Source of the DNA: Pseudonocardia ammonioxydans
Lineage (GTDB): Bacteria; Actinomycetota; Actinomycetes; Mycobacteriales; Pseudonocardiaceae
NCBI RefSeq assembly: GCF_900115005.1
Contig: NZ_FOUY01000015.1
Location: 1 to 64,000, forward strand
Reading direction: 5' to 3'
DNA: 64,000 bases
The position numbers and the translations under genes are program-made. Below are positions 1-64,000 of this stretch, one piece after another; within the stretch, counting starts at the first letter, position 1, and every line of letters begins with the position of its first letter. The notes beneath the pieces were generated by a model, which was not told where the DNA came from, did not search any database, and worked only from the letters and a program-made list of their open reading frames with translations.

Positions 1-218
1 CCCTCGAGCGCGGACTCCAGGACCCGCTTCGTGAGCTGCGCGAGCAGGCCGTTCTCGCCGGTCAGGTCGAGCCCGTTCGCGCGGGCGCGGCCGGCGAGTT
101 GGGCGATCAACTGCTCGTCGACCGCGTCGAGCCCTGCCTGCGCGCCGTCATCATCGACGAGCTGCTCCTCGTCGGTCACGCTGTCGAGGTCGACCGGCTC
201 AGCTGCTTGGTCTGTCAT
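1..218 (-). CDS. IS256-family transposase, N-terminal part (cut by window edge)
   Basis: About 72 residues are visible, starting MTDQAAEPVDLDSVTDEEQL. They run into the conserved IS256 (mutator-type) N-terminal segment that reads LIAQLAGRARANGLDLTG followed by GLLAQLTKRVLESALEG. This segment precedes the DDE catalytic core in the family; the core itself lies outside the window. The start ATG at 216-218 is supported by an AAGGAG ribosome binding site on the minus strand. The enzyme would cut and paste its own element. Insertion here has removed the front of the neighbouring phage helicase gene. Family assignment is by recognition of this N-terminal pattern. Confidence 0.85.
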   Translation of the reverse strand, partial: MTDQAAEPVDLDSVTDEEQLVDDDGAQAGLDAVDEQLIAQLAGRARANGLDLTGENGLLAQLTKRVLESALE

Positions 219-269
219 CGGGTCCACACTCCTTGATCGGAGTTACACCGATGTTCTTACAGTCCCCCC
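1..269 (-). mobile_element. IS256-family insertion sequence, transposase-start end
   Basis: A transposase N-terminus reads leftward out of the window. It is preceded by an actinobacterial IS256-type terminal sequence at about 241-269; on the minus strand this end contains GGGACTGTAAGAACATCGG. To its right the sequence changes at once to a helicase gene in mid-frame. The exact edge is uncertain by a few bases because the target duplication cannot be paired without the other end. Confidence 0.75.
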
Positions 270-272
270 TGG

Positions 273-1331
273 TCGGGTGTGGGTAAGTCGACGGCGGATG
301 AACCGGCGTCGTGGGTGTTCCCGGGTCGACTGCCGACGGATGTGGACGGTCTGAATCCGGGTTCCGGTGAGGGCTTGGTGCAGGCGTTCATGGAGTATCG
401 GAAGCCGGACAAGAAGGAGGGTACTCCGGGGAGGAACGTGCAGGTGCGACACAATGTGCGTTTCGCGTCGGATGAGGGTGAGTCGCTTGTCAAGCTGATG
501 TACGAGCGGTCGGGTTCGTCGCTCGCGGCGGATCTGCGCAAGATGTGGTCGGGTAAGAACGCGGGTAACGCGAATGCGTCGGCGGAGACGAAGCGTCGTC
601 TCGACGCGGGCACCTACTCGATGTCGATGACTCTCGTCTTCCAGCCGGACACGATCACGCAGCTTTTCGACGACAAGGGGTCGGGTACTCCTCAGCGGTT
701 CGTGTTTGCGGCTGCGTCTGATCCGAACATCCCCGACGGGGAAGTGCCGCGTCCGGAACCGGCGAAGGTGGATTTCCCGACGCTTGGGCGGGAGTTCTCT
801 CTAGAGGCGGGATCGGTTCGTACGGGGTTGCGTCGAAAGCACCTCGCACTCGCACAGGGTGCGGTGATTCCGGAGTCGGAGATGGATTCTCAGCGTGACG
901 CGGTTGTTGCTCGTGTGGCTGCGTTGCTGATGGCTCTTGACGGTCGTTTCGACATGGTGACGGAGGATGATTGGCGGCTCGCGGAGATGGTGTACGAGAC
1001 GTCCTCTGCGGTTCGTGATCAGGTGCTTACCGCTGCTCGGGAACGTCGGGACGCTGAGCGGGATGCAGCGGTGGGGCATCGTGCGCGTGCTGCCGCGGTT
1101 GCTCAGTGGGAGTCGACGTCGGTCAACGCGAAGGTTCACAAGCTTGCTGAGTGGGTTGCTCATCGGGTCGCGACGAAGGGTCCCCTGACCGTGTCGAAGT
1201 TGAAGCAGGGTCGGGACAACAGTGAACGCGTCTACGTGGAGTCGGCTATCGACCACGCGGAACGTGAAGGCTGGGTGGAGCTTCGGGGTAACACGGTTTC
1301 GGTTCGGATTGCGGATGAGGTTGCGGCGTGA
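273..1331 (+). pseudogene. phage DNA helicase/primase (DUF3987-like), 5' end removed by IS256
   Basis: The reading frame begins right at the insertion sequence with SGVGKST, the end of a Walker A motif. It continues for about 350 residues with the arrangement seen in bifunctional primase-polymerase/helicase proteins of actinophages: a nucleotide-binding ATPase core, a helical region of the form LRRKHLALAQGA, and a C-terminal winged-helix-like end near SERVYVESAIDHAEREGW. The N-terminal primase and the first part of Walker A are missing, so the product cannot be a normal enzyme unless rebuilt by excision. GTG codons at 279 or later could initiate a fragment. The ATPase family call is good; the exact subfamily is inference. 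Confidence 0.6.
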
Positions 1332-1498
1332 ATGTCTTCGTGGATTCTGGTTTCAAGTATACCGTCGATAGTGGTTCTAGTCCGCGGGTTGTGGAGTTGT
1401 ACGGGCTAGAGGTTCTGGAGTTCCGGTCTCAGGGTCAGTTGGTGCGGGTCGCTTTGGATCACATCATCTCGATTGTTGGCGACCGTCTTAGTGACTGA
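1328..1498 (+). CDS. small phage protein, function unknown
   Basis: A 56-residue frame starts at GTG and overlaps the stop of the helicase fragment by four bases (GTGA), a sign of translational coupling. The product begins VNVFVDSGFKYTVDSG and looks like a short beta-rich soluble protein with no Cys, no membrane segment and no motif I recognise. Codon use follows the surrounding phage genes. The coupling and the preserved frame support a real gene, but no function can be given. Confidence 0.55.
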   Translation: MNVFVDSGFKYTVDSGSSPRVVELYGLEVLEFRSQGQLVRVALDHIISIVGDRLSD

Positions 1499-1606
1499 TT
1501 ATTGCTGAAAGTTCTTCCCCGCCGCTCGGTGAGAAGGGTGATCGGTGTACCGGGCGGCTGGGTTCCTCGCGGCTTTCGCCGCAAGATTCTTAAGAAGGTG
1601 GTTTGT

Positions 1607-1798
1607 ATGTCTCGACGTGTTACGTCGTTCGCGGTTCCGCATGATCTGTGGGAGCGGGCGGCTGATGAGGCTGCGCGGCGCGGGTGGACGCGTTCGCAGT
1701 ATGTGCGCTATCTGCTCGCTCAGGACTTGGGTGTGGATGCGCCGGTCCCGTTTGACCGGGAGCAGCGCGAGCGGCGGGAGAAGGCGGGTGCCAAGTGA
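1607..1798 (+). CDS. ribbon-helix-helix-like DNA-binding protein, first of three
   Basis: This 63-residue protein starts at ATG 1607, with AAGAAGG 8 bases upstream; the frame is open further back, but this start has the ribosome binding site. The layout fits the CopG/Arc ribbon-helix-helix fold: a short strand (VTSFAVP), then two helices (DLWERAADEAARRG and TRSQYVRYLLAQDL), then a charged tail. Such proteins bind operators as dimers. It overlaps the next gene by four bases. A small hairpin (GCGGC-TTTC-GCCGC, about 1566-1580) lies in the leader. A repressor role in the element is inferred from fold and size only. Confidence 0.6.
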   Translation: MSRRVTSFAVPHDLWERAADEAARRGWTRSQYVRYLLAQDLGVDAPVPFDREQRERREKAGAK

Positions 1799-2088
1799 CC
1801 GGCGACCACTCCCGTCCGTCCCCGCGGGATCTTGGAGGCAAGAGCCGCCCCGTTCCCGGTGGGTCCACACCTCGCAGTCGTCGCAGCGAGCCGCTTCCGG
1901 GGTGCCGGAGGGTCAGTGTGGATCTTCCGGAGCGGTTGTGGCAGGACCTGCTTGCGTGTGCGAACGAGGATCGGGTATCGGCTGCAGGTTGGATTGCGTC
2001 GGCGACTCGTGAGGCGGTCCGCGGGTACCAAGGTGGGTTCCGGTTCGAGACTCATGGTCTCCGCGAGCGAGAGGCGGCTGAGCGGTGA
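1795..2088 (+). CDS. ribbon-helix-helix-like protein, second of three
   Basis: This 97-residue product starts at GTG, overlapping the previous stop by four bases. The first 35 residues are basic and proline/serine-rich. They are followed by a CopG-like strand and two helices: RRVSVDLPERLWQDLLACA, then SAAGWIASATREAVRG. The pattern matches the proteins on either side, though sequence identity is low. The C-terminus overlaps the third gene by four bases, so all three are probably made from one message. DNA binding is a fold-level inference. Confidence 0.55.
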   Translation: MTGDHSRPSPRDLGGKSRPVPGGSTPRSRRSEPLPGCRRVSVDLPERLWQDLLACANEDRVSAAGWIASATREAVRGYQGGFRFETHGLREREAAER

Positions 2089-2279
2089 AGGTTGATACCT
2101 ACGATGCGTGGATCGAGCAGCCGGTTTCGATCAACATGAAGCGGCGACTGATTAACCGGGTACGTCCGCTTGCGGATGCCGCCGGTGTGTCGGTGACTCG
2201 ATGGATTCGGGACGTCGTGTTGACGGCGGTACGCGAAGCGGAGCTTAGCGAAGCGGAGGAGTCGGTCGGCGACGACTGA
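2085..2279 (+). CDS. ribbon-helix-helix-like protein, third of three
   Basis: This 64-residue protein starts at GTG with a GTGA overlap. The order is a strand near QPVSINMKRRLIN, a helix to ADAAG, and a second helix of the form VSVTRWIRDVVLTAVREA, then an acidic tail. The pattern is the same as in the two genes before it. Three such proteins in a row could form heteromeric regulators or may be relics of duplication. It is followed by a strong inverted repeat in front of the tape measure gene. Confidence 0.55.
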   Translation: MKVDTYDAWIEQPVSINMKRRLINRVRPLADAAGVSVTRWIRDVVLTAVREAELSEAEESVGDD

Positions 2280-2326
2280 TCGGTAAGACGCCGCTGACCT
2301 GATCAGTCGGTGGTGATAACTGAATA

Positions 2327-2360
2327 CGCGCTACCCGGTCATTCGGTTCCGGGTAGCGCG
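2327..2360. promoter_or_regulatory. perfect 12-bp inverted repeat before the tape measure gene
   Basis: CGCGCTACCCGG (2327-2338) and CCGGGTAGCGCG (2349-2360) are exact complements separated by ten bases, ending 23 bases before the tape measure start. No T-run follows, so a classical terminator is unlikely. The flanks also repeat a GATAAC-GAATA pattern on both sides. It may be an operator for one of the upstream ribbon-helix-helix proteins, or an mRNA stem. Confidence 0.6.
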
Positions 2361-2383
2361 ATAACCGAATAGCGAGGTGGCGC

Positions 2384-5300
2384 ATGGCGTCAATGACATC
2401 GGCACAGGCGACTGTGCAGATCGTTCCTGTACTAACTAATTTTCAAAGGAAAGTCACCGCCGGTGTGAAGGCGGTTAAGGCACCTGATGTGAAGGTGCAG
2501 GTTGATGTTGATCGCGCGTCGCTGAAGCGTGCGGAGGCGGATGTCACGGCAGCCGCTAAGCGTATCGAAGCGGCTCGCGAGACGGAGATCAAGTCAAGCG
2601 AGAAGGTGCGTCTCGCTGAGTCGAAGTTGGCGGAGGCGCGTTCGAAGTTCGCGGCGGATAGCTCGAAGGTCATCGCTGCGGAGAACGCGCTCAACTCCGC
2701 GCGGCGCGAGTCGGTGCGCGCACAGTCTGCGGTGTCGATGGCGACCGCGGATCATGAGCGTGCGGTTACTCGGGTGTCGGAGGCGACTGACCGGTTGGAG
2801 CGGTCGACGCGTCGCGCCGCGAATCCGCTGGCGCGTTTGCAGCTCACGTTGCGGGCGGCGAACGGCGAGTTCGACCGGATGCAGAAGCGTTCGGCGAATG
2901 TCGCGTCGGGCATGGTGCGGTTGGCGGCTACGTCGCTGGCGGCGGGGTCGGCGGTGTCGACGCTGGCGGGTACCGCGGGTGGTGTGGTGGCGCTGGGTGG
3001 CGCGGTGGTTGCCGCGTCGGGTGCTGCCGCTGTGCTGCCCGGTGTGCTCGCGGGTGTTGTGGCGTCGGTCGGTGTCGCGAAGATCGGTTTCTCGGGGCTG
3101 TCGGACGCTGTCAAGAATGGCGGCGAGGATCTCGACAAGCTTGCACCGTCGGCACGTCGCGCCGCGGAGGCTCTGCGGGGTTTGGCACCGGAGTGGGACA
3201 AGCTGCGACGCTCGGTGCAGGATCGCATGTTCCGCGGTGTTGACGGTGACATTCGGTCGCTGGCGTCGAAGTCACTTCCGATGCTGCGTAGGCAGCTTCC
3301 GGAGATCGCGGCGGGTTGGAACGACGCGTTCCGCGGGGTGCTCCAGTATCTCGCGCAGAAGGAGCCGTTGCGTCAGGTCGGTTCGATTCTGAACAACACC
3401 GCGAACTTCACCAAGTCACTTGGTGAGGCGTTCGCGCCGGCGGTGGCGGGTCTGCTCGGTTTCTCGACGATCGGTTCCGAATATCTGCCGGCGATCGGTC
3501 GCTACATTCGCGAGGGTTCTGAGTCGTTCGCAGCGTTCGTGAATAGCGCGGAGGGTACCGCTAAGATCCGTGGTTGGATTGATGGTGGTATCACGGCGCT
3601 GAGGCAGTTGGGTGAACTGCTCGGTAATGTCGGCGGGATCATCGCAACCGTGTTCCGGTCGATCAACGCGCACGGTGCAACAACGGTGCAAACGATGATC
3701 GACGTGACTGCGCAGTTCCGTGACTTTTTGAACTCTGCTCGCGGTCAGGAGGTTCTGACGACGCTGTTCACGAACCTTCGCGGGCTTCTCGATAACCTGC
3801 GTCCCGGGTTGGACGCGGTGGGTCGTGTGGTGGGGCATCTGGTGATGCAGGTGGCGCCGCTGCTGCCGTCGCTGGGTAAGGCGATCTCCGGTGTGGCGCT
3901 CGCGGCGGAACCGCTGGTGCGGGTGCTCGTCACGCTCGCGACGTCGGTGCTCGGTCCTATCCTGTCGCTGGTCGGGCAGTTCCCGACGGTGTTCGTGGGT
4001 GCTGCTCTCGCGGTGGGTGGGCTTGCGGCTGCGATCAAGCTCCTGGTCGCGTATGCGGCGTTCCGCGCGTGGCTGACCGGGATCATCGGGTTGCTGTCGT
4101 CCACGGGGCTCGCGGGGGCTGCGGCGGCTGCCGGTGGCGCGTTGCGCGGGTTCGGTGGTGCGCTGCTCGCGGCTGCTACCGGTCCGATCGGTCTCTCGCT
4201 GATAGCGCTCGGATCGCTCGTGGCGGCGATCAAGCTCACGTCGGTGAGCACCAATGATGCGGCTGCGGCGATGCGTCAAGGTGGCGCGGCTGCCGAGGAG
4301 ATGCGCGTCAAGGTTGCTGCACAGACGTCACAGGTCGGTGACGGGCTGGTGCCGGCGATCGACCGGGCGGCTGCCTCGTTCGACAACTGGATCAAGTCGG
4401 AAGTGCTCGGTATCGCGACGACGGATTCGGTGAACCGGCAGATCGCGGAGCAGGACCGGGTGACCGGGCAGCTTGCGCTCGCGTACACGTACGCGGATCA
4501 GAAGCTCGCTGCGTGGCGTACCGCGGTGGACCAGTTCGGCGCGAACTCGCCACAGGCGATCCTTGCGAACCAGCAGTACCAGACGTCGGTCGACAATCTC
4601 AAAACTGCGCAGTCGCAGGCGGGTCAGGCGACCGACGGGCACACGCAGGCGCTCCAGCGGCAGGCGAACCAGTTCCTCAGCTCGATCGACGCAGATATCG
4701 CGTGGAAGACCGCGGTGGATCAGTCGACGGCTGCGGTCGCGCAGAACGGTCGCACGGTGGACATCAACACCGTAGCGGGTCGAAACAATATGACCCAGCT
4801 TCAGGCGCTCACTCGTGCCGCGCTCACGGACATCCAGGCGAAGAAGGACCACGGTGCTTCAACGCAGGAGATCACGCGACTGACCAACGCGCACCGTGAG
4901 CAGCTCATCAGGACCGCTGAGCAGATGGGCATGTCTCGTGAAGAGGCGCGTAGGTATGTCGACCAGCTCAACTTGACGCCGGGCGACGTGAATACGCAGT
5001 TCCACACTCCGGGGCTGGCGGGTGCGATCTCGTCGGTGAAGGAGCTGAACGAGCTGATCGGCGGCTTGAAGGGCGATGTCTCATTCAACGTCGGGCAAGC
5101 GAACCTTCCTCGCAACATGCCGCGTCTTCCGGGGCGCGCGGAGGGCGGTCCCATTTATGGTCCGGGTACTTCCACGTCGGACAGCATCCTTGCTCGTCTG
5201 TCGGATGGTGAGTTCGTGGTCCGGGCTGCGGCGGTTAAGCAACTCGGGTTGCCGGCACTGCACGCAATCAACGCGGGTGTGCTGCCGACTGCGGCATTCG

Positions 5301-6091
5301 CTCGTGGCGGCGTGGTGAACGGGTCGCGAACCTACAACTTCGAAGAGGTCAACAAGCAGTTGAAGGCGCTGAAGGATGAGTGGTTCCCGCCGCTTCCTCC
5401 GGGCGTCGTGATGATGGGGGGCAATGGGACTGGTGACCAGCTCTCGAATGCCCGTATCATCGCTGCGGTTGCGCGTCAGATGGGCTTCGGGCGCAATGGT
5501 CTCATCGTCGCGCTTGCCACTGCGCTCCAGGAATCCGGGCTACGCAACATCAACTATGGTGACCGTGACTCAGTAGGGCTCTTCCAACAGAGAACTTCGC
5601 AGGGTTGGGGATCTATTGCGCAGATCATGAACCCGGGCTACTCGGCGTCGAAGTTCTTCCAGGCTCTCCGCGGTGTGCGTGGTTGGGAACGGATGCCGGT
5701 CACGGTTGCAGCGCAGCGAGTGCAGCGCTCCGCATTCCCGAACGCTTATGCGAAGTGGGTTGGTCTCGCTTCTCGCCTGGCATCTCAGGTGGGCTTCAAA
5801 GCCGGCGGTGTTATCCCCGGTCGGGTGACCGGTCGGGATGACCGGCTGGTGCTCGCGGGTGCGGGGGAACGCATCTTGAGTCACGCGCAGACGGAGTCGT
5901 TCGATCGTCTGGTTCGTGCGCTCACGTCTCCGTCGGCGGCGGTGTCGCAGGTGCAGCGTGGTCGCGACCTCGCTGGCGTTGGTGCTGGTGCTCGGAAGGT
6001 TGTGCACTACAACCAGAACAACACGTTCACCGAGACCGTTCAGGCAGACCATGCGATCAACCGCATGACCTTCCTCGCTGGTGCACCCTGA
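2384..6091 (+). CDS. phage tail tape measure protein with C-terminal lytic transglycosylase-like domain
   Basis: This 1235-residue protein has tape measure architecture. The N-terminus has long Ala/Lys/Glu/Arg coiled coil (about residues 30-150). Gly/Ala-rich hydrophobic stretches at about 185-245 and 490-600 resemble those that insert into host membrane. A helical middle follows. At about 1020-1140 there is a lysozyme-like domain with ATALQESGLRN and a DRDSVGLFQQR block, where the first Glu is the likely catalytic residue. Such proteins set tail length and locally open peptidoglycan. The start ATG follows an AGCGAGGTG leader. It is unusual that no tail tube, chaperone or baseplate genes flank it. 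Confidence 0.9.
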   Translation: MASMTSAQATVQIVPVLTNFQRKVTAGVKAVKAPDVKVQVDVDRASLKRAEADVTAAAKRIEAARETEIKSSEKVRLAESKLAEARSKFAADSSKVIAAENALNSARRESVRAQSAVSMATADHERAVTRVSEATDRLERSTRRAANPLARLQLTLRAANGEFDRMQKRSANVASGMVRLAATSLAAGSAVSTLAGTAGGVVALGGAVVAASGAAAVLPGVLAGVVASVGVAKIGFSGLSDAVKNGGEDLDKLAPSARRAAEALRGLAPEWDKLRRSVQDRMFRGVDGDIRSLASKSLPMLRRQLPEIAAGWNDAFRGVLQYLAQKEPLRQVGSILNNTANFTKSLGEAFAPAVAGLLGFSTIGSEYLPAIGRYIREGSESFAAFVNSAEGTAKIRGWIDGGITALRQLGELLGNVGGIIATVFRSINAHGATTVQTMIDVTAQFRDFLNSARGQEVLTTLFTNLRGLLDNLRPGLDAVGRVVGHLVMQVAPLLPSLGKAISGVALAAEPLVRVLVTLATSVLGPILSLVGQFPTVFVGAALAVGGLAAAIKLLVAYAAFRAWLTGIIGLLSSTGLAGAAAAAGGALRGFGGALLAAATGPIGLSLIALGSLVAAIKLTSVSTNDAAAAMRQGGAAAEEMRVKVAAQTSQVGDGLVPAIDRAAASFDNWIKSEVLGIATTDSVNRQIAEQDRVTGQLALAYTYADQKLAAWRTAVDQFGANSPQAILANQQYQTSVDNLKTAQSQAGQATDGHTQALQRQANQFLSSIDADIAWKTAVDQSTAAVAQNGRTVDINTVAGRNNMTQLQALTRAALTDIQAKKDHGASTQEITRLTNAHREQLIRTAEQMGMSREEARRYVDQLNLTPGDVNTQFHTPGLAGAISSVKELNELIGGLKGDVSFNVGQANLPRNMPRLPGRAEGGPIYGPGTSTSDSILARLSDGEFVVRAAAVKQLGLPALHAINAGVLPTAAFARGGVVNGSRTYNFEEVNKQLKALKDEWFPPLPPGVVMMGGNGTGDQLSNARIIAAVARQMGFGRNGLIVALATALQESGLRNINYGDRDSVGLFQQRTSQGWGSIAQIMNPGYSASKFFQALRGVRGWERMPVTVAAQRVQRSAFPNAYAKWVGLASRLASQVGFKAGGVIPGRVTGRDDRLVLAGAGERILSHAQTESFDRLVRALTSPSAAVSQVQRGRDLAGVGAGARKVVHYNQNNTFTETVQADHAINRMTFLAGAP

Positions 6092-6106
6092 CCTACCCGT
6101 GACCGT

Positions 6107-6158
6107 GCACCCCACCTACCCGGTACCCCGGTGGTGGGGTGCCGGTGGGTAGGGGTGC
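6107..6158 (+). terminator. stem-loop after the tape measure gene
   Basis: GCACCCC-ACCTACCCGG (6107-6123) can pair imperfectly with CCGGTGGGTAGGGGTGC (6142-6158), with a second stem (ACCCC/GGGGT) inside the loop. It lies 16 bases after the tape measure stop, which is where transcription would end. No poly-T follows. Confidence 0.5.
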
Positions 6159-6224
6159 ATGGGTAGGCATGGTGCATGTGCACATGGTTGCTCTGTGCAT
6201 TGCAGAGTAAGTGAATGTGAATGA

Positions 6225-6271
6225 TTGTTTCATTGTTTCGTTGTTTCAGTAAACATTTGAAACTATGAAAC
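6225..6271. repeat. phased TTGTTTC / TGAAAC operator or iteron array
   Basis: TTGTTTC occurs at 6225, 6233 and 6241, exactly eight bases apart. Inverted TGAAAC follows at 6258 and 6266, also eight bases apart. The segment is AT-rich in otherwise GC-rich DNA. Such spacing suggests a multimeric protein-binding site, either an element origin or a repressor operator. Nothing similar was noticed elsewhere in the window. Confidence 0.55.
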
Positions 6272-6273
6272 TT

Positions 6274-6319
6274 GGGAGCCGGTTGCCGCTGTCGCATGTG
6301 GACACGGCGACCGGCTCCC
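6274..6319. promoter_or_regulatory. 15-bp stem-loop beside the repeat array
   Basis: GGGAGCCGGTTGCCG (6274-6288) pairs with CGGCGACCGGCTCCC (6305-6319), with one G-U pair and a 16-base loop. It directly abuts the phased repeats and sits 145 bases before the next gene. Candidate roles are a terminator, an origin structure or a packaging signal; the sequence does not decide. The rest of 6320-6464 holds a short palindrome (GTTGC-ATACTAC-GCAAC, about 6432-6448) that may include a -10-like element. Confidence 0.5.
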
Positions 6320-6464
6320 GGTGCGCGGATGATGTTGTGCCGCAAGGACCCGGGGGAGGATTTCCCCCTCCCGCCCCTGACTCGCGGGCGGCATCGGGGC
6401 TGACTTTGTGCAAGCCACTTTCACGCGGGGGGTTGCATACTACGCAACACGGAAGGGACAAGGA

Positions 6465-6815
6465 ATGATTGAGGATTTCGACTACACGCAGGGTCTCGGT
6501 GTGACCGGGGCTCAGGTGTTCCGCGAGTTCGCGGGAAACCACATGGACAACCCGGATGAGCTGCTTCAACTCCGCTCGCTCGCGAAGCTGTTTGACGCGG
6601 TGGACGCTCTGGATTCTGCGCTCGCGGAAACTGGGGTGATGGTGAAGGGGCGGGAAGGCACCCTCGTTGTGAATGGTGCGGTGCAGGAGCGTCGTATGAC
6701 GCTGTCCGCTATCTCGAAGCTGTGGAAGGATCTTGGTTACTCGCCGGCGACTGAGGACCCTCAGACGAGGTCTGATCGTGCCCGTGCTGCGGCTCGTGCT
6801 CGGTGGGACCGGTAA
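6465..6815 (+). CDS. terminase small subunit-like phage protein
   Basis: This 116-residue protein starts at ATG 6465, with AAGGGACAAGGA just upstream; an earlier in-frame start lacks such a site. The helical order, the central block LRSLAKLFDAVDALDSAL, then REGTLVVNGAVQERR, and the Arg/Ala tail SDRARAAARARW resemble P27-type small terminase proteins, which recognise phage DNA for packaging. No large terminase subunit is present in the visible part, so a helper or a gene left of the window would be needed. The call rests on pattern similarity, and an unrelated small phage protein is possible. Confidence 0.5.
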   Translation: MIEDFDYTQGLGVTGAQVFREFAGNHMDNPDELLQLRSLAKLFDAVDALDSALAETGVMVKGREGTLVVNGAVQERRMTLSAISKLWKDLGYSPATEDPQTRSDRARAAARARWDR

Positions 6816-7048
6816 TGGCGTTCAAGGGTCGTCCGTCGGAGCGTGCGGTGTACAACGACCGTTTTGACGCGATGCACGAGGGTGAGCTTGCCGCGGAGTC
6901 CATGCACCTGTGGTGTTCGAACGGTGTGGATCGGTGGGGGTATACCGCAATGGATATGGACCGCTATGACGAGTGGCGGGAGTGGCTCACGTCGGTGACG
7001 GAGGACGAGCTTCGTGACTGGGTGCGCGCGCACGGCGCATCCGAGTAA
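6815..7048 (+). CDS. small acidic phage protein, function unknown
   Basis: This 77-residue product starts at an ATG overlapping the previous TAA by one base (TAATG), implying coupled translation. It is rich in Glu, Asp and Trp (for example WREWLTSVTEDELRDWVR). It has no signal peptide and no motif I can name. It ends 63 bases before the next gene, which has its own strong ribosome binding site. Confidence 0.55.
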   Translation: MAFKGRPSERAVYNDRFDAMHEGELAAESMHLWCSNGVDRWGYTAMDMDRYDEWREWLTSVTEDELRDWVRAHGASE

Positions 7049-7111
7049 GTAAGTAACTCAGTAACGCTAACGTGCCACTGGAATGATGTGGCTGGAAAAA
7101 GGAGTTTGACA

Positions 7112-7987
7112 ATGGCTGAAATGCGTAACGATGCGACTATCGCCCCGGACCACCTGGGGCGCTCGACGCTGGTCGTCGAGAGTAACGACTTCCAGATGGG
7201 TCACCCGGTCATGGACGGTCTCCGCGCGGATCGTGCGGCGGACGGTGCTGCGGACTCGCTGAAGCGGGCGGGTATCCCGATCCCGGAGCGGGTGGCTTCC
7301 GCGTACGTGGTGTTCGCGGCTATCAAGTCGCCGGTCGCCCCGGAGCCGCCGTCGCTGATGGCGACTCCGAAGCAGGTGGACGCCTACTACACCGCGTACT
7401 CCCGGTACCTGGTGGAGCGGGACGCGCACGAGCACCGGGTATTTGCCGGCAGGCAAGAGTTGAAGAAGCTGGTTGCCGCGTCTACCGGTGAGGTGCTCGA
7501 CAGCATCCGTGACCGGTTCGACGCTGCGGCTGCGGAGTTTGTGGAGGCTCACCGCGCGCTGTCGGGTGTCGCGTCGCTTCAGGATGCGGCTGCGGACGCG
7601 ACGGGCGACCTGGTGAAGCTGTGGCACCAGCGCGACCGGGCGAGCGCGGAACTGAACAAGATCACCAACGCGGTCAACGGGTGGCTGAAAGCCAACCGCA
7701 ACGGTGAAGGCTTGAAGTCGATGCAGCTCGTTGCTCTGGTGGCTGCTCCGACGCACGGGTGTCGCGACCTGTACGCGCGTATCCGGGACGACAAGTCGCC
7801 GCATGCCCGGTGGGCTGCTCTGACGGATGCCGGCTGGTCGCTGGAGCTTGCGGCGAGTATGAGCGACTACCGCGCGCGGTACGACGTGATCGACGACCGG
7901 CTGGAGGATGCGACCGCGGATGACCCGTCGGTGCGTGTGGAGTCGATCGGGGTCGTGCAGGGGCGCGGCTCGCGGCTCGCCCGATGA
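7112..7987 (+). CDS. helical phage protein, function unknown
   Basis: This 291-residue protein starts at ATG 7112 behind AAAAAGGAG; an in-frame GTG 24 bases upstream is less likely. Most of it is predicted helix with heptad-like Ala/Leu/Arg spacing (about residues 80-230). It has no membrane segment and no recognised catalytic motif. It is the first of a two-gene unit, its stop overlapping the next ATG. Its position beside packaging-type genes would suit a structural or assembly role, but that is a guess. Confidence 0.6.
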   Translation: MAEMRNDATIAPDHLGRSTLVVESNDFQMGHPVMDGLRADRAADGAADSLKRAGIPIPERVASAYVVFAAIKSPVAPEPPSLMATPKQVDAYYTAYSRYLVERDAHEHRVFAGRQELKKLVAASTGEVLDSIRDRFDAAAAEFVEAHRALSGVASLQDAAADATGDLVKLWHQRDRASAELNKITNAVNGWLKANRNGEGLKSMQLVALVAAPTHGCRDLYARIRDDKSPHARWAALTDAGWSLELAASMSDYRARYDVIDDRLEDATADDPSVRVESIGVVQGRGSRLAR

Positions 7988-8187
7988 GTGACGCGGACAT
8001 CGGCACCACGGAGGAGATGTTCTTCCCGACCCGGCACCCGGAGCTGTTTCAGGACGTGGTGATGAGCGACTTCACGCCGTGCGCGGTGTGCGGCAGGTAC
8101 GCGATGGTGCTCAACGCGCGGTTGCCGCTGCCGGTGCACGTGGACGGGTCGGTCAACTACCACTGTTGGGAGACGCTCGCGGGGTAG
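7984..8187 (+). CDS. small Cys/His phage protein, possible zinc finger
   Basis: This 67-residue protein overlaps the previous gene by four bases (ATGA). It contains a CAVC pair near residue 33 and a late HC dipeptide (YHCWET), a spacing that could hold one zinc ion. No enzyme motif is visible. It is the last rightward gene before a strong hairpin, and so is probably the end of the rightward transcription unit. Confidence 0.55.
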   Translation: MSDADIGTTEEMFFPTRHPELFQDVVMSDFTPCAVCGRYAMVLNARLPLPVHVDGSVNYHCWETLAG

Positions 8188-8296
8188 AACGCGTGTTCGA
8201 GTCTGTGTTAGCGTGGTTGTCGGGTGCTGAGCGTGGGGAAGGCGCTCGGCACCCGCTAACGTAGGCGTCGCTGACGTGAGTAACGTTGTGCAGCGG

Positions 8297-8343
8297 GAAG
8301 CCCCGGCACCTGAGTATCGCGATTACACAGGTTCCGGGGCTTC
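8297..8343. terminator. strong hairpin between converging phage units
   Basis: GAAGCCCCGGCACCTG (8297-8312) pairs with CAGGTTCCGGGGCTTC (8328-8343), 15 of 16 positions, around a 15-base loop. It lies between the rightward unit ending at 8187 and the leftward unit ending at 8363. It can therefore serve both directions. Confidence 0.7.
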
Positions 8344-8362
8344 TCGCGTCGCGCGTTAGCCG

Positions 8363-8494
8363 CTACTCGCCGCCGGGGTGGATGTAGCCGTGCACGTTCC
8401 ACTCATGACACGCGATGTCGGTGTCCATGGCGACGTCGGTGTCGGGTGCGGTGACGTACCCGCAGCCTGGGATCTCGCAGACGTTGAGCGACAT
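8363..8494 (-). CDS. 43-residue zinc-finger-like phage protein
   Basis: A short leftward frame with ATG at 8494 follows a GGAG-containing leader. The product MSLNVCEIPGCGYVTAP has Cys at 6 and 11, then Cys29-His30 and His35, a plausible single zinc site. It is the last gene of a three-gene leftward unit at the element's right end. Small zinc proteins at this position often help excision or regulation, but nothing here proves that. Confidence 0.5.
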   Translation of the reverse strand: MSLNVCEIPGCGYVTAPDTDVAMDTDIACHEWNVHGYIHPGGE

Positions 8495-8519
8495 GGTTCT
8501 ATCTCCAGTTGTTGAGTGG

Positions 8520-8639
8520 CTAGTGCTTACGGGGGGAGCGGGAAGCGAACCACCGGCGTAACCGGTGCCACCATCCGCCGTTGGTGTTCCTCATGCCCCA
8601 CCGTCCGTGACGACGCGGGTTGCGGTGTCTGCCGCTCAC
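8520..8639 (-). CDS. 39-residue strongly basic peptide
   Basis: It starts at GTG 8639, overlapping the previous stop by four bases, and ends at 8520. The peptide has about thirteen Arg/Lys and four His residues, with a Trp-rich centre (GGWWHRLRRWF). Charge suggests nucleic-acid or membrane contact. The perfect GTGA coupling is the main argument that it is translated. Confidence 0.45.
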   Translation of the reverse strand: MSGRHRNPRRHGRWGMRNTNGGWWHRLRRWFASRSPRKH

Positions 8640-8836
8640 CGGTTGTCCGGGTCGCGCATGTCGCCGCAGGCGGCTGCCTTCAGGTCGCGCTCGACGATTG
8701 CGGACAGGTACCCACAGAGTTCGGTACGCGCGTCCGCGCGCTGCTCCGGGGTCACGGTGCGGTCGTTCGCGGTGGCGAGTAGCTGTAGCGCGTGCGCGGA
8801 GACGGTGATGCGCAGGTACTCGGGTTGGTCGTTCAT
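8636..8836 (-). CDS. small phage protein, first gene of leftward unit
   Basis: This 66-residue product starts at ATG 8836 with GGAG upstream, about 35 bases from the host junction. It is mainly helical (LRITVSAHALQLLATAND and a second helix to ERDLKAA), without Cys pairs. Position next to the attachment site is typical of excision or integration accessory genes. The sequence does not resemble known excisionases that I can identify, so the role is open. Confidence 0.5.
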   Translation of the reverse strand: MNDQPEYLRITVSAHALQLLATANDRTVTPEQRADARTELCGYLSAIVERDLKAAACGDMRDPDNR

Positions 8837-8860
8837 GGTGCCGCTCCGTGTGTCTCAGGT

Positions 8861-8885
8861 ACGGTTGGCTAAGACCCTGTGGTGC
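8861..8885. other. putative right attachment site in the DNA glycosylase gene
   Basis: Host coding sequence for a Fpg/Nei protein resumes at AAG 8871 (KTLWCDT). In the family this segment follows the strand that normally reads R-R-G/A-K-x-L. Upstream sequence in the same frame no longer matches the family. The crossover therefore lies within about 8861-8885. The matching left site is outside the window, so the core cannot be defined. Confidence 0.6.
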
Positions 8886-9527
8886 GACACAGCCACCGCC
8901 GCCGGCAGCGGCACGACCACCACCGACGACGCCGGCCCGGCGCTGGGCCTGCACCTCGGCATGGGCGGACGGATCGTCGTCACCGACCCGGCGGGCGAAC
9001 CGGTCGGGGAGGGGCCGGTCCCCGCCGACCGACGGCCCGATGCGGCCCGGTGGACCCGCTTCACCGTCACCTTCGACGACGGCGGCGAGCTCCGGCTGGT
9101 CGACAAGCGCCGTCTCGGCCGGGTGCGGCTCGACCCCGACCTGTCCGGCCTCGGCCCGGACGCGGAAGGGATCGCGCCCGCGGAGTTCCGGGACCGGCTG
9201 GCGCGCGGGCGCTCGACGGTCAAGGCACGACTGCTCGACCAGTCGGTGATCGCCGGGGTGGGGAACCTGCTCGCCGACGAGACGCTGTGGCAGGCGCGGA
9301 TCGACCCGCGCCGGCGGGTTCCCGACCTGACCCGCACCGACCTGGACCGCGTGCACCACCACCTGGGCCGCGCGCTGGCCCGGGCGGTCGCGCACGGCGG
9401 TGTGCACACCGGGGAGGTGATCGAACACCGGCGCCCGGGCGGGCACTGCCCGCGCTGCGGTGCCGAGCTGGCCCACGGCACGGTCGGGGGCCGGTCGACC
9501 TGGTGGTGCCCGCGGGAGCAGACCTGA
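8871..9527 (+). pseudogene. Fpg/Nei-family DNA glycosylase, split by the integrated element (3' part)
   Basis: About 218 C-terminal residues remain: the end of the beta-sandwich (GPALGLHLGMGGRIVV), the H2TH helices with IAGVGNLLADETLWQARI, and a zinc-finger segment CPRCG...WWCPREQ in which the usual last Cys is absent, as in some actinobacterial Nei-type enzymes. The catalytic N-terminal proline and glutamate are on the other side of the element. An in-frame ATG at 8834 in element DNA could start a fragment lacking the active site. The host would lose this base-excision repair enzyme while the element is in place, unless excision restores the gene. Confidence 0.85.
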
Positions 9528-9552
9528 GCACGCGACCGTGCACAATCGACCC

Positions 9553-10197
9553 GTGCCGGACGAGTCGGACACCGCCCTGCTGTACGTCGACCGTGGTCTC
9601 GTGCGCGCCGACGACGGCCCACCCGACCAGCGGGCGCAGCGCCGTGCGCACGCCCGGGCGCGGGCCGCGCGACGGGTGCGGTGGGCGGTGCCGGCGGCAC
9701 TGCTGCTCGCCGTGCTCGCGGCGTGGCCGGTGGGCTCCGCGCCGCTGTTCTGGCTCGCGATCGCGGTCCTGCTCGTCGCCGGCGTCGCGATGGTGGTCCT
9801 GACCCGCGCCGCCCGGGTCGCCCATGCCGTGGCGGGCCTGCCGGTGCCGATCGAGATCACCGGGAAGGTGGCGACGGCGCTGCGCTCGGTGCTGGCCATG
9901 ACCCGCGGCATCGCGGGGCAGCGGGCGCTGCGGCGCTCCGGCGCGGCCGCCGAGGGCATGCGGGTGCTGCGGGACTGGTCCACGGCGACCGACGGGCTGC
10001 GCACCAGCTGGTTGCGCGGCGACGTGGCGGCCTGGCACGAGCACGCCCGCACCCTCGCCGCCACCGGCGCCCGCGCCGACCGGGTCCGGGCCGACCTCGA
10101 GAGCGGCCCCGGCGACAGCGCCCCCGGAAGGAACGGCCCCGGCGGGCCCGGAGACGGTGATCCGGGGAGCGGCGGTACCCGGGACAGCGGCAACTGA
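9553..10197 (+). CDS. two-pass membrane protein, function unknown
   Basis: This 214-residue protein is read from GTG 9553 (VPDESDTALLYVDRG). Residues about 35-50 are strongly basic. They are followed by two hydrophobic segments (VPAALLLAVLAAW and WLAIAVLLVAGVAMVV) and a helical cytosolic part with a Gly/Pro-rich tail. The positive-inside rule puts both ends in the cytoplasm. It is separate from the glycosylase gene by 25 bases and converges on the PAP2 gene. I do not recognise a family. Confidence 0.65.
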   Translation: MPDESDTALLYVDRGLVRADDGPPDQRAQRRAHARARAARRVRWAVPAALLLAVLAAWPVGSAPLFWLAIAVLLVAGVAMVVLTRAARVAHAVAGLPVPIEITGKVATALRSVLAMTRGIAGQRALRRSGAAAEGMRVLRDWSTATDGLRTSWLRGDVAAWHEHARTLAATGARADRVRADLESGPGDSAPGRNGPGGPGDGDPGSGGTRDSGN

Positions 10198-10329
10198 GCG
10201 GGCCGAGTCCCGTCTGGCCCTGTGCCGGCGGCCGGACCGACGTCGCCCCCCGCCGGTCGGCCGTCGCGCTGGCCGCGCCCACGCAGCTCGCCGACCAGTT
10301 GACCCCGGCGTCAACCCGTCCGGGACCGG

Positions 10330-10980
10330 TCAGCCCCGAGCGCGAGCCCGGGCCGTCGTCGCAGCCAGCACCGCCACCCCGGCGACCGCCAGACCCGCGC
10401 CCAGCGCCCACCCGGCGAGCACGTCGGAGACCCAGTGCACGCCCAGGTAGACCCGGGTCGCCCCGATCGTCGCGACCCACAGCACCGCGAACGTCGTCAG
10501 CAGCGTCCGGGCCCGGGCGGCGAGGCGGGGCCACAGCACGAGCACCAGGGCGGTCCACGCGGCGGCCGCCATCGTCGCGTGCCCGGACGGCAGCGACTCG
10601 TTCGCGACGGCCATGACCTGCAGGTCCTCCGGCGGCCGGGCCCGGTTGAGGATCCGCTTGAGCACGGTGAACACCACGCTCGTGACGAGCGGCACGACCG
10701 CCACACAGATCCCCTCGGCCCGGTGACCGCGCCGGGCCAGCACCGCACCGCCGACGAGACCGACCACCGTGCTGCCCACCGTGTTGCCGATCTCGGTGAG
10801 GACCCGCGCGACGACGGTGACGCCCGGGATCCGGTCCGCCGCCAGCCCGGCGGCGGCGACGAGATCGCCCTGCTGGAGCACGCCGGTGTACGCGATCGTG
10901 ATCAGTACGGCGGCGAGCACCAGCAGGGCCCCCGCGGCGCCGGCGAGCGGCCGGGCGTCGCGGGGCGCGGGACAGGTCAC
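10330..10980 (-). CDS. PAP2-family membrane phosphatase
   Basis: This 216-residue integral membrane protein carries the three type-2 phosphatidic acid phosphatase motifs: [14 protein letters not shown], and [12 protein letters not shown] with the nucleophilic His. About five membrane helices surround them. Relatives remove phosphate from lipids such as undecaprenyl pyrophosphate or phosphatidic acid at the outer face of the membrane. The chosen GTG at 10980 overlaps the pgi stop by four bases, so the two genes share a message. The substrate cannot be told from sequence. Confidence 0.85.
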
Positions 10981-12698
10981 CGACCGCGCCAGCCCCGGTA
11001 GCGCTCGATCAGCGCGGCGGTGGAGGCGTCCAGGCCGGCCTCGGCGGCCCCGGGCGGGTCGGCGGCGTACAGCGCCGGGCCGAACTGCTTCGCCATCACC
11101 TTGCCGAGCTCGACCCCCCACTGGTCGAACGAGTCCAGACCCCAGATCACGCCCTCGACGAACGTGACGTGCTCGTAGAACGCGATCAGCTGTCCCAGCA
11201 CCGCCGGTGTCAGCCGCTCGGCCAGGATCGTCGAGGACGGCCGGTTGCCCGGCATGACCTTGTGCGGCACCAGCTCGGCGGGCGTGCCCTCGGCCGCGAT
11301 CTCCTCGGCGGTCTTGCCGAACGCCAGCGCCGCGGACTGGGCGAACAGGTTCGCCATGAACAGGTCGTGCATGTCGGCCGCGTCGTCCCCGAAGCCCTCG
11401 CCCGGGAGCGTGTGGTGCGGCTGCGCGAACCCGATGAAGTCGGCAGGCACGAGCCGGGTGCCCTGGTGCAGCAGCTGGTAGAAGGCGTGCTGGCCGTTGG
11501 TGCCCGGCTCACCCCAGAAGATCTCACCGGTCGTCGTGGTGACCGGGGTGCCGTCGCCGCGCACGGACTTGCCGTTGGACTCCATCGTCAGCTGCTGCAG
11601 GTAGGCCGGCAGCCGGTGCAGGTACTGCGAGTAGGGCAGTACCGCGCGGGTCTCGGCGCCGAAGAAGTTCGAGTACCAGATCCCCAGCAGGCCCGCGATG
11701 ACCGGCAGGTTCCGCTCCAGCGGCGTCGACCGGAAGTGCACGTCCATCGCGTGCATGCCGGCCAGGAACCCGGCGAAGTGCTCCCGGCCGATCGCGCACA
11801 TCAGCGACAGGCCGATCGCGGAGTCGACCGAGTAGCGGCCGCCGACCCAGTCCCAGAACCCGAACATGTTGTCGGTGGAGATGCCGAACTCGGCGACCTT
11901 CTCCGCGTTGGTCGACACCGCGACGAAGTGCCGGGCGACGGCGGCGGGGTCCTGGGTGCCGAGCCCGGACAGCAGCCACGACCGCGCGTTGCGGGCGTTG
12001 GTCAGCGTCTCCTGGGTGGTGAAGGTCTTGGAGGAGACGATGAACAGCGTGGTGGCCGGGTCGAGGTCGGCGACGGCCTCGGTGAGGTCGGTCGGGTCGA
12101 TGTTGGACACGAACCGGCAGACGAGGTCGCGCTGCGCGTAGTCGCGCAGTGCCTCGTAGGCCATCACCGGCCCGAGGTCGGAGCCGCCGATCCCGATGTT
12201 GACGATCGTGCGGATCCGCTCGCCGGTGTGCCCGGTCCACGCGCCGGAGCGGACGGCGTCGCTGAACTCGCCCATCCGGTCGAGGACCGCGTGCACGTCG
12301 GCCACGACGTCCTGGCCGTCGACGACGAGTTCGGCGTCGCGGGGCAGGCGCAGCGCGGTGTGCAGCACGGCGCGGTCCTCGGAGGTGTTGACGTGCTCCC
12401 CGGTGAACATCGCCTCGGTGCGCTCGGGCAGGCCAGCGGCCCGGGCCAGCGCGGTGAGCAGGCCGATCGTCGTCCGGGTGATGCGGTGCTTGGAGTAGTC
12501 GAGGACGAGGTCGGCGCCCTCGGCGGTCAGTGCCGCCGCACGGTCCGGGTCCTCGTCGAACAGCGCCCGCAGGTGGCGGGGCTCGACCTGGGCCGCGTGC
12601 TCGGTCAGCGCCGTCCACTCGGGGGTCGCGGTGATGTCTGTGGTTGTGCGGTCACGGCCGGCGCTGTCCCTGCCGGTGACGTTGCTCGTGTCGGACAC
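10977..12698 (-). CDS. pgi: glucose-6-phosphate isomerase
   Basis: This 573-residue enzyme interconverts glucose-6-phosphate and fructose-6-phosphate in the cytosol. Family motifs are clear: [34 protein letters not shown], a [10 protein letters not shown] block, and [15 protein letters not shown] near the C-terminus. Length is close to the usual 550 residues. The start GTG 12698 gives a short polar N-terminal extension; a longer upstream frame exists but has no family similarity. The PAP2 gene is translationally coupled behind it, an unusual partner. Confidence 0.95.
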
Positions 12699-13170
12699 GC
12701 CGCCATCATTCCGCAGCACCCGGGGGTGGGCGCGACGGCGGGACGGTCCGGTGTGCACTGGGCCGCTCGGGGGGACCGTCCATCGCAGACGGCCGTGCGC
12801 GGGACGAGCGGTACGTCCGGATCGGTGGGCTGCGACACCCAACCGACCGTCCGTCACGGGCTCCGAAGTTACCGGCCGGTAGTGCGACACCCGGGTGGCC
12901 ACGGGCCGGGTCCGTCCACGTTCCGTGTGCGTGAGCTGGGCGGACGTGGGAGGTCGCCGACCGCTCGTCCGGTCGTGCCGGGAGAACTGCCGGTCGTGGG
13001 TACGCCGCACCCGGCGTGCTGTGAGCCGGGCGGCATTCGTCGCGCGATGCGGTCGTCTCGTCGCGCAGGGTCGCTGGACCGGGTGGACCACGGCGCGACG
13101 ACTCATAGGGTTCGGTGCATTCCGTCGTGAACGGGTCACGCCTCGTGTTCACGCTCGTACTGGAGGAACC
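12699..13170. other. divergent intergenic region, no gene found
   Basis: The 472 bases between pgi and the DoxX gene must hold both promoters. I see GC-rich sequence with no convincing -35/-10 pair, no tRNA fold and no frame with a good ribosome binding site. A GGAGGAACC site lies just before the DoxX start. Confidence 0.5.
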
Positions 13171-13638
13171 GTGTACCGCTCCCTGACCGGCACCCCGCGG
13201 GACGTCGTCCTGCTCGTGGGCCGCCTGCTGCTCGCCTACATCATGGTCATGCACGCCTGGAACAAGATCGATGCCGGGCTGTTCGGCACCGCGACCCTCT
13301 TCGCCAAGTTCGGCATCCCGCTGGCCATCGCGGCGGCGTCGTTCACCATCGTCGTCGAACTGGTCTTCTCCGTCTCGGTGGCGCTGGGCCTGCGCATGGT
13401 CGTGCCGGGCGGGCTCATGACGTTCGTGATGTGCGGTGCGATCTGGTTCGTCCACGGCCAGAACGGCCTGTTCATGGCCGACAACGGCTGGGCGCTCGTC
13501 GGCACGATCATCTGCGGCACGCTGTTCCTGATGGTCTCCGGGCCGGGCCGGTTCAGCCTGGACGCGGTGCTGGCGACGCAGGCCGAGCGCCGGCTGGAGC
13601 AGACCCAGGCGATCCCGCGCCAGACCATCTCCGTGTGA
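13171..13638 (+). CDS. DoxX-family membrane protein
   Basis: This 155-residue protein has four membrane helices in the DoxX layout (LLVGRLLLAYIMVMHAWNK first, then ASFTIVVELVFSVSVALGL). Starting from GTG 13171 directly after GGAGGAACC places the first helix near the N-terminus; longer frames upstream are low-complexity. DoxX proteins in actinobacteria are linked to redox balance and thiol oxidant defence, with no defined catalytic motif. The gene stands alone between a divergent pgi and the HipA-like kinase. Family call is firm, function is not. Confidence 0.85.
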   Translation: MYRSLTGTPRDVVLLVGRLLLAYIMVMHAWNKIDAGLFGTATLFAKFGIPLAIAAASFTIVVELVFSVSVALGLRMVVPGGLMTFVMCGAIWFVHGQNGLFMADNGWALVGTIICGTLFLMVSGPGRFSLDAVLATQAERRLEQTQAIPRQTISV

Positions 13639-13756
13639 GACCTCCCGGCCCGCCCGAGTCGCCCGGCCGCAGCGTCAGGGCCCGGGCGGGCCGGTGACCC
13701 CGGCGCCGGTCGCTTCTCGATCGCGGCCGCGCGGCGGGCTCGGATAGCCTCCGCCC

Positions 13757-14596
13757 GTGCTGCGCCACGTCACCGCGACCCGCTACGTCACCCCGCTGCG
13801 GGAGGGCGGATCGCTGCCCGGGCTGATGGAGGCCGACGACCTCGGGACGTACGCCGTCAAGTTCGTCGCGGCCGGTCAGGGCCGGTCGGTGCTCGTCAAC
13901 GAGATCGTCGCCGGCGAGCTGGCCCGGGGGCTCGGGCTGCCGGTGCCGGAGCTCGTGACGGTCGAGGTCGACGGCGACCTCGGCCGGACCGAGCCCGACC
14001 AGGAGGTCCAGGAGCTGCTGCAGCGCTCGGCCGGGCGCAACCTCGGCACCGACTTCCTCCCCGGCGCCCTCGACCTCGACCCGCTCGCGTTCGACGTCGG
14101 GCCGGAGTGCGCCGGGCAGGTGCTGTGGTTCGACGCGCTGGTCGGCAACGTCGACCGGTCCTGGCGGAACGCGAACATGCTGCTCTGGCACCGCAGCCCG
14201 TACCTGATCGACCACGGTGCCACGCTGACGTTCGCGCACGACTGGTCCGCGGCCGAACGCTTCCCGGCGAAGCCGTTCGACGCCGGCGACCACGTGCTGC
14301 TGGGCGCCCACCCGGACCTCGGTGCCGCCGACGCGGCGCTGGCCCCGCTGGTCACCGGGGAGCTGCTCGACCGCGTCCTGGCGCTGGTGCCCGACGAGTG
14401 GCTGACCGGCGAGCCCGGATTCGACGGGCCCGGCGCGGTGCGCGCGGCCTACCGGGAGGCGCTGCTCGGGCGCGTGGCCCGGCGGGAGGCATGGCTGCCC
14501 GGCGTCGCCGAGGCGGTCGCCGCGGGCCGGCCGCGACCGGTGCGCCGCGAGCCCCGCCGTCCCTCGTGGCTGCGGATCGGCGGTGCCGCGCGATGA
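13757..14596 (+). CDS. HipA-like kinase-family protein
   Basis: This 279-residue protein starts at GTG 13757. It has a shortened HipA kinase fold: an N-terminal nucleotide-binding half with VKFVAAGQGRSVLVNEIVAG, and a C-terminal lobe with NVDRSWRNANML and LIDHGATL, corresponding to the catalytic Asp/Asn and DFG-like Asp regions. No HipB antitoxin is near. Instead it overlaps a DUF3037 gene by four bases, a recurring pair in actinobacteria. It is probably a protein or small-molecule kinase whose substrate is not known. Confidence 0.75.
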   Translation: MLRHVTATRYVTPLREGGSLPGLMEADDLGTYAVKFVAAGQGRSVLVNEIVAGELARGLGLPVPELVTVEVDGDLGRTEPDQEVQELLQRSAGRNLGTDFLPGALDLDPLAFDVGPECAGQVLWFDALVGNVDRSWRNANMLLWHRSPYLIDHGATLTFAHDWSAAERFPAKPFDAGDHVLLGAHPDLGAADAALAPLVTGELLDRVLALVPDEWLTGEPGFDGPGAVRAAYREALLGRVARREAWLPGVAEAVAAGRPRPVRREPRRPSWLRIGGAAR

Positions 14597-15039
14597 CCCG
14601 GCTCGTCACCTACGAGTACGCGCTGCTGCGGGTGGTCCCGCGGATCGAGCGCGGGGAGTCGCTCAACGCCGGTGTGCTGCTGCACTGCAGGCAACGCGAC
14701 GTCCTCGCCGTGCGGGTGCACCTGGACCGGTGTCGGCTGGCCGCGCTCGACCCGGCGTGCGACGCCGAGGCGGTCACCGACGTGCTGGAGACGATCGCCG
14801 CCGTCGCCTCGGTGCCCGAGCCGCCGCGGTCGGACCGGCACAGCACCGGGGCCCTGGCGGCGCGCGGCCCGGGGGCGGGGGAGGACATCGGCAGGCGGTT
14901 CCGGCGGCTCACCACCGCGCGCAGCACGATCGTCCAACCCGGACCGGTCCACACCGGCCTGACGGCCGACCCGGACGCCGAGGCCGACCGCCTGCTGGAC
15001 CGGCTGGTGCTGCCGCCCGGCCCACCCCGCGGGGAGTGA
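14593..15039 (+). CDS. DUF3037 protein coupled to the HipA-like kinase
   Basis: This 148-residue protein starts at an ATG that overlaps the previous stop (ATGA). The N-terminus, TRLVTYEYALLRVVPRIERG followed by ESLNAGVLL, is characteristic of DUF3037. The domain repeatedly sits next to HipA-like kinases, so it may be their partner or substrate. No catalytic residues are known. The C-terminus is Pro/Asp-rich and probably disordered. Confidence 0.8.
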   Translation: MTRLVTYEYALLRVVPRIERGESLNAGVLLHCRQRDVLAVRVHLDRCRLAALDPACDAEAVTDVLETIAAVASVPEPPRSDRHSTGALAARGPGAGEDIGRRFRRLTTARSTIVQPGPVHTGLTADPDAEADRLLDRLVLPPGPPRGE

Positions 15040-15075
15040 GACCGGGCGGCCGCGCCGCCGGGTGCGCGCCGGTGC

Positions 15076-15552
15076 TCAGCCCGCGGCCACGCGCCCGGCC
15101 TTCTCGATCGAGTCGGCGAGCTGGTCCTCGGTGAGCAGCGGCAGCAGACCGCGGAACCCCTCGTCGGTCACCCCGCTCCAGTCGTAGACCTGGGTGACGC
15201 GGGTGCCGGAGCCCTCGGGCTCCAGCCGCCAGGTGTAGGAGTGGCCCTCCACCCGGACGCCCCCGATCTTCTCGGTGTAGCCGTCGATCGGGTGCAGGTT
15301 CGGCGCCCAGCCGATCGCCCGGTCCTGCTCGTAGGTGGTGATCGTGTTCCGGACCTGGTAGTCCCCGAGCAGGTCGTTGCTCATGTTCATCACGAACTCG
15401 TCGCCGACGCCGGAGACGCTGTCCGCGCCCTCGACCCCGCGCAGCATCGTCGTTCCGTCGATCTCCTGGTGCCGTGCCGGGTTCGCCAGCAGGGCGAACA
15501 ACTGCTCCGGGGTGGCGCCCACGGTGCGGGTGACGGTGATGCTCTGGCTCAT
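15076..15552 (-). CDS. SRPBCC (polyketide cyclase/dehydrase-like) protein
   Basis: This 158-residue protein starts at the second of two ATGs (15552), MSQSITVTRTVGATPEQLFALLAN, the standard opening of a START/Bet v1-type fold. A helix-grip fold is expected, with the long C-terminal helix (TEDQLADSIEKAG). Such proteins bind hydrophobic ligands, and some catalyse cyclisation. Nothing here shows which ligand. It is divergent from the phosphotransferase gene and shares a short promoter region with it. Confidence 0.8.
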   Translation of the reverse strand: MSQSITVTRTVGATPEQLFALLANPARHQEIDGTTMLRGVEGADSVSGVGDEFVMNMSNDLLGDYQVRNTITTYEQDRAIGWAPNLHPIDGYTEKIGGVRVEGHSYTWRLEPEGSGTRVTQVYDWSGVTDEGFRGLLPLLTEDQLADSIEKAGRVAAG

Positions 15553-15698
15553 CAATGGTCCTCCTCGACCGGTCGTCGCGGCCCGTCCGCCGATCGCGGC
15601 GGGCGGCCACAGCGGAGATCCTGCCCCAGGGGGCCGTCGTGCGCAGCACCGTCGCCGACGACCTGGCCGACCCGCGGACGATCATGTTGGATCGGGGG

Positions 15699-16745
15699 AT
15701 GGCCGACGCGCACGACGGAGTGGACCCGGTTGCCCTGACCCGCTGGCTCGCCGCCGAGGTCCCCCAGGTGGTCACCGGGGACGGCCCGGTGACGGTGGAA
15801 CGGATCTCGGGCGGGCACTCCAACCTGACCTTCCGGGTGGTCGACGCCGAGGGCACCCGGTTCGCCCTGCGCCGCCCCCCGACCGGCGGCGTGCTCGCCA
15901 CCGCGCACGACATGAGCCGGGAGTGGCGGTTCCTCACCGCGCTGGCCGGGACCGGGGTACCGGTCGCCGAACCGGTCGCCCACTGCGAGGACCCCGGCGT
16001 GCTCGGCGCCGGCTTCTACCTGATGGGCTGGGTGGACGGCGTCGTCCCCGGCGATCGGGAGGCCGGTGCGGCGATCCCGGAGGCCCAGCGGCGCGCGTGC
16101 GGGCTGGACGCCGCCGACGTCCTCGCCGACCTGCACGCCGTCGACCCGGAGACGGTCGGGCTCACCGACCTGTACCGGCCCGGCCGCTACCTGGAACGCC
16201 AGCTGCGCCGCTGGCACAAGCAGGCGCACGCGGGTGCCTTCACCGACCTCGCGGCGATCGACGCCGCGCACCGCCGGTTGCTGGCCGAGATGCCCGACGA
16301 GCCGGTGGCCGGGGTCCGGATCGCGCACGGCGACTACCGGCCCGGCAACCTCTCGTTCCGCGACGGCCGGGTCGCGGCGATCTTCGACTGGGAGCTGGCG
16401 ACGCTCGGCGAGCCGCTGGCCGACCTGGGCTGGCTGGTCGCGTCCTGGGGACGGCCCGGCGACGACCGCCCGGCCATCACCAGCGGTCCGACCGAGGCAC
16501 CCGGCTGGCCCGAGCGCGACGAGGTCGCCGCCCGGTACGCGCAGCGTTCGGGCCGGTCGGTGGAGCAGCTGCCGTACTGGACGGCGTTCGCGTACTGGCG
16601 CTGCGCGTGCATCGGCGCCGGGGTCTGGACCCGCTACGCCCAGGGCAACATGGGCGCCACCGCCGAGGCCGGCGCGGAGCTCGACCTGCGGCGGGAGGGA
16701 GTCGTCGCCGACGCCGAGGCCGCGCTCGCGGCACTCGATCGGTGA
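15699..16745 (+). CDS. phosphotransferase-family protein (ACAD10/11-like kinase)
   Basis: This protein of about 348 residues has the aminoglycoside-phosphotransferase fold. It shows the nucleotide-binding opening RISGGHSNLTFRV, the catalytic HGDYRPGNL loop and the metal-binding FDWELATLGEPLADLGW motif. This subgroup matches the kinase domain fused to acyl-CoA dehydrogenases in ACAD10/11, thought to phosphorylate hydroxyacyl groups, rather than antibiotic-resistance enzymes. The start is uncertain: ATG 15699 is used here, ATG 15684 is the alternative. Confidence 0.8.
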   Translation: MADAHDGVDPVALTRWLAAEVPQVVTGDGPVTVERISGGHSNLTFRVVDAEGTRFALRRPPTGGVLATAHDMSREWRFLTALAGTGVPVAEPVAHCEDPGVLGAGFYLMGWVDGVVPGDREAGAAIPEAQRRACGLDAADVLADLHAVDPETVGLTDLYRPGRYLERQLRRWHKQAHAGAFTDLAAIDAAHRRLLAEMPDEPVAGVRIAHGDYRPGNLSFRDGRVAAIFDWELATLGEPLADLGWLVASWGRPGDDRPAITSGPTEAPGWPERDEVAARYAQRSGRSVEQLPYWTAFAYWRCACIGAGVWTRYAQGNMGATAEAGAELDLRREGVVADAEAALAALDR

Positions 16746-16943
16746 GTCGCGCGCGGGTATCCGGTACGGCCGGTTCCGCCTCGCTCGGCCGACGCGTAGC
16801 CTTCCCGGCACGCCGGGTCACCGGCCGGACGGCGGGGGACGGCCGGATGCGCCACACTGTGGCCGCCGAACGGCTCAGCACACGGCCCGCCCGGAGCGGC
16901 CCGCGCTGCCCGACCGTCCGCACGAGACCGGGAGAGATCGACG

Positions 16944-17426
16944 ATGTCCGAGGCCGACGACCGGACCCGTGAGATGAGCCGCAGCACCCGCGGTCCGCAG
17001 GGACCGGCGGTGCAGGCGAGCCGGCTGTGGGCCGGCGGCGTCGCGACGGCGGTCATCGCCGCGCTGATCGCGCTGGTCGGGTTCCTGATCGTGCGCGTGC
17101 TGCTGCAGATCCCGTACCTGGCCCCGATCCAGGCGGACGCGATCGGCGGCTGGGACGGCGCGGTGCAGCTGGCGATCATCGCGGGGCTGGCCGCGCTGGC
17201 CGCCACCGGCCTCGCGCAGCTCCTGCTGCTGGCGGTGCCCAGCCCGATGGCCTACTTCGGCTGGATCGCGGGCCTGCTCACCGCCGTCGCGACCGTCTAC
17301 CCGCTGGCGTTCTCCACGGAGCCGCTGACGGTGCGGATCGCCACCGGAGTGATCCACCTGGTGATCGGCATGGCGATCATCAGCCTGGTGACGACGACGG
17401 TGACCAGCGCGTCCACCCGGGGCTGA
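16944..17426 (+). CDS. DUF6069-like four-helix membrane protein
   Basis: This 160-residue protein has a polar N-terminus and four hydrophobic helices (VATAVIAALIALVGFLIV; VQLAIIAGLAALAATG; MAYFGWIAGLLTAVATV; VIHLVIGMAIISLV). Layout and sequence agree with DUF6069, a family of small actinobacterial membrane proteins of unknown role. It ends five bases before the convergent P450 stop. The preceding 198 bases hold no gene. Confidence 0.75.
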   Translation: MSEADDRTREMSRSTRGPQGPAVQASRLWAGGVATAVIAALIALVGFLIVRVLLQIPYLAPIQADAIGGWDGAVQLAIIAGLAALAATGLAQLLLLAVPSPMAYFGWIAGLLTAVATVYPLAFSTEPLTVRIATGVIHLVIGMAIISLVTTTVTSASTRG

Positions 17427-17431
17427 GTGCC

Positions 17432-18772
17432 TCACGCCCCGACCGGCACCCGGGCCTTCCCCAGACGGACGGGCAGCGAGCGGTAGCCCCGCAGCACCCG
17501 GGTGCCCCGCAGCTCGGCCGGGCCGTCGGCGGCCAGGTCCGGGTACCGGTCGAACAGCGCGCGCAGCCCGACCTCGCCCTCCATCTTCGCCAGCGCGGCG
17601 CCCAGGCAGTAGTGGATGCCCTGGCTGAACGCGACGTGCTTGTCGGCGCCGTCGCGGCCCACGTCGAACCGGTCCGGCTCCGGGAAGACCTCCGGGTCGC
17701 GGTTCGCGCCGCCGAGGTGGGTCAGCACCAGCGCGCCGCGCGAGATGGGGTAGCCGCACACCTCGGTGTCGCGGGCCGCGACCCGGCCGGTGCGCTGCAC
17801 GGGGGAGTCGAGGCGCAGGATCTCGTCGACCGCGTTCGGCCACAGCGACGGGTCGTCGCGCAGCCGGGCCGCCTGGTCGGGGTGGGCGAGCAGCAGCTTG
17901 GTGCCGTTGCCGATCAGGTTGACCGTCGTCTCGAACCCGGCCGCGAGCAGCAGCAGCCCGAGCGAGAGCAGTTCGTCGGAGCTGAGCCGGCCCTCGTCGG
18001 CGTCGTAGGCCTGCACCAGCGAGGACAGGATGCTGTCGTTGGGGTGGCGCCGCAGGTACTCGAAGTGGCCGGACATCCAGTCCGACAGGGCGTCGATGTC
18101 CTTCTCGGACTTGCGAAACATCGGGTAGCTCAGGCCCATGTCGAGCGAGTAGGCGCCGCCCTCGCCCCACTCCAGGAACTGCTCACGCATCGACACCGGC
18201 GCGCCCAGCATTTCGGCGATCACCGTCGCCGGCAGCAGCGAGGCGTAGCGGGTCATGAGGTCGACGCGCCGGTCCGCGCCGGCGTGGGACTCCATCTCGT
18301 CGAGCAGCTCGGCGGCGACCTGTTCGGTGCGCCCGCGCAGCCGCGCGATCGCCTTGGCACTGAACGAGCGGGTGACGAGCTTGCGGATCCGGTTGTGGTC
18401 CGGCGGGTCGATCGCCAGAAGCGACGGCGGCTCGACCGGGCCGAGCGGCCAGCGTCCGCCGGCCCGGAGCACCATCTGCAGCAGGGTCGGGGCGTTCTCC
18501 GGCATGCGCATCCCGACGCAGAAGTCCGGGCTGCGCAGCACGGCCGTGGAGATCTCGTGGTCCACGGTGCTCCAGGTCAGCGCGGAGCGGACCAGCCTGC
18601 CCTGGGCGCGCAACGCCTCGTAGGACGGATAGGGGTCCCGTACCGCCTCCGGGTCGGTGATGATCCGGGCGCCGAGGTCGCCCCTGGCCGCCTGCCGGGT
18701 CACCTCCCGGCGCATCGCCCCGTGCCGCAGCAGCCACCGGACCCACCGCCGTGCTCCGCGCGATCCCGCCAT
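17432..18772 (-). CDS. cytochrome P450
   Basis: This 446-residue haem monooxygenase has all core signatures: the I-helix AAGFETT at about 278-283, the EILR (ExxR) at 317-320, and the haem-binding loop FSQGIHYCLGAAL with Cys389 as ligand. It is soluble and of bacterial class I type, so it needs ferredoxin and reductase from elsewhere; none is adjacent. An N-terminal segment of about 30 basic residues precedes the usual start region. Direct repeats upstream could control it. Substrate is unknown. Confidence 0.95.
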   Translation of the reverse strand: MAGSRGARRWVRWLLRHGAMRREVTRQAARGDLGARIITDPEAVRDPYPSYEALRAQGRLVRSALTWSTVDHEISTAVLRSPDFCVGMRMPENAPTLLQMVLRAGGRWPLGPVEPPSLLAIDPPDHNRIRKLVTRSFSAKAIARLRGRTEQVAAELLDEMESHAGADRRVDLMTRYASLLPATVIAEMLGAPVSMREQFLEWGEGGAYSLDMGLSYPMFRKSEKDIDALSDWMSGHFEYLRRHPNDSILSSLVQAYDADEGRLSSDELLSLGLLLLAAGFETTVNLIGNGTKLLLAHPDQAARLRDDPSLWPNAVDEILRLDSPVQRTGRVAARDTEVCGYPISRGALVLTHLGGANRDPEVFPEPDRFDVGRDGADKHVAFSQGIHYCLGAALAKMEGEVGLRALFDRYPDLAADGPAELRGTRVLRGYRSLPVRLGKARVPVGA

Positions 18773-18800
18773 GTCGACCTCCCCGAGTCGGTCGGCTCGC

Positions 18801-18869
18801 CGTCGAACCTGAACGTCGTCGAACCTGAACTCCGTCGAACCCTACTCCCGGTAACCTACTCCGGGTAAC
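18801..18869. repeat. direct repeats in the P450 upstream region
   Basis: CGTCGAACC occurs at 18801, near 18816 and near 18833, the first two followed by TGAAC. Then CTACTCCCGGTAAC (18842) and CTACTCCGGGTAAC (18856-18869) follow almost back to back. They lie between the divergent P450 and phosphoesterase genes and may be regulator sites or simple slippage products. Confidence 0.5.
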
Positions 18870-18937
18870 CGCTGTTCGGCCATCCCCGCGGCACCGGGTG
18901 CCCGGCCGCCGGACACCGGTGGAGTAGTAGTGGTGGG

Positions 18938-19813
18938 GTGTCCGCTCCCCTCGGGCCGCGCCTGCTCGCGGTCAGCGACCTGCACGTGCGTCACCCGGAG
19001 AACCGGGAGATCGCCGACGCGCTGGTGCCCGGCCACCCCGGTGACTGGTTGATCGTCGCGGGGGACGTCGACGAGCGGATCGAGAGCGTCGCGGCCACGC
19101 TGGCCGGGCTCGCCGAGCGGTTCGCCCGGGTGCTCTGGGTCCCCGGCAACCACGAGCTGTGGACCCGGGCGAAGAACGCCGACACCGCCGAGGAGTCGCT
19201 GCGCGGGGTGGCCCGCTACGAGGCGCTGGTCGGGCGCTGCCGGGAGGTCGGTGTGCTCACCCCGGAGGACCCGTACCCGGTGTGGGACGGGCCGGGCGGG
19301 CCGGCCGTCGTGGCGCCGCTGTTCGTGCCCTACGACTACACGTTCCTGCCCGCGGGGACGTCCACGTCGGACGACGGGCTCGCCGCCGCCTACACGGCCG
19401 GTGTCGTCTGCACCGACGAGCACCTGATGTACCCGGACCCGCACCCGACGCGGCAGGCGTGGAGCGCGGCACGGGTGGCGGCGACCGCGGCCCGCCTCGA
19501 CGCCCTGGACGCCGACGGCCTGCCGACGGTCCTGGTCAACCACTGGCCGCTGGTCCGCGAGCCCTGCGACGTGCTGCGGTACCCGGAGTTCGCGCTCTGG
19601 TGCGGGACGACGGCGACGGCCGACTGGCACCGGCGCTACCGGGCGGCGGCGGTGGTCCACGGGCACCTGCACATCCCGCGCACGGTGGTGGTCGACGACG
19701 TGCCGTTCGTCGAGGTCTCGCTCGGCTACCCGCGCGAGTGGCGCCGGCACTCCGAGCGGTTCGGCGGGCACTTCCCCGACCTGCTGCCGCGCACGGTGCT
19801 CCCGGCGGAGTAG
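18938..19813 (+). CDS. metallophosphoesterase
   Basis: This 291-residue calcineurin-like phosphoesterase has the metal-ligand motifs in order: SDLH (about residue 13), GD(VDE), GNHE, NHW and HGHLH near the C-terminus. It should hold two metal ions and hydrolyse a phosphoester or phosphodiester in the cytosol; the family does not reveal the substrate. The start is GTG 18938. It converges with a small membrane-protein gene across a GC-rich repeated spacer. Confidence 0.88.
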   Translation: MSAPLGPRLLAVSDLHVRHPENREIADALVPGHPGDWLIVAGDVDERIESVAATLAGLAERFARVLWVPGNHELWTRAKNADTAEESLRGVARYEALVGRCREVGVLTPEDPYPVWDGPGGPAVVAPLFVPYDYTFLPAGTSTSDDGLAAAYTAGVVCTDEHLMYPDPHPTRQAWSAARVAATAARLDALDADGLPTVLVNHWPLVREPCDVLRYPEFALWCGTTATADWHRRYRAAAVVHGHLHIPRTVVVDDVPFVEVSLGYPREWRRHSERFGGHFPDLLPRTVLPAE

Positions 19814-19815
19814 GC

Positions 19816-19860
19816 GCGCTGCCGGCGGAGCGGCTGCCGGCAGAGCGGTAGCCGGCGGGT
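19816..19860. repeat. three imperfect 15-bp tandem repeats
   Basis: Units close to GCTGCCGGCGGAGCG run about three times just after the phosphoesterase stop, with small changes (GCAGAGCG, GTAGCCGGC). They sit in the convergent spacer and probably arose by slippage. Confidence 0.5.
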
Positions 19861-19893
19861 GGCCGCCGGCGGGGTGGCTGCGGCGGCGGCCCG

Positions 19894-20178
19894 CTACCGC
19901 GGGAGCTCGCGGGGTGGTGGCGGGGTGACCGGCCGCCGTCTTTCCGGGGGCCGGCGCGGCACGAGCAGCCACCACAGCAGCCACAGGCCCGGCCCGCTGG
20001 AGAGCAGGATCATCGTCGCCAGCACGCCGTCGCGCCACAGGGTCCCCGCGACGATCCAGCCCGCGATCCAGACGACCATCGCCACGAGCCGGATCCGGAT
20101 CTGCCTGCCGTGCTCGACCGCGAGCGTCTCGTGCAGGTCGGTGACGACCTGCACCGGCTCGCGGCGGTGACGGCGCAC
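19894..20178 (-). CDS. small two-helix membrane protein
   Basis: This 94-residue protein is read from GTG 20178. A basic N-terminal region (about 35 residues) leads into two membrane helices (LVAMVVWIAGWIVAGTLW and ILLSSGPGLWLLWWLLV), and a Pro/Arg-rich tail follows. The architecture resembles DUF3099 proteins of actinobacteria, but the match is weak. It is next to rpmE2 on the same strand (about 40 bases downstream), so it may be co-transcribed. Confidence 0.55.
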   Translation of the reverse strand: MRRHRREPVQVVTDLHETLAVEHGRQIRIRLVAMVVWIAGWIVAGTLWRDGVLATMILLSSGPGLWLLWWLLVPRRPPERRRPVTPPPPRELPR

Positions 20179-20219
20179 GCCACCGACCCTACGCCGCAGG
20201 TGTGTGCCGGCGACCCGGC

Positions 20220-20471
20220 TCAGGTCCTCCGCTCGCCGAACCGCCTGCGGAACTTCTCGACCTGGCCCGCCGAGTCGAGCACCCGGGTGTTGCCGGTCCA
20301 GAACGGGTGCGACACCGCGGTCATGTCGACCCGGACCAGCGGATAGGTGGCCCCGTCCGACCACTCGACGGTCTCGGTCGAGGTCTCGGTGGAGCGGGTC
20401 AGGAACTGGTCGCCGGTGGCCATGTCCCGGTAGACGACCGGGCCGTACGCGGGGTGGATGCCGGGTTTCAA
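20220..20471 (-). CDS. rpmE2: 50S ribosomal protein L31 type B (zinc-independent form)
   Basis: This 83-residue L31 paralogue opens [20 protein letters not shown] and includes SHPFWTG and the C-terminal [11 protein letters not shown]. It lacks the CxxC zinc ligands of the ordinary form. Type B L31 replaces the zinc protein during zinc shortage, freeing metal. The start is TTG 20471, supported by a perfect AGGAGG seven bases upstream. A palindromic A/T-rich site in the divergent promoter region is a candidate Zur operator. Confidence 0.93.
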
Positions 20472-20509
20472 CGGGGTTCCTCCTGTGCGGTCGGCTGCTA
20501 CCGTGCCAC

Positions 20510-20530
20510 TGTAAACGATAACGGTTTCTG
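20510..20530. promoter_or_regulatory. candidate Zur-type operator
   Basis: AAACGATAACGGTTT at 20513-20527 has AAAC/GTTT arms around a central ATA. Actinobacterial Zur boxes are of this size and A/T-rich at the ends. It lies between zinc-independent L31 and a divergent Cys-rich protein, exactly where joint zinc control would be expected. Zur binding is inference. Confidence 0.55.
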
Positions 20531-20548
20531 TTTGCAGGAAGGTGGGAC

Positions 20549-20953
20549 ATGGACGGGTTCACGGTGGTGCGCTGCCAGACGTGCGCGCACATGGCGTCCG
20601 GTTTCGACGAGGACGCGCACGGCACGGTCGCCGCGTTGCCCGGCGTCGACGAGGTGCTGGCCGAAGGACTGCGCGCGGTGGTGCGCGACAGCCGGCACGG
20701 GGTACTGGTGACGTCGGGATGCCGGCTCCGCCCCGGGCTCTGCGGGGCCCGGCGGCCGGGCCTGATGGTGCTCGTGCAGGCCTGTGACGCCGAGCGCCGG
20801 CCGGTCTCGTCGGTGATCGCGATCGGCCCGGTCCGCAGCACCGGCGACGTCCGGGCCGTCACCCGGTGGCTGCAGACGGGAGCAGCCCCGGACCCGATGG
20901 CACTGCCCGCCCGCCTGCGCTGCGCGATCGAGCGGGAGGGCGCCCACGGCTAG
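20549..20953 (+). CDS. Cys-rich metal-binding protein (ferredoxin-like/DUF1636-like)
   Basis: This 134-residue protein starts at ATG behind AGGAAGGTGG. It carries Cys9 and Cys12 (RCQTC), Cys58, Cys65 and Cys79 (GCRLRPGLC...VQAC). This resembles thioredoxin-fold (2Fe-2S) or predicted metal-binding proteins of the DUF1636 type. Divergence from rpmE2 across a candidate Zur site suggests zinc-starvation expression and a role in metal handling. The fold is likely, while metal identity and function are unproven. Its 3' end overlaps the opposing oxidase-like gene by four bases. Confidence 0.6.
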
Positions 20954-21441
20954 TCCTTGCGCACCACCTCCTCGGCGCCGCCCGCCCGCCAGACCGTGAT
21001 GTCCAGGTGGCCGTCGACGATCTGCACGCACGAGCCGCCGAGGATCTCCGCTGCGGGGAAGTAGCCGAACTCCTTCCCGCGCAGGTCCAGCCCGATCTCC
21101 TCGAACAGCGCGTGCGCGAAGCGCTGGTGCAGGGCCGGGTCGCGCACGTCGTGTGCGGTGCCCCAGATCTTGGCGTCCCCCTCGGTCACCCGCGTGTCCA
21201 CGGTGGCGGTGTGCAGCGTGAACCGCGGGTCCCGCCGCAGGTCGGCGAACTTGCGGGTGCCCGGCATCCCGATCAGCCACAGCTCGCCCTCGAAGACCCG
21301 CGGCTCCACGGGGGAGACCCGTGGGAAGCCGTCCGTGCGCAGCGTGCCGAGCATGCAGAGGTTGCCGGTCGCGGAGTGGCGGCGTCGGAACACCTCGGAG
21401 ACCGTGGGCGCCGCCGCCACGAACTCCGTCCAGGTCGTCAT
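20950..21441 (-). CDS. pyridoxamine 5'-phosphate oxidase-like flavin protein
   Basis: This 163-residue split-barrel protein has the family pattern: a substrate-side beta strand region MLGTLRTDGFPRVSPVEPRV, then LWLIGMPGTRKFADLRRDPR, typical of FMN- or F420-binding members. It is likely a small flavin/deazaflavin reductase rather than true PNPOx, since pyridoxine-pathway residues cannot be confirmed. The start is ATG 21441, and 88 bases separate it from the divergent SDR gene. Confidence 0.8.
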   Translation of the reverse strand: MTTWTEFVAAAPTVSEVFRRRHSATGNLCMLGTLRTDGFPRVSPVEPRVFEGELWLIGMPGTRKFADLRRDPRFTLHTATVDTRVTEGDAKIWGTAHDVRDPALHQRFAHALFEEIGLDLRGKEFGYFPAAEILGGSCVQIVDGHLDITVWRAGGAEEVVRKD

Positions 21442-21528
21442 GCCCGTGCACGCTAGGACCGCCCACCGACAGTTTCACCGTGCGCGTCCACCGTGCGCGC
21501 ACGGTGCCGCCTCCGCTAGGAACGGGTC

Positions 21529-22401
21529 GTGGACACCCTCCGGCGCGACCCGTTCCCGCTGCGCGGCCGCACCGCGCTCGTCACCGGCGGCGGCCGGCGC
21601 GGCGGGATCGGGCACGCGACGGCGTGCCGGCTCGCCGCGTACGGCGCGAGCGTGGTCGTCGCGCACTTCGCCCCGCACGACGCGGAGCAGGAGTGGGGTG
21701 CCGACGACGTCGACGCCGCGCTCGCCGAGGTCCGTGCGCACCGCCCGGGCGAGGGCGTGAACGAGAGCCCCGGCGAGGGCGCGAACGTGGGTCCGGACGA
21801 CGGCGCCGTCGTCGCCGGTCTGCACGCCGACCTCGCCGACCCCGAGGAGCCGCAGCGTGTCGTCGACGCCGCGCGCGAGCTCGCGGGCCCCCTGGACCTG
21901 CTCGTCGCGAACCAGGCGCTGTCCGGTTCGGACGGTCCGCTGGGCGGGCTGGGGGCCGAGCTGGACCGTCATTGGGCGGTCGACGCGCGGGCGTCGATCC
22001 TGCTGGCCCAGGCCTACGCGAACGCGCACGACGACACCCGCCCCGGCGGTGCGATCGTGATGATGACCTCCGGGCAGGCCCGGGGGCCGATGCCCGGCGA
22101 GGTCGCCTACGCGGCCGCCAAGGCCGCAGTCGCGGGGGTCACGCTCACCCTGGCCGACCAGCTCGCCGACCGCCGGATCCGGGTCAACACGGTCAACCCC
22201 GGCCCGGTGGACACCGGCTACCTGGGGGAGGAGGCGTTCCGGGCGATGGCCGGGATGTTCCCGTTCGGCCGCTTCGGCGAACCCGACGACCCGGCCCGGC
22301 TGATCGCCTGGCTGTGCACCGACGAGGCGTACTGGATCACCGGCCAGGTGATCGACTCGGAGGGCGGGTTCGCCCGGCACCGCCACGGATGGCGGCCCTA
22401 G
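21529..22401 (+). CDS. short-chain dehydrogenase/reductase
   Basis: This 290-residue SDR starts at GTG. It has the nucleotide site TGGGRRGGIG, the NQAL segment, the active-site serine in MMTSGQA, the catalytic YAAAK and the late PGPVDTGYLG loop. An insertion of about 30 residues rich in Gly/Glu/Asn (around residues 78-100) contains near-repeats of a GEG-V/A-N unit, unusual for the family. It probably reduces or oxidises a small alcohol or ketone with NAD(P). It ends nine bases before the convergent Nudix gene. Confidence 0.88.
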   Translation: MDTLRRDPFPLRGRTALVTGGGRRGGIGHATACRLAAYGASVVVAHFAPHDAEQEWGADDVDAALAEVRAHRPGEGVNESPGEGANVGPDDGAVVAGLHADLADPEEPQRVVDAARELAGPLDLLVANQALSGSDGPLGGLGAELDRHWAVDARASILLAQAYANAHDDTRPGGAIVMMTSGQARGPMPGEVAYAAAKAAVAGVTLTLADQLADRRIRVNTVNPGPVDTGYLGEEAFRAMAGMFPFGRFGEPDDPARLIAWLCTDEAYWITGQVIDSEGGFARHRHGWRP

Positions 22402-22410
22402 AACCCAGCC

Positions 22411-22866
22411 CTAGACCAGGTCGTGCCCGTCGTGCGCCCGCGACGCCGGCGCGCCCGTGGACAGGGCGTCGGTGACCCGGGCGGCGAACACCGGCGGCAT
22501 CCGCCGCACGGCCTCCTCCGGCGTGACCCACTCGACGGCGCTGGTCTCCTCCCGCGGCCCGGCGGTCCCGGCGACGGGGGAGCAGCGGTAGACGAGCACG
22601 ACCACGTCGCGCAGCAGGTTCTTGTACACGCCGGTGAGCCGCTCGACCCGCACGGTCAGCCCGGTCTCCTCGTGGACCTCGCGCACCACGCCGTCCTCGA
22701 AGCGCTCCCCGGGCTCCAGGACGCCGCCCGGTGGCTCCCACCGGCCGTCGTCGCGCCGGCGGGCGGCGAGCACGAGCCCGCCCGCGGACACGACGACGCC
22801 GACCACGGCGACCGAGTGCACGCGCGAGAGCCCCGGCCGATCCGGCCGGGGCTCTGGGGGTGTCAT
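22411..22866 (-). CDS. Nudix hydrolase
   Basis: This protein of about 151 residues has the full Nudix box, G-x5-E-x7-REVHEETGL, around residues 45-67. It should hydrolyse a nucleoside diphosphate linked to another group. The first plausible ATG (22864-22866) shares its A with the last base of the encoded CCA of the tRNA-Gly gene directly upstream; GTG 22821 is an alternative. It is probably expressed from the tRNA transcript after 3' processing, or from a promoter hidden in the tRNA gene. Confidence 0.85.
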   Translation of the reverse strand: MTPPEPRPDRPGLSRVHSVAVVGVVVSAGGLVLAARRRDDGRWEPPGGVLEPGERFEDGVVREVHEETGLTVRVERLTGVYKNLLRDVVVLVYRCSPVAGTAGPREETSAVEWVTPEEAVRRMPPVFAARVTDALSTGAPASRAHDGHDLV

Positions 22867-22941
22867 GGAGCGGACGACGGGACTCGAACCCGCGACCCTC
22901 ACCTTGGCAAGGTGATGCGCTACCAGCTGCGCTACGTCCGC
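22866..22941 (-). tRNA. tRNA-Gly(GCC), copy 1, with encoded CCA
   Basis: The cloverleaf folds with acceptor GCGGACG/CGTCCGC, anticodon loop TTGCCAA and T-loop GGTTCGAATCC. The discriminator is T at 22869, followed by an encoded CCA at 22866-22868. It is identical in body to the two copies in the duplicated cassettes, which lack CCA. It directly abuts the Nudix start codon. Confidence 0.95.
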
Positions 22942-23066
22942 AGTCGCTCCGGAGCATCCCGGTGCGTGCGGTGGTGACCCTAGCGCACCGGGTCCCGGCC
23001 TTTACACGCCACCCTCGTGCGCCCGAAGCTGCTCCGGAGTCCCCGAGTGAGACGAGGAGCACACCC

Positions 23067-24614
23067 GTGACGATTCCTCCCCCTGACGCGGCCCGCCTGG
23101 CCGCGCTGAACGAGCACTTCGGGTTCGGCCTCACGGCGCCCGAGATCGAGGAGTACGGCCCGGCGGTCGCGGCCACGCTCGGTGCCTCCGAGCGGGTCGC
23201 CGAGCTCTACGCCGCGTCGGCTCCGGTCGCGCCGGACCGGGAGTGGTCCACCCCGGAGGCCGCGGACGACCCGTACGGCGGCTGGTACGTCACGACGTCG
23301 ATCACCGGCGCCGGGGGCGGGCCGCTGGCCGGGCGGACCGTCGCGATCAAGGACAACGTCTGCGTGGCCGGGGTCCCGATGACCAACGGCTCGGCCACCG
23401 TGGAGGGCTTCGTCCCGGCCCGGGACGCGACCGTCGTGACCCGGCTGCTGGAGGCCGGGGCGACGATCGCGGGCAAGTCGGTCTGCGAGGACCTGTGCTT
23501 CTCCGGGGGCAGCTTCACCTCGCGCCCGGCGCCGGTGCGCAACCCGTGGGACCCGGCCCGCAACGCCGGCGGCTCGTCCAGCGGCAGCGCGGCCCTCGTC
23601 GTCAGCGGGGCGGTCGATCTCGCGCTCGGCGGTGACCAGGGCGGGTCGGTGCGGATGCCCGCCGCGTTCTGCGGCGGTGTCGGGCACAAGCCCACGCACG
23701 GTCTGGTGCCCTACACCGGGGCGTTCCCGATCGAGCAGACGATCGACCACCTCGGCCCGATGACCCGCACCGTCGCCGACGCCGCGCTGATGCTCGCGGC
23801 GATCGCCGGCGTCGACGGCCACGACCCGCGCCAGCCCACCGTCGTGGAGTCCGTCGACTACACCGCCGAGCTCGCGACCCCGGCCGAGGGGTTGCGTGTC
23901 GGTGTCGTGGCCGAGGGGTTCGGCCGCCCGGAGAGCGATCCCGGGGTCGACGAGGCGGTGCGGGCGGCGGTCGACACGCTGCGCGGCGCCGGGCTCGTGG
24001 TCGAGGAGGTCTCGATCCCGTGGCACCTGGACGCGATGGCGGTCTGGAACGTGATCGCCACCGAGGGGGCGGCCTTCCAGATGGTCGACGGCAACGCCTA
24101 CGGGATGAACTCGCAGGGCCTCTACGACCCGGAGCTGATCGCGCACTACGCCGCCCAGCGGATCACCCGCGGGGCGGAGCTGTCGAAGACGGTGAAGCTG
24201 GTGGGGCTGTCCGGGCGCTACACCTTCGAGCTGGGCGGCGGGAAGTACTACGCGATGGCGCGCAACCTGTCCTACGAGCTGCGGGCAGCCTACGACGCCG
24301 CGCTGTCGTCGTACGACCTGCTGGTCATGCCGACCCTGCCCTACACCGCGCGGGAGCTGATCGGCCGCGACGCCCCGCTGGAGACCTACCTGTCCACGGC
24401 GCTGTCGATGATCGGCAACTGTGCACCGTTCGACGTGACCGGGCACCCGGCCGCCTCGGTACCTGCCGGACTGGTCGACGGGCTGCCGTCCGGCCTGATG
24501 ATCATCGGCAGGCGGTTCGACGACGCGACGGTCCTGCGCGCGGCGCACACCTACGAGCAGGCCGGGGGCGGCTTCCCCGCCCCACCCGTGGCCAGCGGGG
24601 CGGCCGCGGGCTGA
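23067..24614 (+). CDS. aliphatic/wide-spectrum amidase (amidase signature family)
   Basis: This 515-residue amidase starts at GTG 23067 behind GAGGAG. The Ser-cisSer-Lys triad region is present: VAIKDN for Lys, and GGSSSGSAALV for the serines, plus GGDQGGSVRMPAAFCG. The whole protein, including the N-terminal helix LNEHFGFGL and the long VEEVSIPWHLDAMAVWNVIA segment, matches the enantioselective amidases that accompany nitrile hydratase in Rhodococcus and relatives. No nitrile hydratase is adjacent. It would turn amides into acids and ammonia. Confidence 0.92.
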   Translation: MTIPPPDAARLAALNEHFGFGLTAPEIEEYGPAVAATLGASERVAELYAASAPVAPDREWSTPEAADDPYGGWYVTTSITGAGGGPLAGRTVAIKDNVCVAGVPMTNGSATVEGFVPARDATVVTRLLEAGATIAGKSVCEDLCFSGGSFTSRPAPVRNPWDPARNAGGSSSGSAALVVSGAVDLALGGDQGGSVRMPAAFCGGVGHKPTHGLVPYTGAFPIEQTIDHLGPMTRTVADAALMLAAIAGVDGHDPRQPTVVESVDYTAELATPAEGLRVGVVAEGFGRPESDPGVDEAVRAAVDTLRGAGLVVEEVSIPWHLDAMAVWNVIATEGAAFQMVDGNAYGMNSQGLYDPELIAHYAAQRITRGAELSKTVKLVGLSGRYTFELGGGKYYAMARNLSYELRAAYDAALSSYDLLVMPTLPYTARELIGRDAPLETYLSTALSMIGNCAPFDVTGHPAASVPAGLVDGLPSGLMIIGRRFDDATVLRAAHTYEQAGGGFPAPPVASGAAAG

Positions 24615-24636
24615 CCCGCGTGCGGCGGGCGGCCGG

Positions 24637-25530
24637 TCATGGCCGTCCGCCGTGCGGGACGTCCACCCGCGTCGCGACCAGCGCGCCCTCGCGGGCGTTG
24701 CGCCGGGCGTCCTCGGCGAAGTCGGGAGCGGTGCAGGCGAACAGCGTGCGCCCGTCGGCGCCGCCGAGCATGCAGGCGTAGACCCCGGTGCCGACCGGGA
24801 TCTCCTCGAGGACCGCGCCGCCCTCGCGGACCCGCAGGAGCCGGTTGCCGAGCGCGTCGGCGACCCAGACCGCGCCCTCGGCGTCGAGGCAGCACCCGTC
24901 CGGGGCGACGGAGAGCCCGGCGAGTGCCTCGTGCAGGTCCGTGGTCGCGGGCAGGTCGCCGAACCGTGCCCAGTCCCGGCGGTGCGACAGGGACCCGTCC
25001 GGGCCGACGTCGAACGCGCTGATCCGGTTGCCGAAGGTCTCGGCGACCAGCAGCACGCCGTCGTCGGTGAGCATGCTGCCGTTGGCGAACCACATGTCCT
25101 CGGCGACCGGGGTGACGGTGCCGTCCGGGTCGACCCGCAGCAGCGTCGCGGGCGCGAGCGGCGCCCCGCCCATCAGGTCGAACCCGAAGTTGCCGACGAA
25201 GGCGCGTCCGGCGGCGTCGACGACCATGTCGTTGACGTGCCCACCGACGTGCGCGCTCAGGTCGGCGTGGGTGACGAGCGTGCCGTCGGCCTCGCGGCGC
25301 AGCAGCCGGGCGTCGCGCATGGACACCACCAGCAGGCGGCCGTCGGGCAGCCGGCCCAGCCCGGACGGCTGCTGCGGCACCTTCGCCTCGACCCGCAGGT
25401 CCGAGCCGTCCTCGCGGGCCGAGCAGACGCGGTGGGTGTAGAAGTCGACGAACCAGACACGGTCGTCGTACCAGCGCGGGGCCTCGGCGAAGGTGAGATC
25501 CGGGACGACGGTGGTCAGCTCACGGGCCAT
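24637..25530 (-). CDS. SMP-30/gluconolactonase-family protein
   Basis: This 297-residue six-bladed beta-propeller starts at ATG 25530 after GGAGGACC. The family opening FAEAPRWYDDRVWFVDF and later VNDMVVDAAGRAFVGNFGF and ETFGNRISAF segments carry the likely calcium ligands (Glu, Asn, Asp). Members open lactones. It is 118 bases downstream of an LLM oxidoreductase gene on the same strand. One reading is that the flavin enzyme makes a lactone that this protein opens, which is an inference from context. Confidence 0.85.
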   Translation of the reverse strand: MARELTTVVPDLTFAEAPRWYDDRVWFVDFYTHRVCSAREDGSDLRVEAKVPQQPSGLGRLPDGRLLVVSMRDARLLRREADGTLVTHADLSAHVGGHVNDMVVDAAGRAFVGNFGFDLMGGAPLAPATLLRVDPDGTVTPVAEDMWFANGSMLTDDGVLLVAETFGNRISAFDVGPDGSLSHRRDWARFGDLPATTDLHEALAGLSVAPDGCCLDAEGAVWVADALGNRLLRVREGGAVLEEIPVGTGVYACMLGGADGRTLFACTAPDFAEDARRNAREGALVATRVDVPHGGRP

Positions 25531-25648
25531 GGGGTCCTCCGGCGGTGACGACGATGATCGGACGACGGTGATCGATCGCAGGGTCACGGGGTCTGCCGAG
25601 GGTGTCAAGGAACACACCGGGAGGCGGTGGGGCGGCGCGGCGAGCGGG

Positions 25649-26650
25649 TCAGGCCGGGGCGGCGGTGCGGGCGGCGTCGAGGAAGCGTTCCAGCTCGCGG
25701 CGGGGATCCGGCCCGCACGGCTGGTAGACGATCTCGGTCACTCCGCGTGCGGCGAGGTCGTCGAGCGTGCGCCGGACGCCGTCGCGGGTTCCGCTGATCG
25801 TCGCCTGGTCCAGCAGGACGTGTCCGCCGGCGTCCCAGGCGGCGCGGTCGGCGTCGTTGAGTTCCACGCAGTGCCCGGAGTGCACGGCCAGGTGCCGTTC
25901 CCGCTCGGGCGTGCGTTCGACGGCGTCCATCCAGGCGTCGCCGCCGGGCAGGCCGCGGACGGCGTCGGGCCCGCCGAACTCGTAGGCGCCGTGGTAGGCC
26001 AGTGCCCAGCCGGGCCCGCCCGCGGCGCGGATCCGGTCGGAGCCTGCGGGCTCGGCGTCGTCGAGCACCGTGCCCCAGGCCAGGTATGCGACCCAGGAGT
26101 ACTCCGTCATGAACTCCGGTGTCTGCAGGGTGGCGTAGAGGCCGTCACCGAGCTCGCGGGCGACGGCGTCACCCTTGGGGCCGAGCGCACCGATGAGGAC
26201 CGGGACGTCGATGGGCCGGGCGGGGGAGTGGCCGTCGGGGTGCATCATCCGCATCCGGGCGCCCTCCCACTCGACGACCTCGCCGCGCAGCAGCGCGCGG
26301 TAGGTGCGGATGTAGGCGTCCATGAACCGCCAGGTGATCGCGCCGTAGCCCATGGCGCGGCGGCCGGTGAACCCGGTGCCGAACGAGACCGCCACCCGGC
26401 CGGGTGCGAGCGCGGCGAGGGTGGCCGTACCGGCGGCGTTGACCATGGGGTGACGCAGGCTCGGCACGAGGACGCCCGGGCCGAGCCCGATCCGGGTGGT
26501 CCGCTCGGCGGCGAGTGCGAGCGTCATCCAGACGTCCGGGCTCTGCTGCGGGGTGTCGTAGACCCAGGCGCGGTCGTAGCCGAGCTCCTCGGCGAGCGCG
26601 ATGTCGTCGGGCGAGCTCAGGCTCGTCGGGAAGGCGCACGACACCTGCAT
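25649..26650 (-). CDS. LLM-class flavin/F420-dependent oxidoreductase
   Basis: This 333-residue luciferase-like TIM barrel starts at ATG 26650. The opening MQVSCAFPTSLSSPDDIALA and the RIGLGPGVLVPSLRHP strand are typical. It is a clear paralogue of the LLM enzyme at 60780 (shared HRxWVYD/DRAWVYD, GTGFTG and VTEIVYQP segments). The cofactor may be FMN or F420. With the SMP-30 lactonase gene downstream it may act in oxidation of a cyclic ketone or similar compound. Confidence 0.85.
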   Translation of the reverse strand: MQVSCAFPTSLSSPDDIALAEELGYDRAWVYDTPQQSPDVWMTLALAAERTTRIGLGPGVLVPSLRHPMVNAAGTATLAALAPGRVAVSFGTGFTGRRAMGYGAITWRFMDAYIRTYRALLRGEVVEWEGARMRMMHPDGHSPARPIDVPVLIGALGPKGDAVARELGDGLYATLQTPEFMTEYSWVAYLAWGTVLDDAEPAGSDRIRAAGGPGWALAYHGAYEFGGPDAVRGLPGGDAWMDAVERTPERERHLAVHSGHCVELNDADRAAWDAGGHVLLDQATISGTRDGVRRTLDDLAARGVTEIVYQPCGPDPRRELERFLDAARTAAPA

Positions 26651-26762
26651 GACCGACCTCCTCGTGGTGCGCGTCACACGGCGCACCGAGCGCAGAGTCG
26701 TCGGAGGGGGAGTGCGGTGTCAAGCGTGGTCGGTCACGGTGTGGTCGCGGGCCCGGGAACGA

Positions 26763-26795
26763 GAAAATCCCCGGGCCGATGCCGGCCCGGGGATT
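26763..26795 (-). terminator. rho-independent terminator of tRNA cassette 1
   Basis: A 13-bp perfect stem (AATCCCCGGGCCG / CGGCCCGGGGATT) with a four-base loop is followed on the minus strand by TTTTC. It lies seven bases after the encoded CCA of tRNA-Val. Confidence 0.85.
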
Positions 26796-26802
26796 CCCGG
26801 TG

Positions 26803-26877
<75 letters not shown>

Positions 26878-26878
26878 G

Positions 26879-26950
26879 AGGCGGCGGCGGGAATCGAACC
26901 CGCGTACAGGGCTTTGCAGGCCCTTGCCTAAGCCACTCGGCCACGCCGCC
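26879..26950 (-). tRNA. tRNA-Cys(GCA), cassette 1
   Basis: Acceptor GGCGGCG/CGCCGCC, anticodon loop CTGCAAA and T-loop GGTTCGATTCC fold normally. No CCA is encoded. Its acceptor pair at position 6 is C-G, whereas cassette 2 has A-T, a compensated change. Confidence 0.95.
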
Positions 26951-26982
26951 GGATTCCCGGCTCGTGAAACGAGACCCGGCCG

Positions 26983-27055
26983 AGCGGACGACGGGACTCG
27001 AACCCGCGACCCTCACCTTGGCAAGGTGATGCGCTACCAGCTGCGCTACGTCCGC
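26983..27055 (-). tRNA. tRNA-Gly(GCC), copy 2, cassette 1
   Basis: The body sequence equals copy 1 at 22866, with anticodon loop TTGCCAA, but CCA is not encoded (the sequence after discriminator T is CGG). It is the first tRNA of the cassette. Confidence 0.95.
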
Positions 27056-27109
27056 ATTTCTCCGTACCGTTCCCGGAGCGTTTCCGCTCGTTCCCGGTGC
27101 GTTGTCAGA

Positions 27110-27115
27110 ACACTA
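27110..27115 (-). promoter_or_regulatory. likely -10 box of tRNA cassette 1
   Basis: On the minus strand TAGTGT lies inside ATAGTGTTCT, about 55 bases before tRNA-Gly. The same core precedes cassette 2, which supports a shared promoter. Confidence 0.45.
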
Positions 27116-27240
27116 TCGCACGGCCCGGAGCGTCCGACGAGGGGGTGGGGGTGACTCGTTCCCGCTGGTCATCGGGTGGACGGCGGTCCCGTGGTGGGGT
27201 CTTCGGGGTGGGCCCCTGGATCCGAAGGGTCCGGGAAACA

Positions 27241-27272
27241 GAAGATCCCCGGGCCGATGCCGGCCCGGGGAT
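27241..27272 (-). terminator. terminator of tRNA cassette 2
   Basis: A 12-bp stem (ATCCCCGGGCCG / CGGCCCGGGGAT, four-base loop) is nearly identical to the terminator of cassette 1, but with CTTCTG in place of TTTTC after it. Confidence 0.75.
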
Positions 27273-27280
27273 TCCCGGTC

Positions 27281-27355
<75 letters not shown>

Positions 27356-27356
27356 G

Positions 27357-27428
27357 AGGCGGAGGCGGGAATCGAACCCGCGTACAGGGCTTTGCAGGCC
27401 CTTGCCTAAGCCACTCGGCCACTCCGCC
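27357..27428 (-). tRNA. tRNA-Cys(GCA), cassette 2
   Basis: As in cassette 1 but with acceptor GGCGGAG/CTCCGCC. Both strands of the pair changed together, so the fold is preserved. No CCA is encoded. Confidence 0.95.
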
Positions 27429-27449
27429 GAGAACTGAGCGACTTCTCCG

Positions 27450-27522
27450 AGCGGACGACGGGACTCGAACCCGCGACCCTCACCTTGGCAAGGTGATGCG
27501 CTACCAGCTGCGCTACGTCCGC
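27450..27522 (-). tRNA. tRNA-Gly(GCC), copy 3, cassette 2
   Basis: Same body as the other two tRNA-Gly copies in the window. No CCA is encoded. It is the first tRNA of the second cassette. Confidence 0.95.
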
Positions 27523-27596
27523 GTGAGCACCGTGTTCCGGGCCGGGGAGGCATGCGCGATGTCTGCCCGGCTGTCCGTCCGCGGTGCGGTGAGAGA

Positions 27597-27602
27597 ACAC
27601 TA
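27597..27602 (-). promoter_or_regulatory. likely -10 box of tRNA cassette 2
   Basis: TAGTGT (minus strand, in CTAGTGTTCTC) lies about 75 bases before tRNA-Gly. It matches the element before cassette 1. Confidence 0.45.
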
Positions 27603-27700
27603 GCACCCGCCCCGAGGGGGACACACCCGCCCCCCTCTCCACCACCGCAGGTCCTCTCATGTGCGGAGATCGACTCCGCACGGCGGTGGAGTGCGTGGGA

Positions 27701-28129
27701 TCAGTCCTGGGCGGTGGTGTCGAGCAGGTCCGCGAGGGCGGCGTCGAAGTCCAGCCAGGAGTACTCCGAGGTGGCCGGGACGGCGTCGTAGGTCGCCTGC
27801 AGGAACTCCGAGAGGGTCTGCGCCGAGGTGGTGAACAGCGCGTGGCCGGAGGGGGAGGTCAGCTCGAGCTCGATCCGGGCCGGGTCGTCGCTCATCGGCT
27901 GCACCCGGACGTCGCCGGTGCCGGCGGAGTCCACCAGTCCGTCGGCGAGCAGGTCCCGGGCGAAGACCCAGTCGACGGTGGAGTCGTGCCCGGTCCGGAA
28001 CGAGGCCTGGACCGCGTAGGGGTCACGGCTCGTGTAGGACAGTTCGACCTTCACGGGCACGACCGGCGCGTCCGGAGCGATGAGCTCGAACATGGCCGTC
28101 GCCCGGATCGTCTTGGACTCGTCGCGCAT
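27701..28129 (-). CDS. ssgB: SsgA-like sporulation/cell-division regulator (SsgB type)
   Basis: This 142-residue protein matches the SsgA-like family throughout: FELIAPDAPVVPVKVELSY, SRDPYAVQASFRTG, and WVFARDLLADGL. The family is confined to morphologically complex actinobacteria, where SsgB recruits FtsZ to division sites; SsgA-like proteins also affect spore wall growth. SsgB is the member most widely kept outside Streptomyces, so this name is preferred. A 20-bp near-perfect palindrome lies 122 bases upstream, between this gene and a sigma factor gene. Confidence 0.85.
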   Translation of the reverse strand: MRDESKTIRATAMFELIAPDAPVVPVKVELSYTSRDPYAVQASFRTGHDSTVDWVFARDLLADGLVDSAGTGDVRVQPMSDDPARIELELTSPSGHALFTTSAQTLSEFLQATYDAVPATSEYSWLDFDAALADLLDTTAQD

Positions 28130-28250
28130 CGGTCATCCTCTTTCTGGGGGGGCGTTGCGTGGGGCGTCAGTCGGGAGAACGAGCCAGACGGCCTCGGGGT
28201 GACGGGTTCGATGCGCATCAACGTGGATCACCACGGGATGACGCCCGTTC

Positions 28251-28270
28251 GAGTCACACCGGTGTAACTC
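28251..28270. promoter_or_regulatory. 20-bp palindrome between ssgB and sigma factor gene
   Basis: GAGTCACACC and GGTGTAACTC form a 10+10 bp inverted repeat with one mismatched pair and an exact ACACCGGTGT core. It lies in the divergent region and could be the operator for a dimeric regulator of either gene. Confidence 0.6.
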
Positions 28271-28393
28271 CGTGCTGCGGGGATGCGGCTGAACGTGGCC
28301 GCGACGGCCCTGGCGTGTGAGGTGCGCGACGCGGCGCGACTACGCTCGACGAGGCGTCCGAACCGTTGGGGCGCGGACCTCGAAGAACGCGAC

Positions 28394-29122
28394 GTGAGGA
28401 CATCGCTGGTGGCAGGCATCGCCGACCCGCCGGACCCCCCGGAGCACGGGCGGCCCGGTGACGGTGCCGCACGCGCCGATGCCGCGCAGCGGGCCACCGC
28501 CCGTCGCGAGGACTCCGCCCGACGTGCGGAGGACGCGGTCGACGTGGGGCTCGTGCAACGCATCGTGGCCGGGGACTCCACCGCGCTGGGTGAGTTGTAC
28601 GACCGGTTCGGGCGGCAGGCGTACTCGCTGGCGCGACGGATCTGTGTGGACGACGGGCTGGCCGAGGACGTCGTCCAGGAGGTCTTCCTGGCGTTCTGGC
28701 GGGACCCGGCGCGGTTCGACCCGAACCGCGGACGCTTCGGGACGTGGCTGCTCACGCTGGTGCACCACAAGGCGGTCGACGCGGTCCGGCGCGAGAGCGT
28801 GATCCGGCGCCGCACCGTCCCGGCGGCCGAGGACGGCACGGAGTGGAACGCCCCGCCCGGGCCGGGGGCCGACGAGGGGGCCATCGGGTCCCTGGTCGCC
28901 GGCACGGTGCGGGACGCGCTGGGCCGCCTGCCCGCCGAGCAGCGCCAGGTGCTCGCGCTGGCGTACTACGGCGGGTACACCCAGCGCGAGGTCGCGGCGA
29001 AGATCGGGGTACCGCTGGGGACGGTGAAGTCGCGGATGTTCACCGGGGTGGCCCGGCTGCGGAACCTGCTGGGTCCGGTGGTCGGCGACCCCGACGGCGG
29101 CACGGCCGGAGGGATGTCGTGA
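28394..29122 (+). CDS. ECF RNA polymerase sigma factor (SigK-like)
   Basis: This 242-residue sigma factor is read from GTG 28394; the frame extends further upstream without similarity. Region 2 is clear (YDRFGRQAYSLARRICVDDG, VVQEVFLAFWRDPARFD), as is region 4 (LPAEQRQVLALAYYGGYTQREVA... GTVKSRM). The N-terminal 50 residues are an Arg/Ala/Asp-rich extension. It overlaps an RskA-type anti-sigma gene by four bases, so activity is probably held at the membrane and released by proteolysis or a redox signal, as in the SigK/RskA pair. Confidence 0.9.
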   Translation: MRTSLVAGIADPPDPPEHGRPGDGAARADAAQRATARREDSARRAEDAVDVGLVQRIVAGDSTALGELYDRFGRQAYSLARRICVDDGLAEDVVQEVFLAFWRDPARFDPNRGRFGTWLLTLVHHKAVDAVRRESVIRRRTVPAAEDGTEWNAPPGPGADEGAIGSLVAGTVRDALGRLPAEQRQVLALAYYGGYTQREVAAKIGVPLGTVKSRMFTGVARLRNLLGPVVGDPDGGTAGGMS

Positions 29123-30093
29123 ACGGCGAGGTCGGGTACGGCGACGGGACGCGCCCCTGCCCGATGGTCGAGCAGACCGTCGGGTGGGCGCTGCACGCGC
29201 TCGAGCCGGACGGGGAGGCTGCCGTCCTCGAGCACCTCCCGGGGTGCGCGGAGTGCCGCGGGGTCGCCGCGGACGTTGCCGGGGTCACCGTGGACCTGGC
29301 CACCGCGCTGCCGCAGGAGGACCCGCCGCCCCGGCTGCGCGAGTCGATCGTCGAGCAGGCCCGGCGGACCCCGCAGGTCGGCCGGGACGAGCGGCCGGCC
29401 CCGGGGGAGTTCCGCAGGCCGGCGGACGAGGGGCGCGGTCGTCCGGTCGCGCCGGACGCCGACCGCTCGCCCGTGTCCGTCCCGCCGCCGGACGCGGGCC
29501 GGCGGTCCGGGCCCGCTCACTCGTCGCGCCCCGCGCCGGGCGACGCCGGACGGGTTGCCGGAGAGCGCCGCCCGCCGGCCGGCCCCGGCCGCACCGGTGA
29601 GCGCCGTCGTCGGCGACGGTTGCTGGTCGCCGCGGTGGCCGTGGTCGCGGTCCTCGCCGGTGGCGGGGTCATGGCCGGGGAGATCCAGAGCCTGCGCGCC
29701 GAGCGTGATGCGAGTCTCGCGCAGGCGCAGCAGATGGAGGGCGTCCTGTCCGCGCTCGCCCGGCCGGGGACGCGGCACGCGTTCCTCGCGCCGCAGCCCG
29801 ACGCGGCCGCGGTCGCCGTGGTGCTCGTGGCCGACGGGCAGCGCGAGATCGTCCCGATGGGACTGGAGCCGAACCACACCGCCGAGCAGACCTACGTCCT
29901 GTGGGGCCTCGACGGTGACGCGAACCCGACGGCCGTCGGAACGTTCGACGTCCGCCCGGGAGCCGACGGACCGTTGTCAGTAGCATCGCTCGAAGGCGGG
30001 ACGTACGGCACGTATGCCGTCTCGCTGGAGCGAGGGCGGGAGGCACCCCCCGCACCCTCGGCAGTGGTCGCGGCTGGGCAGGTGGAGACCTGA
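29119..30093 (+). CDS. RskA-family membrane anti-sigma factor
   Basis: This 324-residue protein starts at GTG, overlapping the sigma gene stop. The cytosolic N-terminus has the anti-sigma zinc motif H-x3-C-x2-C (EHLPGCAEC). A long Pro/Arg linker follows, then one membrane helix (LLVAAVAVVAVLAGGGVMAG) and the extracellular anti-sigma-K domain (AAVAVVLVADGQREIVPMGL; YVLWGLDGD). It should sequester the preceding sigma factor until a signal outside the membrane is sensed. Confidence 0.88.
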   Translation: MNGEVGYGDGTRPCPMVEQTVGWALHALEPDGEAAVLEHLPGCAECRGVAADVAGVTVDLATALPQEDPPPRLRESIVEQARRTPQVGRDERPAPGEFRRPADEGRGRPVAPDADRSPVSVPPPDAGRRSGPAHSSRPAPGDAGRVAGERRPPAGPGRTGERRRRRRLLVAAVAVVAVLAGGGVMAGEIQSLRAERDASLAQAQQMEGVLSALARPGTRHAFLAPQPDAAAVAVVLVADGQREIVPMGLEPNHTAEQTYVLWGLDGDANPTAVGTFDVRPGADGPLSVASLEGGTYGTYAVSLERGREAPPAPSAVVAAGQVET

Positions 30094-30119
30094 GTACGAC
30101 GGAGCAGAACGACACCGGT

Positions 30120-30662
30120 GTGCCGGCGGTCGCGGGAGCGAAGCCGCGGCGCCGGTACACCGGCCTCCGCAAGTGGTTCCGGCGGACGAAGGTCCGCTAC
30201 CGGGCGTTCCGGGCCCGGGTGGCCCGCAACCCCGTGCTGGACACGACCTATCGCGTGACGGCCGGGGTCCTCGGCACCGCGATCGTGATCCTCGGCATCA
30301 TCGCGCTGCCCGCCCCCGGCCCGGGCTGGGCGATCATCTTCCTCGGCCTGGGTGTGCTCGCCGCCGAGTTCCACTGGGCCAAGCGCCTGCTGCACTGGGT
30401 CCGGGTGCGCTACGACGCCTGGGTGGCCTGGATGGGCCGCCAGACGCGGGTGGTCCAGCTGCTGGTGATGACGGCCATCCTGGGCACCGTCGCCGCCTGC
30501 GCCTGGCTCATGGGCATCTTCGGCACCGTCGGCGGCTGGGTCGGGCTCGACTGGCCGTGGCTCGAGTCGCCCTTCAAGGAGTACCTCGGGCCGCCGGCTC
30601 CGCCCGTCCCGCCGGTGCCCCCGGTCCCGCCGGCTCCGCCGCTGGTCACGCCGCCGCAGTGA
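30120..30662 (+). CDS. TIGR02611-type membrane protein
   Basis: This 180-residue protein has a basic N-terminus, two or three membrane helices including the diagnostic block ALPAPGPGWAIIFLGLGVLA, and a Pro/Val tail with PPVPPVP repeats. The family is widespread in actinobacteria and of unknown role. The start is GTG 30120; the upstream frame is open for nine more codons without a good start. It ends shortly before tRNA-Val, the left edge of the island. Confidence 0.75.
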   Translation: MPAVAGAKPRRRYTGLRKWFRRTKVRYRAFRARVARNPVLDTTYRVTAGVLGTAIVILGIIALPAPGPGWAIIFLGLGVLAAEFHWAKRLLHWVRVRYDAWVAWMGRQTRVVQLLVMTAILGTVAACAWLMGIFGTVGGWVGLDWPWLESPFKEYLGPPAPPVPPVPPVPPAPPLVTPPQ

Positions 30663-30723
30663 TCAAGGGCCACCCCCGTGAACGGGTGGGGGAGGGGCTG
30701 TGTAGAGTAAGTATCACCGCTGA

Positions 30724-30795
30724 GGGCGATTAGCTCAGGGGGAGAGCGCTTCGTTCACACCGAAGAGGTCACTGGTTCGATCCCAGTATCGCCCA
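30724..30795 (+). tRNA. tRNA-Val(CAC)
   Basis: Acceptor GGGCGAT/ATCGCCC, anticodon loop TTCACAC and T-arm GGTTCGATCCC fold well. No CCA is encoded. It marks the change from housekeeping genes to an island of conflict genes, and a possible integrase remnant faces it. This is the usual layout of an element integrated at a tRNA 3' end. Confidence 0.95.
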
Positions 30796-30801
30796 CAGTC
30801 A

Positions 30802-30847
30802 AAGGCCCTGGTCAGAGACTCATTTGAGAGTCTGGGACCAGGGCCTT
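30802..30847. terminator. long hairpin after tRNA-Val
   Basis: AAGGCCCTGGTC (30802-30813) pairs with GACCAGGGCCTT (30836-30847), and inside it AGACTC pairs with GAGTCT. That gives 18 pairs with a small internal loop. It probably ends the tRNA transcript and may also overlap the attachment site. Confidence 0.7.
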
Positions 30848-31467
30848 CGTCGTGTTCGGGGTCGCTGCCGGAGCATTCTCGGGGCATCCGCTTCAAATCG
30901 GATCGGGCACGGCTCCGTCATCATTATCGCCCGACTCGTCGTCGCGGTCGTCGAGCGCCCGGAGGATGCGCTCGCTGTTGTCGGTCCGCCGCGTGTAGAG
31001 ATCCAGGGTCGTCGGTGCGTTCGGCTCGTTCGACCAGCGGTCCCGCTCCGCGCTCGCGGGCGCCCTCGCCGAGCACCATGCCGACATGGGCTCGCGGCGG
31101 TGACGCCGAGGCAGATCCGTTGGGTGAACGGCTCCCGCACGTCGAGCACGTCCTTGGACGGCTCCTGCAGGTAGCCATGGGCTGCGAACAGGGCGGCGCG
31201 GCCCTGATCCGCATGGGCGATCCCGTCCCCGGCACGGGCGTCGACCGTGACGGGGACGGCGTTGGCTGCCCGGCGCCTGACGCGTGGATCTTGCACTGCG
31301 AACGGCCCCTCGTTCGGTTCTTCCGGGCCGGAGAGAGATGTGCAGAAGGTTCCCTTCTGCGGTCGCGACGGCGCGACCAGACGATCTCGCGAACGAGGGC
31401 GCCCGCATACTTCGGGGACGCCGGGAGCGCAGCGCCGAGGCACTCCATGACGTGAAGACCGGCGGGG
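30848..31467. other. gene-poor stretch with decayed coding sequence
   Basis: No intact gene is seen. Several minus-strand frames show broken coding-like sequence. The stretch at 30893-31070 resembles the end of a tyrosine recombinase and is listed separately. The rest looks like frameshifted remains of the same gene. Confidence 0.5.
30893..31070 (-). pseudogene. possible C-terminal remnant of a tyrosine recombinase
   Basis: The minus-strand frame ends with PNAPTTLDLYTRRTDNSERI followed by LRALDD. This resembles the last helix region of actinobacterial phage-type integrases (TTLDLYxH/R, just around the catalytic Tyr). Upstream frames are shifted and lack the Arg-His-x-x-Arg box. Facing a tRNA gene, a dead integrase is a sensible reading. 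The evidence is one short segment, so confidence is low. Confidence 0.35.
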
Positions 31468-32262
31468 TCAGTACTCGGCAGTGACGTCCCGTGCGCCGCC
31501 GCTCGGCATGAGCGACAGGAGGTCGAAGTCGGCGATGTCCCTGTACGGGACCAGCTCGCGGCCCGCACCGAAGGTGCGGGGCATCTGCAGCTTGATGTTG
31601 CGCCCGGGCTTGCGCTTGCGCGAGAACCGGTGCCGGAGGTCTCGTTCGGCCTGAGTGATGTCGACGTGGCGGGCCTCGACGACCTGCAGCACGTGGCAGT
31701 CGGGGTTCGTGAGGTGCTGCCGCCCCCGAGCGTCCGTGCCGTGACCGAGCTTCACCCAGTTCTGCCAGGCGACGAGGTAGAGACGCTGGGGAGCATCGGC
31801 ACGTGACTCCCACGAGCGCGAGGTCGGGTCCATGCGCAGGGAGCCCAGGACCTGCTTCTTCCAGGGGGCGAGATAGGCGGCGCGCTCCTGCCCCCGGAGA
31901 GCGCGCTCACGTGCATTGCGAGGGCGCTGTGCCTTGGGAAGTGCCTCGGCGAACCGGCGAAGGGCATCGACGTGCGCTGACACGGTCTCGGCAGTCTGGG
32001 GCCCCCGGTAGGTCCGTGGACGGACGTACTCCCCGGTGACGCGGTCGTCGACGACTTCCAGCGCCTCCGCCACCGCCACGATGTTGTCCAGGAGCCGGAG
32101 GAACACTCCCTCCTTGTCCTCCAACTCTTCTCCGGACGTGTCGAGAACGTCGTCGACGGCGGCGGCGAGCGAGCGCAGCACCAGGTCGTTGAGGAAGGAG
32201 AAGACGTCGGCGTCGACGGTCTCCACGCGCCGACTCCGCGTCCGGTCCACTGCGATAGTCAT
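31468..32262 (-). CDS. GIY-YIG/T5orf172-like protein of the island
   Basis: This 264-residue protein starts at ATG 32262. The first 120 residues are helical and acidic. The C-terminal half resembles T5orf172/MUG113 members of the GIY-YIG nuclease superfamily: LYLV (161-164) and VKLG (170-173) in place of GIY and YIG, an Arg in TDARGRQ, and the candidate catalytic Glu206 in QAERDLRHRF. Proteins of this type occur in phages and conflict islands. It is convergent with the decayed integrase region and divergent from the nuclease-helicase pair. Activity is uncertain because the motifs deviate. Confidence 0.5.
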   Translation of the reverse strand: MTIAVDRTRSRRVETVDADVFSFLNDLVLRSLAAAVDDVLDTSGEELEDKEGVFLRLLDNIVAVAEALEVVDDRVTGEYVRPRTYRGPQTAETVSAHVDALRRFAEALPKAQRPRNARERALRGQERAAYLAPWKKQVLGSLRMDPTSRSWESRADAPQRLYLVAWQNWVKLGHGTDARGRQHLTNPDCHVLQVVEARHVDITQAERDLRHRFSRKRKPGRNIKLQMPRTFGAGRELVPYRDIADFDLLSLMPSGGARDVTAEY

Positions 32263-32439
32263 GCCGCTCCCAGGCCGTCCGATCTCTCCGGCCATTCGCG
32301 TACACCGCTTAGGCCGTTACGGAGGCGGCGCGAGGGCCGTTCGGCCTACTCAATACTGCTGAAGACCCGTGGGAACCGGTAATCGCGGCGGCCGGCCGGC
32401 GATGGGACAGGTGACAGTTCCGGCCGAGGGGAGCAGGGA

Positions 32440-35046
32440 ATGGGCGGGTTGCAGTCCGGGGGCGGCACCAGCGCGGTCGCCGCGTCGGCTCACGCGGGAT
32501 GTGAGCGGTTCCGGCTCACCGACCCGTTCATCACCAGTAGGACCAGGCGAGCGACGGCGACCTTCCTCGGTTTCCCGGACGACTCCGCCGGCATTCCCGA
32601 GGCCCGCTGGATGCGCGCGATGACCTTCGAGGCCTTGGTCCACGGCGAGCGCTTCGTCTCGGAGCTCCTGACCCGTACGGTCGGACGGCTCGGGCTGCCG
32701 CGACCGGATTCCGTCCGGCGCCGAGACTGCGGCGGGAAGGTCGGCAGCACCGCCGCGCAGCTGGTCTCCGCACACGAGGCTGCGATCTCCGGTCAGGCGA
32801 CGATGCTGACCCGGCTCGCGGTGCCGTACGTCCATCTGGAGCACCGCGCCGACGCCACCGCGGTCCAACCGGACTTCGCGATCGTCTGCCCGCGGGTGGA
32901 CGGCGGGTCTTGGCTGATCATGGGCGACGCGAAGGACTACGAGCGGATCCGTTCCCGCATCGACGACCAGCGGATGCTGAAGGGCTTCCTGCAGGTCGCG
33001 CTGGGAGCCGAGTCCGCGGAGGCGTGGTCGAAGCTCCCGGCGGGCATGTCCGTGCACCGCTCCGGCGCACTCGCCGTCCCGCGCAACGCCTTCTTGCAGC
33101 CGGAGCCGGTCGTCGAGCTCCTCGACGACCACCGCGGCGAGGTTCGGGCGCGCGCCGAGGAGCGGCTGGCAATGCGGGCCAAGCTCGGCGACGACCGTCC
33201 GACCGACGACGAGCTGGCGGACTTCGTCGCCCACCAGACCGCGGTGTTCGACCCGCGCAGCTGCGTCACCTGCAGCCTCTTCACCTACTGCCGTGCAGAG
33301 CTGCGCGCCCGCCCCGAGCCAGAGGCGCTGCTCACCGAGATCGGCGTCGAGCGGCACCTGCACGCAGCCGTCCAAGCCGGCACCGCGCCGAAGAGCGTGA
33401 CCGACCAGGTGGAAGCCACCCTCAGCGGCCTTCCCGCCTGGTCCGACCGACGGCGGACGGACCCGGCGGGGGAGCCGGGAACGATCGACGTCGTCGTCGT
33501 GAAGTCGGACTCGGCCGCGCTGGGTGTGCACGGCGTGGCCGTGCGGTCCCACCCGGGAACCTGGGTTCGGCAGACCTTCGCCGACCCGCAGTCGCCGCTG
33601 ACCCGACGGGCCGTGATGCGCCTGATCGGCGAGGCGATCCGCGGGCACTCCGGACGGCTACCCGTCCAGCTCGTCGTCCCGGACCGCCCGACCGCCGATC
33701 TCCTCGCGACGGCCGCGGACTCCCTCGCCGGCGTCGAGCTGAGCAGGCTGCGGTGGGAACGTGACCTGGAGCAGGGCCGCCCCGCGCTGACTTTCGACGG
33801 TGCCGAGGCCACGATCCCCGAACCGCTGCACCCGGACGAACGCCTCGCCGTCAGCTTCCTGCTCGAGGAGGACCGCGCTCGTGCGATGAGGTTGCGGACG
33901 CCAATCCTCGACCTCCGCTCGATCCTGGCCGCCCACGTGACGGCCGGGGGACCGGCGATGGACGCCGGCCGCCTCGACTACCTGGTCACCTGGGCCGAGG
34001 CCACCGAGCCGCTCGACCACCGCGCGGTGTCCGACGCCATCACCGCGCAGGAGCAGACTCCGGGCGCCCGTCTGTCCAACGTCGTCTCGGACGCGCTCCA
34101 CGGTGCCCGCCGCGAACGCGCCGGCGAGGTCTACGAGGAGCTCGTCTCCGAGGCACTCGACTACCGGATGTCGGTCGTCGAGCGGGCGATCGCGGTGCTC
34201 TCGGGACTGCCGTCGTCGCGGCTCCGTGAGGTGCACCGCGCGCTCGAGGCGGACGCCCAGGAGGTGTGGGGTCGTCGGCTCGCGCTTCAGGCGTCGGACC
34301 TGGTCCGCTTCTCCCGGACCTACACGAGCTGGCGCAACGCCCAGGTCGAGATGCTCGACGACGATCGCACCTGCGCGGTCCAGCTCGGCTCCCTTGGCGA
34401 CTACGGGGTCGCGCACGACCGCGCCGCAGACGCCGGTGTGCGCGAGCTGGCCCTCGCGACCGTCACCGCCGTCGAGCCGCTCCGGCTCCGTGTCCGGTCG
34501 CGTCGACTCAAGGCGGGCACGCGCGTCGTCGCGCTGCACGTCAACGGCGAGGCCATGATCGAGCGGGCGTCGACCACGCTGAAGATCCAGGGCGGGTCCT
34601 TCAAATTCGGGCAGATGGCGATCGGCGATCTCGTCGAGACGGCGGGCGACGAGCTGGAGTGGCAGCCCAAGGTGTGCCCTCCGCTCGCCGTCGGCGACGA
34701 GATCGTCCTGGCGGACGCCGCCTGGTTCGGCAAGCTGTTCAAGAACAGTGTCGACCTCGCGGTAGCCCGGCCGAGCCAGGACAACCAGGCCGCACCGAAG
34801 TCGGACTGCGGGCCGGACACCTACACAGCCGACAAAGGCAAGCACCTTTGGTGCTGCCGCCCCCACGCCGTCGCCGAGGCCGAGTGGTCGGACACGCTCG
34901 CGGTGCGTCGGGCGCGCGGAGAGCTCAATCCGGACACCTGGCCACCGCTCGTCGACGAGGAGCGGTTCGACGTCGGCGGTGACGCCCCCGCCGAGCCGCC
35001 CGCCTCCGTTGCCCCCGCCGCCCTCACGATCGACGACCTGGACTGA
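32440..35046 (+). CDS. RecB-like PD-(D/E)XK nuclease with Cys cluster, large
   Basis: This 868-residue protein has an N-terminal nuclease region with PDFAIV (about 144), then WLIMGDAKDYE (about 158-168). The second Asp and the Lys of DAK fit the D...(D/E)xK active site. C-x2-C-x6-C (SCVTCSLFTYC, about 274-284) recalls the Fe-S cysteines of Cas4/AddB/Dna2 nucleases; a fourth ligand is not obvious. The remaining 550 residues are helical with a beta-rich, OB-like end and no motif I know. Two bases separate it from an SF1 helicase gene, so they likely form one machine, like a split Dna2. Confidence 0.6.
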   Translation: MGGLQSGGGTSAVAASAHAGCERFRLTDPFITSRTRRATATFLGFPDDSAGIPEARWMRAMTFEALVHGERFVSELLTRTVGRLGLPRPDSVRRRDCGGKVGSTAAQLVSAHEAAISGQATMLTRLAVPYVHLEHRADATAVQPDFAIVCPRVDGGSWLIMGDAKDYERIRSRIDDQRMLKGFLQVALGAESAEAWSKLPAGMSVHRSGALAVPRNAFLQPEPVVELLDDHRGEVRARAEERLAMRAKLGDDRPTDDELADFVAHQTAVFDPRSCVTCSLFTYCRAELRARPEPEALLTEIGVERHLHAAVQAGTAPKSVTDQVEATLSGLPAWSDRRRTDPAGEPGTIDVVVVKSDSAALGVHGVAVRSHPGTWVRQTFADPQSPLTRRAVMRLIGEAIRGHSGRLPVQLVVPDRPTADLLATAADSLAGVELSRLRWERDLEQGRPALTFDGAEATIPEPLHPDERLAVSFLLEEDRARAMRLRTPILDLRSILAAHVTAGGPAMDAGRLDYLVTWAEATEPLDHRAVSDAITAQEQTPGARLSNVVSDALHGARRERAGEVYEELVSEALDYRMSVVERAIAVLSGLPSSRLREVHRALEADAQEVWGRRLALQASDLVRFSRTYTSWRNAQVEMLDDDRTCAVQLGSLGDYGVAHDRAADAGVRELALATVTAVEPLRLRVRSRRLKAGTRVVALHVNGEAMIERASTTLKIQGGSFKFGQMAIGDLVETAGDELEWQPKVCPPLAVGDEIVLADAAWFGKLFKNSVDLAVARPSQDNQAAPKSDCGPDTYTADKGKHLWCCRPHAVAEAEWSDTLAVRRARGELNPDTWPPLVDEERFDVGGDAPAEPPASVAPAALTIDDLD

Positions 35047-35048
35047 CA

Positions 35049-36539
35049 GTGACCATCTGCTTCACGCCCGCGGCCGCCCACCTGACCGACGCCGCCCACC
35101 ACGGAGATGCCGCACGAGGCAACGTCGCAGCCTCCGACCGGGCCATCGCCGCCCTGCAGCAGGTCCTGGCGAGCCAGGCCGACCACGACAAGATCCTCCT
35201 CCGGGCCGCTGCGGGCGCCGGCAAGTCCGTCGCCCTCGTGCGGATGGTGGCGACCGCGCTGGAGCACCCGAAATGCCACCGGGTCGCGGTCACGGCGTTC
35301 GCGAACAAGCAGGTCTTCCCGCTCGCGGGTTCGCTCGGAACCGAGCTCGGGGCCGCGACGGTGTGCCTGTTCGTGAGCAAGGACCGGCTCGACGACATCC
35401 CCGACCACGTCCTCTCCGCGGTCACCGTCGCGACCGGCCTGGATGACATCCCGGACACCGCGCGCGTCGTGCTCGGGACGTCGCACAAGCTCGGCGCGAT
35501 GTACTACCGGACGCGGTGGTCGCAGCTCGGTTCCGTGGCCAACGGCGATCGCCCCTTCGACGTCCTGTTCGTCGACGAGGCGTGGCAGCTCCCGCTGCAC
35601 CGCTACGCGACGGTGGAGAAGCTGGCGCCGCTGTCGGTGGGCGTCGGGGACGTGGGGCAGCTGCCGCCCATCGACCCGTCGGAGAACCCGTGGCGCGGCG
35701 ACCCCGGCTACAACCCCTACCGCGCCTGGCCGACGGCGTTCGAGGCCCTGGACAGCACCGTCACGATCGACCTCCCCGCAGTCTGGCGCCCGACTGCCGC
35801 CCAACTCCCGCTCTGGCGAGCCTTCTACAGCGACTGGGACCGCCTCGACTGCGTCGCCGGCCCGGGCGACCGCCGCATCGACCTGCCGCCCCTCGACGGC
35901 GCGGTCCGGACGGTCTGGGAGGCCGTCGCCACCGGCGCCCCGACCCTGCTGGAGATCGACGGTCTGCCGGACGCCGAGGCCCCCGACATCGACCAGCCAC
36001 TGCTCGACGAGCTGGAGCGCCTGCTGGAGCCGCTGCTCGCGGGCGGTTTCTCCGCGATCTCAGCCCGCCACGACGGCGCCTGGCAGCCCGCTGGGGAGAA
36101 GGTCATCGACTCGGCGGATCCCGGCGACGACCCGTTGATCGTCATCCTCGCCACCCGCAACCAGGCCGTCGACGATGCCGCGGAGATGGTCGAGCGCCTC
36201 ACCACCCGCCTCGACCTTCCCGAGGGTGTCCTCCGCGCCTCCACCGTGGACTCCTGGCAGGGCCAGACCAACGCGATCACGATCGCCATCCACCCCCTCT
36301 CCGGCGCGGACAAGCTCGACGACTTCAACTCCGCCTTCGGCCGCCTCGCCGTCACCTGCACCCGAGCCACCCACGGCCTCCTGATGCTCGCCCGCAGCGG
36401 CCTCGACCAGCTGTTAGACGACGCCGCAGCTCAGCCGGGCACGCCCCTCGGCGAGCCCGGCACCCGCTCACTCCCGAGGCAGACCCACCAACGGATCCTG
36501 AACACCTTCAATCGCGCCGCTCTGCAGCTGCAGCCATGA
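35049..36539 (+). CDS. SF1 helicase/ATPase partner of the RecB-like nuclease
   Basis: This 496-residue protein is read from GTG 35049. Motifs in order: Walker A AAAGAGKS (about 52), VLFVDEAWQLP (about 171), GDVGQLPPI (about 199), STVDSWQGQT (about 396) and VTCTRATHG (about 433) with the arginine of motif VI. This is an Upf1/UvrD-type SF1 motor, compact, without extra domains. Its size is like GajB of Gabija, but its partner is a PD-(D/E)XK protein and not an OLD-family ATPase. It probably unwinds or translocates DNA for the nuclease encoded just upstream. Confidence 0.75.
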   Translation: MTICFTPAAAHLTDAAHHGDAARGNVAASDRAIAALQQVLASQADHDKILLRAAAGAGKSVALVRMVATALEHPKCHRVAVTAFANKQVFPLAGSLGTELGAATVCLFVSKDRLDDIPDHVLSAVTVATGLDDIPDTARVVLGTSHKLGAMYYRTRWSQLGSVANGDRPFDVLFVDEAWQLPLHRYATVEKLAPLSVGVGDVGQLPPIDPSENPWRGDPGYNPYRAWPTAFEALDSTVTIDLPAVWRPTAAQLPLWRAFYSDWDRLDCVAGPGDRRIDLPPLDGAVRTVWEAVATGAPTLLEIDGLPDAEAPDIDQPLLDELERLLEPLLAGGFSAISARHDGAWQPAGEKVIDSADPGDDPLIVILATRNQAVDDAAEMVERLTTRLDLPEGVLRASTVDSWQGQTNAITIAIHPLSGADKLDDFNSAFGRLAVTCTRATHGLLMLARSGLDQLLDDAAAQPGTPLGEPGTRSLPRQTHQRILNTFNRAALQLQP

Positions 36540-36579
36540 GTCCTTCCTGCGGCCGGCTGCTCAGCCATCCGTAGGACGG

Positions 36580-36939
36580 CTACGTGTAGTCCGTGCGGTC
36601 CTGTGCGCGTTCGAACGCCCCGCAGCGGAGGCGGGTGTTCCAGACCCGACGCCCACCGCTGGGCTGGGGTGGTCCGGTCCAGCGGCGATCCGGGTTCCAC
36701 CAGCAGCTCTCGACCTTGGCCGTCCCGATGTCCAGAGCCTCGTCCAGCGCGGGGGCCAGGTCGGTGTCGTGGGACGCGAGGATGACGAGTCCGATCTCCG
36801 GATCCGCCGCCTCACGGACGAGTGCGAGAGCGACCAGGACGTCGACTCCCTTCTCACGCACTTCTGAGATCATCCGGCGCTCGTCCCGACTCTCAGGGCG
36901 GCGATAAGCGGGAGGAGGAGTGAATCCGGCAACTGCTGG
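36580..36939 (-). pseudogene. truncated NYN-domain ribonuclease (C-terminal half)
   Basis: The frame contains EKGVDVLVALALVREA and GLVILASHDTDLAPALDEAL, the conserved later half of NYN (PIN-like) RNases, including the Asp cluster. The N-terminal strand with the first catalytic Asp is absent. The frame begins directly after the stop codon of the GmrSD-like gene and in the same register, so a deletion probably joined the two. An internal ATG at 36873 could start a 97-residue fragment. Confidence 0.7.
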
Positions 36940-39546
36940 TCACGATACTTCGGGGCCATCGGTTGGGTGTCGATGCTTCTGCAGGCCGGGAACGACCAGA
37001 TCCGGTTCAAGCCCCCGCCCGGTGGAGGGCGTGAGTCCTGAAACGTGAGATGCCCTCACACGTTCGAGGAACCATCGTTGGGCCTCACATGCCGCCTGCA
37101 GGCCGTCCTCATCACCGAGTAGCGCGAGAGGGACGGACGGCCGCAGCTCCAGCCGCGAAATCGGGATGTCGACGCCTGGAATCTTGTTGACCATCGTCCT
37201 GAACTCGTCCCGGACTGCGGTGTCGTCGAAGGGCGGCCGAGTAGTCAGATGCTGGAACACGACCTCGACCACGCCCGAGGTGGGCTTGATGGCCCACGGC
37301 CAGAAGTGTTCCGAGTAGTGCACCATGGGGAAGCAGCTGGTCTGAGCGCCGGTGCCCCAGGAGAAGGCTCCGCCGGCCGCGCCCCAGTCGTCCAGGAGCC
37401 GACGGACCCCGTCCCGGACCGTGGTGGGCTGGTTGGCTTCGAGCTGCAGCCAGAAGCGCTGTTCGTCGCGGTCGTTCGTTGCTTCAGCCGGTACCTCGAT
37501 CCCAATGAGCGCAGCCAGGTCGAGAGGCCCCAGACGTTGAGCGGGTTCGGCTCGACCTTTCTCGGTGAAGCGGATTCCCTCGGCGCGGAGGACGTCCGAA
37601 GGCTTGTCGGTACGTGCCGGATCGGGCCAGCGGAACTCCGCTGAGACCGTTCCGTCAGCCCGGAGAACCCGCCACGCGTTGGGGACAGGCCGGCCGGCGA
37701 GGTAGTTCCCCAGAGGCTTGGGATGTACGCCGCTGACCGCGGCCAGATCCCCATAGGACGTCCACGTGCCCTCGGGCATGGCCGCGCAGATGCGGCGCAC
37801 GGCCTGCCACTGGTCGGAGACGTCGGTCGCCGTGGCCTCGCGACGTGGACCCGGCCACACGGCGGCGGCGCGGGCCGCCAGCGCCGCGCCGCGATCCCGG
37901 ATCTGGGGCAGTCCCCAGCTCGGCTGCCGTGCGACTTCGGTACTCATCGAGAACTTGCTGAACCGTAGGAGTTCCCGCTTGTCGGCGAAGGGCTTGTTCG
38001 AGAGGTCGGGGTTGTAACCGGTCAGAGTCAGGTTTCCGAGCAGGTGTACTACCCGCTGGTGCAGATCGGCAGGCGTCTCGCCGGGCTCGACGTCGGGTTC
38101 CAGCAGTGCAAGCCACTCCGGGGTCGGTGTCTGTGGGAGGACGTGTTCGACCTGCACGGTCGTCTGCTCCCAGTCGATGAGTTCCTTGTGCCCGTAGCTC
38201 TCCTCGAGGCGCCGGAGCACGAAGAGCCGCTGGGACGCCCGCCCGACCCAGTAGAAGTTGAGGGTCTGGATGCTCTCGGCGAGCTGTTCGTCGTCGGGCC
38301 AGAAACGCCGGGGCTGGGAGAGAAAGACACGGAGTGCTTCGGCGGCGTCAGGGGTCTCGGCCGCGGCTATCGCGGACTGGGCGAGCGCCCGGTTGATGCC
38401 CGACGCAGTTCGACCGCACAGCATTCGTCGGACCAGGTAGGACTCCAGGTACAGCATCGCCGTCTCTGCCTCGCCCTCAGCTGCGCGACCGGTCTCGCGG
38501 CGGTCGAGCAGGACCATGAGGACGGGGTAGACGGCTTCGCCGCCCCACTGCGCCAGGCGTCGCAGCGCGGCTGCCGCCTCGCGGTCCGGCGGCTCGGTCA
38601 GGGAATCGGGATGGATGATCGCGTGAAGGTGACGGGCTCGCCTCGCGAGCTCTACGATCTCCGTCTCGACGGCGTCCTCGTCGTGGGCGATGGGACGGAA
38701 TCGCTTCTGCTGCGCGAGGTAGGTGTCGCTGCGCCGTAGTTCGGGCTGGCCGCGGAGGACCAGATCTAGGTAGGCGAGCGTCTCGACATGCTGCGTACCG
38801 AGAACTTCCTGCATGGGAGCCCACACCTTCGTGTAGACATCTTCGGCTCGGCTGGGAAGCAGCATGAACAGGTGGTTTCGCAGGAGATCGCCCAGGCTGA
38901 GAGCCATACCGGTGTTGTTCAGCGACTCGAAGATGCGATGGACGTTGTCGTCCTGCTCCGCAGTGACGGACACGACGTCGAGGCGACTAACGATGGCCTG
39001 CTCGATCCTGTTCAGATCATCGGGATCCTCGGGGTCGTCTGCAGCGGCGATCTGCCCCAGGAAGTACCGGTAGGCAGCCGCGACGTTTCCGCCCGTCGGC
39101 TTGTGCTCTGCGGCAATACAGGCAGTGAACGCCTCACGATCCGTCTGAGTGGGGAGAAGCTTGAAGTGGTCGTTCCCGGTCTGGTACTCGTTCACCAGCC
39201 ACTGCCGATGGATCCGGTCCGCAGCCCGAGGGCTCTCAGCGCGGACATGATCCCGCAGCGCGGCCAGCGCGAGCATGAGCGTCGTCAGGCGCTGCTGCCC
39301 GTCGACGACGAGCCAGCGCTGAACACCACCGGCGATCGTCGCATTTGCGGGTGCCAGCACCAACGATCCGACGAAATGGCCGGGGGAATTCGGGTCGTCG
39401 CCGAGCGCCTCCGCCTGCGCCACAACGTCTGCCCACAGCCGTTCGAGCTGCGGTTTCTGCCACGCATAGGTGCGCTGGTAAAGAGGAACGAGGTACTGCT
39501 TCTCTCCCTCGAGGATCGGCTTGAGGGTCATCTCCTTCGCCTGCAT
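36940..39546 (-). CDS. GmrSD-type (DUF262-DUF1524) nuclease with alkyltransferase-like domain
   Basis: This 868-residue fused protein has several domains. DUF262/GmrS comes first (VPLYQRTYAW about 20; VVDGQQRLTTL about 80). The HNH-like DUF1524/GmrD follows (QVEHVLPQTPTPEW about 460; LGNLTLTGYNPDLSNKPF about 505). Then comes a domain at about 582-660 matching the DNA-binding part of O6-alkylguanine transferases (WTSYGDLAAVSG; LAGRPVPNAWRVLR), where the reactive PCHR cysteine motif is replaced. A further domain of about 180 residues is unknown. GmrSD enzymes cut modified phage DNA. The start ATG overlaps the previous stop (TGATG). Confidence 0.85.
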   Translation of the reverse strand: MQAKEMTLKPILEGEKQYLVPLYQRTYAWQKPQLERLWADVVAQAEALGDDPNSPGHFVGSLVLAPANATIAGGVQRWLVVDGQQRLTTLMLALAALRDHVRAESPRAADRIHRQWLVNEYQTGNDHFKLLPTQTDREAFTACIAAEHKPTGGNVAAAYRYFLGQIAAADDPEDPDDLNRIEQAIVSRLDVVSVTAEQDDNVHRIFESLNNTGMALSLGDLLRNHLFMLLPSRAEDVYTKVWAPMQEVLGTQHVETLAYLDLVLRGQPELRRSDTYLAQQKRFRPIAHDEDAVETEIVELARRARHLHAIIHPDSLTEPPDREAAAALRRLAQWGGEAVYPVLMVLLDRRETGRAAEGEAETAMLYLESYLVRRMLCGRTASGINRALAQSAIAAAETPDAAEALRVFLSQPRRFWPDDEQLAESIQTLNFYWVGRASQRLFVLRRLEESYGHKELIDWEQTTVQVEHVLPQTPTPEWLALLEPDVEPGETPADLHQRVVHLLGNLTLTGYNPDLSNKPFADKRELLRFSKFSMSTEVARQPSWGLPQIRDRGAALAARAAAVWPGPRREATATDVSDQWQAVRRICAAMPEGTWTSYGDLAAVSGVHPKPLGNYLAGRPVPNAWRVLRADGTVSAEFRWPDPARTDKPSDVLRAEGIRFTEKGRAEPAQRLGPLDLAALIGIEVPAEATNDRDEQRFWLQLEANQPTTVRDGVRRLLDDWGAAGGAFSWGTGAQTSCFPMVHYSEHFWPWAIKPTSGVVEVVFQHLTTRPPFDDTAVRDEFRTMVNKIPGVDIPISRLELRPSVPLALLGDEDGLQAACEAQRWFLERVRASHVSGLTPSTGRGLEPDLVVPGLQKHRHPTDGPEVS

Positions 39547-39932
39547 CAGGCGCTCCTCCGAGTGTCGAGATGCTGGGTCACGTCGAGAACCTCGCTGTGC
39601 CATGCGCGGAGCTCGGGCCCGGTGGGGGCGAGTTCGTAGGCGTGATGGTGGGCGGCTCGGGACAGGGTGTGCCAGAGTTCCGTGGCGCGGGCACCGAGGC
39701 TGGGGTCGACCGTGAGGCTCAGGGTGAGAAGTTGAGCCCTCCTGCTACGGACCGCTGCCATCGCCGGATTATGGGCGGCCCAGAAGTCGTCCAGGCCGTG
39801 CTCGAGGGCCAGGCGGACGAGCCAGGTGCAGGTGCGGGGCCAGGCGCCGTACTCGACCAGATCGGGGTCATTGAGGATCCGGTCGGCGACGGCGAGGCGA
39901 CGGAAGGCTTCGTGACTCACGTCTGCAGCCAC
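39546..39932 (-). CDS. small helical protein of the ATPase/GmrSD set
   Basis: This 128-residue all-helical protein opens MAADVSHEAFRRLAVADRIL and has a His-rich turn (SRAAHHHAYELAPTGPELRAW). The pattern suggests a HEPN-like or adaptor fold, but the R-x4-6-H RNase motif is not clearly met. Its gene overlaps the Rad50-like ATPase gene by 16 bases and shares one base with the nuclease gene, so the three are translationally linked. In Lamassu-type systems a similarly small protein links the SMC-like ATPase to the effector; such a role here is inferred from order. Confidence 0.6.
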   Translation of the reverse strand: MAADVSHEAFRRLAVADRILNDPDLVEYGAWPRTCTWLVRLALEHGLDDFWAAHNPAMAAVRSRRAQLLTLSLTVDPSLGARATELWHTLSRAAHHHAYELAPTGPELRAWHSEVLDVTQHLDTRRSA

Positions 39933-42313
39933 TCCGCGAGTTTCTCGACATCCTGGATGAACGGCTTGAGGTCGCCGACCATGCCCTTATGGGCACCCTT
40001 CTTGCACATTCGGAAGGCATCGGCGGCACCGGGACCGGCCGCTGCGAGCTTCACGGAAAGGTCACCACCGTTGATCGTGTCGAACACGGCCAGGTTGGCC
40101 TTCTTGTTGGTGGTATTCGCCTCGAGGATCGCCGCCTCGACCTCGGCGTGCGAGTAGCCCTTGCCGAGGCGGGCGGAGCGGATCTTCGCGTGGCAGGCGG
40201 CCTCGATGGCACTGCGGCAGCACGACGCGACGAGCTCGCTCCGGACGTCCGGCGGCAAGGCTGTGGTCAGGTTCATCGCGCGGGCGTCGTCGAGATAGCG
40301 GGCGATCGGATCACCGCTCGGACGCATCTCGACGGCGGAGCGTTCGCCGCGTGCGACCTCCCAGATCGTCGCGGACAGCTCGAGGCGGCGGACGGCATCG
40401 GCCAGGCGGTCGTCGTGGGTGAAGACCACGACCTGTCGGGTCAGCGCGACGTCGGCCAGTACCCGAGCGAGGCCATCGACCTTTGCCGGGTCCATGGCCT
40501 GCACCGGGTCGTCGATCAGGACGAAGCGGAACGGACTCTGGTCCACCGTGGCTCGCGGGAGAAACAGTGACAGACCGAGAGCGTGCAGCTCGCCCTGGCT
40601 CATCACGCCTAGGGCGGTGCCGCCGTCGACGTCGTCGATCCGAACGTCCATGGCGACCCGGCGGCGGTTGGCGGCGCCGTCCAGCCGGACCGGACCGAGC
40701 TCGACGTTGCTCTGCTGACGCAGCGCCTGCCAGGTCTGCCGGGACTGCTCGGCGAAGGGAGCGAGGCGTTGGTCGCGGAGCTGTGCTGACGTATCGGCGA
40801 GCCACTTGTCAGCGCGTTCGAGCGCGGCGAGGCGGTCGGACTGGGTGGCGGCCTGTGCGGCCTCGTCGTGCCAGGCACTGAGCCTGCGGGCGACGGGGGC
40901 CCAGGCCTCGTCGAGCCGGGCGAGCTGCGCCTCCGCGTCCGCCTTCTTCGCTGCGAGTGCGGTGCGCGCAGGCCCATGGGCGGTCTCCAGCGCCTGGGCG
41001 AGAGCGGCGGGTCCCTCGGCATGCCGGACAGCCGACCACGTGTCCCACACATCGCCGGCCAAAGGGATCGGCTGTACCACGGAGCGGGCGTCCGCTGTAG
41101 CGCGATCGAGCTCCGACATCGTCCGCCGCGACTCCGCGGTGGCCTGCTCCAGGTCTTCCATACGACCGGCTGCCCGAGTCCGCCACGCGTCGTCGAGCGT
41201 CCCCTTCTCGCAGACCGGGCACGACTGAATCCCGGATTCGGCGTGGTCGTGCAGGGCGGTGCGCAACAGCTCGACGACGCGGTCAGCGTGGCCGGTCTCG
41301 GCGTTCGCCACCGCGGCGTGCTCGTCCAGTCGCCGGCGGATCTCCGCCGTGGCGGTGGCGATCTCGTCGGGTTCCGGCAGCCGCAGTTCGAGGACGGCGC
41401 GTAGGCGGGCGGCCTCCGCATCCGGTTCGCCGGCTCCTGCAATCAGTTCGGCGATTGCGGCAAGATCAGGTTTGGTGGGTTTGAGCAAGGCGGCTGCCTG
41501 GGTGATCCGGGGATCGTCGCTGTTCTCCAGCTCGGCCCGCAGGGCTTTTCGTTGCGCGTTCGCGGAACGGGCGGCCTCACCGATCCGCTTGCGAGCCGCC
41601 TTGATCCGGTCGTGGGCTGCAGTCAGCGCGCCGAGCCCGAGCAGGCGGTGCAGGGCGTCGTGCAGCTCGCTGGGCTTGCCGTCGATCAGCGCGCCGAGCT
41701 CGCTGTAGGAGAGGAAGGGGCGGTAGGTGCTCATCGCGTCCCGCCAGCTGGATCCGTCGAAGTCTGCGCGCTTCGCCTTCGGCTCCTGACGAGTCCAGCG
41801 GGCTTCGTCGAGCTCTGCGCCCTTCTCCCACCGCTTCTCGATCCGAGTGGTGCCCGAAATACCTGCGGTGATCAGATCGACGGCGACGGAGCGCTCGTCG
41901 TCGGTGTGGATGTTGCGCCAGCCGTCCCGCCAGACGCTCGTCCGGTTCTCCCAGCGGCGGCTCGTGCCGGTCAGCACCAGCTCCGCGGCTTCGGCGAAGC
42001 TCGACTTACCGGATCCGTTCCGGCCGGTCACCAGGGTGAGCCCCGGGCCGGGCCGTAGCGGCAGAGTCGCGGGAGCGCCGATGCCGCGGAAACCTTCGAC
42101 GTGAACGGCGGCCAGGTAGACGTTCGGGTGCTCAGCGGCCTCGGAGGTGGCGCGTTCTGCCGCGGGACCTCCGCGGCCTTCGACGGCGTCGGTGAGCTCC
42201 TGGTCCCCCGCCCATGCGGCGAGAACGAGGCCCGACACCGTGTCGTCCGCAGCCTCGTCCGCAATGAGGCGCTCCAGCAGCAGGTCGTGGAGGCCGTGTT
42301 CCGCTACGTTCAT
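39917..42313 (-). CDS. Rad50/SMC-like ATPase with zinc hook
   Basis: This 798-residue ATPase has Walker A TGRNGSGKSSF (about 92), a long coiled-coil middle with a Rad50-type zinc hook CPVC (about 364), the ABC signature region MSQGELHALGLSL (about 567) and Walker B FVLIDDPVQAMDP (about 594). A C-terminal domain of about 120 residues follows the ATPase head. Such proteins sense DNA ends or foreign DNA and control a nuclease. It is the second gene of the minus-strand set, 68 bases after the DNA glycosylase gene, and overlaps the next gene. Confidence 0.85.
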   Translation of the reverse strand: MNVAEHGLHDLLLERLIADEAADDTVSGLVLAAWAGDQELTDAVEGRGGPAAERATSEAAEHPNVYLAAVHVEGFRGIGAPATLPLRPGPGLTLVTGRNGSGKSSFAEAAELVLTGTSRRWENRTSVWRDGWRNIHTDDERSVAVDLITAGISGTTRIEKRWEKGAELDEARWTRQEPKAKRADFDGSSWRDAMSTYRPFLSYSELGALIDGKPSELHDALHRLLGLGALTAAHDRIKAARKRIGEAARSANAQRKALRAELENSDDPRITQAAALLKPTKPDLAAIAELIAGAGEPDAEAARLRAVLELRLPEPDEIATATAEIRRRLDEHAAVANAETGHADRVVELLRTALHDHAESGIQSCPVCEKGTLDDAWRTRAAGRMEDLEQATAESRRTMSELDRATADARSVVQPIPLAGDVWDTWSAVRHAEGPAALAQALETAHGPARTALAAKKADAEAQLARLDEAWAPVARRLSAWHDEAAQAATQSDRLAALERADKWLADTSAQLRDQRLAPFAEQSRQTWQALRQQSNVELGPVRLDGAANRRRVAMDVRIDDVDGGTALGVMSQGELHALGLSLFLPRATVDQSPFRFVLIDDPVQAMDPAKVDGLARVLADVALTRQVVVFTHDDRLADAVRRLELSATIWEVARGERSAVEMRPSGDPIARYLDDARAMNLTTALPPDVRSELVASCCRSAIEAACHAKIRSARLGKGYSHAEVEAAILEANTTNKKANLAVFDTINGGDLSVKLAAAGPGAADAFRMCKKGAHKGMVGDLKPFIQDVEKLAEWLQT

Positions 42314-42381
42314 GCAGTCCCCCGAGGATTTAGCGATGTGATCACGCTAGCGATGGGTGGTGACCCGCTGTCCCCCGGGTG

Positions 42382-43212
42382 TCACGATCGGGTGACTGCG
42401 GTGTCGATGAGTTGCCTGATCTGCTGCAAGGGGTCCTCGGCAGCGTCGGAGGTGAAAGGATCGAGGACGGCGACGGCGGTCCGGAGATCATCGAGGGCCA
42501 CCAGCGCCTCGCCGTGGGGGTCGGACTCGACCGTGAGGTCCGCCGATCGGTAACCGCCGTCCGAGGCCCGTTGGTCCAGGAAGACCAGCTCCTCGACCTG
42601 GTCGCTCGGTATGCCGAGCAAGGTGCCCCACGACTCCAGGCGATCGAGGTAGAGGCCGTACTGGCGGGTGGACCAGGTGCCGGCAAGGCGGAGACCCGCG
42701 TGCCGGGCGAGCCACCGCCGGACGACCTGGTCGAGGACGGGAGCGGTCCGTCCGTCGTGCTGGTCGCGTACGGCAGCGGTGCAGAAGTAGATGTACTTCG
42801 TGCCGAACGCCGGGCCTAGATAGGGGAGAGGTGCGGCCGCCATGGCGGCGAAGGCGGCCTCCGGGCCATGGTGAGCCGCTTCGGCTACCGCGCGCAGGCG
42901 AGGTCCGGCTGCGTCTCCACTGTGGTCGAGGATGCGGCGTGTACGCCAGGCGCCGTAGCCGACACGGCCGTAGCCCCAGGCCATCGCGGTGACGAATGCC
43001 CGGATCGCCTGCTCGTCGCTGTCGGTCGCCGCGCGCGCCGCGACCTCGGCGTCACCCCGGTCGATCGTCGGAGTCGTGGGCAGCCGATCGTCGCCGATCC
43101 ACTTCTTCCACGTCGCACAGCGCCAAGTGGTCGGACTCTGCCGTCGACCGGACGTGCACCACCTCTCGAACGCCAGGTGAAGTCGCGCCGGGGCCTCGTT
43201 GCTCACCGTCAT
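42382..43212 (-). CDS. OGG1-fold DNA glycosylase (HhH-GPD-like)
   Basis: This 276-residue protein has the helix-hairpin-helix and active-site arrangement of OGG1. YLGPAFGTKYIYF puts Lys139 where OGG1 has its catalytic lysine, and APVLDQVVRRWL puts Asp161 at the catalytic aspartate. The surrounding sequence matches bacterial proteins named 8-oxoguanine glycosylase OGG fold. It would remove a damaged or modified base. It is the first gene of the minus-strand set with the Rad50-like ATPase and the GmrSD-ATL nuclease, which suggests action on modified invader DNA and not housekeeping repair. Confidence 0.7.
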   Translation of the reverse strand: MTVSNEAPARLHLAFERWCTSGRRQSPTTWRCATWKKWIGDDRLPTTPTIDRGDAEVAARAATDSDEQAIRAFVTAMAWGYGRVGYGAWRTRRILDHSGDAAGPRLRAVAEAAHHGPEAAFAAMAAAPLPYLGPAFGTKYIYFCTAAVRDQHDGRTAPVLDQVVRRWLARHAGLRLAGTWSTRQYGLYLDRLESWGTLLGIPSDQVEELVFLDQRASDGGYRSADLTVESDPHGEALVALDDLRTAVAVLDPFTSDAAEDPLQQIRQLIDTAVTRS

Positions 43213-43391
43213 GAATCCCTCCGACCGGGGAGGTTAGGGGCCTGCCGCACCCGCGACCCGGCCCGTGAAGCCCTCTCACTCGGAGGAGTGACGGGAGGTG
43301 GGTCATGCCGCGACGGGTGCGGGAAGGACCCCGCGCGCCGAGCCGATCAGCGGGCCCGGCAAGACGGCGCGGCCGCCGGGCGACGCCAGGC

Positions 43392-46300
43392 TCAGGGATA
43401 GTCGTGACCCTCCGGTCCGTCGCAGCGGACGAGGGGGGCGACCTGCTCGAGCCTGGCGCGGATCACGTGACCGAGCTTCGTGTTGTCGTAGCGCTGCATC
43501 GTGGCGCGGTACACGGCGGTCGGATCGCCCCACCCGAGATCTGCCGCCTCCTCCGCCATCACGGCGGCGAGCTCGGCCGGTGGAATCTGGTCGAACGACC
43601 GGGCGCCGAGGTCACGGACACGGACCTCTGGTTGGTTGGGCAGCCGCAACGTGGCCGGTTTGATGCCGGACTCGCCGAGCGGGTTGTCCCGCACGAGTCG
43701 GCCGGTCCGGATCGCCGAGCTGATGGCGGAGTTCAAGGCCTTCGTGATCAGGGCGCCGGCACGCCTGCCCGCGGACGAGCGGACGTAGACGTGGCGCAGC
43801 CGGCTGCCGAGCACCGGGCCCTCTACCGCGACGATGGCGACGAGGCCGTCGACGATCTGCTTCGTCGACGCGTCCGACACCGGCGTCGTGGCACCGTCGA
43901 ACTCTTGGTAGGAGGCCCGGTGCACCCGGCCTTCGGCGAACGCCTCAGCCGCGGCGTCCGGCTCGACGTCGATCATGTCGTCGGATGAGACCTCGACTTC
44001 CGCAGCGGCGGTGGGCTCCACCGCGGTGGGTGCCGGTGGCGCCACGTCGACGGTGTGTACTCCCCACGCGGGGGTGGGTGCCTCGGTGTCGGGCCCGTCG
44101 TCCGTTTCAGCCGCGACCGGAGCCGCCCAGCCCGCGGGGTGGATGTCGAGCTCCGCGAGCGTCGCCCAGAGCGGCTCCAACGCGGCGACCGGGTCCCGGT
44201 AGAACTCGGACTCCAGGATCCGGTGGAAGCGCCAGCCGCAACGCTCCAGTTCCCGCTGCCGGCCCATGTCCCGCTGGTAGGCCTCCGGGCCGTGCCAGAA
44301 GTCGCCGTCGCACTCGATCGCCAGCCGCCGCGTGGGTCCGACGGCGACGAGGTCGATCGAGTAGCCGAGCGACTCGAACTGCGGGATGAGGGTGTAGCCG
44401 CGGGCGGCGATGCGGTTGTGCACCCGCTGCTCGAACAACGAGCCGAACGGGGCGACCGGCATGTCCTCGGAGACGAGGCCGGTCGTCGCGCCCTCGTGCT
44501 CCTCGACGCCGCGCGCGGCGATGCCGTAGCAGTAGTCGAGCAGCTGGTAGCGCATGTCCTCGGGATTGGTGAGGGTCGTGCGGTCGACCGAGTGGAACAC
44601 CCACAGCTGGTCCTTGGCGCGGGACGCGGCAACGTTGTAGCGCTGGACGTACATCGTCTGTGTCAATGCCGTCAGCCGGCGCTCGGGCCCCGGTGCCGCC
44701 ACCATGGACAGGAAGACGACGTCGCGTTCCGAGCCCTGGAAGTCCGCCGCGTCGCCGCAGCGCAGGTCTCGCGCCGCCCACTCCTCGGGCGTGATGCGGT
44801 CGAGCAGCGCCTTCTCGATCGCCTTGGCCTGGCCCGTCCCGAGCAGCGAGATCACGCCGATCGTCCGACCGTCGTAGGCCGGGTCGGCGATGCACTTCTC
44901 GACCTGCTCGACGATGGCGTCGACTTCGGCAGGGTTCGTCCGGGTACTGGAGGACCCCTTCTCGTACCCGTCCGGCACGAAGACCGGTTTGACGGGCTCG
45001 AGCCGGTCCGCGCCGAACTGGCGGACGGGAACGAGGCGGACGCCGTCCGGCTCGTAGGCGATGCGGTTCGAGAAGCCGATGATCTCCGGCACGCAGCGCC
45101 GGTGCTCCACGAGCGTGATCATCCCGCTGAAGCGCATCTTGGCCTCGTCGAACAGCGACCGCTGCGGGTCCTGCCACGTCGACCGGAACTGGTCGTCGAA
45201 CAGGTACTGGGAGCCCAGGTCGCGCAGCTCCTGCTGGTCGACGCCGACGGCCGACGGCGACACCTGCCGGTCGTCGCCGATCACGACGATCTTGGGGGCC
45301 AGGTACTGCAGGAACGAGGACTCGATGCCCGCCTGGGAGGCCTCGTCGACGATCACGACGTCGAACATGTCGGGCCGCACGTCGAACTGATCGGCGATCC
45401 GGTACAGCGGCATGATCCACACCGGTACGGCCGGGCGGCAGCGGTCCATGGCCGAGCGGATCTCGCGGCGGCGCTGCGCCGCGTAGGTTCCGGTGCCCTT
45501 ACCCAGCCGCTTGACGAGCGCGGCGTACTGCTCGAGGGCTGCCCGGGAACCGCGGGTGAGCCGGCCGGGTGCGACGGCGTGGTCCCAGGCGCGGATCGCG
45601 GACAGCTCGGTGACGTGGCCCCGGATGCGGTCGTCGACGGCGAGGATCTCGCGCTGGAGCGCGTTGACGTCCGCGGCCTCCTGCGACGACAGCCAGCTCG
45701 ATGCGACGGCGTGGCTCCAGCCGTCCTCGATGTCCGCGATCCGCTCGTCCCACACGGGGGAGTCGGGCGTGCTCGCGACCGCGGCGGCGAGGCCGGGGGC
45801 GCCGGTCAGCCGGGCGGCGAGCTCGTCCCGGTGACGGAGCAGCTCGCGGACCTCCCACAGTCGGGCGAGTCGCTGGTGCGCGGAGGCGTAGGCGCGGTCG
45901 TCGCGTGCGCGCGCCGCCCGCAGGAGGAGCGAGAGCGCCGGTGCGGCGTCCGCTTCTCGCTCGGCGTCGACCAGCGCGGTGATGGCCTGGTCGACGCACG
46001 CCGTGGCCGCGGTAGCCTCCTCGGCCGTGTGGACCGCCGCGAGCACGGCGAGGTACCGCTCGACGGACGCCGGGCTCAGCCAGGCGGGGCGGGGGAGCCC
46101 GAGAGCCGCCACCCGACCGTCCTCGGCGAGCAGCCGGGTGTCGAGACCGAGGAGCCTGCCGAGCGAGGCCACCTCGGCCCGGTGCCATTCGAGCCGCTCG
46201 GCCGGGGTGTCCTCCGGCGGGATCACGACCGAGGTGGGCCAGGCCCGGTCCAGGGCGTCCAGAACGTGGTTCGCGTCGACCCAGAGCAGGAACGCACGCA

Positions 46301-48632
46301 CCTGGGGCGCGGTGGTGGGAGCGAGGCCGTTCACGCGGACGCGCGCGAAGAACGACTCGGCGGTCTTCACCGCGCGGGGCGTCAGCATGCTCTGCTTGGG
46401 TAGGCCGTCGCCGCCCAGCTTGATCGTGTTCCCGGCGTCGAGATGTGCGTCGACGCCCTGGGCAGCAGGGACGAGGAGGCCGACATCGCCGCCCTGCACC
46501 GTCACCGTCGTGGCCGGTCCGAGGTCGGCGATCAGCCGACTCGCCTGGTCGATCAGTCCGCAGATCTCGCCGTGTCGCCCGCTCCAGACCGAGCTGCGCC
46601 CGCGTGCGAGGTCGGCTGCGGCTTCCTGGAGCCACGCCTCGTCACCGCCGAGGAGCTCACGCGTGTCGCGGAGCAGGATCCCGACGCGGTCGGCGAGCAG
46701 CCGCCGGGTCTCCGCCGTCAGCGCCGTCGCCGGTGCGTACGCGGCGTCGGTGCGCAAGCCGGCGTAGGACTCGGCGATGCCCCGGGCGTGACGTTCGGTG
46801 TGGACGAGCGTGGCGAATGCGGCGGCGGCGGGGAGCGCGTCGAGCGGGACGAGGCGATGACCTGCCTCCGGCTCGTCGGCGACGAGGTCGGTGTCCCGCA
46901 GGTGGCCTCGCCAGGCCGCGAGCTCCACCCCGGACAGCGGAGCACGGCCATTCGGGGCCTCGACCAGCTCGGTCAGCCAGCCGTGGCGCTCGTCGTCCGC
47001 GCGGACCTCCCGGGCGACGGCGGCGGGGGATCCCCGATAGCCGTCGAGATCGACCTCGGTCACCTCCCGCTCGCGCGCCGACCGCAGGTGGTGGCCGAGC
47101 CCCGCACGCAGCCGACGGAGGTCGTCGATGGCGTCGAGGTGCCGTCGGATCGCCCGCGCGGCGTCGTCGGCGTCGTGCTCGGAGGCGGTCGCCGCGATCC
47201 GCTCCACGGCCACCCGCAGGTCCGACATGTCCTCCCGGGAGGAGCCGACGACCGCGACCGCGAGCGGCTGGATGGCCTCGGGCAGCTTCTCCCGCACCTC
47301 CTTGAGGGCACGGTCGGTCTGCGCGGTGACGAGGATGCGCTTGCCCTGGGCGAGCAGGTGGGTGATCAGGACGGCGGCGGTGTGGGTCTTGCCGGTGCCG
47401 GGCGGCCCCTGGATGAGGGTCTGGGCCGTCGTGTCGACGCGGCGCAGGATCTGCAGCTGGCGGTCGTTGACGGGCAGCGGGAGGAACGGGTCCTCGTCGA
47501 CGTGGACCACCGCACCCGCGCCGTCCAGCTCACCGTCGGTACCGAGCGGCTCGTGGTCGGCGTCCACCAGGGGACGGATGCCGTCGGGCACCTCACCGGA
47601 CTCGCGCAGCTGCTCCACGATGCGCCGGAAGATCTCCAGCAGGCCCTTCTGCGAGCGCTTGCGCAGCAACAGGGCGGGCGCGAAGGAGGTGACCGGGGCC
47701 GCGGCGGGGGGCGTCGGGTCGTCCGCGTCGCGGTACTGGGCGTCGGCGGCCAGCTGGTGGGTGACCCGCCTGCCCAGCTCACCCATCCGTTCGCGGTCGA
47801 GCGGGTGCGCCTCGGTCTCCCGGGCACGGTCGCGCAGCTCGTTGACCAGGCGGGGCTGTCCGATGAGGCCGGGGTCGAGCATGTCGAGCTCGAGAGTCGC
47901 GCCCTCCACGGTGTCGTCGGCCAGGAGGGCCAGCCGGCCGGTGTCCTCGTCGAAGTCGATGCGGACCGCGGTGGTCAGCAGGTGGCGTCGCACCGTGTCG
48001 CCGGCCGGCACCGACCAGATGAGGAGGCCGGTCCCGAGGACGAGCTCGAGCTCCTCGGGGTGGCCCGCGGCGGAGACGTGGATGGAGAACAGCTCGTTGT
48101 AGTAGTCGCGGACGGGCTGGTCGCGGCCTTCCTGCTCCGCCCACGCCCGCCAGTGGGGAAGGTAGGAGGCGAAGTCCTCGTCGATCTCCGGGCGCTCGGT
48201 GCGCTCGACCCGACGGCGGGTGGTCCCGCCGTGCTCGTCGTCCATGTCGAGCGACCGGTGGTCCCGCAGGATCGGCTCACGGCCGGGGTCGACCGGCGGC
48301 TCGTCCAGCCAACCGGCGAGCTCGGTGCCGGGTTCCGGCGCGGGGACCGCTGGAACGCGGTCGATCGTCAGCAGGACGGGCTCGCCGTCGACGTGCACCT
48401 GGCGAACCCCACCACCGACAGCCGGGTGAGCCGGAGCGTCGGCGAGCCACAGCACCGCGCCCTCCCGTCGGTAGCTCTCGAGGTCCACGACGGACGTGCT
48501 GCGCAGGCGCTGGGATTCCCCGAGGAAGGTGAACAGCCGCACTGCTCGGTCGACGAGCGGATCGTGCGCCGTCGCCGGAGCGGTCGTCGTCTCCTCGTCC
48601 GTGCTTCGTGCCTCGTGCCCGTCGGCGAACAT
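43392..48632 (-). CDS. Upf1-like SF1 helicase fused to MTES_1575-type endonuclease and DUF3320-like tail
   Basis: This protein of about 1746 residues starts at ATG 48632. Helicase motifs: QGPPGTGKT (about 408), VIVDEASQAG (about 1093), IGDDRQVSPS, VEHRRCVPEIIGF, DFQGSERDVVFLSM and NVAASRAKDQLW. A restriction-like domain follows (FEQRVHNRIAARGY; IDLVAVG; LAIECDGDFWHG, about 1437) with the D-ExC-like site of the MTES_1575/Vsr group. The last 150 residues hold a DUF3320-like winged segment (KQIVDGLVAIVAVEG...). A large insertion separates motifs I and II. Such single-protein helicase-nucleases are found in bacterial conflict islands. It is 179 bases upstream of the glycosylase gene and may be separately transcribed. 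Confidence 0.88.
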   Translation of the reverse strand: MFADGHEARSTDEETTTAPATAHDPLVDRAVRLFTFLGESQRLRSTSVVDLESYRREGAVLWLADAPAHPAVGGGVRQVHVDGEPVLLTIDRVPAVPAPEPGTELAGWLDEPPVDPGREPILRDHRSLDMDDEHGGTTRRRVERTERPEIDEDFASYLPHWRAWAEQEGRDQPVRDYYNELFSIHVSAAGHPEELELVLGTGLLIWSVPAGDTVRRHLLTTAVRIDFDEDTGRLALLADDTVEGATLELDMLDPGLIGQPRLVNELRDRARETEAHPLDRERMGELGRRVTHQLAADAQYRDADDPTPPAAAPVTSFAPALLLRKRSQKGLLEIFRRIVEQLRESGEVPDGIRPLVDADHEPLGTDGELDGAGAVVHVDEDPFLPLPVNDRQLQILRRVDTTAQTLIQGPPGTGKTHTAAVLITHLLAQGKRILVTAQTDRALKEVREKLPEAIQPLAVAVVGSSREDMSDLRVAVERIAATASEHDADDAARAIRRHLDAIDDLRRLRAGLGHHLRSAREREVTEVDLDGYRGSPAAVAREVRADDERHGWLTELVEAPNGRAPLSGVELAAWRGHLRDTDLVADEPEAGHRLVPLDALPAAAAFATLVHTERHARGIAESYAGLRTDAAYAPATALTAETRRLLADRVGILLRDTRELLGGDEAWLQEAAADLARGRSSVWSGRHGEICGLIDQASRLIADLGPATTVTVQGGDVGLLVPAAQGVDAHLDAGNTIKLGGDGLPKQSMLTPRAVKTAESFFARVRVNGLAPTTAPQVRAFLLWVDANHVLDALDRAWPTSVVIPPEDTPAERLEWHRAEVASLGRLLGLDTRLLAEDGRVAALGLPRPAWLSPASVERYLAVLAAVHTAEEATAATACVDQAITALVDAEREADAAPALSLLLRAARARDDRAYASAHQRLARLWEVRELLRHRDELAARLTGAPGLAAAVASTPDSPVWDERIADIEDGWSHAVASSWLSSQEAADVNALQREILAVDDRIRGHVTELSAIRAWDHAVAPGRLTRGSRAALEQYAALVKRLGKGTGTYAAQRRREIRSAMDRCRPAVPVWIMPLYRIADQFDVRPDMFDVVIVDEASQAGIESSFLQYLAPKIVVIGDDRQVSPSAVGVDQQELRDLGSQYLFDDQFRSTWQDPQRSLFDEAKMRFSGMITLVEHRRCVPEIIGFSNRIAYEPDGVRLVPVRQFGADRLEPVKPVFVPDGYEKGSSSTRTNPAEVDAIVEQVEKCIADPAYDGRTIGVISLLGTGQAKAIEKALLDRITPEEWAARDLRCGDAADFQGSERDVVFLSMVAAPGPERRLTALTQTMYVQRYNVAASRAKDQLWVFHSVDRTTLTNPEDMRYQLLDYCYGIAARGVEEHEGATTGLVSEDMPVAPFGSLFEQRVHNRIAARGYTLIPQFESLGYSIDLVAVGPTRRLAIECDGDFWHGPEAYQRDMGRQRELERCGWRFHRILESEFYRDPVAALEPLWATLAELDIHPAGWAAPVAAETDDGPDTEAPTPAWGVHTVDVAPPAPTAVEPTAAAEVEVSSDDMIDVEPDAAAEAFAEGRVHRASYQEFDGATTPVSDASTKQIVDGLVAIVAVEGPVLGSRLRHVYVRSSAGRRAGALITKALNSAISSAIRTGRLVRDNPLGESGIKPATLRLPNQPEVRVRDLGARSFDQIPPAELAAVMAEEAADLGWGDPTAVYRATMQRYDNTKLGHVIRARLEQVAPLVRCDGPEGHDYP

Positions 48633-48752
48633 GTGGGTGCGCAACCTCTCCGTCGTGCGACGCGTCCGGCGTATCGCCTGTGAGCGATGTGTTGTGGCCA
48701 GGCAGCCGATCCGGGTGCACGAGCCTCCGTTCACCCCCGGCGAGCGGGGCAT

Positions 48753-49226
48753 CGCTCATGCGGTCGAACGTGGACGGTTCCGCTGACGGCCTGGTATCCG
48801 ATGTGTCGAGATCGTGACGAGGGATGTCTCAGATCCGAGGCTCCAATCATCATTCTTGATGATCGTTCACCGGCATCCGGCCGCGCCGTAGGGAGTGACG
48901 GCCCGAGGGGCCCCGCGCGAACTCACGTCAGCTCGATGGCTGTCGGTCGAGCAGGCGGCGGGGTCGTCGCTGTAGGCGACCATCCAGTGGGGTCGATGCG
49001 GTACCACACGTTCTCGTCCCAGAACGGGTTGTCACGGTCGTCGGCGTAGTGGTTGACGAGATGGTCGCGGACGGTCGGCCAGGTCGGGTCGCTGCTCGTC
49101 CCCTCGGGGTTCAGCGGAACGGCGACCCCCCTTGCCGGTCGCCCACATCCTCAAACGTGGCGACGCGTCCGGCTCCGGCAGGGCGGACACTTCCCAGGAT
49201 CCTCGCACGCACGGGAGGCCGCCGTG
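48753..49226. other. island edge region with a coding remnant
   Basis: No intact gene lies here. A short minus-strand remnant is described separately (48923-49135). The sequence around 48830-48870 (ATCATCATTCTTGATGATCG) is more AT-rich and has a partial palindrome (ATCATCATTC/TTGATGAT), which may belong to the promoter of the helicase-nuclease gene. I found no tRNA or clear copy of the tRNA-Val 3' end. Confidence 0.45.
48923..49135 (-). pseudogene. C-terminal fragment of an unidentified protein
   Basis: The minus-strand frame reads VAVPLNPEGTSSDPTWPTVR and later FWDENVWYRIDPTGW, ending at a TGA at 48923. Composition and GC third-position bias look like real coding sequence, but no start or upstream continuation is visible. 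It may be the tail of a gene broken when the island inserted. Family not recognised. Confidence 0.4.
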
Positions 49227-49538
49227 ATGAGCACGCTGCTCCCAGCACCACCCGAGGTGACCGGTGTGCTCCCTCGGCTCGCCTTCCAGGAGCAGAGGCG
49301 CTACCGAGCTGCGGCCCTGCACGCGCGCCGGGTCGTCCCGGGCCCGGTGGGCGAACTGATCCACCGCGAACTGACCGCCTACGCCGATTTCGGCTACCGC
49401 TTCAGCAACGACGGACTGGTTCCACGTCTGGCCGTCGCGGTGCTGGCGATCGAGTCCGACCCTGCAACGCCGGACTCGCCCCCGCCGTTCGGCATGCCGA
49501 CGCCACCGCGGCTCTGTTTGCGGCCCACAGCCAGGTGA
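49227..49538 (+). CDS. small conserved actinobacterial protein, possibly with altered C-terminus
   Basis: This 103-residue protein starts at ATG 49227. Residues 1-75 (PRLAFQEQRRYRAAALHARR, GELIHRELTAYADFGYRF) match a pattern I associate with small helical proteins common in actinobacteria and of unknown function. After LAVAVLAIE the sequence becomes Pro-rich and looks unlike the family, suggesting a frameshift or truncation near the end. Confidence 0.55.
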   Translation: MSTLLPAPPEVTGVLPRLAFQEQRRYRAAALHARRVVPGPVGELIHRELTAYADFGYRFSNDGLVPRLAVAVLAIESDPATPDSPPPFGMPTPPRLCLRPTAR

Positions 49539-49702
49539 CAACGATAATCGCCCCTGATCTTCGGGCAAGGCGATGTGTGTCCTGCCGGGTCGAATCTGCA
49601 CACCGGCACGTTCCTCTGATCTCGAACTGCTGACGCCGACGGTCCGGACGGCGGTGTCGCTCGCGTCCTCAGTCGGCTTCCCAGCCGCGTCCGACCGGTC
49701 GG

Positions 49703-50743
49703 TCAGCTCGCCGATCGGCGTGCTCGGGCCCGCCCGTACTCGGCCAGCGCGGTGAAGGCGGCCTTGGGCTCCCACGGCATCCCCGGGAAGCTGCTGCCGG
49801 TGGTGCCCTCCGGGAGCACCTTCACGATCCCGAAGCTCCCGAGATCGAAATCCTCGTCGGGGTTCTCGGAGGTCGGCAGGTGCCGCGAGGCGAAGGTGTA
49901 GACGAACGCGGTGTCCACACCGGCCGTGTCGTAGACCTCGAGGAGATCGAGCAGGTAGGCGGCCTGTTCGTTCTCGTCGCGCTCGACGACCTCGGTGAGT
50001 CCCACAGCCCGGCCGCTCCGGTCGTCGTAGCTGATGATGTCGCTGCGGCTGCCCCGGTCCGCGGCCCCGGTGAACGCGGCGCAGCCGAACTCGGTGACGG
50101 CGAAGGGCTTCCCGTGCGAGGTCATGGCGGCGAGGCTCCCGGGCAGGTCCGCGGCGTTGTGCGCGTCGCGGTAACCGGCATCGGTCGCAATGAAGTCGAA
50201 GGGTGCCCAGTCGACGGCTTCCATAGGGAGTGATGCGTACCCTATGGACCCATCGAATCGCGCACGGGCGCCGGCGACAGCGCGAGCCAGCAGCGCGGCG
50301 GTCCGGCGCTGCACCTCGGGCAGGACCTCGCGGGTCCTGGCCGGGTCCGCGAGCACGGCGGCCCGCTCGGTCAGAGTCCTGCCGGGCATGAGTCCGACCG
50401 TCATCAGGCTGATCTCCGAGCCGGTGAGGAACCGGATGTCTGCGCCGTCCCGTCGGATCCGCTCGGCGCGCTCGGCGGCGTCCAGGACGAAATCCAGCAT
50501 TTCCTCGCAGGTCAGATCATTGGTGAACGGGCAGTACCAGACCTCCAGGCCGGCGGCGGCGGCGTGCCGCGCCGCGGTCTCCAGGCGGTCGGCGACACCA
50601 CCGGTGATCCGGACGGCGTCGGCGCGCAGTTCGTCGCGGATGATCCGCATGTCCTCGGCGACGACATCGGCGTCGAACGGTTCGTGGGTGGTGGTCCCAC
50701 AGTTGGTGAAGCCGGTGTCGTAGGTGACGCCCCATGCTCGCAT
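49703..50743 (-). CDS. TIM-barrel protein, glycosidase-like (sometimes labelled abortive infection protein)
   Basis: This 346-residue protein starts at the second ATG (50743), which has GGAGG five bases upstream. The pattern MRAWGVTYDTGF, VRITGGVADRLETAARHA, GLEVWYCPFTN, and FLTGSEISLMTVG suggests a beta/alpha barrel like glycoside hydrolases, with Glu in TGSEI and in VTEFGCAAF as possible catalytic pair. Similar proteins are sometimes annotated as abortive infection proteins without evidence I can cite. It is divergent from a TetR regulator, with palindromes between them. Confidence 0.6.
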   Translation of the reverse strand: MRAWGVTYDTGFTNCGTTTHEPFDADVVAEDMRIIRDELRADAVRITGGVADRLETAARHAAAAGLEVWYCPFTNDLTCEEMLDFVLDAAERAERIRRDGADIRFLTGSEISLMTVGLMPGRTLTERAAVLADPARTREVLPEVQRRTAALLARAVAGARARFDGSIGYASLPMEAVDWAPFDFIATDAGYRDAHNAADLPGSLAAMTSHGKPFAVTEFGCAAFTGAADRGSRSDIISYDDRSGRAVGLTEVVERDENEQAAYLLDLLEVYDTAGVDTAFVYTFASRHLPTSENPDEDFDLGSFGIVKVLPEGTTGSSFPGMPWEPKAAFTALAEYGRARARRSAS

Positions 50744-50785
50744 GACTGCCTCCATCTAGGTACTGTCGGTGCCTTATTAGCACAG

Positions 50786-51415
50786 ATGGGTACGGTGCGT
50801 ACCGTGGGTGGACGGCGGCGGCGAGGGCCGGAACTGGAGCGGGCGATCCTGCACGCGGCTGCCGAGGAGCTGACCGCGTCCGGCTATGCCGGCATGACGA
50901 TGGACAACGTCGCCCGGCGTGCCGGGACGAACAAGAACGCGATCTACCGACGCTGGCCGCAGCGCGCCGCCCTCGGTGTCGCCGCCTATCGGCACATCGC
51001 CGAGGCCCGTACCCCCGAGGTGGACACCGGTGAGCTCCGTGGCGACGCGCTGGAGCTGCTGCGACAGGTCAACGAGACCTGGTCGTCGCCGCGCGGGGCG
51101 ATCCTGCGTGACCTTCTGGCGGCGGCCGCCGACGAGCCGGCCCTGGTGGAGCTGCTCCGGGAGCAGGCCGGGGGCGACGCGATGAACGCGGCCTGGTTCG
51201 GGCTCCTCGGTCGGGCGGTCGCCCGTGGTGAGGCGCCGCCGGAGGCGGTGCACCCCCGTGTGGCGGCGCTGCCGATGACGTTGGTCCGTGGCGAGTACGC
51301 CGTGCGCGGCGCCTCGCGGCTCCCCGACCCGGTCCTCGTCGAGATCGTGGATGAGATCTTCCTGCCACTCGTCCGCGGGCGCGGGACGGCGAGCCGGGAC
51401 GGCGACGCTGGGTAG
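50786..51415 (+). CDS. TetR-family regulator
   Basis: This 209-residue regulator has an N-terminal helix-turn-helix of TetR type (AILHAAAEELTASGYAGMTM, then RRAGTNKNAIYRRWPQRAAL). The ligand-binding C-terminal part is helical. It could start at ATG 50786 or at the in-frame GTG 50804. The second choice leaves the GGTAC/GTACC palindrome in the leader, where an autoregulatory operator would be expected. The divergent TIM-barrel gene is the likely target. Confidence 0.88.
   Translation: MGTVRTVGGRRRRGPELERAILHAAAEELTASGYAGMTMDNVARRAGTNKNAIYRRWPQRAALGVAAYRHIAEARTPEVDTGELRGDALELLRQVNETWSSPRGAILRDLLAAAADEPALVELLREQAGGDAMNAAWFGLLGRAVARGEAPPEAVHPRVAALPMTLVRGEYAVRGASRLPDPVLVEIVDEIFLPLVRGRGTASRDGDAG
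50789..50803. promoter_or_regulatory. palindrome, likely TetR operator
   Basis: GGTAC-GGTGC-GTACC is an exact inverted repeat. A related GGTACTGTCGGTGCC sits about 30 bases upstream. Both are in the divergent region between the regulator and the TIM-barrel gene. Confidence 0.6.
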
Positions 51416-51596
51416 TCGGCCCACGGTTCGGCGGGCTGCTCGGTCGACCGGCTGAGGTTCGACCTCGTGACGGCGACGACGTCCGGCGGGCCTCCGGCTG
51501 GGGAGTAAGTGTCCGCGACGGTCCTCCTCGTCGCGGCGTGCCGTCACGCGCACGGTCCTGCTCTCCGGGACGACGCGGGTCCCGAGCTCTCGAGTG

Positions 51597-51614
51597 ATGG
51601 TTTTATACTTCCAT
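51597..51614. promoter_or_regulatory. A/T-rich inverted repeat, likely ArsR-type operator
   Basis: ATGG-TTTTATACTT-CCAT lies 21 bases before the ArsR start, between a likely promoter and the AGGAGG site. ArsR-family proteins use A/T-rich inverted repeats in this position. Confidence 0.55.
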
Positions 51615-51635
51615 TAATCCAGGAGGTCGATACCC

Positions 51636-52046
51636 GTGCCCGCTCGTTCCCGCTCCACCGAACCGCTGTATCGGATCAAGGCGGACCTGTTCAAATGTCT
51701 CGCCCATCCGGCCCGTATCCAGGTGCTCGAGGTGCTCGCCGCGGACGGCACCGACGTCTCCGTCGCCCGGCTCCTGCACGTGACCGGCTGCATGTCGTCG
51801 CAGCTGTCCCAGCACCTGGCGGTGCTGCGCCGCGCCGGGCTCGTGACGTCCAGTCGTAGTGGCAACGCGGTCTCCTACCGGCTCACCGAGCCGTTGGTGG
51901 CCGAGCTGCTGAACGTGGCCCGGGCGTTCCTGCTCGCCGGCCTGGCCCGGGACGAGGGCCAGATCGAGGCGGTCCGCGAGCTCCCGCCGCTGCCCGGGGC
52001 CAATCCGGCGTCGCTGCTGGACGCGACCAGGCGGGCCCGGACTTGA
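51636..52046 (+). CDS. ArsR-family regulator
   Basis: This 136-residue protein starts at GTG 51636 after CCAGGAGG. The winged helix-turn-helix is typical (LFKCLAHPARIQVLEVLA, QLSQHLAVLRRAGLVTSSRS). One Cys in the first helix (FKC) and one in TGCMSSQ could be metal or redox sensing, though the classical ELCVC is absent. It overlaps the SulP transporter gene by four bases and probably controls the pair. Confidence 0.88.
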   Translation: MPARSRSTEPLYRIKADLFKCLAHPARIQVLEVLAADGTDVSVARLLHVTGCMSSQLSQHLAVLRRAGLVTSSRSGNAVSYRLTEPLVAELLNVARAFLLAGLARDEGQIEAVRELPPLPGANPASLLDATRRART

Positions 52047-53770
52047 CGGTCGCCGACCTGCTACCCACCCCCGTCGACTACGACCTGCGGCCGCGTACCC
52101 TGCGCGCCGACCTGACCGCGGGCATCACGGTGGGGATCGTCGCGCTCCCGCTGGCACTGGCCTTCGGAGCGAGCGCCGGCGTCGGTCCGGCCGCGGGACT
52201 GGTGACCGCGGTCGTCGCCGGGATCGTCGCCGCGGTGCTCGGCGGCTCGAACGTACAGGTCTCCGGGCCGACCGGAGCGATGGCCGTCGTGCTCGCGCCG
52301 ATCGTCGCCACGCACGGCGCCGGCGCGGTCGCGCTGGTGTCACTGCTGGCCGGGGTGATCGTGCTGCTCGCGGGGGTGCTGCGGTGGGGCCGGGTCGTGA
52401 CGCTGCTGCCGTGGCCGGTGATCGAGGGATTCACCCTGGGGATCGCGTGCGTCATCGCGTTGCAGCAGGTGCCCGCGGCCCTCGCGGTGAGCACGGCCCC
52501 GGGGCACAGCACCCTCCTGAGCGCGCTCGACGCCGCGAAGCGAGCGATCACGGCTCCCGACCTCGTCCCTGTCCTCTGGGCGGTGGGGACCGTCGCGCTG
52601 GCCGCAGCCACGATGCTCCTGCTGCCCAGGTTGCAGCGGGCGCTCCCGGCCTCCCTGGTGGCCGTCGCGATCGCGACTCTCCTCGTGGAGGTGCTCGGTG
52701 CGCCGGTGGCCCGGATCGGTGCCCTGCCCGACGCGCTGCCGCTCCCGGTCGTTCCGGGGATCGAGCCCGGGGTGGTGGGCGAGCTGGCCGGTGCCGCGCT
52801 CGCGGTCGCCGCGCTCGCCGCGATCGAATCGCTGCTCTCGGCGCGGGTGGCGACATCGATGACCCGGGTGCCCTACCAACCGGACCGCGAGCTGGTCGGT
52901 CAGGGTCTCGCCTCGATCGCGAGCGGTCTGTTCGGCGGGATGCCGGCCACCGGAGCGATCGCACGGACCGCGGTCAACGTCCGGGCAGGGGCGCGGACCC
53001 GGCTCGCCGCCGTCACCCACGCGCTGATGATCCTGTCCATCCTCTACCTGGCGACCGGGCCGGTGTCCCGCATCCCGCTCGCCGCGCTGGCCGGTGTGCT
53101 GCTGGTGACCAGTGCCCGGATGATCCCTGCCGCGACGGTCCGCGCGGTGTTCGGCGCCGGCCGCGGCACGGCGCTGACCTTCACGACGACCGCGGTCCTC
53201 ACCGTCGCACTCGACCTGGTGCTGGCGATCCAGATCGGCATCGCCGTCGCCGCCTTCCTCGCGCTACGCCACATCGCCCGCTCCACCGCGGTCCACCGGG
53301 AGTCGCTGCCGGATCCGGCCGAGCCGGGTGACCGGCACATCGCGCTGTTCCGGATGGAGGGCGCGATGTTCTTCGGCGCGGCGGAACGGGTGTTCACCAC
53401 GGTCCACGACCGTTCCGTCGACGACGACGTGCTGGTCGTGATCCTTCGCCTGTCCCGGCTCGACGTACTCGATGCCACGGCTGCCCGCGGACTGGGAGAG
53501 CTGGTCGGGAACCTGGAGGCCACCGGGGTGACCGTGCTGGTCAAGGGAGTACGGGGCGAACACAGGGCGATGCTCGACCGGGTCGGCGGCCTCGCCGGGC
53601 TGCGCCACGAGGCACACCTGATCGACGACCTGGACGAGGCGGTGGAACACGCTCGCTCCCACGTGCGGCGTGCCGAGTTCGCCGAGATCGACGAGGTCCC
53701 GCTCGTCGACGGCCGGCGACGCCACAGCGTCCCTCGGCCCCGCGGTCCGTCCGGGCCGGCGAACCCCTGA
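52043..53770 (+). CDS. SulP-family anion transporter with STAS domain
   Basis: This 575-residue protein has about eleven membrane helices (GITVGIVALPLALAFGASAG opens the transport core; NVQVSGPTGAMAVVLAPIV is the family signature), then a cytosolic STAS domain at about 430-540. Relatives carry sulfate, bicarbonate or other anions. It starts at TTG 52043, overlapping the ArsR stop (TTGA). The ArsR-SulP pairing suggests control by a metal, redox or sulfur signal. The anion is not predictable here. Confidence 0.9.
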   Translation: MTVADLLPTPVDYDLRPRTLRADLTAGITVGIVALPLALAFGASAGVGPAAGLVTAVVAGIVAAVLGGSNVQVSGPTGAMAVVLAPIVATHGAGAVALVSLLAGVIVLLAGVLRWGRVVTLLPWPVIEGFTLGIACVIALQQVPAALAVSTAPGHSTLLSALDAAKRAITAPDLVPVLWAVGTVALAAATMLLLPRLQRALPASLVAVAIATLLVEVLGAPVARIGALPDALPLPVVPGIEPGVVGELAGAALAVAALAAIESLLSARVATSMTRVPYQPDRELVGQGLASIASGLFGGMPATGAIARTAVNVRAGARTRLAAVTHALMILSILYLATGPVSRIPLAALAGVLLVTSARMIPAATVRAVFGAGRGTALTFTTTAVLTVALDLVLAIQIGIAVAAFLALRHIARSTAVHRESLPDPAEPGDRHIALFRMEGAMFFGAAERVFTTVHDRSVDDDVLVVILRLSRLDVLDATAARGLGELVGNLEATGVTVLVKGVRGEHRAMLDRVGGLAGLRHEAHLIDDLDEAVEHARSHVRRAEFAEIDEVPLVDGRRRHSVPRPRGPSGPANP

Positions 53771-54043
53771 TCCACCACGATGCACGGCGTCGCCGAGTTC
53801 GACGGGAACGAAAGGAGTGTTCGGGCCGACCAGGTGTCGCGCGTGCCGGCATTCGCAGAAGATTTCCCGTAGCGGGTCGACAGTGCAGTTCGGCCGACAA
53901 AAGATGGGCCATGTGGCATCCGTGGATTCGGTGCGGTTTCTGGGGTATTGTCAGAACTTGTCGTCTGTCGAACTGAGTGCGGGAGGCGTGCATGAAATCG
54001 GATCGAATCGTGGCATCCCTCAAAGGATCCGCGCGTCGCGTGG

Positions 54044-55012
54044 GTGCGCACCCTGGCCGGGCGAGCGGGGCGCCGCGACGCCGGCCGGTGTGTGCTGCAG
54101 GGGAGCACCCTGGTCGCTCAGGTGCTCGCGGCCGGTGGCCCGCTGGAGGTCGTGTTCCGCGCCGAGTCGGCTGACAGCACCGCTGACGAGGCCCTGAGCC
54201 GGCAGCTCCGTGACGCGGCGGTCGCGGTGCACCGGGTGCGCGACGGTGTGCTGCGGCAGGTCGCCGGAGCGTCGCGGCCGGTGGAGTGGCTGGGGGTGGC
54301 GGTACCGCGGCCCGAGGCACATGTGCAGGAGCGGTGGGGCCGGTTCGCCCTGATCTGCGACGGCGTGGTCGACCCCGGCAATCTCGGCGCGATCGTGCGG
54401 AGTGCCGCGGCGCTCGGGGTCGAGGACGTCGTGCTCACCGACCCGGACACCGATCTGACCTCGCGACGTGTCCTGGACTCCTCGCGTGGCGTGGTGCTCT
54501 CGACGCGGGTTCGTCGTTACCCCGAACCGGGTGCCGCACTGGTGGGCCTGCGTGAGTCCGGGTTCCAGATCGTGGCCACCAGTCCCCGAGGTCGCCCTCT
54601 GCAGAGCGTGTCGGGTCTGGGCGCGCGCCCGGTCGCTCTCGTCGTCGGCGGCGAGACCGACGGGGTGCGCGCCGAGGTCGAGCAGGACGCCGACGTGCTG
54701 GTGGGTATCCCGATGGCGGGTCCGGTCGAGTCGCTCAACGTCGCGGTGGCTGCCGGGATCGTGACCTACGAGATCCGGACGAGGATGATGCTCGGCGCGG
54801 TCGACGCCCCGCTCGAGCGCACCGGATCACCGAGCCCGGCCATCACGTCGGCGAGCGCAGCCGGTCCGCGGTCGGGGACCGACGGGGATGGGCGCCCGCC
54901 CGTGCCGGCGGCCTCATCACACACTTGCCGAGCGGTAGCGGGGCGAGTCCCCCGCCGAAACGGCGTTTCCGGTCGGCACCACGAGGTCCGGGCCGGCAGC
55001 GAACCGGGCTGA
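54044..55012 (+). CDS. SpoU/TrmH-family RNA methyltransferase, possible upstream frameshift
   Basis: The SPOUT knot motifs are present: DPGNLGAIVRSAAALGVEDV, LVVGGETDGV, and IPMAGPVESLNVAVAAGI. It would methylate a ribose of rRNA or tRNA. From GTG 54044 the protein has 322 residues, of which the last 80 are a Pro/Ser/Gly tail outside the fold. The normal family N-terminus is visible just upstream in another frame (ATG 53992, MKSDRIVASLKGSARRV); removing one G near 54040 would join them. It could be a genuine frameshift, a sequence error, or a true GTG start. Confidence 0.8.
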   Translation: MRTLAGRAGRRDAGRCVLQGSTLVAQVLAAGGPLEVVFRAESADSTADEALSRQLRDAAVAVHRVRDGVLRQVAGASRPVEWLGVAVPRPEAHVQERWGRFALICDGVVDPGNLGAIVRSAAALGVEDVVLTDPDTDLTSRRVLDSSRGVVLSTRVRRYPEPGAALVGLRESGFQIVATSPRGRPLQSVSGLGARPVALVVGGETDGVRAEVEQDADVLVGIPMAGPVESLNVAVAAGIVTYEIRTRMMLGAVDAPLERTGSPSPAITSASAAGPRSGTDGDGRPPVPAASSHTCRAVAGRVPRRNGVSGRHHEVRAGSEPG

Positions 55013-55117
55013 CCGCCGCATTTCCGGAAACTGATCGACGGGCACGTTCCCGGTGATTCGTCGATATTTCCGGCGTCCGGGCAGTGCCGGATTTCGATGG
55101 GTGAGTAGAGCATCGAT

Positions 55118-55321
55118 GTGGAGGACAGAAAGATGATCGGTCGAATTCCGTCTCGGGATTCGTGGTGGCGACGGCTCGCCGTCCGGGTGTGGGACTGGTG
55201 GGTGTGCCCGGGCGCGGGGAAGCCGTCGGGTGTGTCGAGTGGCTGGGGCCCGGCCCTGGCGTCCTGGGCGCAGCCGCCGCGCCGCGATGACCGGCGCGGG
55301 CACCGGGGCCGGCAGTGCTGA
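55118..55321 (+). CDS. small Trp/Arg-rich protein, uncertain
   Basis: A 67-residue frame (or 62 from ATG 55133, which has GGACAG upstream) reads SRDSWWRRLAVRVWDWWVCP and then a Gly/Pro/Arg-rich tail. Its stop overlaps the start of the STAS gene. The Trp-rich helix could sit at the membrane surface. Only the spacing and overlap argue for translation. Confidence 0.35.
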   Translation: MEDRKMIGRIPSRDSWWRRLAVRVWDWWVCPGAGKPSGVSSGWGPALASWAQPPRRDDRRGHRGRQC

Positions 55322-55854
55322 GCAGCCCGCCCTCGACCGTCACCCACCGTGCCGGCGACGATCGCGCTGTCGACGGCGGCAGTGTTGTGACGGGCGGTGC
55401 TGTGACGGGCGGTGGTGCCCCGTCGCGCCCTGCGCGTCGGACCCGGCACCAGGCGCCGATCGTGGTCGAGCGGCGGCAGGGCGACATCGTGGTGATCCGC
55501 GTGAGCGGCGTCTGTACCCGGGCCACCGCGGCGAGCCTGCTGCGTCTGACCGATCTGCACGCCGACCTCGCCACGGCCGACCCGCCGCACCGTCGGGAGC
55601 TGGTCGCCGTCCTCGTCGACCTGGAGGACACGACCGGGCTGGCGGAGGACGCGCTGCGGGACCTGCGTGGTGCCCGGTCCCGTGCCCGGCGGACCGGGTT
55701 CGCCTTCGCGCTCACCGGAGCTCGCGCCCAGGTGCATCGGCTGCCGTTACCGGTGCAGGAGCTGCTCGCCGAGTTCTCCACCTACCCGACCGTCGACGCA
55801 GCTCTGGTCGCGCTGGGCTCGGCGGCCCCGAGTCCGAACAGGGCATCTGCCTGA
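55315..55854 (+). CDS. STAS-domain protein
   Basis: This 179-residue protein is read from GTG 55315. After a 45-residue Gly/Arg-rich leader comes a STAS-like fold: VVERRQGDIVVIRVSGVCTR, ELVAVLVDLEDTTGLAEDAL in the place of the usual DLSxVxxIDSSG segment, and SRARRTGFAFALTGARAQV. The phosphorylatable Ser of anti-anti-sigma factors is replaced by Thr-Gly, so regulation by a kinase is uncertain. Partners are not adjacent. Confidence 0.7.
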   Translation: MLSSPPSTVTHRAGDDRAVDGGSVVTGGAVTGGGAPSRPARRTRHQAPIVVERRQGDIVVIRVSGVCTRATAASLLRLTDLHADLATADPPHRRELVAVLVDLEDTTGLAEDALRDLRGARSRARRTGFAFALTGARAQVHRLPLPVQELLAEFSTYPTVDAALVALGSAAPSPNRASA

Positions 55855-55991
55855 CGGTCCGGCGGGAGTCTGCGCCGCCGCGTGGTGGGCCCGCACGGTC
55901 GGCGCGACCCGCTCCGGCACCCGGCAGGCTCCAGCACGTGCGCGGCGCATCGCACCGGTGGCGAGCAAGCCGGCCGGCTCCGTACTCGGCG

Positions 55992-56160
55992 TCAGGGGGC
56001 GGCGTAACCCCCGTCGACGACGAGTGCGGAGCCGGTCGTCCAGCGCGAGCCGGGACCGGCCAGGTAGGAGAACGCCCCGACGAGGTCCTCGGGCGTGCCC
56101 AGACCGAGTGGCTCGCCCGGTGAGGGTGGGCAGGGCGGTCTCGGGGAGGTCGGCGTCGTA
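55992..56160 (-). pseudogene. frameshifted C-terminus of a short-chain dehydrogenase
   Basis: The minus strand reads LGTPEDLVGAFSYLAGP and TTGSALVVDGGYAAP, the standard end of SDR proteins, finishing at TGA 55992. Just upstream the expected preceding segment (DADLPETALPTLTGR) is in another frame, and beyond about 56160 similarity ends. The gene is therefore both frameshifted and truncated, next to the LysR-like gene. Confidence 0.75.
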
Positions 56161-56186
56161 CTACCGGTGACGTCGCGGGCGGTGGT

Positions 56187-56894
56187 TCAGCGACGGCGCG
56201 TGCCGCGCCGAGCCGGTCGGTTCCGTACGGCCTTCTTGTTCGCGGGCGCGGGCCCACCGGAGGCCGGTGCCCCCTCGCGGCGGGGCGTGCGGGTGCTGTT
56301 GACCGTGCGCCCGCGGACGATCCCGATGAACTCCTCCATCAGGTCGGAGTTCTCCGCGTCCGGCCAGGTCAGGACGACGCCCGAGGTCGGCGCATCGGTC
56401 AGCGGCCGGTAGGTGAGGTCGCGGCGGTGGTGGAGGCGGGCCAGCGACTGGGGGACGAGCAGCACCCCGACGCCGGCGGCGACGAGCTCGACGGCCTCGG
56501 CCGTCGTCGCGGGGGTGATGTCCGCCGGCCGCCCCGGCCGGCCGTCGGGCCAGTCGAGCGTGTCGTCCTGCGGATGCAGGACGAGCTCGTCGGCCAGGTC
56601 CTCGACGGCCGCCTCCTCGACCGCGGTGAGCAGGTGCTCCTTGCCGACGACGGCGACGGTGGTCTCGGTGTAGAGCGGGATCGCGTGCAGCCCGGTCCGG
56701 TCGATCGGCAGCCGGACGAGACCGGCGTCCACCGCGCCGGTCCGGACCAGCTCCACCGCCTCGCCGGTGGTCGCGGGGACCAGCTCCAGGGGGTCGTGGG
56801 GACGGCGCTCGCCCCAGATCCGCGCCCACTTCCCCGGCGTGACCCCGGGGACGTAGCTGAGCCGGAAGGAGGGCGCGTCGCTCGGCTCGGTCAC
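56187..56894 (-). CDS. LysR-type substrate-binding domain protein without HTH
   Basis: This 235-residue protein contains a LysR C-terminal effector domain (FRLSYVPGVTPGKWARIW, GAVDAGLVRLPIDRTGL, LVAAGVGVLLVPQSLARL) but no helix-turn-helix. A basic Arg/Lys tail of about 35 residues ends it. This shortened form is found divergent from DUF5997 in many actinobacteria, as here. It may bind a ligand and act through its basic tail or a partner. GTG 56894 is used as start. Confidence 0.85.
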   Translation of the reverse strand: MTEPSDAPSFRLSYVPGVTPGKWARIWGERRPHDPLELVPATTGEAVELVRTGAVDAGLVRLPIDRTGLHAIPLYTETTVAVVGKEHLLTAVEEAAVEDLADELVLHPQDDTLDWPDGRPGRPADITPATTAEAVELVAAGVGVLLVPQSLARLHHRRDLTYRPLTDAPTSGVVLTWPDAENSDLMEEFIGIVRGRTVNSTRTPRREGAPASGGPAPANKKAVRNRPARRGTRRR

Positions 56895-56937
56895 GGGCCC
56901 AGGCTATCGGCCGGTCCCGCCCCGATACCCTGGGCAC

Positions 56938-57324
56938 ATGGCGCGGCAGAGGTCGATCCAGACGATGAAGCCGGCGACGGCGGCGAAGAAGCTCGGCGTG
57001 TACCTCGACGCGACGCCCGAGGAGTTCCGCGACGGCATGGTGTCGCGCGACGAGCTCGACGCGCTGCAGGCCGACCCGCCTGAGTGGCTGCGTGAGCTGC
57101 GGCGCGACGGCCCGCACCCCCGCCCGGTCGTCGCGGACCGGCTCGGGGTGTCGATCTCGGGTCTGGCCCGCGCCGGGATCACCGAGCCGCTGACCACGGC
57201 ACAGATCACGGCGTTGAAGGAGGAGCAGCCGGAGTGGTTGCACCGGGAACGCGGCATCCGGGCCGAGGCCCAGCGTGAGCAGGCCCGGTTGAAGGCCGAG
57301 CGCTCGGGGCCGTCCGCGCGGTAG
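56938..57324 (+). CDS. DUF5997 protein
   Basis: This 128-residue protein matches DUF5997: SIQTMKPATAAKKLGVYLDA, EEFRDGMVSRDELDALQADP, then RPVVADRLGVSISGLARAGI. The last 40 residues are a charged helix. The middle segment looks like a helix-turn-helix, so DNA binding is possible. It is divergent from the LysR-like domain gene, 43 bases apart, and may supply the missing DNA-binding function. It is followed by a clear hairpin. Confidence 0.85.
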   Translation: MARQRSIQTMKPATAAKKLGVYLDATPEEFRDGMVSRDELDALQADPPEWLRELRRDGPHPRPVVADRLGVSISGLARAGITEPLTTAQITALKEEQPEWLHRERGIRAEAQREQARLKAERSGPSAR

Positions 57325-57356
57325 CCACGGTCCGGCACCACACGAGAACCCCACGT

Positions 57357-57380
57357 CAGGCCCGGTTGCGACCGGGCCTG
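57357..57380. terminator. hairpin after DUF5997 gene
   Basis: CAGGCCCGGT (57357-57366) and ACCGGGCCTG (57371-57380) form a perfect 10-bp stem with loop TGCG, 33 bases after the stop codon. No T-run follows. Confidence 0.7.
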
Positions 57381-57468
57381 TGCCATGTCTGCGCTCGACG
57401 CCTGGAGGAGCGTCGCACGTCCGCAGCGCACCCGTCTCGGTGCGCCGCGCCGGAATCCGGCTGTGCAA

Positions 57469-57498
57469 TTGACATCCCATCTGGGATGTATGTAACTT
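57469..57498 (+). promoter_or_regulatory. strong promoter with overlapping palindromic operator
   Basis: A consensus -35 TTGACA (57469-57474) and a -10-like TAACTT (57493-57498) are 18 bases apart. Between them, and overlapping the -35, ACATCCCA (57472-57479) and TGGGATGT (57482-57489) form a perfect 8+8 palindrome with a two-base centre. A dimeric repressor here would block the catabolic operon that begins at 57688. The rest of 57381-57687 shows no gene. Confidence 0.7.
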
Positions 57499-57687
57499 TG
57501 GCCGTGCCCGGTGCCGAGGTGCCGGGTGATGAGGCCGACGGGCTGTGCCGGAGCGCCGTCACGCGGACGGACCCGCACGCCGGTCGAGGAGTTCCCCTGC
57601 TCGCACGCGAGAAGAGCGCTACGGGACCGGACCTGCGTCGTGCTGCCGTCGTGCACCACGCACCCGGTCCAGAATCGAGGCCCGTTC

Positions 57688-58836
57688 ATGGCGATGGAGT
57701 TGACCGAGACCCCGGAACGTCTCGCGTTCGTGGAGGCGATCCGGGACTTCGCCCGGCGGGAGTGCGGCACCCGTGAGCAGCGTGCGGCGCTGACGGCGGG
57801 CGGGACCGAGTCCCACAGCCGGCTGATGAACGACAAGATCGCCTCGCTCGGCTGGAGCGGTGTGGCGCTGCCCGAGGAGTACGGCGGCGCGGGCGGCGGG
57901 GTCACCGACGCCTGCCTGCTGCTGGAGGAGCTCACCTACGGGCGCGTGCCGGTGTTCGGGCTCGGCATCTCCATGATCGTCGCCAAGACCGTCGAGCGGT
58001 TCGGGACCGAGGAGCAGCGCCACCGGATCATCGGTGGCTTCTGTCGCGGCGAGGTCTCCTCGGTCGCCATGTCGGAACCGGACTCCGGCTCCGACGTCGC
58101 GTCGCTGACCTGCCGCGCGCGGCGTACCGACGACGGCTACGTCATCGACGGGCAGAAGACCTGGATCTCGTGTGCGCACTATGCGGAGCGGATCCAGCTG
58201 GTCTGCCGTACCGACACCTCGGGACCGAAGCACAGCGGCCTCACCATGCTCGAGGTCCCGACCGACGCCGACGGGCTCACCATCCGTCCGATCGAGACAC
58301 TCGGCGGGCGCGAGGTCAACGACGTCTACTTCACCGGCACCCGGGTGCGGGCGGCGAACGTGATCGGCACCGAGGGGCAGGCCTGGACGCAGCTCACCGC
58401 GGGCCTGAACTTCGAACGGCTGGTGTGCGCGGCGATCTTCCTCGGTCATGCGCGACGCGCGTTCGAGGACGCACTGGAGTACGTGAACGGGCGCGAGCAG
58501 TTCGGCCGCCCGATCGGGAGCTTCCAGGTGATCGCGCACCGCATCGCCGATCTGGCGACCGAGCTCGAGTGCTGTCGCGCGCTCGTCTACGACGTCGCGC
58601 GCCGGGTCGACGCGGACCCCGAGCGGCAGCTGCCCCGCGAGGCGTCGATGGCCAAGCTCAAGGTCACCGAGACCGCGAAACGGATCGCGATCGAGGGCAT
58701 GCAGATGATGGGCGGCGCCGGCTACACCACGGAGTACGAGATGGAACGCCACCTGCGCACCACCATCATCTCCACGGTCTTCGCGGGTACCAGCGAGATC
58801 CAGCGCGAGATCATCGCGAAGGCGTACCGGCGGTGA
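57688..58836 (+). CDS. acyl-CoA dehydrogenase
   Basis: This 382-residue flavoenzyme starts at ATG 57688. It has the FAD/substrate motif MSEPDSGSDVA (about 128-138), WISCAHYAE, and the C-terminal GGAGYTTEYEMERHLR with FAGTSEIQREI. The usual catalytic Glu before GT is Ala here (FAGT). Instead a Glu occurs in LNFERLVCAA (Glu243), the position used by isovaleryl-CoA dehydrogenase and long-chain enzymes. It therefore likely oxidises a branched or bulky acyl-CoA. It is the first gene of the operon. Confidence 0.93.
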   Translation: MAMELTETPERLAFVEAIRDFARRECGTREQRAALTAGGTESHSRLMNDKIASLGWSGVALPEEYGGAGGGVTDACLLLEELTYGRVPVFGLGISMIVAKTVERFGTEEQRHRIIGGFCRGEVSSVAMSEPDSGSDVASLTCRARRTDDGYVIDGQKTWISCAHYAERIQLVCRTDTSGPKHSGLTMLEVPTDADGLTIRPIETLGGREVNDVYFTGTRVRAANVIGTEGQAWTQLTAGLNFERLVCAAIFLGHARRAFEDALEYVNGREQFGRPIGSFQVIAHRIADLATELECCRALVYDVARRVDADPERQLPREASMAKLKVTETAKRIAIEGMQMMGGAGYTTEYEMERHLRTTIISTVFAGTSEIQREIIAKAYRR

Positions 58837-58936
58837 ACGGCATCGGGCGGCTCGGCAGCGCACCGACGGCGAGGTCCTGACCGAGCAGCGTGGTCCGAGG
58901 TCGACCTCGAACCACAGAACAACGAGAGGTGAATCA

Positions 58937-59473
58937 ATGAAGATCCGCAGAGTTGTCATGGGTAACGATGCTCGAGGAAAGACCACGGTCCTCGACGACA
59001 GCAGTGTCGAACCGACCACGGTGACCCTGCTGCCGGGTGCGGAGATCCACCGGGTGTGGGAGCTGGATTCGGTGTCGGTCCCGGTCTCCAGCCCGTCCGC
59101 CGGGGATCCGACGACGACGTTCTTCCCGGAGCACGGCGGGGTGCGGTTCGGGTTCCTGACCGTTCCGCCGGGCATCACCTACATCCCGGACCCGGACGCC
59201 GACCTGGAGGCGGCGGCCGCCGAGATGGAGCAGAAGCTCCCCGGCGCAGCGGCGACGTTCTCGTTCCCGGACCAGCCCGGTGCGCACGTGACACAGACGG
59301 TCGACTACATCGTCGTGCTCTCCGGGGAGGCGCTGATGCGGGTCGACGACACCGAGGTGCGGCTCGTGCAAGGCGACTGCCTCATCCAGAACGGGACCCC
59401 GCACGCCTGGTTCAACGACGGCTCGGAACCCCTGGTGATGGCCTTCGCCCTGTGCGGAGCCGCGACCGCCTGA
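58937..59473 (+). CDS. cupin-domain protein
   Basis: This 178-residue protein starts at ATG after GAGAGGTG. The C-terminal half is a single cupin: VTQTVDYIVVLSGEALMRVD (first motif), then VQGDCLIQNGTPHAWFNDG with the His of motif 2. The metal-ligand set looks incomplete, so it may be a binding or regulatory protein and not a dioxygenase. The place between dehydrogenase and racemase genes suggests a link to the same substrate. Confidence 0.8.
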   Translation: MKIRRVVMGNDARGKTTVLDDSSVEPTTVTLLPGAEIHRVWELDSVSVPVSSPSAGDPTTTFFPEHGGVRFGFLTVPPGITYIPDPDADLEAAAAEMEQKLPGAAATFSFPDQPGAHVTQTVDYIVVLSGEALMRVDDTEVRLVQGDCLIQNGTPHAWFNDGSEPLVMAFALCGAATA

Positions 59474-59527
59474 CGACCCTCGCCGATCTCGTTCACTCTC
59501 GTCCGTTCCGGGGAAGGGCAGGACCAC

Positions 59528-59629
59528 ATGAAGGCACGACTCGCTGCGCTCCCGGTCGGCGCCCGCCGCCGGGACCCGGGACGGGCGGGGGAACGCGGCG
59601 CCACGGACGTCGCCGGGGCGCACACGTGA
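59528..59629 (+). CDS. 33-residue peptide, possible leader of the racemase gene
   Basis: An ATG at 59528 follows GGGGAAGGGCAGGA, a strong ribosome binding site. The basic frame (MKARLAALPVGARRRDPG...) ends at TGA 59629, overlapping the GTG of the next gene. Without it the racemase gene has no good site of its own, so translation coupling through this short frame is plausible. Confidence 0.4.
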   Translation: MKARLAALPVGARRRDPGRAGERGATDVAGAHT

Positions 59630-60768
59630 CCGGCGCGGGGCCGCTGTGCGGTGTCAAGGTCGTGGAGCTCGGTGCGATCGGACCGGCACCGTTCGCCGCC
59701 ATGCTCTTCGCCGACCTCGGTGCCCAGGTGATCCGCCTCGAACGACGGGACGGGACCGGCGTCGGTGTCGGCGCCTGGAACCACCTGCACCGGGGCCGGC
59801 CGTCCGTGGCCTGTGATCTCGGGACGGCCGCGGGCCGTGAGCTCGTGGCGCGGCTGGCCGAGACCGCCGACATCCTCGTGGAGGGGTTCCGCCCCGGGGT
59901 GATGGAACGGTTCGGACTCGGTCCCGACGAGCTCCTGGCGCGGAACCCGGCGCTGGTCTACACCCGCGTCACCGGGTACGGCCAGGACGGCCCGCTGGCA
60001 CAGGTTCCCGGCCACGACATCAACTACATCTCGGTCGCCGGCGCTCTCGGCGCCCTCCGCCGCCCCGGCGAACGGCCGCTGTTCCCGCTGAGCCTGCTCG
60101 GCGACTTCGGCGGCGGCGGGATGCTCGCGGCGTTCGGGGCGCTGGCCGGTCTCGTGCAGGCGCGGGGGTCCGGGGCCGGGCAGGTCGTGGACGCGGCCAT
60201 GGTCGACGGCACCGCCCTGCTGACCACCGCGTTCCACGCCCTGCGCAACGCCGGTGACTGGGCGGGCGAGCCCGGCACGAACACCATCGACGGTGGCGCG
60301 CACTTCTACGAGGTGTATGCCACGTCGGACGGCGGACACGTCGCCGTCGGCGCGCTGGAGCCGCAGTTCTACGCCGAGCTGCTGCGGTTACTGGAGCTCG
60401 ACCCGGACGAGGTCCCGCAGTGGGACCGTGCGCGCTGGCCGGAACTGAAGGACCGCCTCGCCGGCATCTTCGGTACCCGGACCGCGGCGGAGTGGGCGGC
60501 GCTCTTCGAGCACGAGCAGGCCTGCGTCACCGCCGTGTACGGGCTGGGGACGGCACCCGGGCATCCGCACAACCGCGAGCGCGCCACGTTCCTCGACATC
60601 GCCGGGGCCCTGCAGCCTGCCCCGGCACCCCGGTTCAGCCGAACCCCGCCGGGGCACCCGGCTCCCGCGCCCGAGCCGGGCTCCGATGACGGCACCGCCC
60701 TGACCGACTGGGGTCTGAGCGTCACCGAGGCGGCCATGTTCGACACCACCACACCCGTTGATCGTTGA
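59626..60768 (+). CDS. alpha-methylacyl-CoA racemase-like (CaiB/BaiF fold)
   Basis: This 380-residue member of the class III CoA-transferase fold begins at GTG 59626. Racemase-type residues are present: GHDINYISVAGAL has the catalytic His, LLGDFGGGGML the catalytic Asp, and ALEPQFYAELL the nearby Glu, as in the mycobacterial enzyme MCR. It would invert 2-methylacyl-CoA stereochemistry so that acyl-CoA dehydrogenase can act. A CoA-transferase role is less likely because these residues match the racemase group. Confidence 0.85.
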   Translation: MTGAGPLCGVKVVELGAIGPAPFAAMLFADLGAQVIRLERRDGTGVGVGAWNHLHRGRPSVACDLGTAAGRELVARLAETADILVEGFRPGVMERFGLGPDELLARNPALVYTRVTGYGQDGPLAQVPGHDINYISVAGALGALRRPGERPLFPLSLLGDFGGGGMLAAFGALAGLVQARGSGAGQVVDAAMVDGTALLTTAFHALRNAGDWAGEPGTNTIDGGAHFYEVYATSDGGHVAVGALEPQFYAELLRLLELDPDEVPQWDRARWPELKDRLAGIFGTRTAAEWAALFEHEQACVTAVYGLGTAPGHPHNRERATFLDIAGALQPAPAPRFSRTPPGHPAPAPEPGSDDGTALTDWGLSVTEAAMFDTTTPVDR

Positions 60769-60779
60769 GAGGACCCACC

Positions 60780-61772
60780 ATGCGCATGCCGAAGCTGTCC
60801 TGCGCGTTCTACACCGGGCCGGACACCCCCGACCACATCGCGCTCGCCGAACGTCTCGGCTACCACCGGGCCTGGGTCTACGACTCGCCGGCGCTGTGCC
60901 TGGACGCGTGGAGCGCCCTGGCACGGGCGGCCGATCGCACCGAGCGCATCGGGCTGGCCACCGGCGTGGCCGTGCCAGCGCTGCGCCACCTGGTCGTCAC
61001 CGCGTCGGCGATCGCGACCATCGAATCGATCGCGCCCGGCCGGTTCACCCTCGGTGTCGGTACCGGTTTCACCGGCCTGCGCGCCCTCGGCCACAAGCCC
61101 ATGAAGTGGGCGGAGATTCCCGCCTACGTCGACGCGCTCAAGGCACTCCTGCGCGGTGAGGCCGTCAGCTGGGAGGGCAGGACGATGCGGCTGATGCACG
61201 CGACCGGCTACCTGCCGGAACTGCCGATCGACTTCGAGGTGTTCATGGCGGCCGAGGGGCCGAAGGGCCTCGGTGTCGCACGTGAGCACGCCGACGGCGT
61301 GCTCACCGTCAACGTCGATCCGGGCACGGGCTGGGCCCAGTCGGCCCGCTGGGCCCTGGGCACGGTGCTCGACGACGGTGAGTCGCCGACCTCGGACCGG
61401 GTGTGGGCCGCGGCCGGGCACGCGGCGGTCGTGATCTACCACCTCTACTACGAGGCGGGCTACGACCTGAGCACGCTGCCGAACGGCGCCGCGTGGGGTG
61501 AGCTGATCAGCTCGCTGTCGGAGGAGGAACGGCACCTGTCACTGCACAAGGGGCATCTCATGGAGGTGTCCGAGCACGACGACGCGATGATCCCGCGGGA
61601 GACCGCCGAGGCGATGACGTTCACCGGGAGCGTCGAGACCCTGCGTGCCCGGTTGGAGGAACTGGCGGCCACCGGGGTCACCGAGGTGGTCTACCAGCCC
61701 GCGGGCCCGGACATCCCTCGCGAGCTGGAGGCCTTCTCCCGGCTCGCTCCGGCCGGTTCCCGGGTGGGCTGA
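60780..61772 (+). CDS. LLM-class flavin/F420-dependent oxidoreductase (operon copy)
   Basis: This 330-residue luciferase-like protein starts at ATG 60780 with GAGAGGACC upstream. LSCAFYTGPDTPDHIALAER, RIGLATGVAVPALRHL and VGTGFTGLRALGHKPMKW are typical. It is a paralogue of the LLM protein at 25649-26650, which sits next to a lactonase. In this operon it likely introduces oxygen into, or reduces, a CoA-linked or free cyclic substrate. Cofactor choice cannot be read from the sequence. Confidence 0.87.
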   Translation: MRMPKLSCAFYTGPDTPDHIALAERLGYHRAWVYDSPALCLDAWSALARAADRTERIGLATGVAVPALRHLVVTASAIATIESIAPGRFTLGVGTGFTGLRALGHKPMKWAEIPAYVDALKALLRGEAVSWEGRTMRLMHATGYLPELPIDFEVFMAAEGPKGLGVAREHADGVLTVNVDPGTGWAQSARWALGTVLDDGESPTSDRVWAAAGHAAVVIYHLYYEAGYDLSTLPNGAAWGELISSLSEEERHLSLHKGHLMEVSEHDDAMIPRETAEAMTFTGSVETLRARLEELAATGVTEVVYQPAGPDIPRELEAFSRLAPAGSRVG

Positions 61773-62671
61773 TGGCGGATTCGGAGGACAACGCGGCACC
61801 GATGATCCGGTACGAGCAGCCCGAACCCGGGATCGTCCGGATCGTGCTCGCCCGCCAGGACAAGCGCAACGCACAGAACCGCGAACTGTTGCACGCGTTG
61901 GACGACGCCTACACGCGTGCGGTGCGGGACGAGCGGACCCGGGTCATCATCCTCGCGGCCGACGGCCCGGACTTCTCCGCAGGCCACGACCTCGGGGCAG
62001 ACTGGTGCATGCAGGACGTGCCGACCCGCACGCTCACCGGTGGGTTCGACGCACCCGGTGCGGAAGGATGGTTCGCCACCGAGGAGGAGCTGTTCACCGG
62101 TCTCTGCCTGCGCTGGCGCGACCTTCCGCGCCCGACCGTCGCCGAGGTGCGCGGACGCGTCATCGGTGGTGGCCTGATGCTGGTGTGGCCGTGCGATCTC
62201 GTGGTCGCCGCCGACAACGCGCTCTTCGTCGACCCGGTCACCGCCTTCGACATGAACGGTGCCGAGTACTTCACACATCTCTGGGAGCTGGGTGCCAGGC
62301 GGGCCAAGGAGATGCTCTACACCGGCGAGGCGATCACCGCGGCGGAGGCGGCCGCGCTGGGCATGGTCAACCGCGTGGTCGCCGACGACGAGCTCGAGGC
62401 GGAGACGCTCGAGCTGGCCCGCCGCATCGCGCGGCGGCCGCCGTTCGGGCTCCGGCTGGCCAAGCGGTCGGTCAACCTCGGCCTCGATCTGCAAGGACAA
62501 CGCGCGGCCGTCGAGTCCGCCTTCGGCCTGCACCAACTCGGTCACAACCACAACCGACGACTGCACGGGGACCTGGTCGATCCGGCCGGGGCCGCGGTGA
62601 TCAGAGCGGAGAACCGGGCCCACCGGCCGGCGGACCGGGAACGCTCGGGGACCGGAGGAGTCACGACATGA
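61772..62671 (+). CDS. enoyl-CoA hydratase/isomerase-family protein with altered active site
   Basis: This 299-residue crotonase starts at an ATG sharing one base with the previous stop (TGATG). IRYEQPEPGIVRIVLARQDK and FSAGHDLGADW form the oxyanion-hole region. At the positions of the two usual catalytic Glu residues it has Leu (RVIGGGLMLVWPCD) and an Asp/Met-containing FDMNGAEYF. It probably catalyses another crotonase-type reaction (isomerisation, C-C hydrolysis or decarboxylation). It overlaps the ligase gene by four bases. Confidence 0.85.
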   Translation: MADSEDNAAPMIRYEQPEPGIVRIVLARQDKRNAQNRELLHALDDAYTRAVRDERTRVIILAADGPDFSAGHDLGADWCMQDVPTRTLTGGFDAPGAEGWFATEEELFTGLCLRWRDLPRPTVAEVRGRVIGGGLMLVWPCDLVVAADNALFVDPVTAFDMNGAEYFTHLWELGARRAKEMLYTGEAITAAEAAALGMVNRVVADDELEAETLELARRIARRPPFGLRLAKRSVNLGLDLQGQRAAVESAFGLHQLGHNHNRRLHGDLVDPAGAAVIRAENRAHRPADRERSGTGGVTT

Positions 62672-64000
62672 ACCCGACGAACCTGCTGATCAAGGGCGCG
62701 CAGATCTACGGTGACCGCACCGCGTTCGCCTGTGACGGACGGCGCCAGACCTTCGCCGAGCTGTGCGAACGCGCTGCCCGGCTCGCGAACGCGCTGCGGG
62801 CCGGCGGGATCCGCCAGGGCGAGCGGGTGGCCGTTCTCAGCGACAACGCGTTCGAGGCCCTGGAACAGGTCGCCGGTCTCGCCGCCGGCGGTTACGTCCG
62901 GTGCGCGCTGTACGCGCACGAGCCGGCGGAGAAGAACCTCTACCTGCTGCAGCTCACGGGCGCCTCGGCGCTGATCGTCCAGGACACGCACTACGCCGCG
63001 ATCGCGTCGGTGCTCGCGCAGGCATCCGACGTCCGCCTGGTGATCGTCGTCGGCGACACGCCGGACGGCAGGCAGGACTACGAGGAGACCCTCGCCGCGG
63101 CCTCCGCGGAACTGCCCGACGTGGGGGTGCAGCCCGACGACCCGCACCTGATCCGGTTCTCCTCGGGCACCACGGGCAAACCGAAGGGCATCCTGCACAG
63201 CGTCCGGGGCTGGACGGACATGGGGAACGAGTTCGCGCTCGTCTTCGGCGGTTTCCATGCCGACGACCGCTATCTCGCCGCGACACCGTTCAGTCACGCA
63301 GCGGGCCTGCTGGCGTGGCCGTTGGTGGCGGCGGGTGCCGCCAGCGTCGTGATGCCGTCGTTCGATCCGGAACGCTGGCTCGACCTCGTGGAACGGGAGC
63401 GGATCTCGTTCGCGATCCTTCCGCCCACGGTGATCCAGATGATCATCAACGTGCCCGCGGTCGAGGACCGCGACCTCTCCAGCCTGACCAAGGTCGTCTA
63501 CGGCAGCGCGCCCATCTCGGAGGCCACATTGGTCGCTGCCCTGCAGCTGTGGGGCAACATCATGTACCAGACCTACGGGCAGAGCGAGGCCATGCCCATC
63601 TCGTGCCTCACCCCGCGGTACCACCACACCGAGGGCACCGACGAGCAGCGCTCGTGGTTGCGTTCGGCGGGCCGGCCGACGCCGAACTCGATGGTCCGGA
63701 TCGTCGGTGACGACGGCGAGGACCTTCCGCTGGGCGAGGTCGGCGAGATCGTGGCGCAGTGTCCGGGGGTGATGCACAGTATCTGGGGTGACCCGGGCGC
63801 GACCGACGAGCGACTGCTGCCGGGCGGCTGGCTGCGTACCCGGGACATGGGCTACCTGTCCGGCGACGGCTTCCTCTTCCTCGCCGACCGCAAGGAAGAC
63901 ATGATCATCTCGGGTGGGTTCAACATCTGGCCGATGGAACTCGAGAACGCGCTGGCCGCGCATCCGGGCGTCCAGGAGGTCTCGGTCGTCGGCGTTCCGC
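62668..64000 (+). CDS. acyl-CoA ligase (AMP-forming), cut by window end
   Basis: The first 444 residues are visible, from ATG 62668 behind GGAGGAG. Adenylate-forming motifs are present: FSSGTTGKPKGILH (phosphate-binding loop), then MYQTYGQSEAMPIS, and GWLRTRDMGYL with DRKEDMIISGGFNIWPMELE leading into the C-terminal lobe. It should activate a carboxylic acid to its CoA ester, giving the substrate to the racemase and dehydrogenase of the same operon. The carboxylic acid is unknown; the pocket is not diagnostic. Confidence 0.92.
   Translation, partial: MNPTNLLIKGAQIYGDRTAFACDGRRQTFAELCERAARLANALRAGGIRQGERVAVLSDNAFEALEQVAGLAAGGYVRCALYAHEPAEKNLYLLQLTGASALIVQDTHYAAIASVLAQASDVRLVIVVGDTPDGRQDYEETLAAASAELPDVGVQPDDPHLIRFSSGTTGKPKGILHSVRGWTDMGNEFALVFGGFHADDRYLAATPFSHAAGLLAWPLVAAGAASVVMPSFDPERWLDLVERERISFAILPPTVIQMIINVPAVEDRDLSSLTKVVYGSAPISEATLVAALQLWGNIMYQTYGQSEAMPISCLTPRYHHTEGTDEQRSWLRSAGRPTPNSMVRIVGDDGEDLPLGEVGEIVAQCPGVMHSIWGDPGATDERLLPGGWLRTRDMGYLSGDGFLFLADRKEDMIISGGFNIWPMELENALAAHPGVQEVSVVGVP

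What the first reader, a model, noticed from the sequence alone, without database searches (positions are those of the whole stretch)
32440..36539. Two-gene nuclease-helicase module resembling a split Dna2
Seen: an 868-residue protein with D...DAK and a Cys-x2-Cys-x6-Cys cluster lies two bases before a compact SF1 helicase. Known: Dna2, AddAB and Cas4-type nucleases pair RecB-like domains, Fe-S cysteines and SF1 motors; Gabija pairs a similar-size helicase with an OLD nuclease. I know of no named system with this exact pair. Inference: a two-component antiphage or DNA-processing machine.
Basis: partly seen in the sequence, partly recalled or inferred. Interest (0 to 1): 0.72.

Follow-up and report, generated by a model that had tools for sequence, protein, structure and literature searches.

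The report
Split nuclease-helicase pair beside restriction systems
Two neighbouring bacterial genes appear to encode a DNA-cutting enzyme and its unwinding motor, laid out like the DNA-repair enzyme Dna2 split in two, and in many relatives they sit directly beside genes that cut invading DNA, so they may finish off what those enzymes start.

Summary
The pair is real. F1 (32440-35046, 868 aa) is predicted to hold a Cas4/Dna2-type iron-sulphur nuclease domain (D145, D163, K165; C21 plus C275-x2-C278-x5-C284), a DnaQ-like domain and a beta-rich end. F0 (35049-36539, 496 aa) is a compact SF1 helicase, structurally nearest Senataxin/IGHMBP2/Upf1. F1 of the window matched no Pfam, PADLOC or NCBIfam model. 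It recurs in 53 further actinobacterial loci, F0 following in 51 (contig ends cut the other two). New here: in 28 of the 53 the immediate neighbour is an ATP-driven restriction-modification system: Type ISP (13), Type III Mod-Res (13) or BPTD_3080-type (2). F1 distances track those of the ISP enzyme and of the Type III Res subunit, not of Mod. In 246 genomes of the class, all 41 with an F0-type helicase also hold F1 or a distant Cas4-like nuclease family. Best reading: a split, Dna2-like machine repeatedly coupled to translocating restriction enzymes, probably degrading the DNA ends they make. No activity has been tested, the window's own copy has no such restriction system beside it, and four of five Actinopolyspora rows lack D163. 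New variant of a known kind.

The parts
32440..35046 (+). F1: 868-aa nuclease subunit
   Evidence: ORF; conserved in 53 further loci; AlphaFold2 model pLDDT 87.2, pTM 0.87
32440..33339 (+). F1 residues 1-300: Cas4/Dna2-like iron-sulphur nuclease domain
   Evidence: VIA-align: Cas4 7mi4 Z 11.4 (198 aligned, 4.3 A), MGME1 9.2, Cas4 SSO0001 8.2, Dna2 7.2; plain Foldseek best E only 0.029
32500..32502 (+). C21, first cysteine of the predicted Fe-S cluster
   Evidence: 51 of 51
32872..32934 (+). D145 ... D163-A164-K165, predicted metal/catalytic residues
   Evidence: D145 51/51, D163 47/51, K165 51/51
33262..33291 (+). C275-x2-C278-x5-C284, rest of the predicted Fe-S cluster
   Evidence: 51 of 51; same spacing as Cas4 SSO0001 C188/C191/C197 (passage of PMC4176176)
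33475..34254 (+). F1 residues about 346-605: DnaQ/RNase H-like domain, canonical DxE motif absent
   Evidence: VIA-align: T7 polymerase exonuclease domain Z 8.9, RNase T Z 8.1; no acidic pair in the first strand across 51 rows
34447..34767 (+). F1 residues 670-776: beta-rich region, candidate counterpart of the Dna2 beta barrel
   Evidence: secondary structure of the model; fold not tested on its own
34807..34866 (+). C790 ... H802, C805, C806, H809: invariant Cys/His cluster, possible zinc site
   Evidence: 51 of 51 each
35049..36539 (+). F0: 496-aa SF1 helicase subunit
   Evidence: ORF; Pfam AAA_19 just above cut-off; model pLDDT 85.0; Senataxin Z 21.8, IGHMBP2 20.6, Upf1 19.4, UvrD 19.7
35205..35228 (+). 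Helicase motif I (Walker A) AAAGAGKS
   Evidence: 46-47 of 47 at most positions
35571..35591 (+). Helicase motif II VDEAWQL
   Evidence: D, E, A and W 47 of 47
36240..36269 (+). Helicase motif V STVDSWQGQT
36333..36383 (+). Helicase motif VI AFGRLAVTCTRATHGLL

Best explanation
F1 and F0 form one enzyme: a Cas4/Dna2-type iron-sulphur single-strand nuclease driven by an Upf1-like SF1 motor, i.e. a Dna2/TM0106-type nuclease-helicase whose gene is split before the motor. Its most likely job is host defence as a follow-up enzyme for restriction: translocating restriction enzymes (Type ISP, Type III and the BPTD_3080 type) cut unmodified DNA, and F1-F0 loads on the ends, unwinds and degrades them so that the invader cannot reseal or recombine. 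Shown by computation: the pairing, the predicted folds, conserved motifs and the linkage to restriction systems. Inferred: complex formation, nuclease and helicase activity, polarity, the order of events and any effect on phage. In the window the copy stands in a defence-like island without such a restriction system; there it may serve other cutters (a GmrSD-like enzyme lies next to it).
For: Conserved pair: 11 of 11 close-F0 genomes in the order set, 51 of 53 loci, 5 of 5 in the class set. Nuclease domain: VIA Z 11.4 to Cas4, catalytic and Cys residues conserved. Helicase: complete motifs, fold, relation to the motor of single-chain TM0106-type proteins, hhalign E 1.3e-9. Restriction linkage: Type ISP next to the pair in 13 of 53 loci (11 divergent with 104-150 bp between, one upstream with a 4-bp gap, one downstream with 163 bp), Type III Mod-Res downstream in 13 of 53 (10 to 158 bp in ten of them) and on two Rhodococcus plasmids, BPTD_3080-type downstream in 2 of 53. 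The label clusters on the F1 tree: 11 changes against a shuffled mean of 25.0, 0 of 200 as low. F1 distances follow ISP (r 0.87, 12 loci, 0 of 5000 permutations) and Res (r 0.58, 13 loci, 0 of 5000). Precedent: RecBCD degrades restricted DNA and phage Gam blocks it (passages of PMC12707154).
Against: No experiment. 25 of 53 loci and the window have no such restriction system recognised beside the pair. F1 and Mod distances do not agree (r 0.18, 937 of 5000), and agreement with ISP and Res could reflect joint descent alone; no host tree was used as control. The same Type III Mod-Res pair occurs without F1-F0 on other plasmids, as do Type ISP enzymes. D163 is lost in 4 of 5 Actinopolyspora rows of A3 and in 6 of 12 rows of A1. 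Plain Foldseek gave no match at E 0.001 or better for F1. UvrD (SF1A) scores as high as Upf1 for F0, so the polarity is open.
Confidence: 0.5

Rival explanations
1. A stand-alone two-gene antiphage system. Closeness to restriction genes only reflects life in defence islands.
For: 25 of 53 loci and the window lack an adjacent ISP or Type III system; other defence genes occur nearby (PglZ in L098, ZacC in L097; GmrSD-like and SMC-like genes in the window). Patchy presence: 11 of 397 and 5 of 246 genomes with full F1; on plasmids.
Against: The restriction genes are immediate neighbours in three fixed arrangements with operon-like gaps, not merely somewhere in the island, and the association is clustered on the tree.
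Confidence: 0.22
2. A DNA-repair enzyme for end resection, like AddAB/AdnAB or Dna2, not a defence system; linkage to restriction systems serves to mend self-inflicted breaks.
For: A distant family with the same nuclease and helicase types (F3-F4-F0d) is found in 37 of 246 genomes, sometimes beside SbcCD-like genes. Dna2, Exo5 and AdnA are among the fold matches.
Against: F1-F0 is sporadic and plasmid-borne, and a same-genus genome keeps only a fragment of it at the same tRNA site.
Confidence: 0.17
3. F1-F0 supplies the cutting step in trans to restriction systems whose own nuclease is inactive.
For: In 15 of 15 linked Type III Res proteins the C-terminal motif reads PDF...DPHG in place of a (D/E)xK; BPTD_3080-type Res in L088 and L091 reads EVSG.
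Against: The same DPHG is in 3 of 3 Res proteins read from systems without F1-F0, and linked Type ISP enzymes keep the QCK nuclease motif in 12 of 12.
Confidence: 0.08

Closest known systems
TM0106 family (TIGR03491) single-chain nuclease-helicases of about 1130 aa
   Same: N-terminal Cas4-like nuclease with C-terminal Cys cluster (profile test z 6.2, 0 of 100 shuffles); SF1 motor related to F0 (E 1.3e-9); nuclease first, motor last
   Different: One chain, not two; its RNase H-like domain keeps a DxE motif that F1 lacks; F1 residues 346-868 show no sequence relation (z -1.1); F1 is not matched by TIGR03491; the window's genome has a separate TM0106 gene
Dna2
   Same: Fe-S RecB-type nuclease (fold match Z 7.2), Upf1-family motor; helix pair and beta-rich region lie between them in F1 as stalk and barrel do in Dna2
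   Different: Two genes; additional DnaQ-like domain; stalk/barrel equivalence not tested
Cas4
   Same: Best fold match of F1 residues 3-293 (Z 11.4); same Cys spacing as SSO0001
   Different: Fused to about 570 further residues and paired with a helicase
Accessory genes of restriction systems such as PrrC with EcoprrI
   Same: Extra gene bound to a restriction locus (passage of PMC12707154)
   Different: PrrC is a tRNA nuclease that responds to inhibition of restriction; F1-F0 is a DNA nuclease-helicase
F2-F3-F4-F0d operon of Streptomyces, Nocardia-like and other actinobacteria (unnamed)
   Same: F3 is related to F1 residues 1-345 (z 10, 0 of 200; hhalign E 3.3e-4); helicases related (hhalign E 1.9e-37)
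   Different: Nuclease and middle part on separate genes; relation of F4 to the rest of F1 not established (z 3.1, 2 of 200)

Membership tests
Dna2 | Fe-S RecB-type nuclease and Upf1-family helicase in one chain | tested here: not met
   Two separate ORFs in window and relatives
Dna2 | Nuclease domain with four Cys and D...DxK | tested here: met
Dna2 | Stalk and beta barrel between nuclease and motor | tested here: inconclusive
   Helices 562-588 and 596-616 and strands 670-776 in the model; no separate fold search
TM0106 (TIGR03491) | Match to the family model | tested here: not met
   0 NCBIfam families for F1 at E 0.1
TM0106 (TIGR03491) | Related nuclease domain | tested here: met
   z 6.2, 0 of 100 shuffles; hhalign only Cys region, prob 5.7%
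Cas4 | Cas4 fold and Fe-S cysteines | tested here: met
Cas4 | Association with CRISPR-Cas | not tested
   No array or Cas1 search was run
AddAB / AdnAB | Both subunits combine helicase and nuclease parts | tested here: inconclusive
   No helicase family in F1, but fold searches cannot exclude one
Gabija | GajA OLD-type nuclease with a UvrD-like GajB | tested here: not met
   F1 has no GajA match; F0 matches GajB only around Walker A, E 0.003
Any defence family of PADLOC-DB 2023 | Model match for F1 | tested here: not met
   0 families at E 0.1
Upf1-like SF1B helicases | Fold and motif pattern | tested here: met
   Senataxin 21.8, IGHMBP2 20.6, Upf1 19.4, but UvrD 19.7 is tied
Upf1-like SF1B helicases | 5' to 3' translocation | not testable with these tools
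   Needs biochemistry

The most novel reading that the evidence does not exclude
F1-F0 is a portable end-degradation module that at least three unrelated families of ATP-driven restriction enzymes have recruited more than once: a dedicated, restriction-linked counterpart of RecBCD that makes a restriction cut irreversible even when phages disable the host's own RecBCD-type enzymes.
Probability: 0.38. Interest if true: 0.8.

Novelty: new variant of a known kind. Interest (0 to 1): 0.6.

Why it matters
Restriction enzymes make breaks; what finishes off the cut DNA is usually credited to general repair nucleases that many phages inhibit. A nuclease-helicase carried in the same operon as Type III or next to Type ISP restriction genes would show that restriction systems can carry their own finishing enzyme, and it gives a small, testable two-protein system. 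It also shows a helicase subfamily that, in 41 of 41 genomes of a 246-genome sample, goes with one of two Cas4-like nuclease families.

Tried and rejected
Nuclease supplied in trans to dead Type III Res: weakened, because DPHG is also in 3 of 3 Res proteins from systems without F1-F0. F1 residues 346-868 as homologue of F4 or of the TM0106 middle: not established (z 3.1 and -1.1; F1C against F23 gave z 1.6 and F1N against F24 z 2.3 as background; reversed F4 scored 9.9 against 10.9). DAK as an invariant signature: rejected, D163 varies in Actinopolyspora. Phage or prophage origin: no match in phages nor among candidates in viral contigs (24 and 39 stretches). PDB sequence search: only weak hits (F1 best E 0.14; F0 best 0.0005). 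Pfam over 51 F1 rows: 14 families with scattered weak matches, the commonest DUF6401 in 5 rows, best E 0.0028; best single 0.00019, DUF2336, one row. tRNA-derived direct repeat at the far end of the island: none of 14 bases or more found by a simple script.

Literature: nine searches listed no paper describing the pair; one search returned no paper. Listings only, except passages of PMC12707154, PMC12839542, PMC4716839 and PMC4176176. Subscription papers and bioRxiv are largely outside that library.

Limits of the counts: restriction neighbours were recognised by similarity to a few reference proteins; one member each of the ISP, Type III Mod and Res, BPTD_3080 Mod and Res families was scanned against family libraries. 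Ten large neighbours from ten loci without a recognised ISP or Type III system were scanned and gave no such system, so 28 of 53 is a lower bound. L120 has an 83-aa Res remnant and was not counted. In L108 and L111 Mod was called only in part; in L128 the called gap is 410 bp. Gene calls come from a script of my own. A4 leaves out L090, L099, L108, L118, L123, L126, L132.
Full report
What is there. F1 (32440-35046) and F0 (35049-36539) are consecutive ORFs, two bases apart, in a GC-rich actinobacterial genome (G000, 7.36 Mb) whose nearest named relative of F1 is in Pseudonocardia pini (82%). They lie downstream of a tRNA-Val gene (30724-30796) with defence-like neighbours: a GmrSD-type gene (36940-39603), an SMC/RecF-like ATPase (39917-42313), an OGG-like gene (42382-43212) and a large SF1 helicase with an MTES_1575 nuclease (43392-48752). 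The window F1 matches nothing in Pfam, PADLOC or NCBIfam at E 0.1; F0 matches generic AAA helicase families.

Distribution. Full-length F1 is in 11 of 397 genomes of the order (14 with weak partial matches) and each of the 11 has a close F0 beside it; F0-like helicases at any distance are in 75 of 397. A scan of GTDB species genomes gave 53 loci, all with actinobacterial titles; the scan uses two short peptide patterns, so distant relatives are missed. F0 follows F1 in 51 of 53; L099 and L123 end at the contig end. Two Rhodococcus plasmids carry the pair. None was found in phage records or viral contigs. A genome of the same genus keeps a 76-residue, 79%-identical F0 remnant at the same tRNA-Val site; its sequence passes directly from the counterpart of window 32051 to that of 36316, so F1 and most of F0 appear to have been lost together.

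F1. The AlphaFold2 model from 51 sequences is confident (pLDDT 87.2, pTM 0.87). Plain Foldseek found nothing at E 0.001 or better (best MGME1, E 0.029). VIA-align on its candidates placed residues 3-293 on Cas4 (Z 11.4, 4.3 A, 198 aligned), MGME1 (9.2), lambda exonuclease (8.4), SSO0001 (8.2), AdnA (7.8), Exo5 (7.7) and Dna2 (7.2), and residues 346-603 on DnaQ-type 3'-5' exonuclease domains (T7 polymerase 8.9, RNase T 8.1). Z of 7 to 8 is common background by the tool's own note, so the Cas4 match is the firm one and the DnaQ match moderate. The motif residues agree with the nuclease reading: D145, K165, C21, C275, C278, C284 in 51 of 51 rows, D163 in 47, Q185 in 48. The Cys spacing equals that of Cas4 SSO0001 and Pcal_0546 (passages of PMC4176176). 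The DnaQ-like domain lacks an acidic DxE in its first strand, so it may not be catalytic. An invariant C790/H802/C805/C806/H809 set ends the protein. The losses of D163 in A3 are in L114, L118, L121 and L126, four of five Actinopolyspora rows (L103 keeps it); in the smaller A1 alignment 6 of 12 rows lack it. Those pairs either are no longer nucleases or act differently.

F0. All SF1 motifs are present and conserved. Structure matches are Senataxin 21.8, coronavirus nsp13 21.4, IGHMBP2 20.6, UvrD 19.7, Upf1 19.4. Upf1-family matches align about 370 residues against about 320 for UvrD, but Z alone does not separate SF1B from SF1A. The motor is related by profile to that of single-chain TM0106-type proteins (E 1.3e-9).

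Split layout. Passages of PMC4716839 describe Dna2 as nuclease, then beta barrel on a stalk of two long helices, then an Upf1-like motor. F1 has two long helices (562-588, 596-616) and a beta-rich region (670-776) after its nuclease and DnaQ-like parts, and F0 lacks room for them. That F1 carries Dna2's stalk and barrel is inference.

Two nuclease families, one helicase subfamily. More distant F0 relatives sit in an operon F2-F3-F4-F0d. F3 is related to F1 residues 1-345 (hhalign E 3.3e-4 at 38% probability; column-shuffle test z 10, 0 of 200) and keeps EPD...VEIK and the Cys pattern. In 246 genomes of the class, F3 is in 37, F1 in 6 (5 full, one 77-residue fragment with stops), F0-type helicases in 41; the five close ones adjoin F1 and the other 36 genomes all hold F3. 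Of 39 distant F0 places, 36 have F3 upstream on the same strand within 6 kb; G015, G028 and G574 do not. In the order set some F0-like genes (L071, L072, L078) had no F3 within the 20 kb read. Many distant F0 matches cover only the C-terminal motifs.

Linkage to restriction systems. In 13 of 53 loci a Type ISP enzyme (L096 checked: Type_ISP_C, ISP_coupler, Mrr_cat_2) is the next gene: divergent with 104-150 bp between in 11, upstream in line with a 4-bp gap in L127, downstream of F0 by 163 bp in L104. In 13 of 53 a Type III Mod-Res pair follows F0 (L022 copy checked: MTase_III E 3.4e-255 and ResIII); the F0-Mod gap is 10-158 bp in ten, 410 bp as called in L128, and Mod is only partly called in L108 and L111. 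In L088 and L091 a BPTD_3080-family Res (NF046055, above its cut-off) and a Mod follow. An UvrD-plus-RecB-type gene (c5) lies near 12 of 53 loci, 9 of them Type III loci (one member scanned). The restriction label clusters on the F1 tree (11 changes, shuffled mean 25.0, 0 of 200), with ISP in several separate places, including L104 and the long-branch L127. F1 distances agree with ISP (r 0.87, 12 of 13 loci) and Res (r 0.58, 13 of 15, near-copies L023 and L129 dropped), 0 of 5000 permutations each, and not with Mod (r 0.18, 11 loci, 937 of 5000). Mod carries the recognition part (recalled), which is known to be exchanged, so F1 seems tied to the motor/cutting side; but joint descent explains agreement too. 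Against a strict need: 25 of 53 loci and the window lack a recognised partner, and both Mod-Res and ISP occur without F1-F0 on plasmids.

Mechanism. A nuclease whose fold needs free single strands (Dna2) plus a motor, beside enzymes that cut after translocation, fits end degradation after restriction, the role RecBCD plays for E. coli (passages of PMC12707154). I put this at 0.5; stand-alone defence at 0.22, repair at 0.17, nuclease in trans at 0.08. The in-trans idea was tested and weakened: Res proteins linked to F1-F0 all read DPHG where (D/E)xK is expected (15 of 15), but so do 3 of 3 unlinked ones, and linked ISP enzymes keep QCK (12 of 12).

Novelty. In the libraries and the nine paper searches named above the pair is unnamed. 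The parts are of known kinds; the split layout with a DnaQ-like domain and the repeated coupling to ATP-driven restriction systems are the new features.

Noticed in passing
L024, L025, L069, L070, L073, L074, L077, L079: Unnamed operon F2-F3-F4-F0d (Cas4-like nuclease, about 500-aa protein, SF1 helicase); beside Wadjet jetABCD genes on two Streptomyces plasmids and beside SbcCD-like genes in L025 and L069. F3 in 37 of 246 genomes.
   Followed up: partly
L057, L058, L060-L063; L114, L118, L121, L126: Catalytic aspartate D163 replaced (A, V or G), and Q185 by R in some, in Actinopolyspora F1 while K165 and all cysteines stay.
   Followed up: partly
L068 9436-10042: In a same-genus genome the counterpart of window 32052-36315 is missing with a 7-base overlap of the two alignments: joint loss of F1 and most of F0.
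   Followed up: partly
window 36580-36873: 97-aa ORF matching PADLOC HEC-09 positions 100-157 of 203 (E 8e-5): probably a remnant.
   Followed up: no
window 36940-39603: GmrSD-type protein with an extra weak DNA_binding_1 (alkyltransferase-like) match at 600-676, below Pfam's cut-off; relatives near the pair in L081, L096, L116, L120, L131.
   Followed up: no
window 42382-43212: OGG-like putative DNA glycosylase (PF21790, E 2.3e-47) inside the defence-like island.
   Followed up: no
window 43392-48752: 1786-aa SF1 helicase with MTES_1575 nuclease, partial matches to ProA, Hhe and PDC-S37 below the ProA and Hhe cut-offs.
   Followed up: no
window 26803-27522: tRNA-Val-Cys-Gly cassette present twice in tandem.
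   Followed up: no
L022, L023, L106-L131 Type III loci; L134-L136: Res subunits read PDF...DPHG where a (D/E)xK nuclease motif is expected, in 15 of 15 linked and 3 of 3 unlinked copies.
   Followed up: partly
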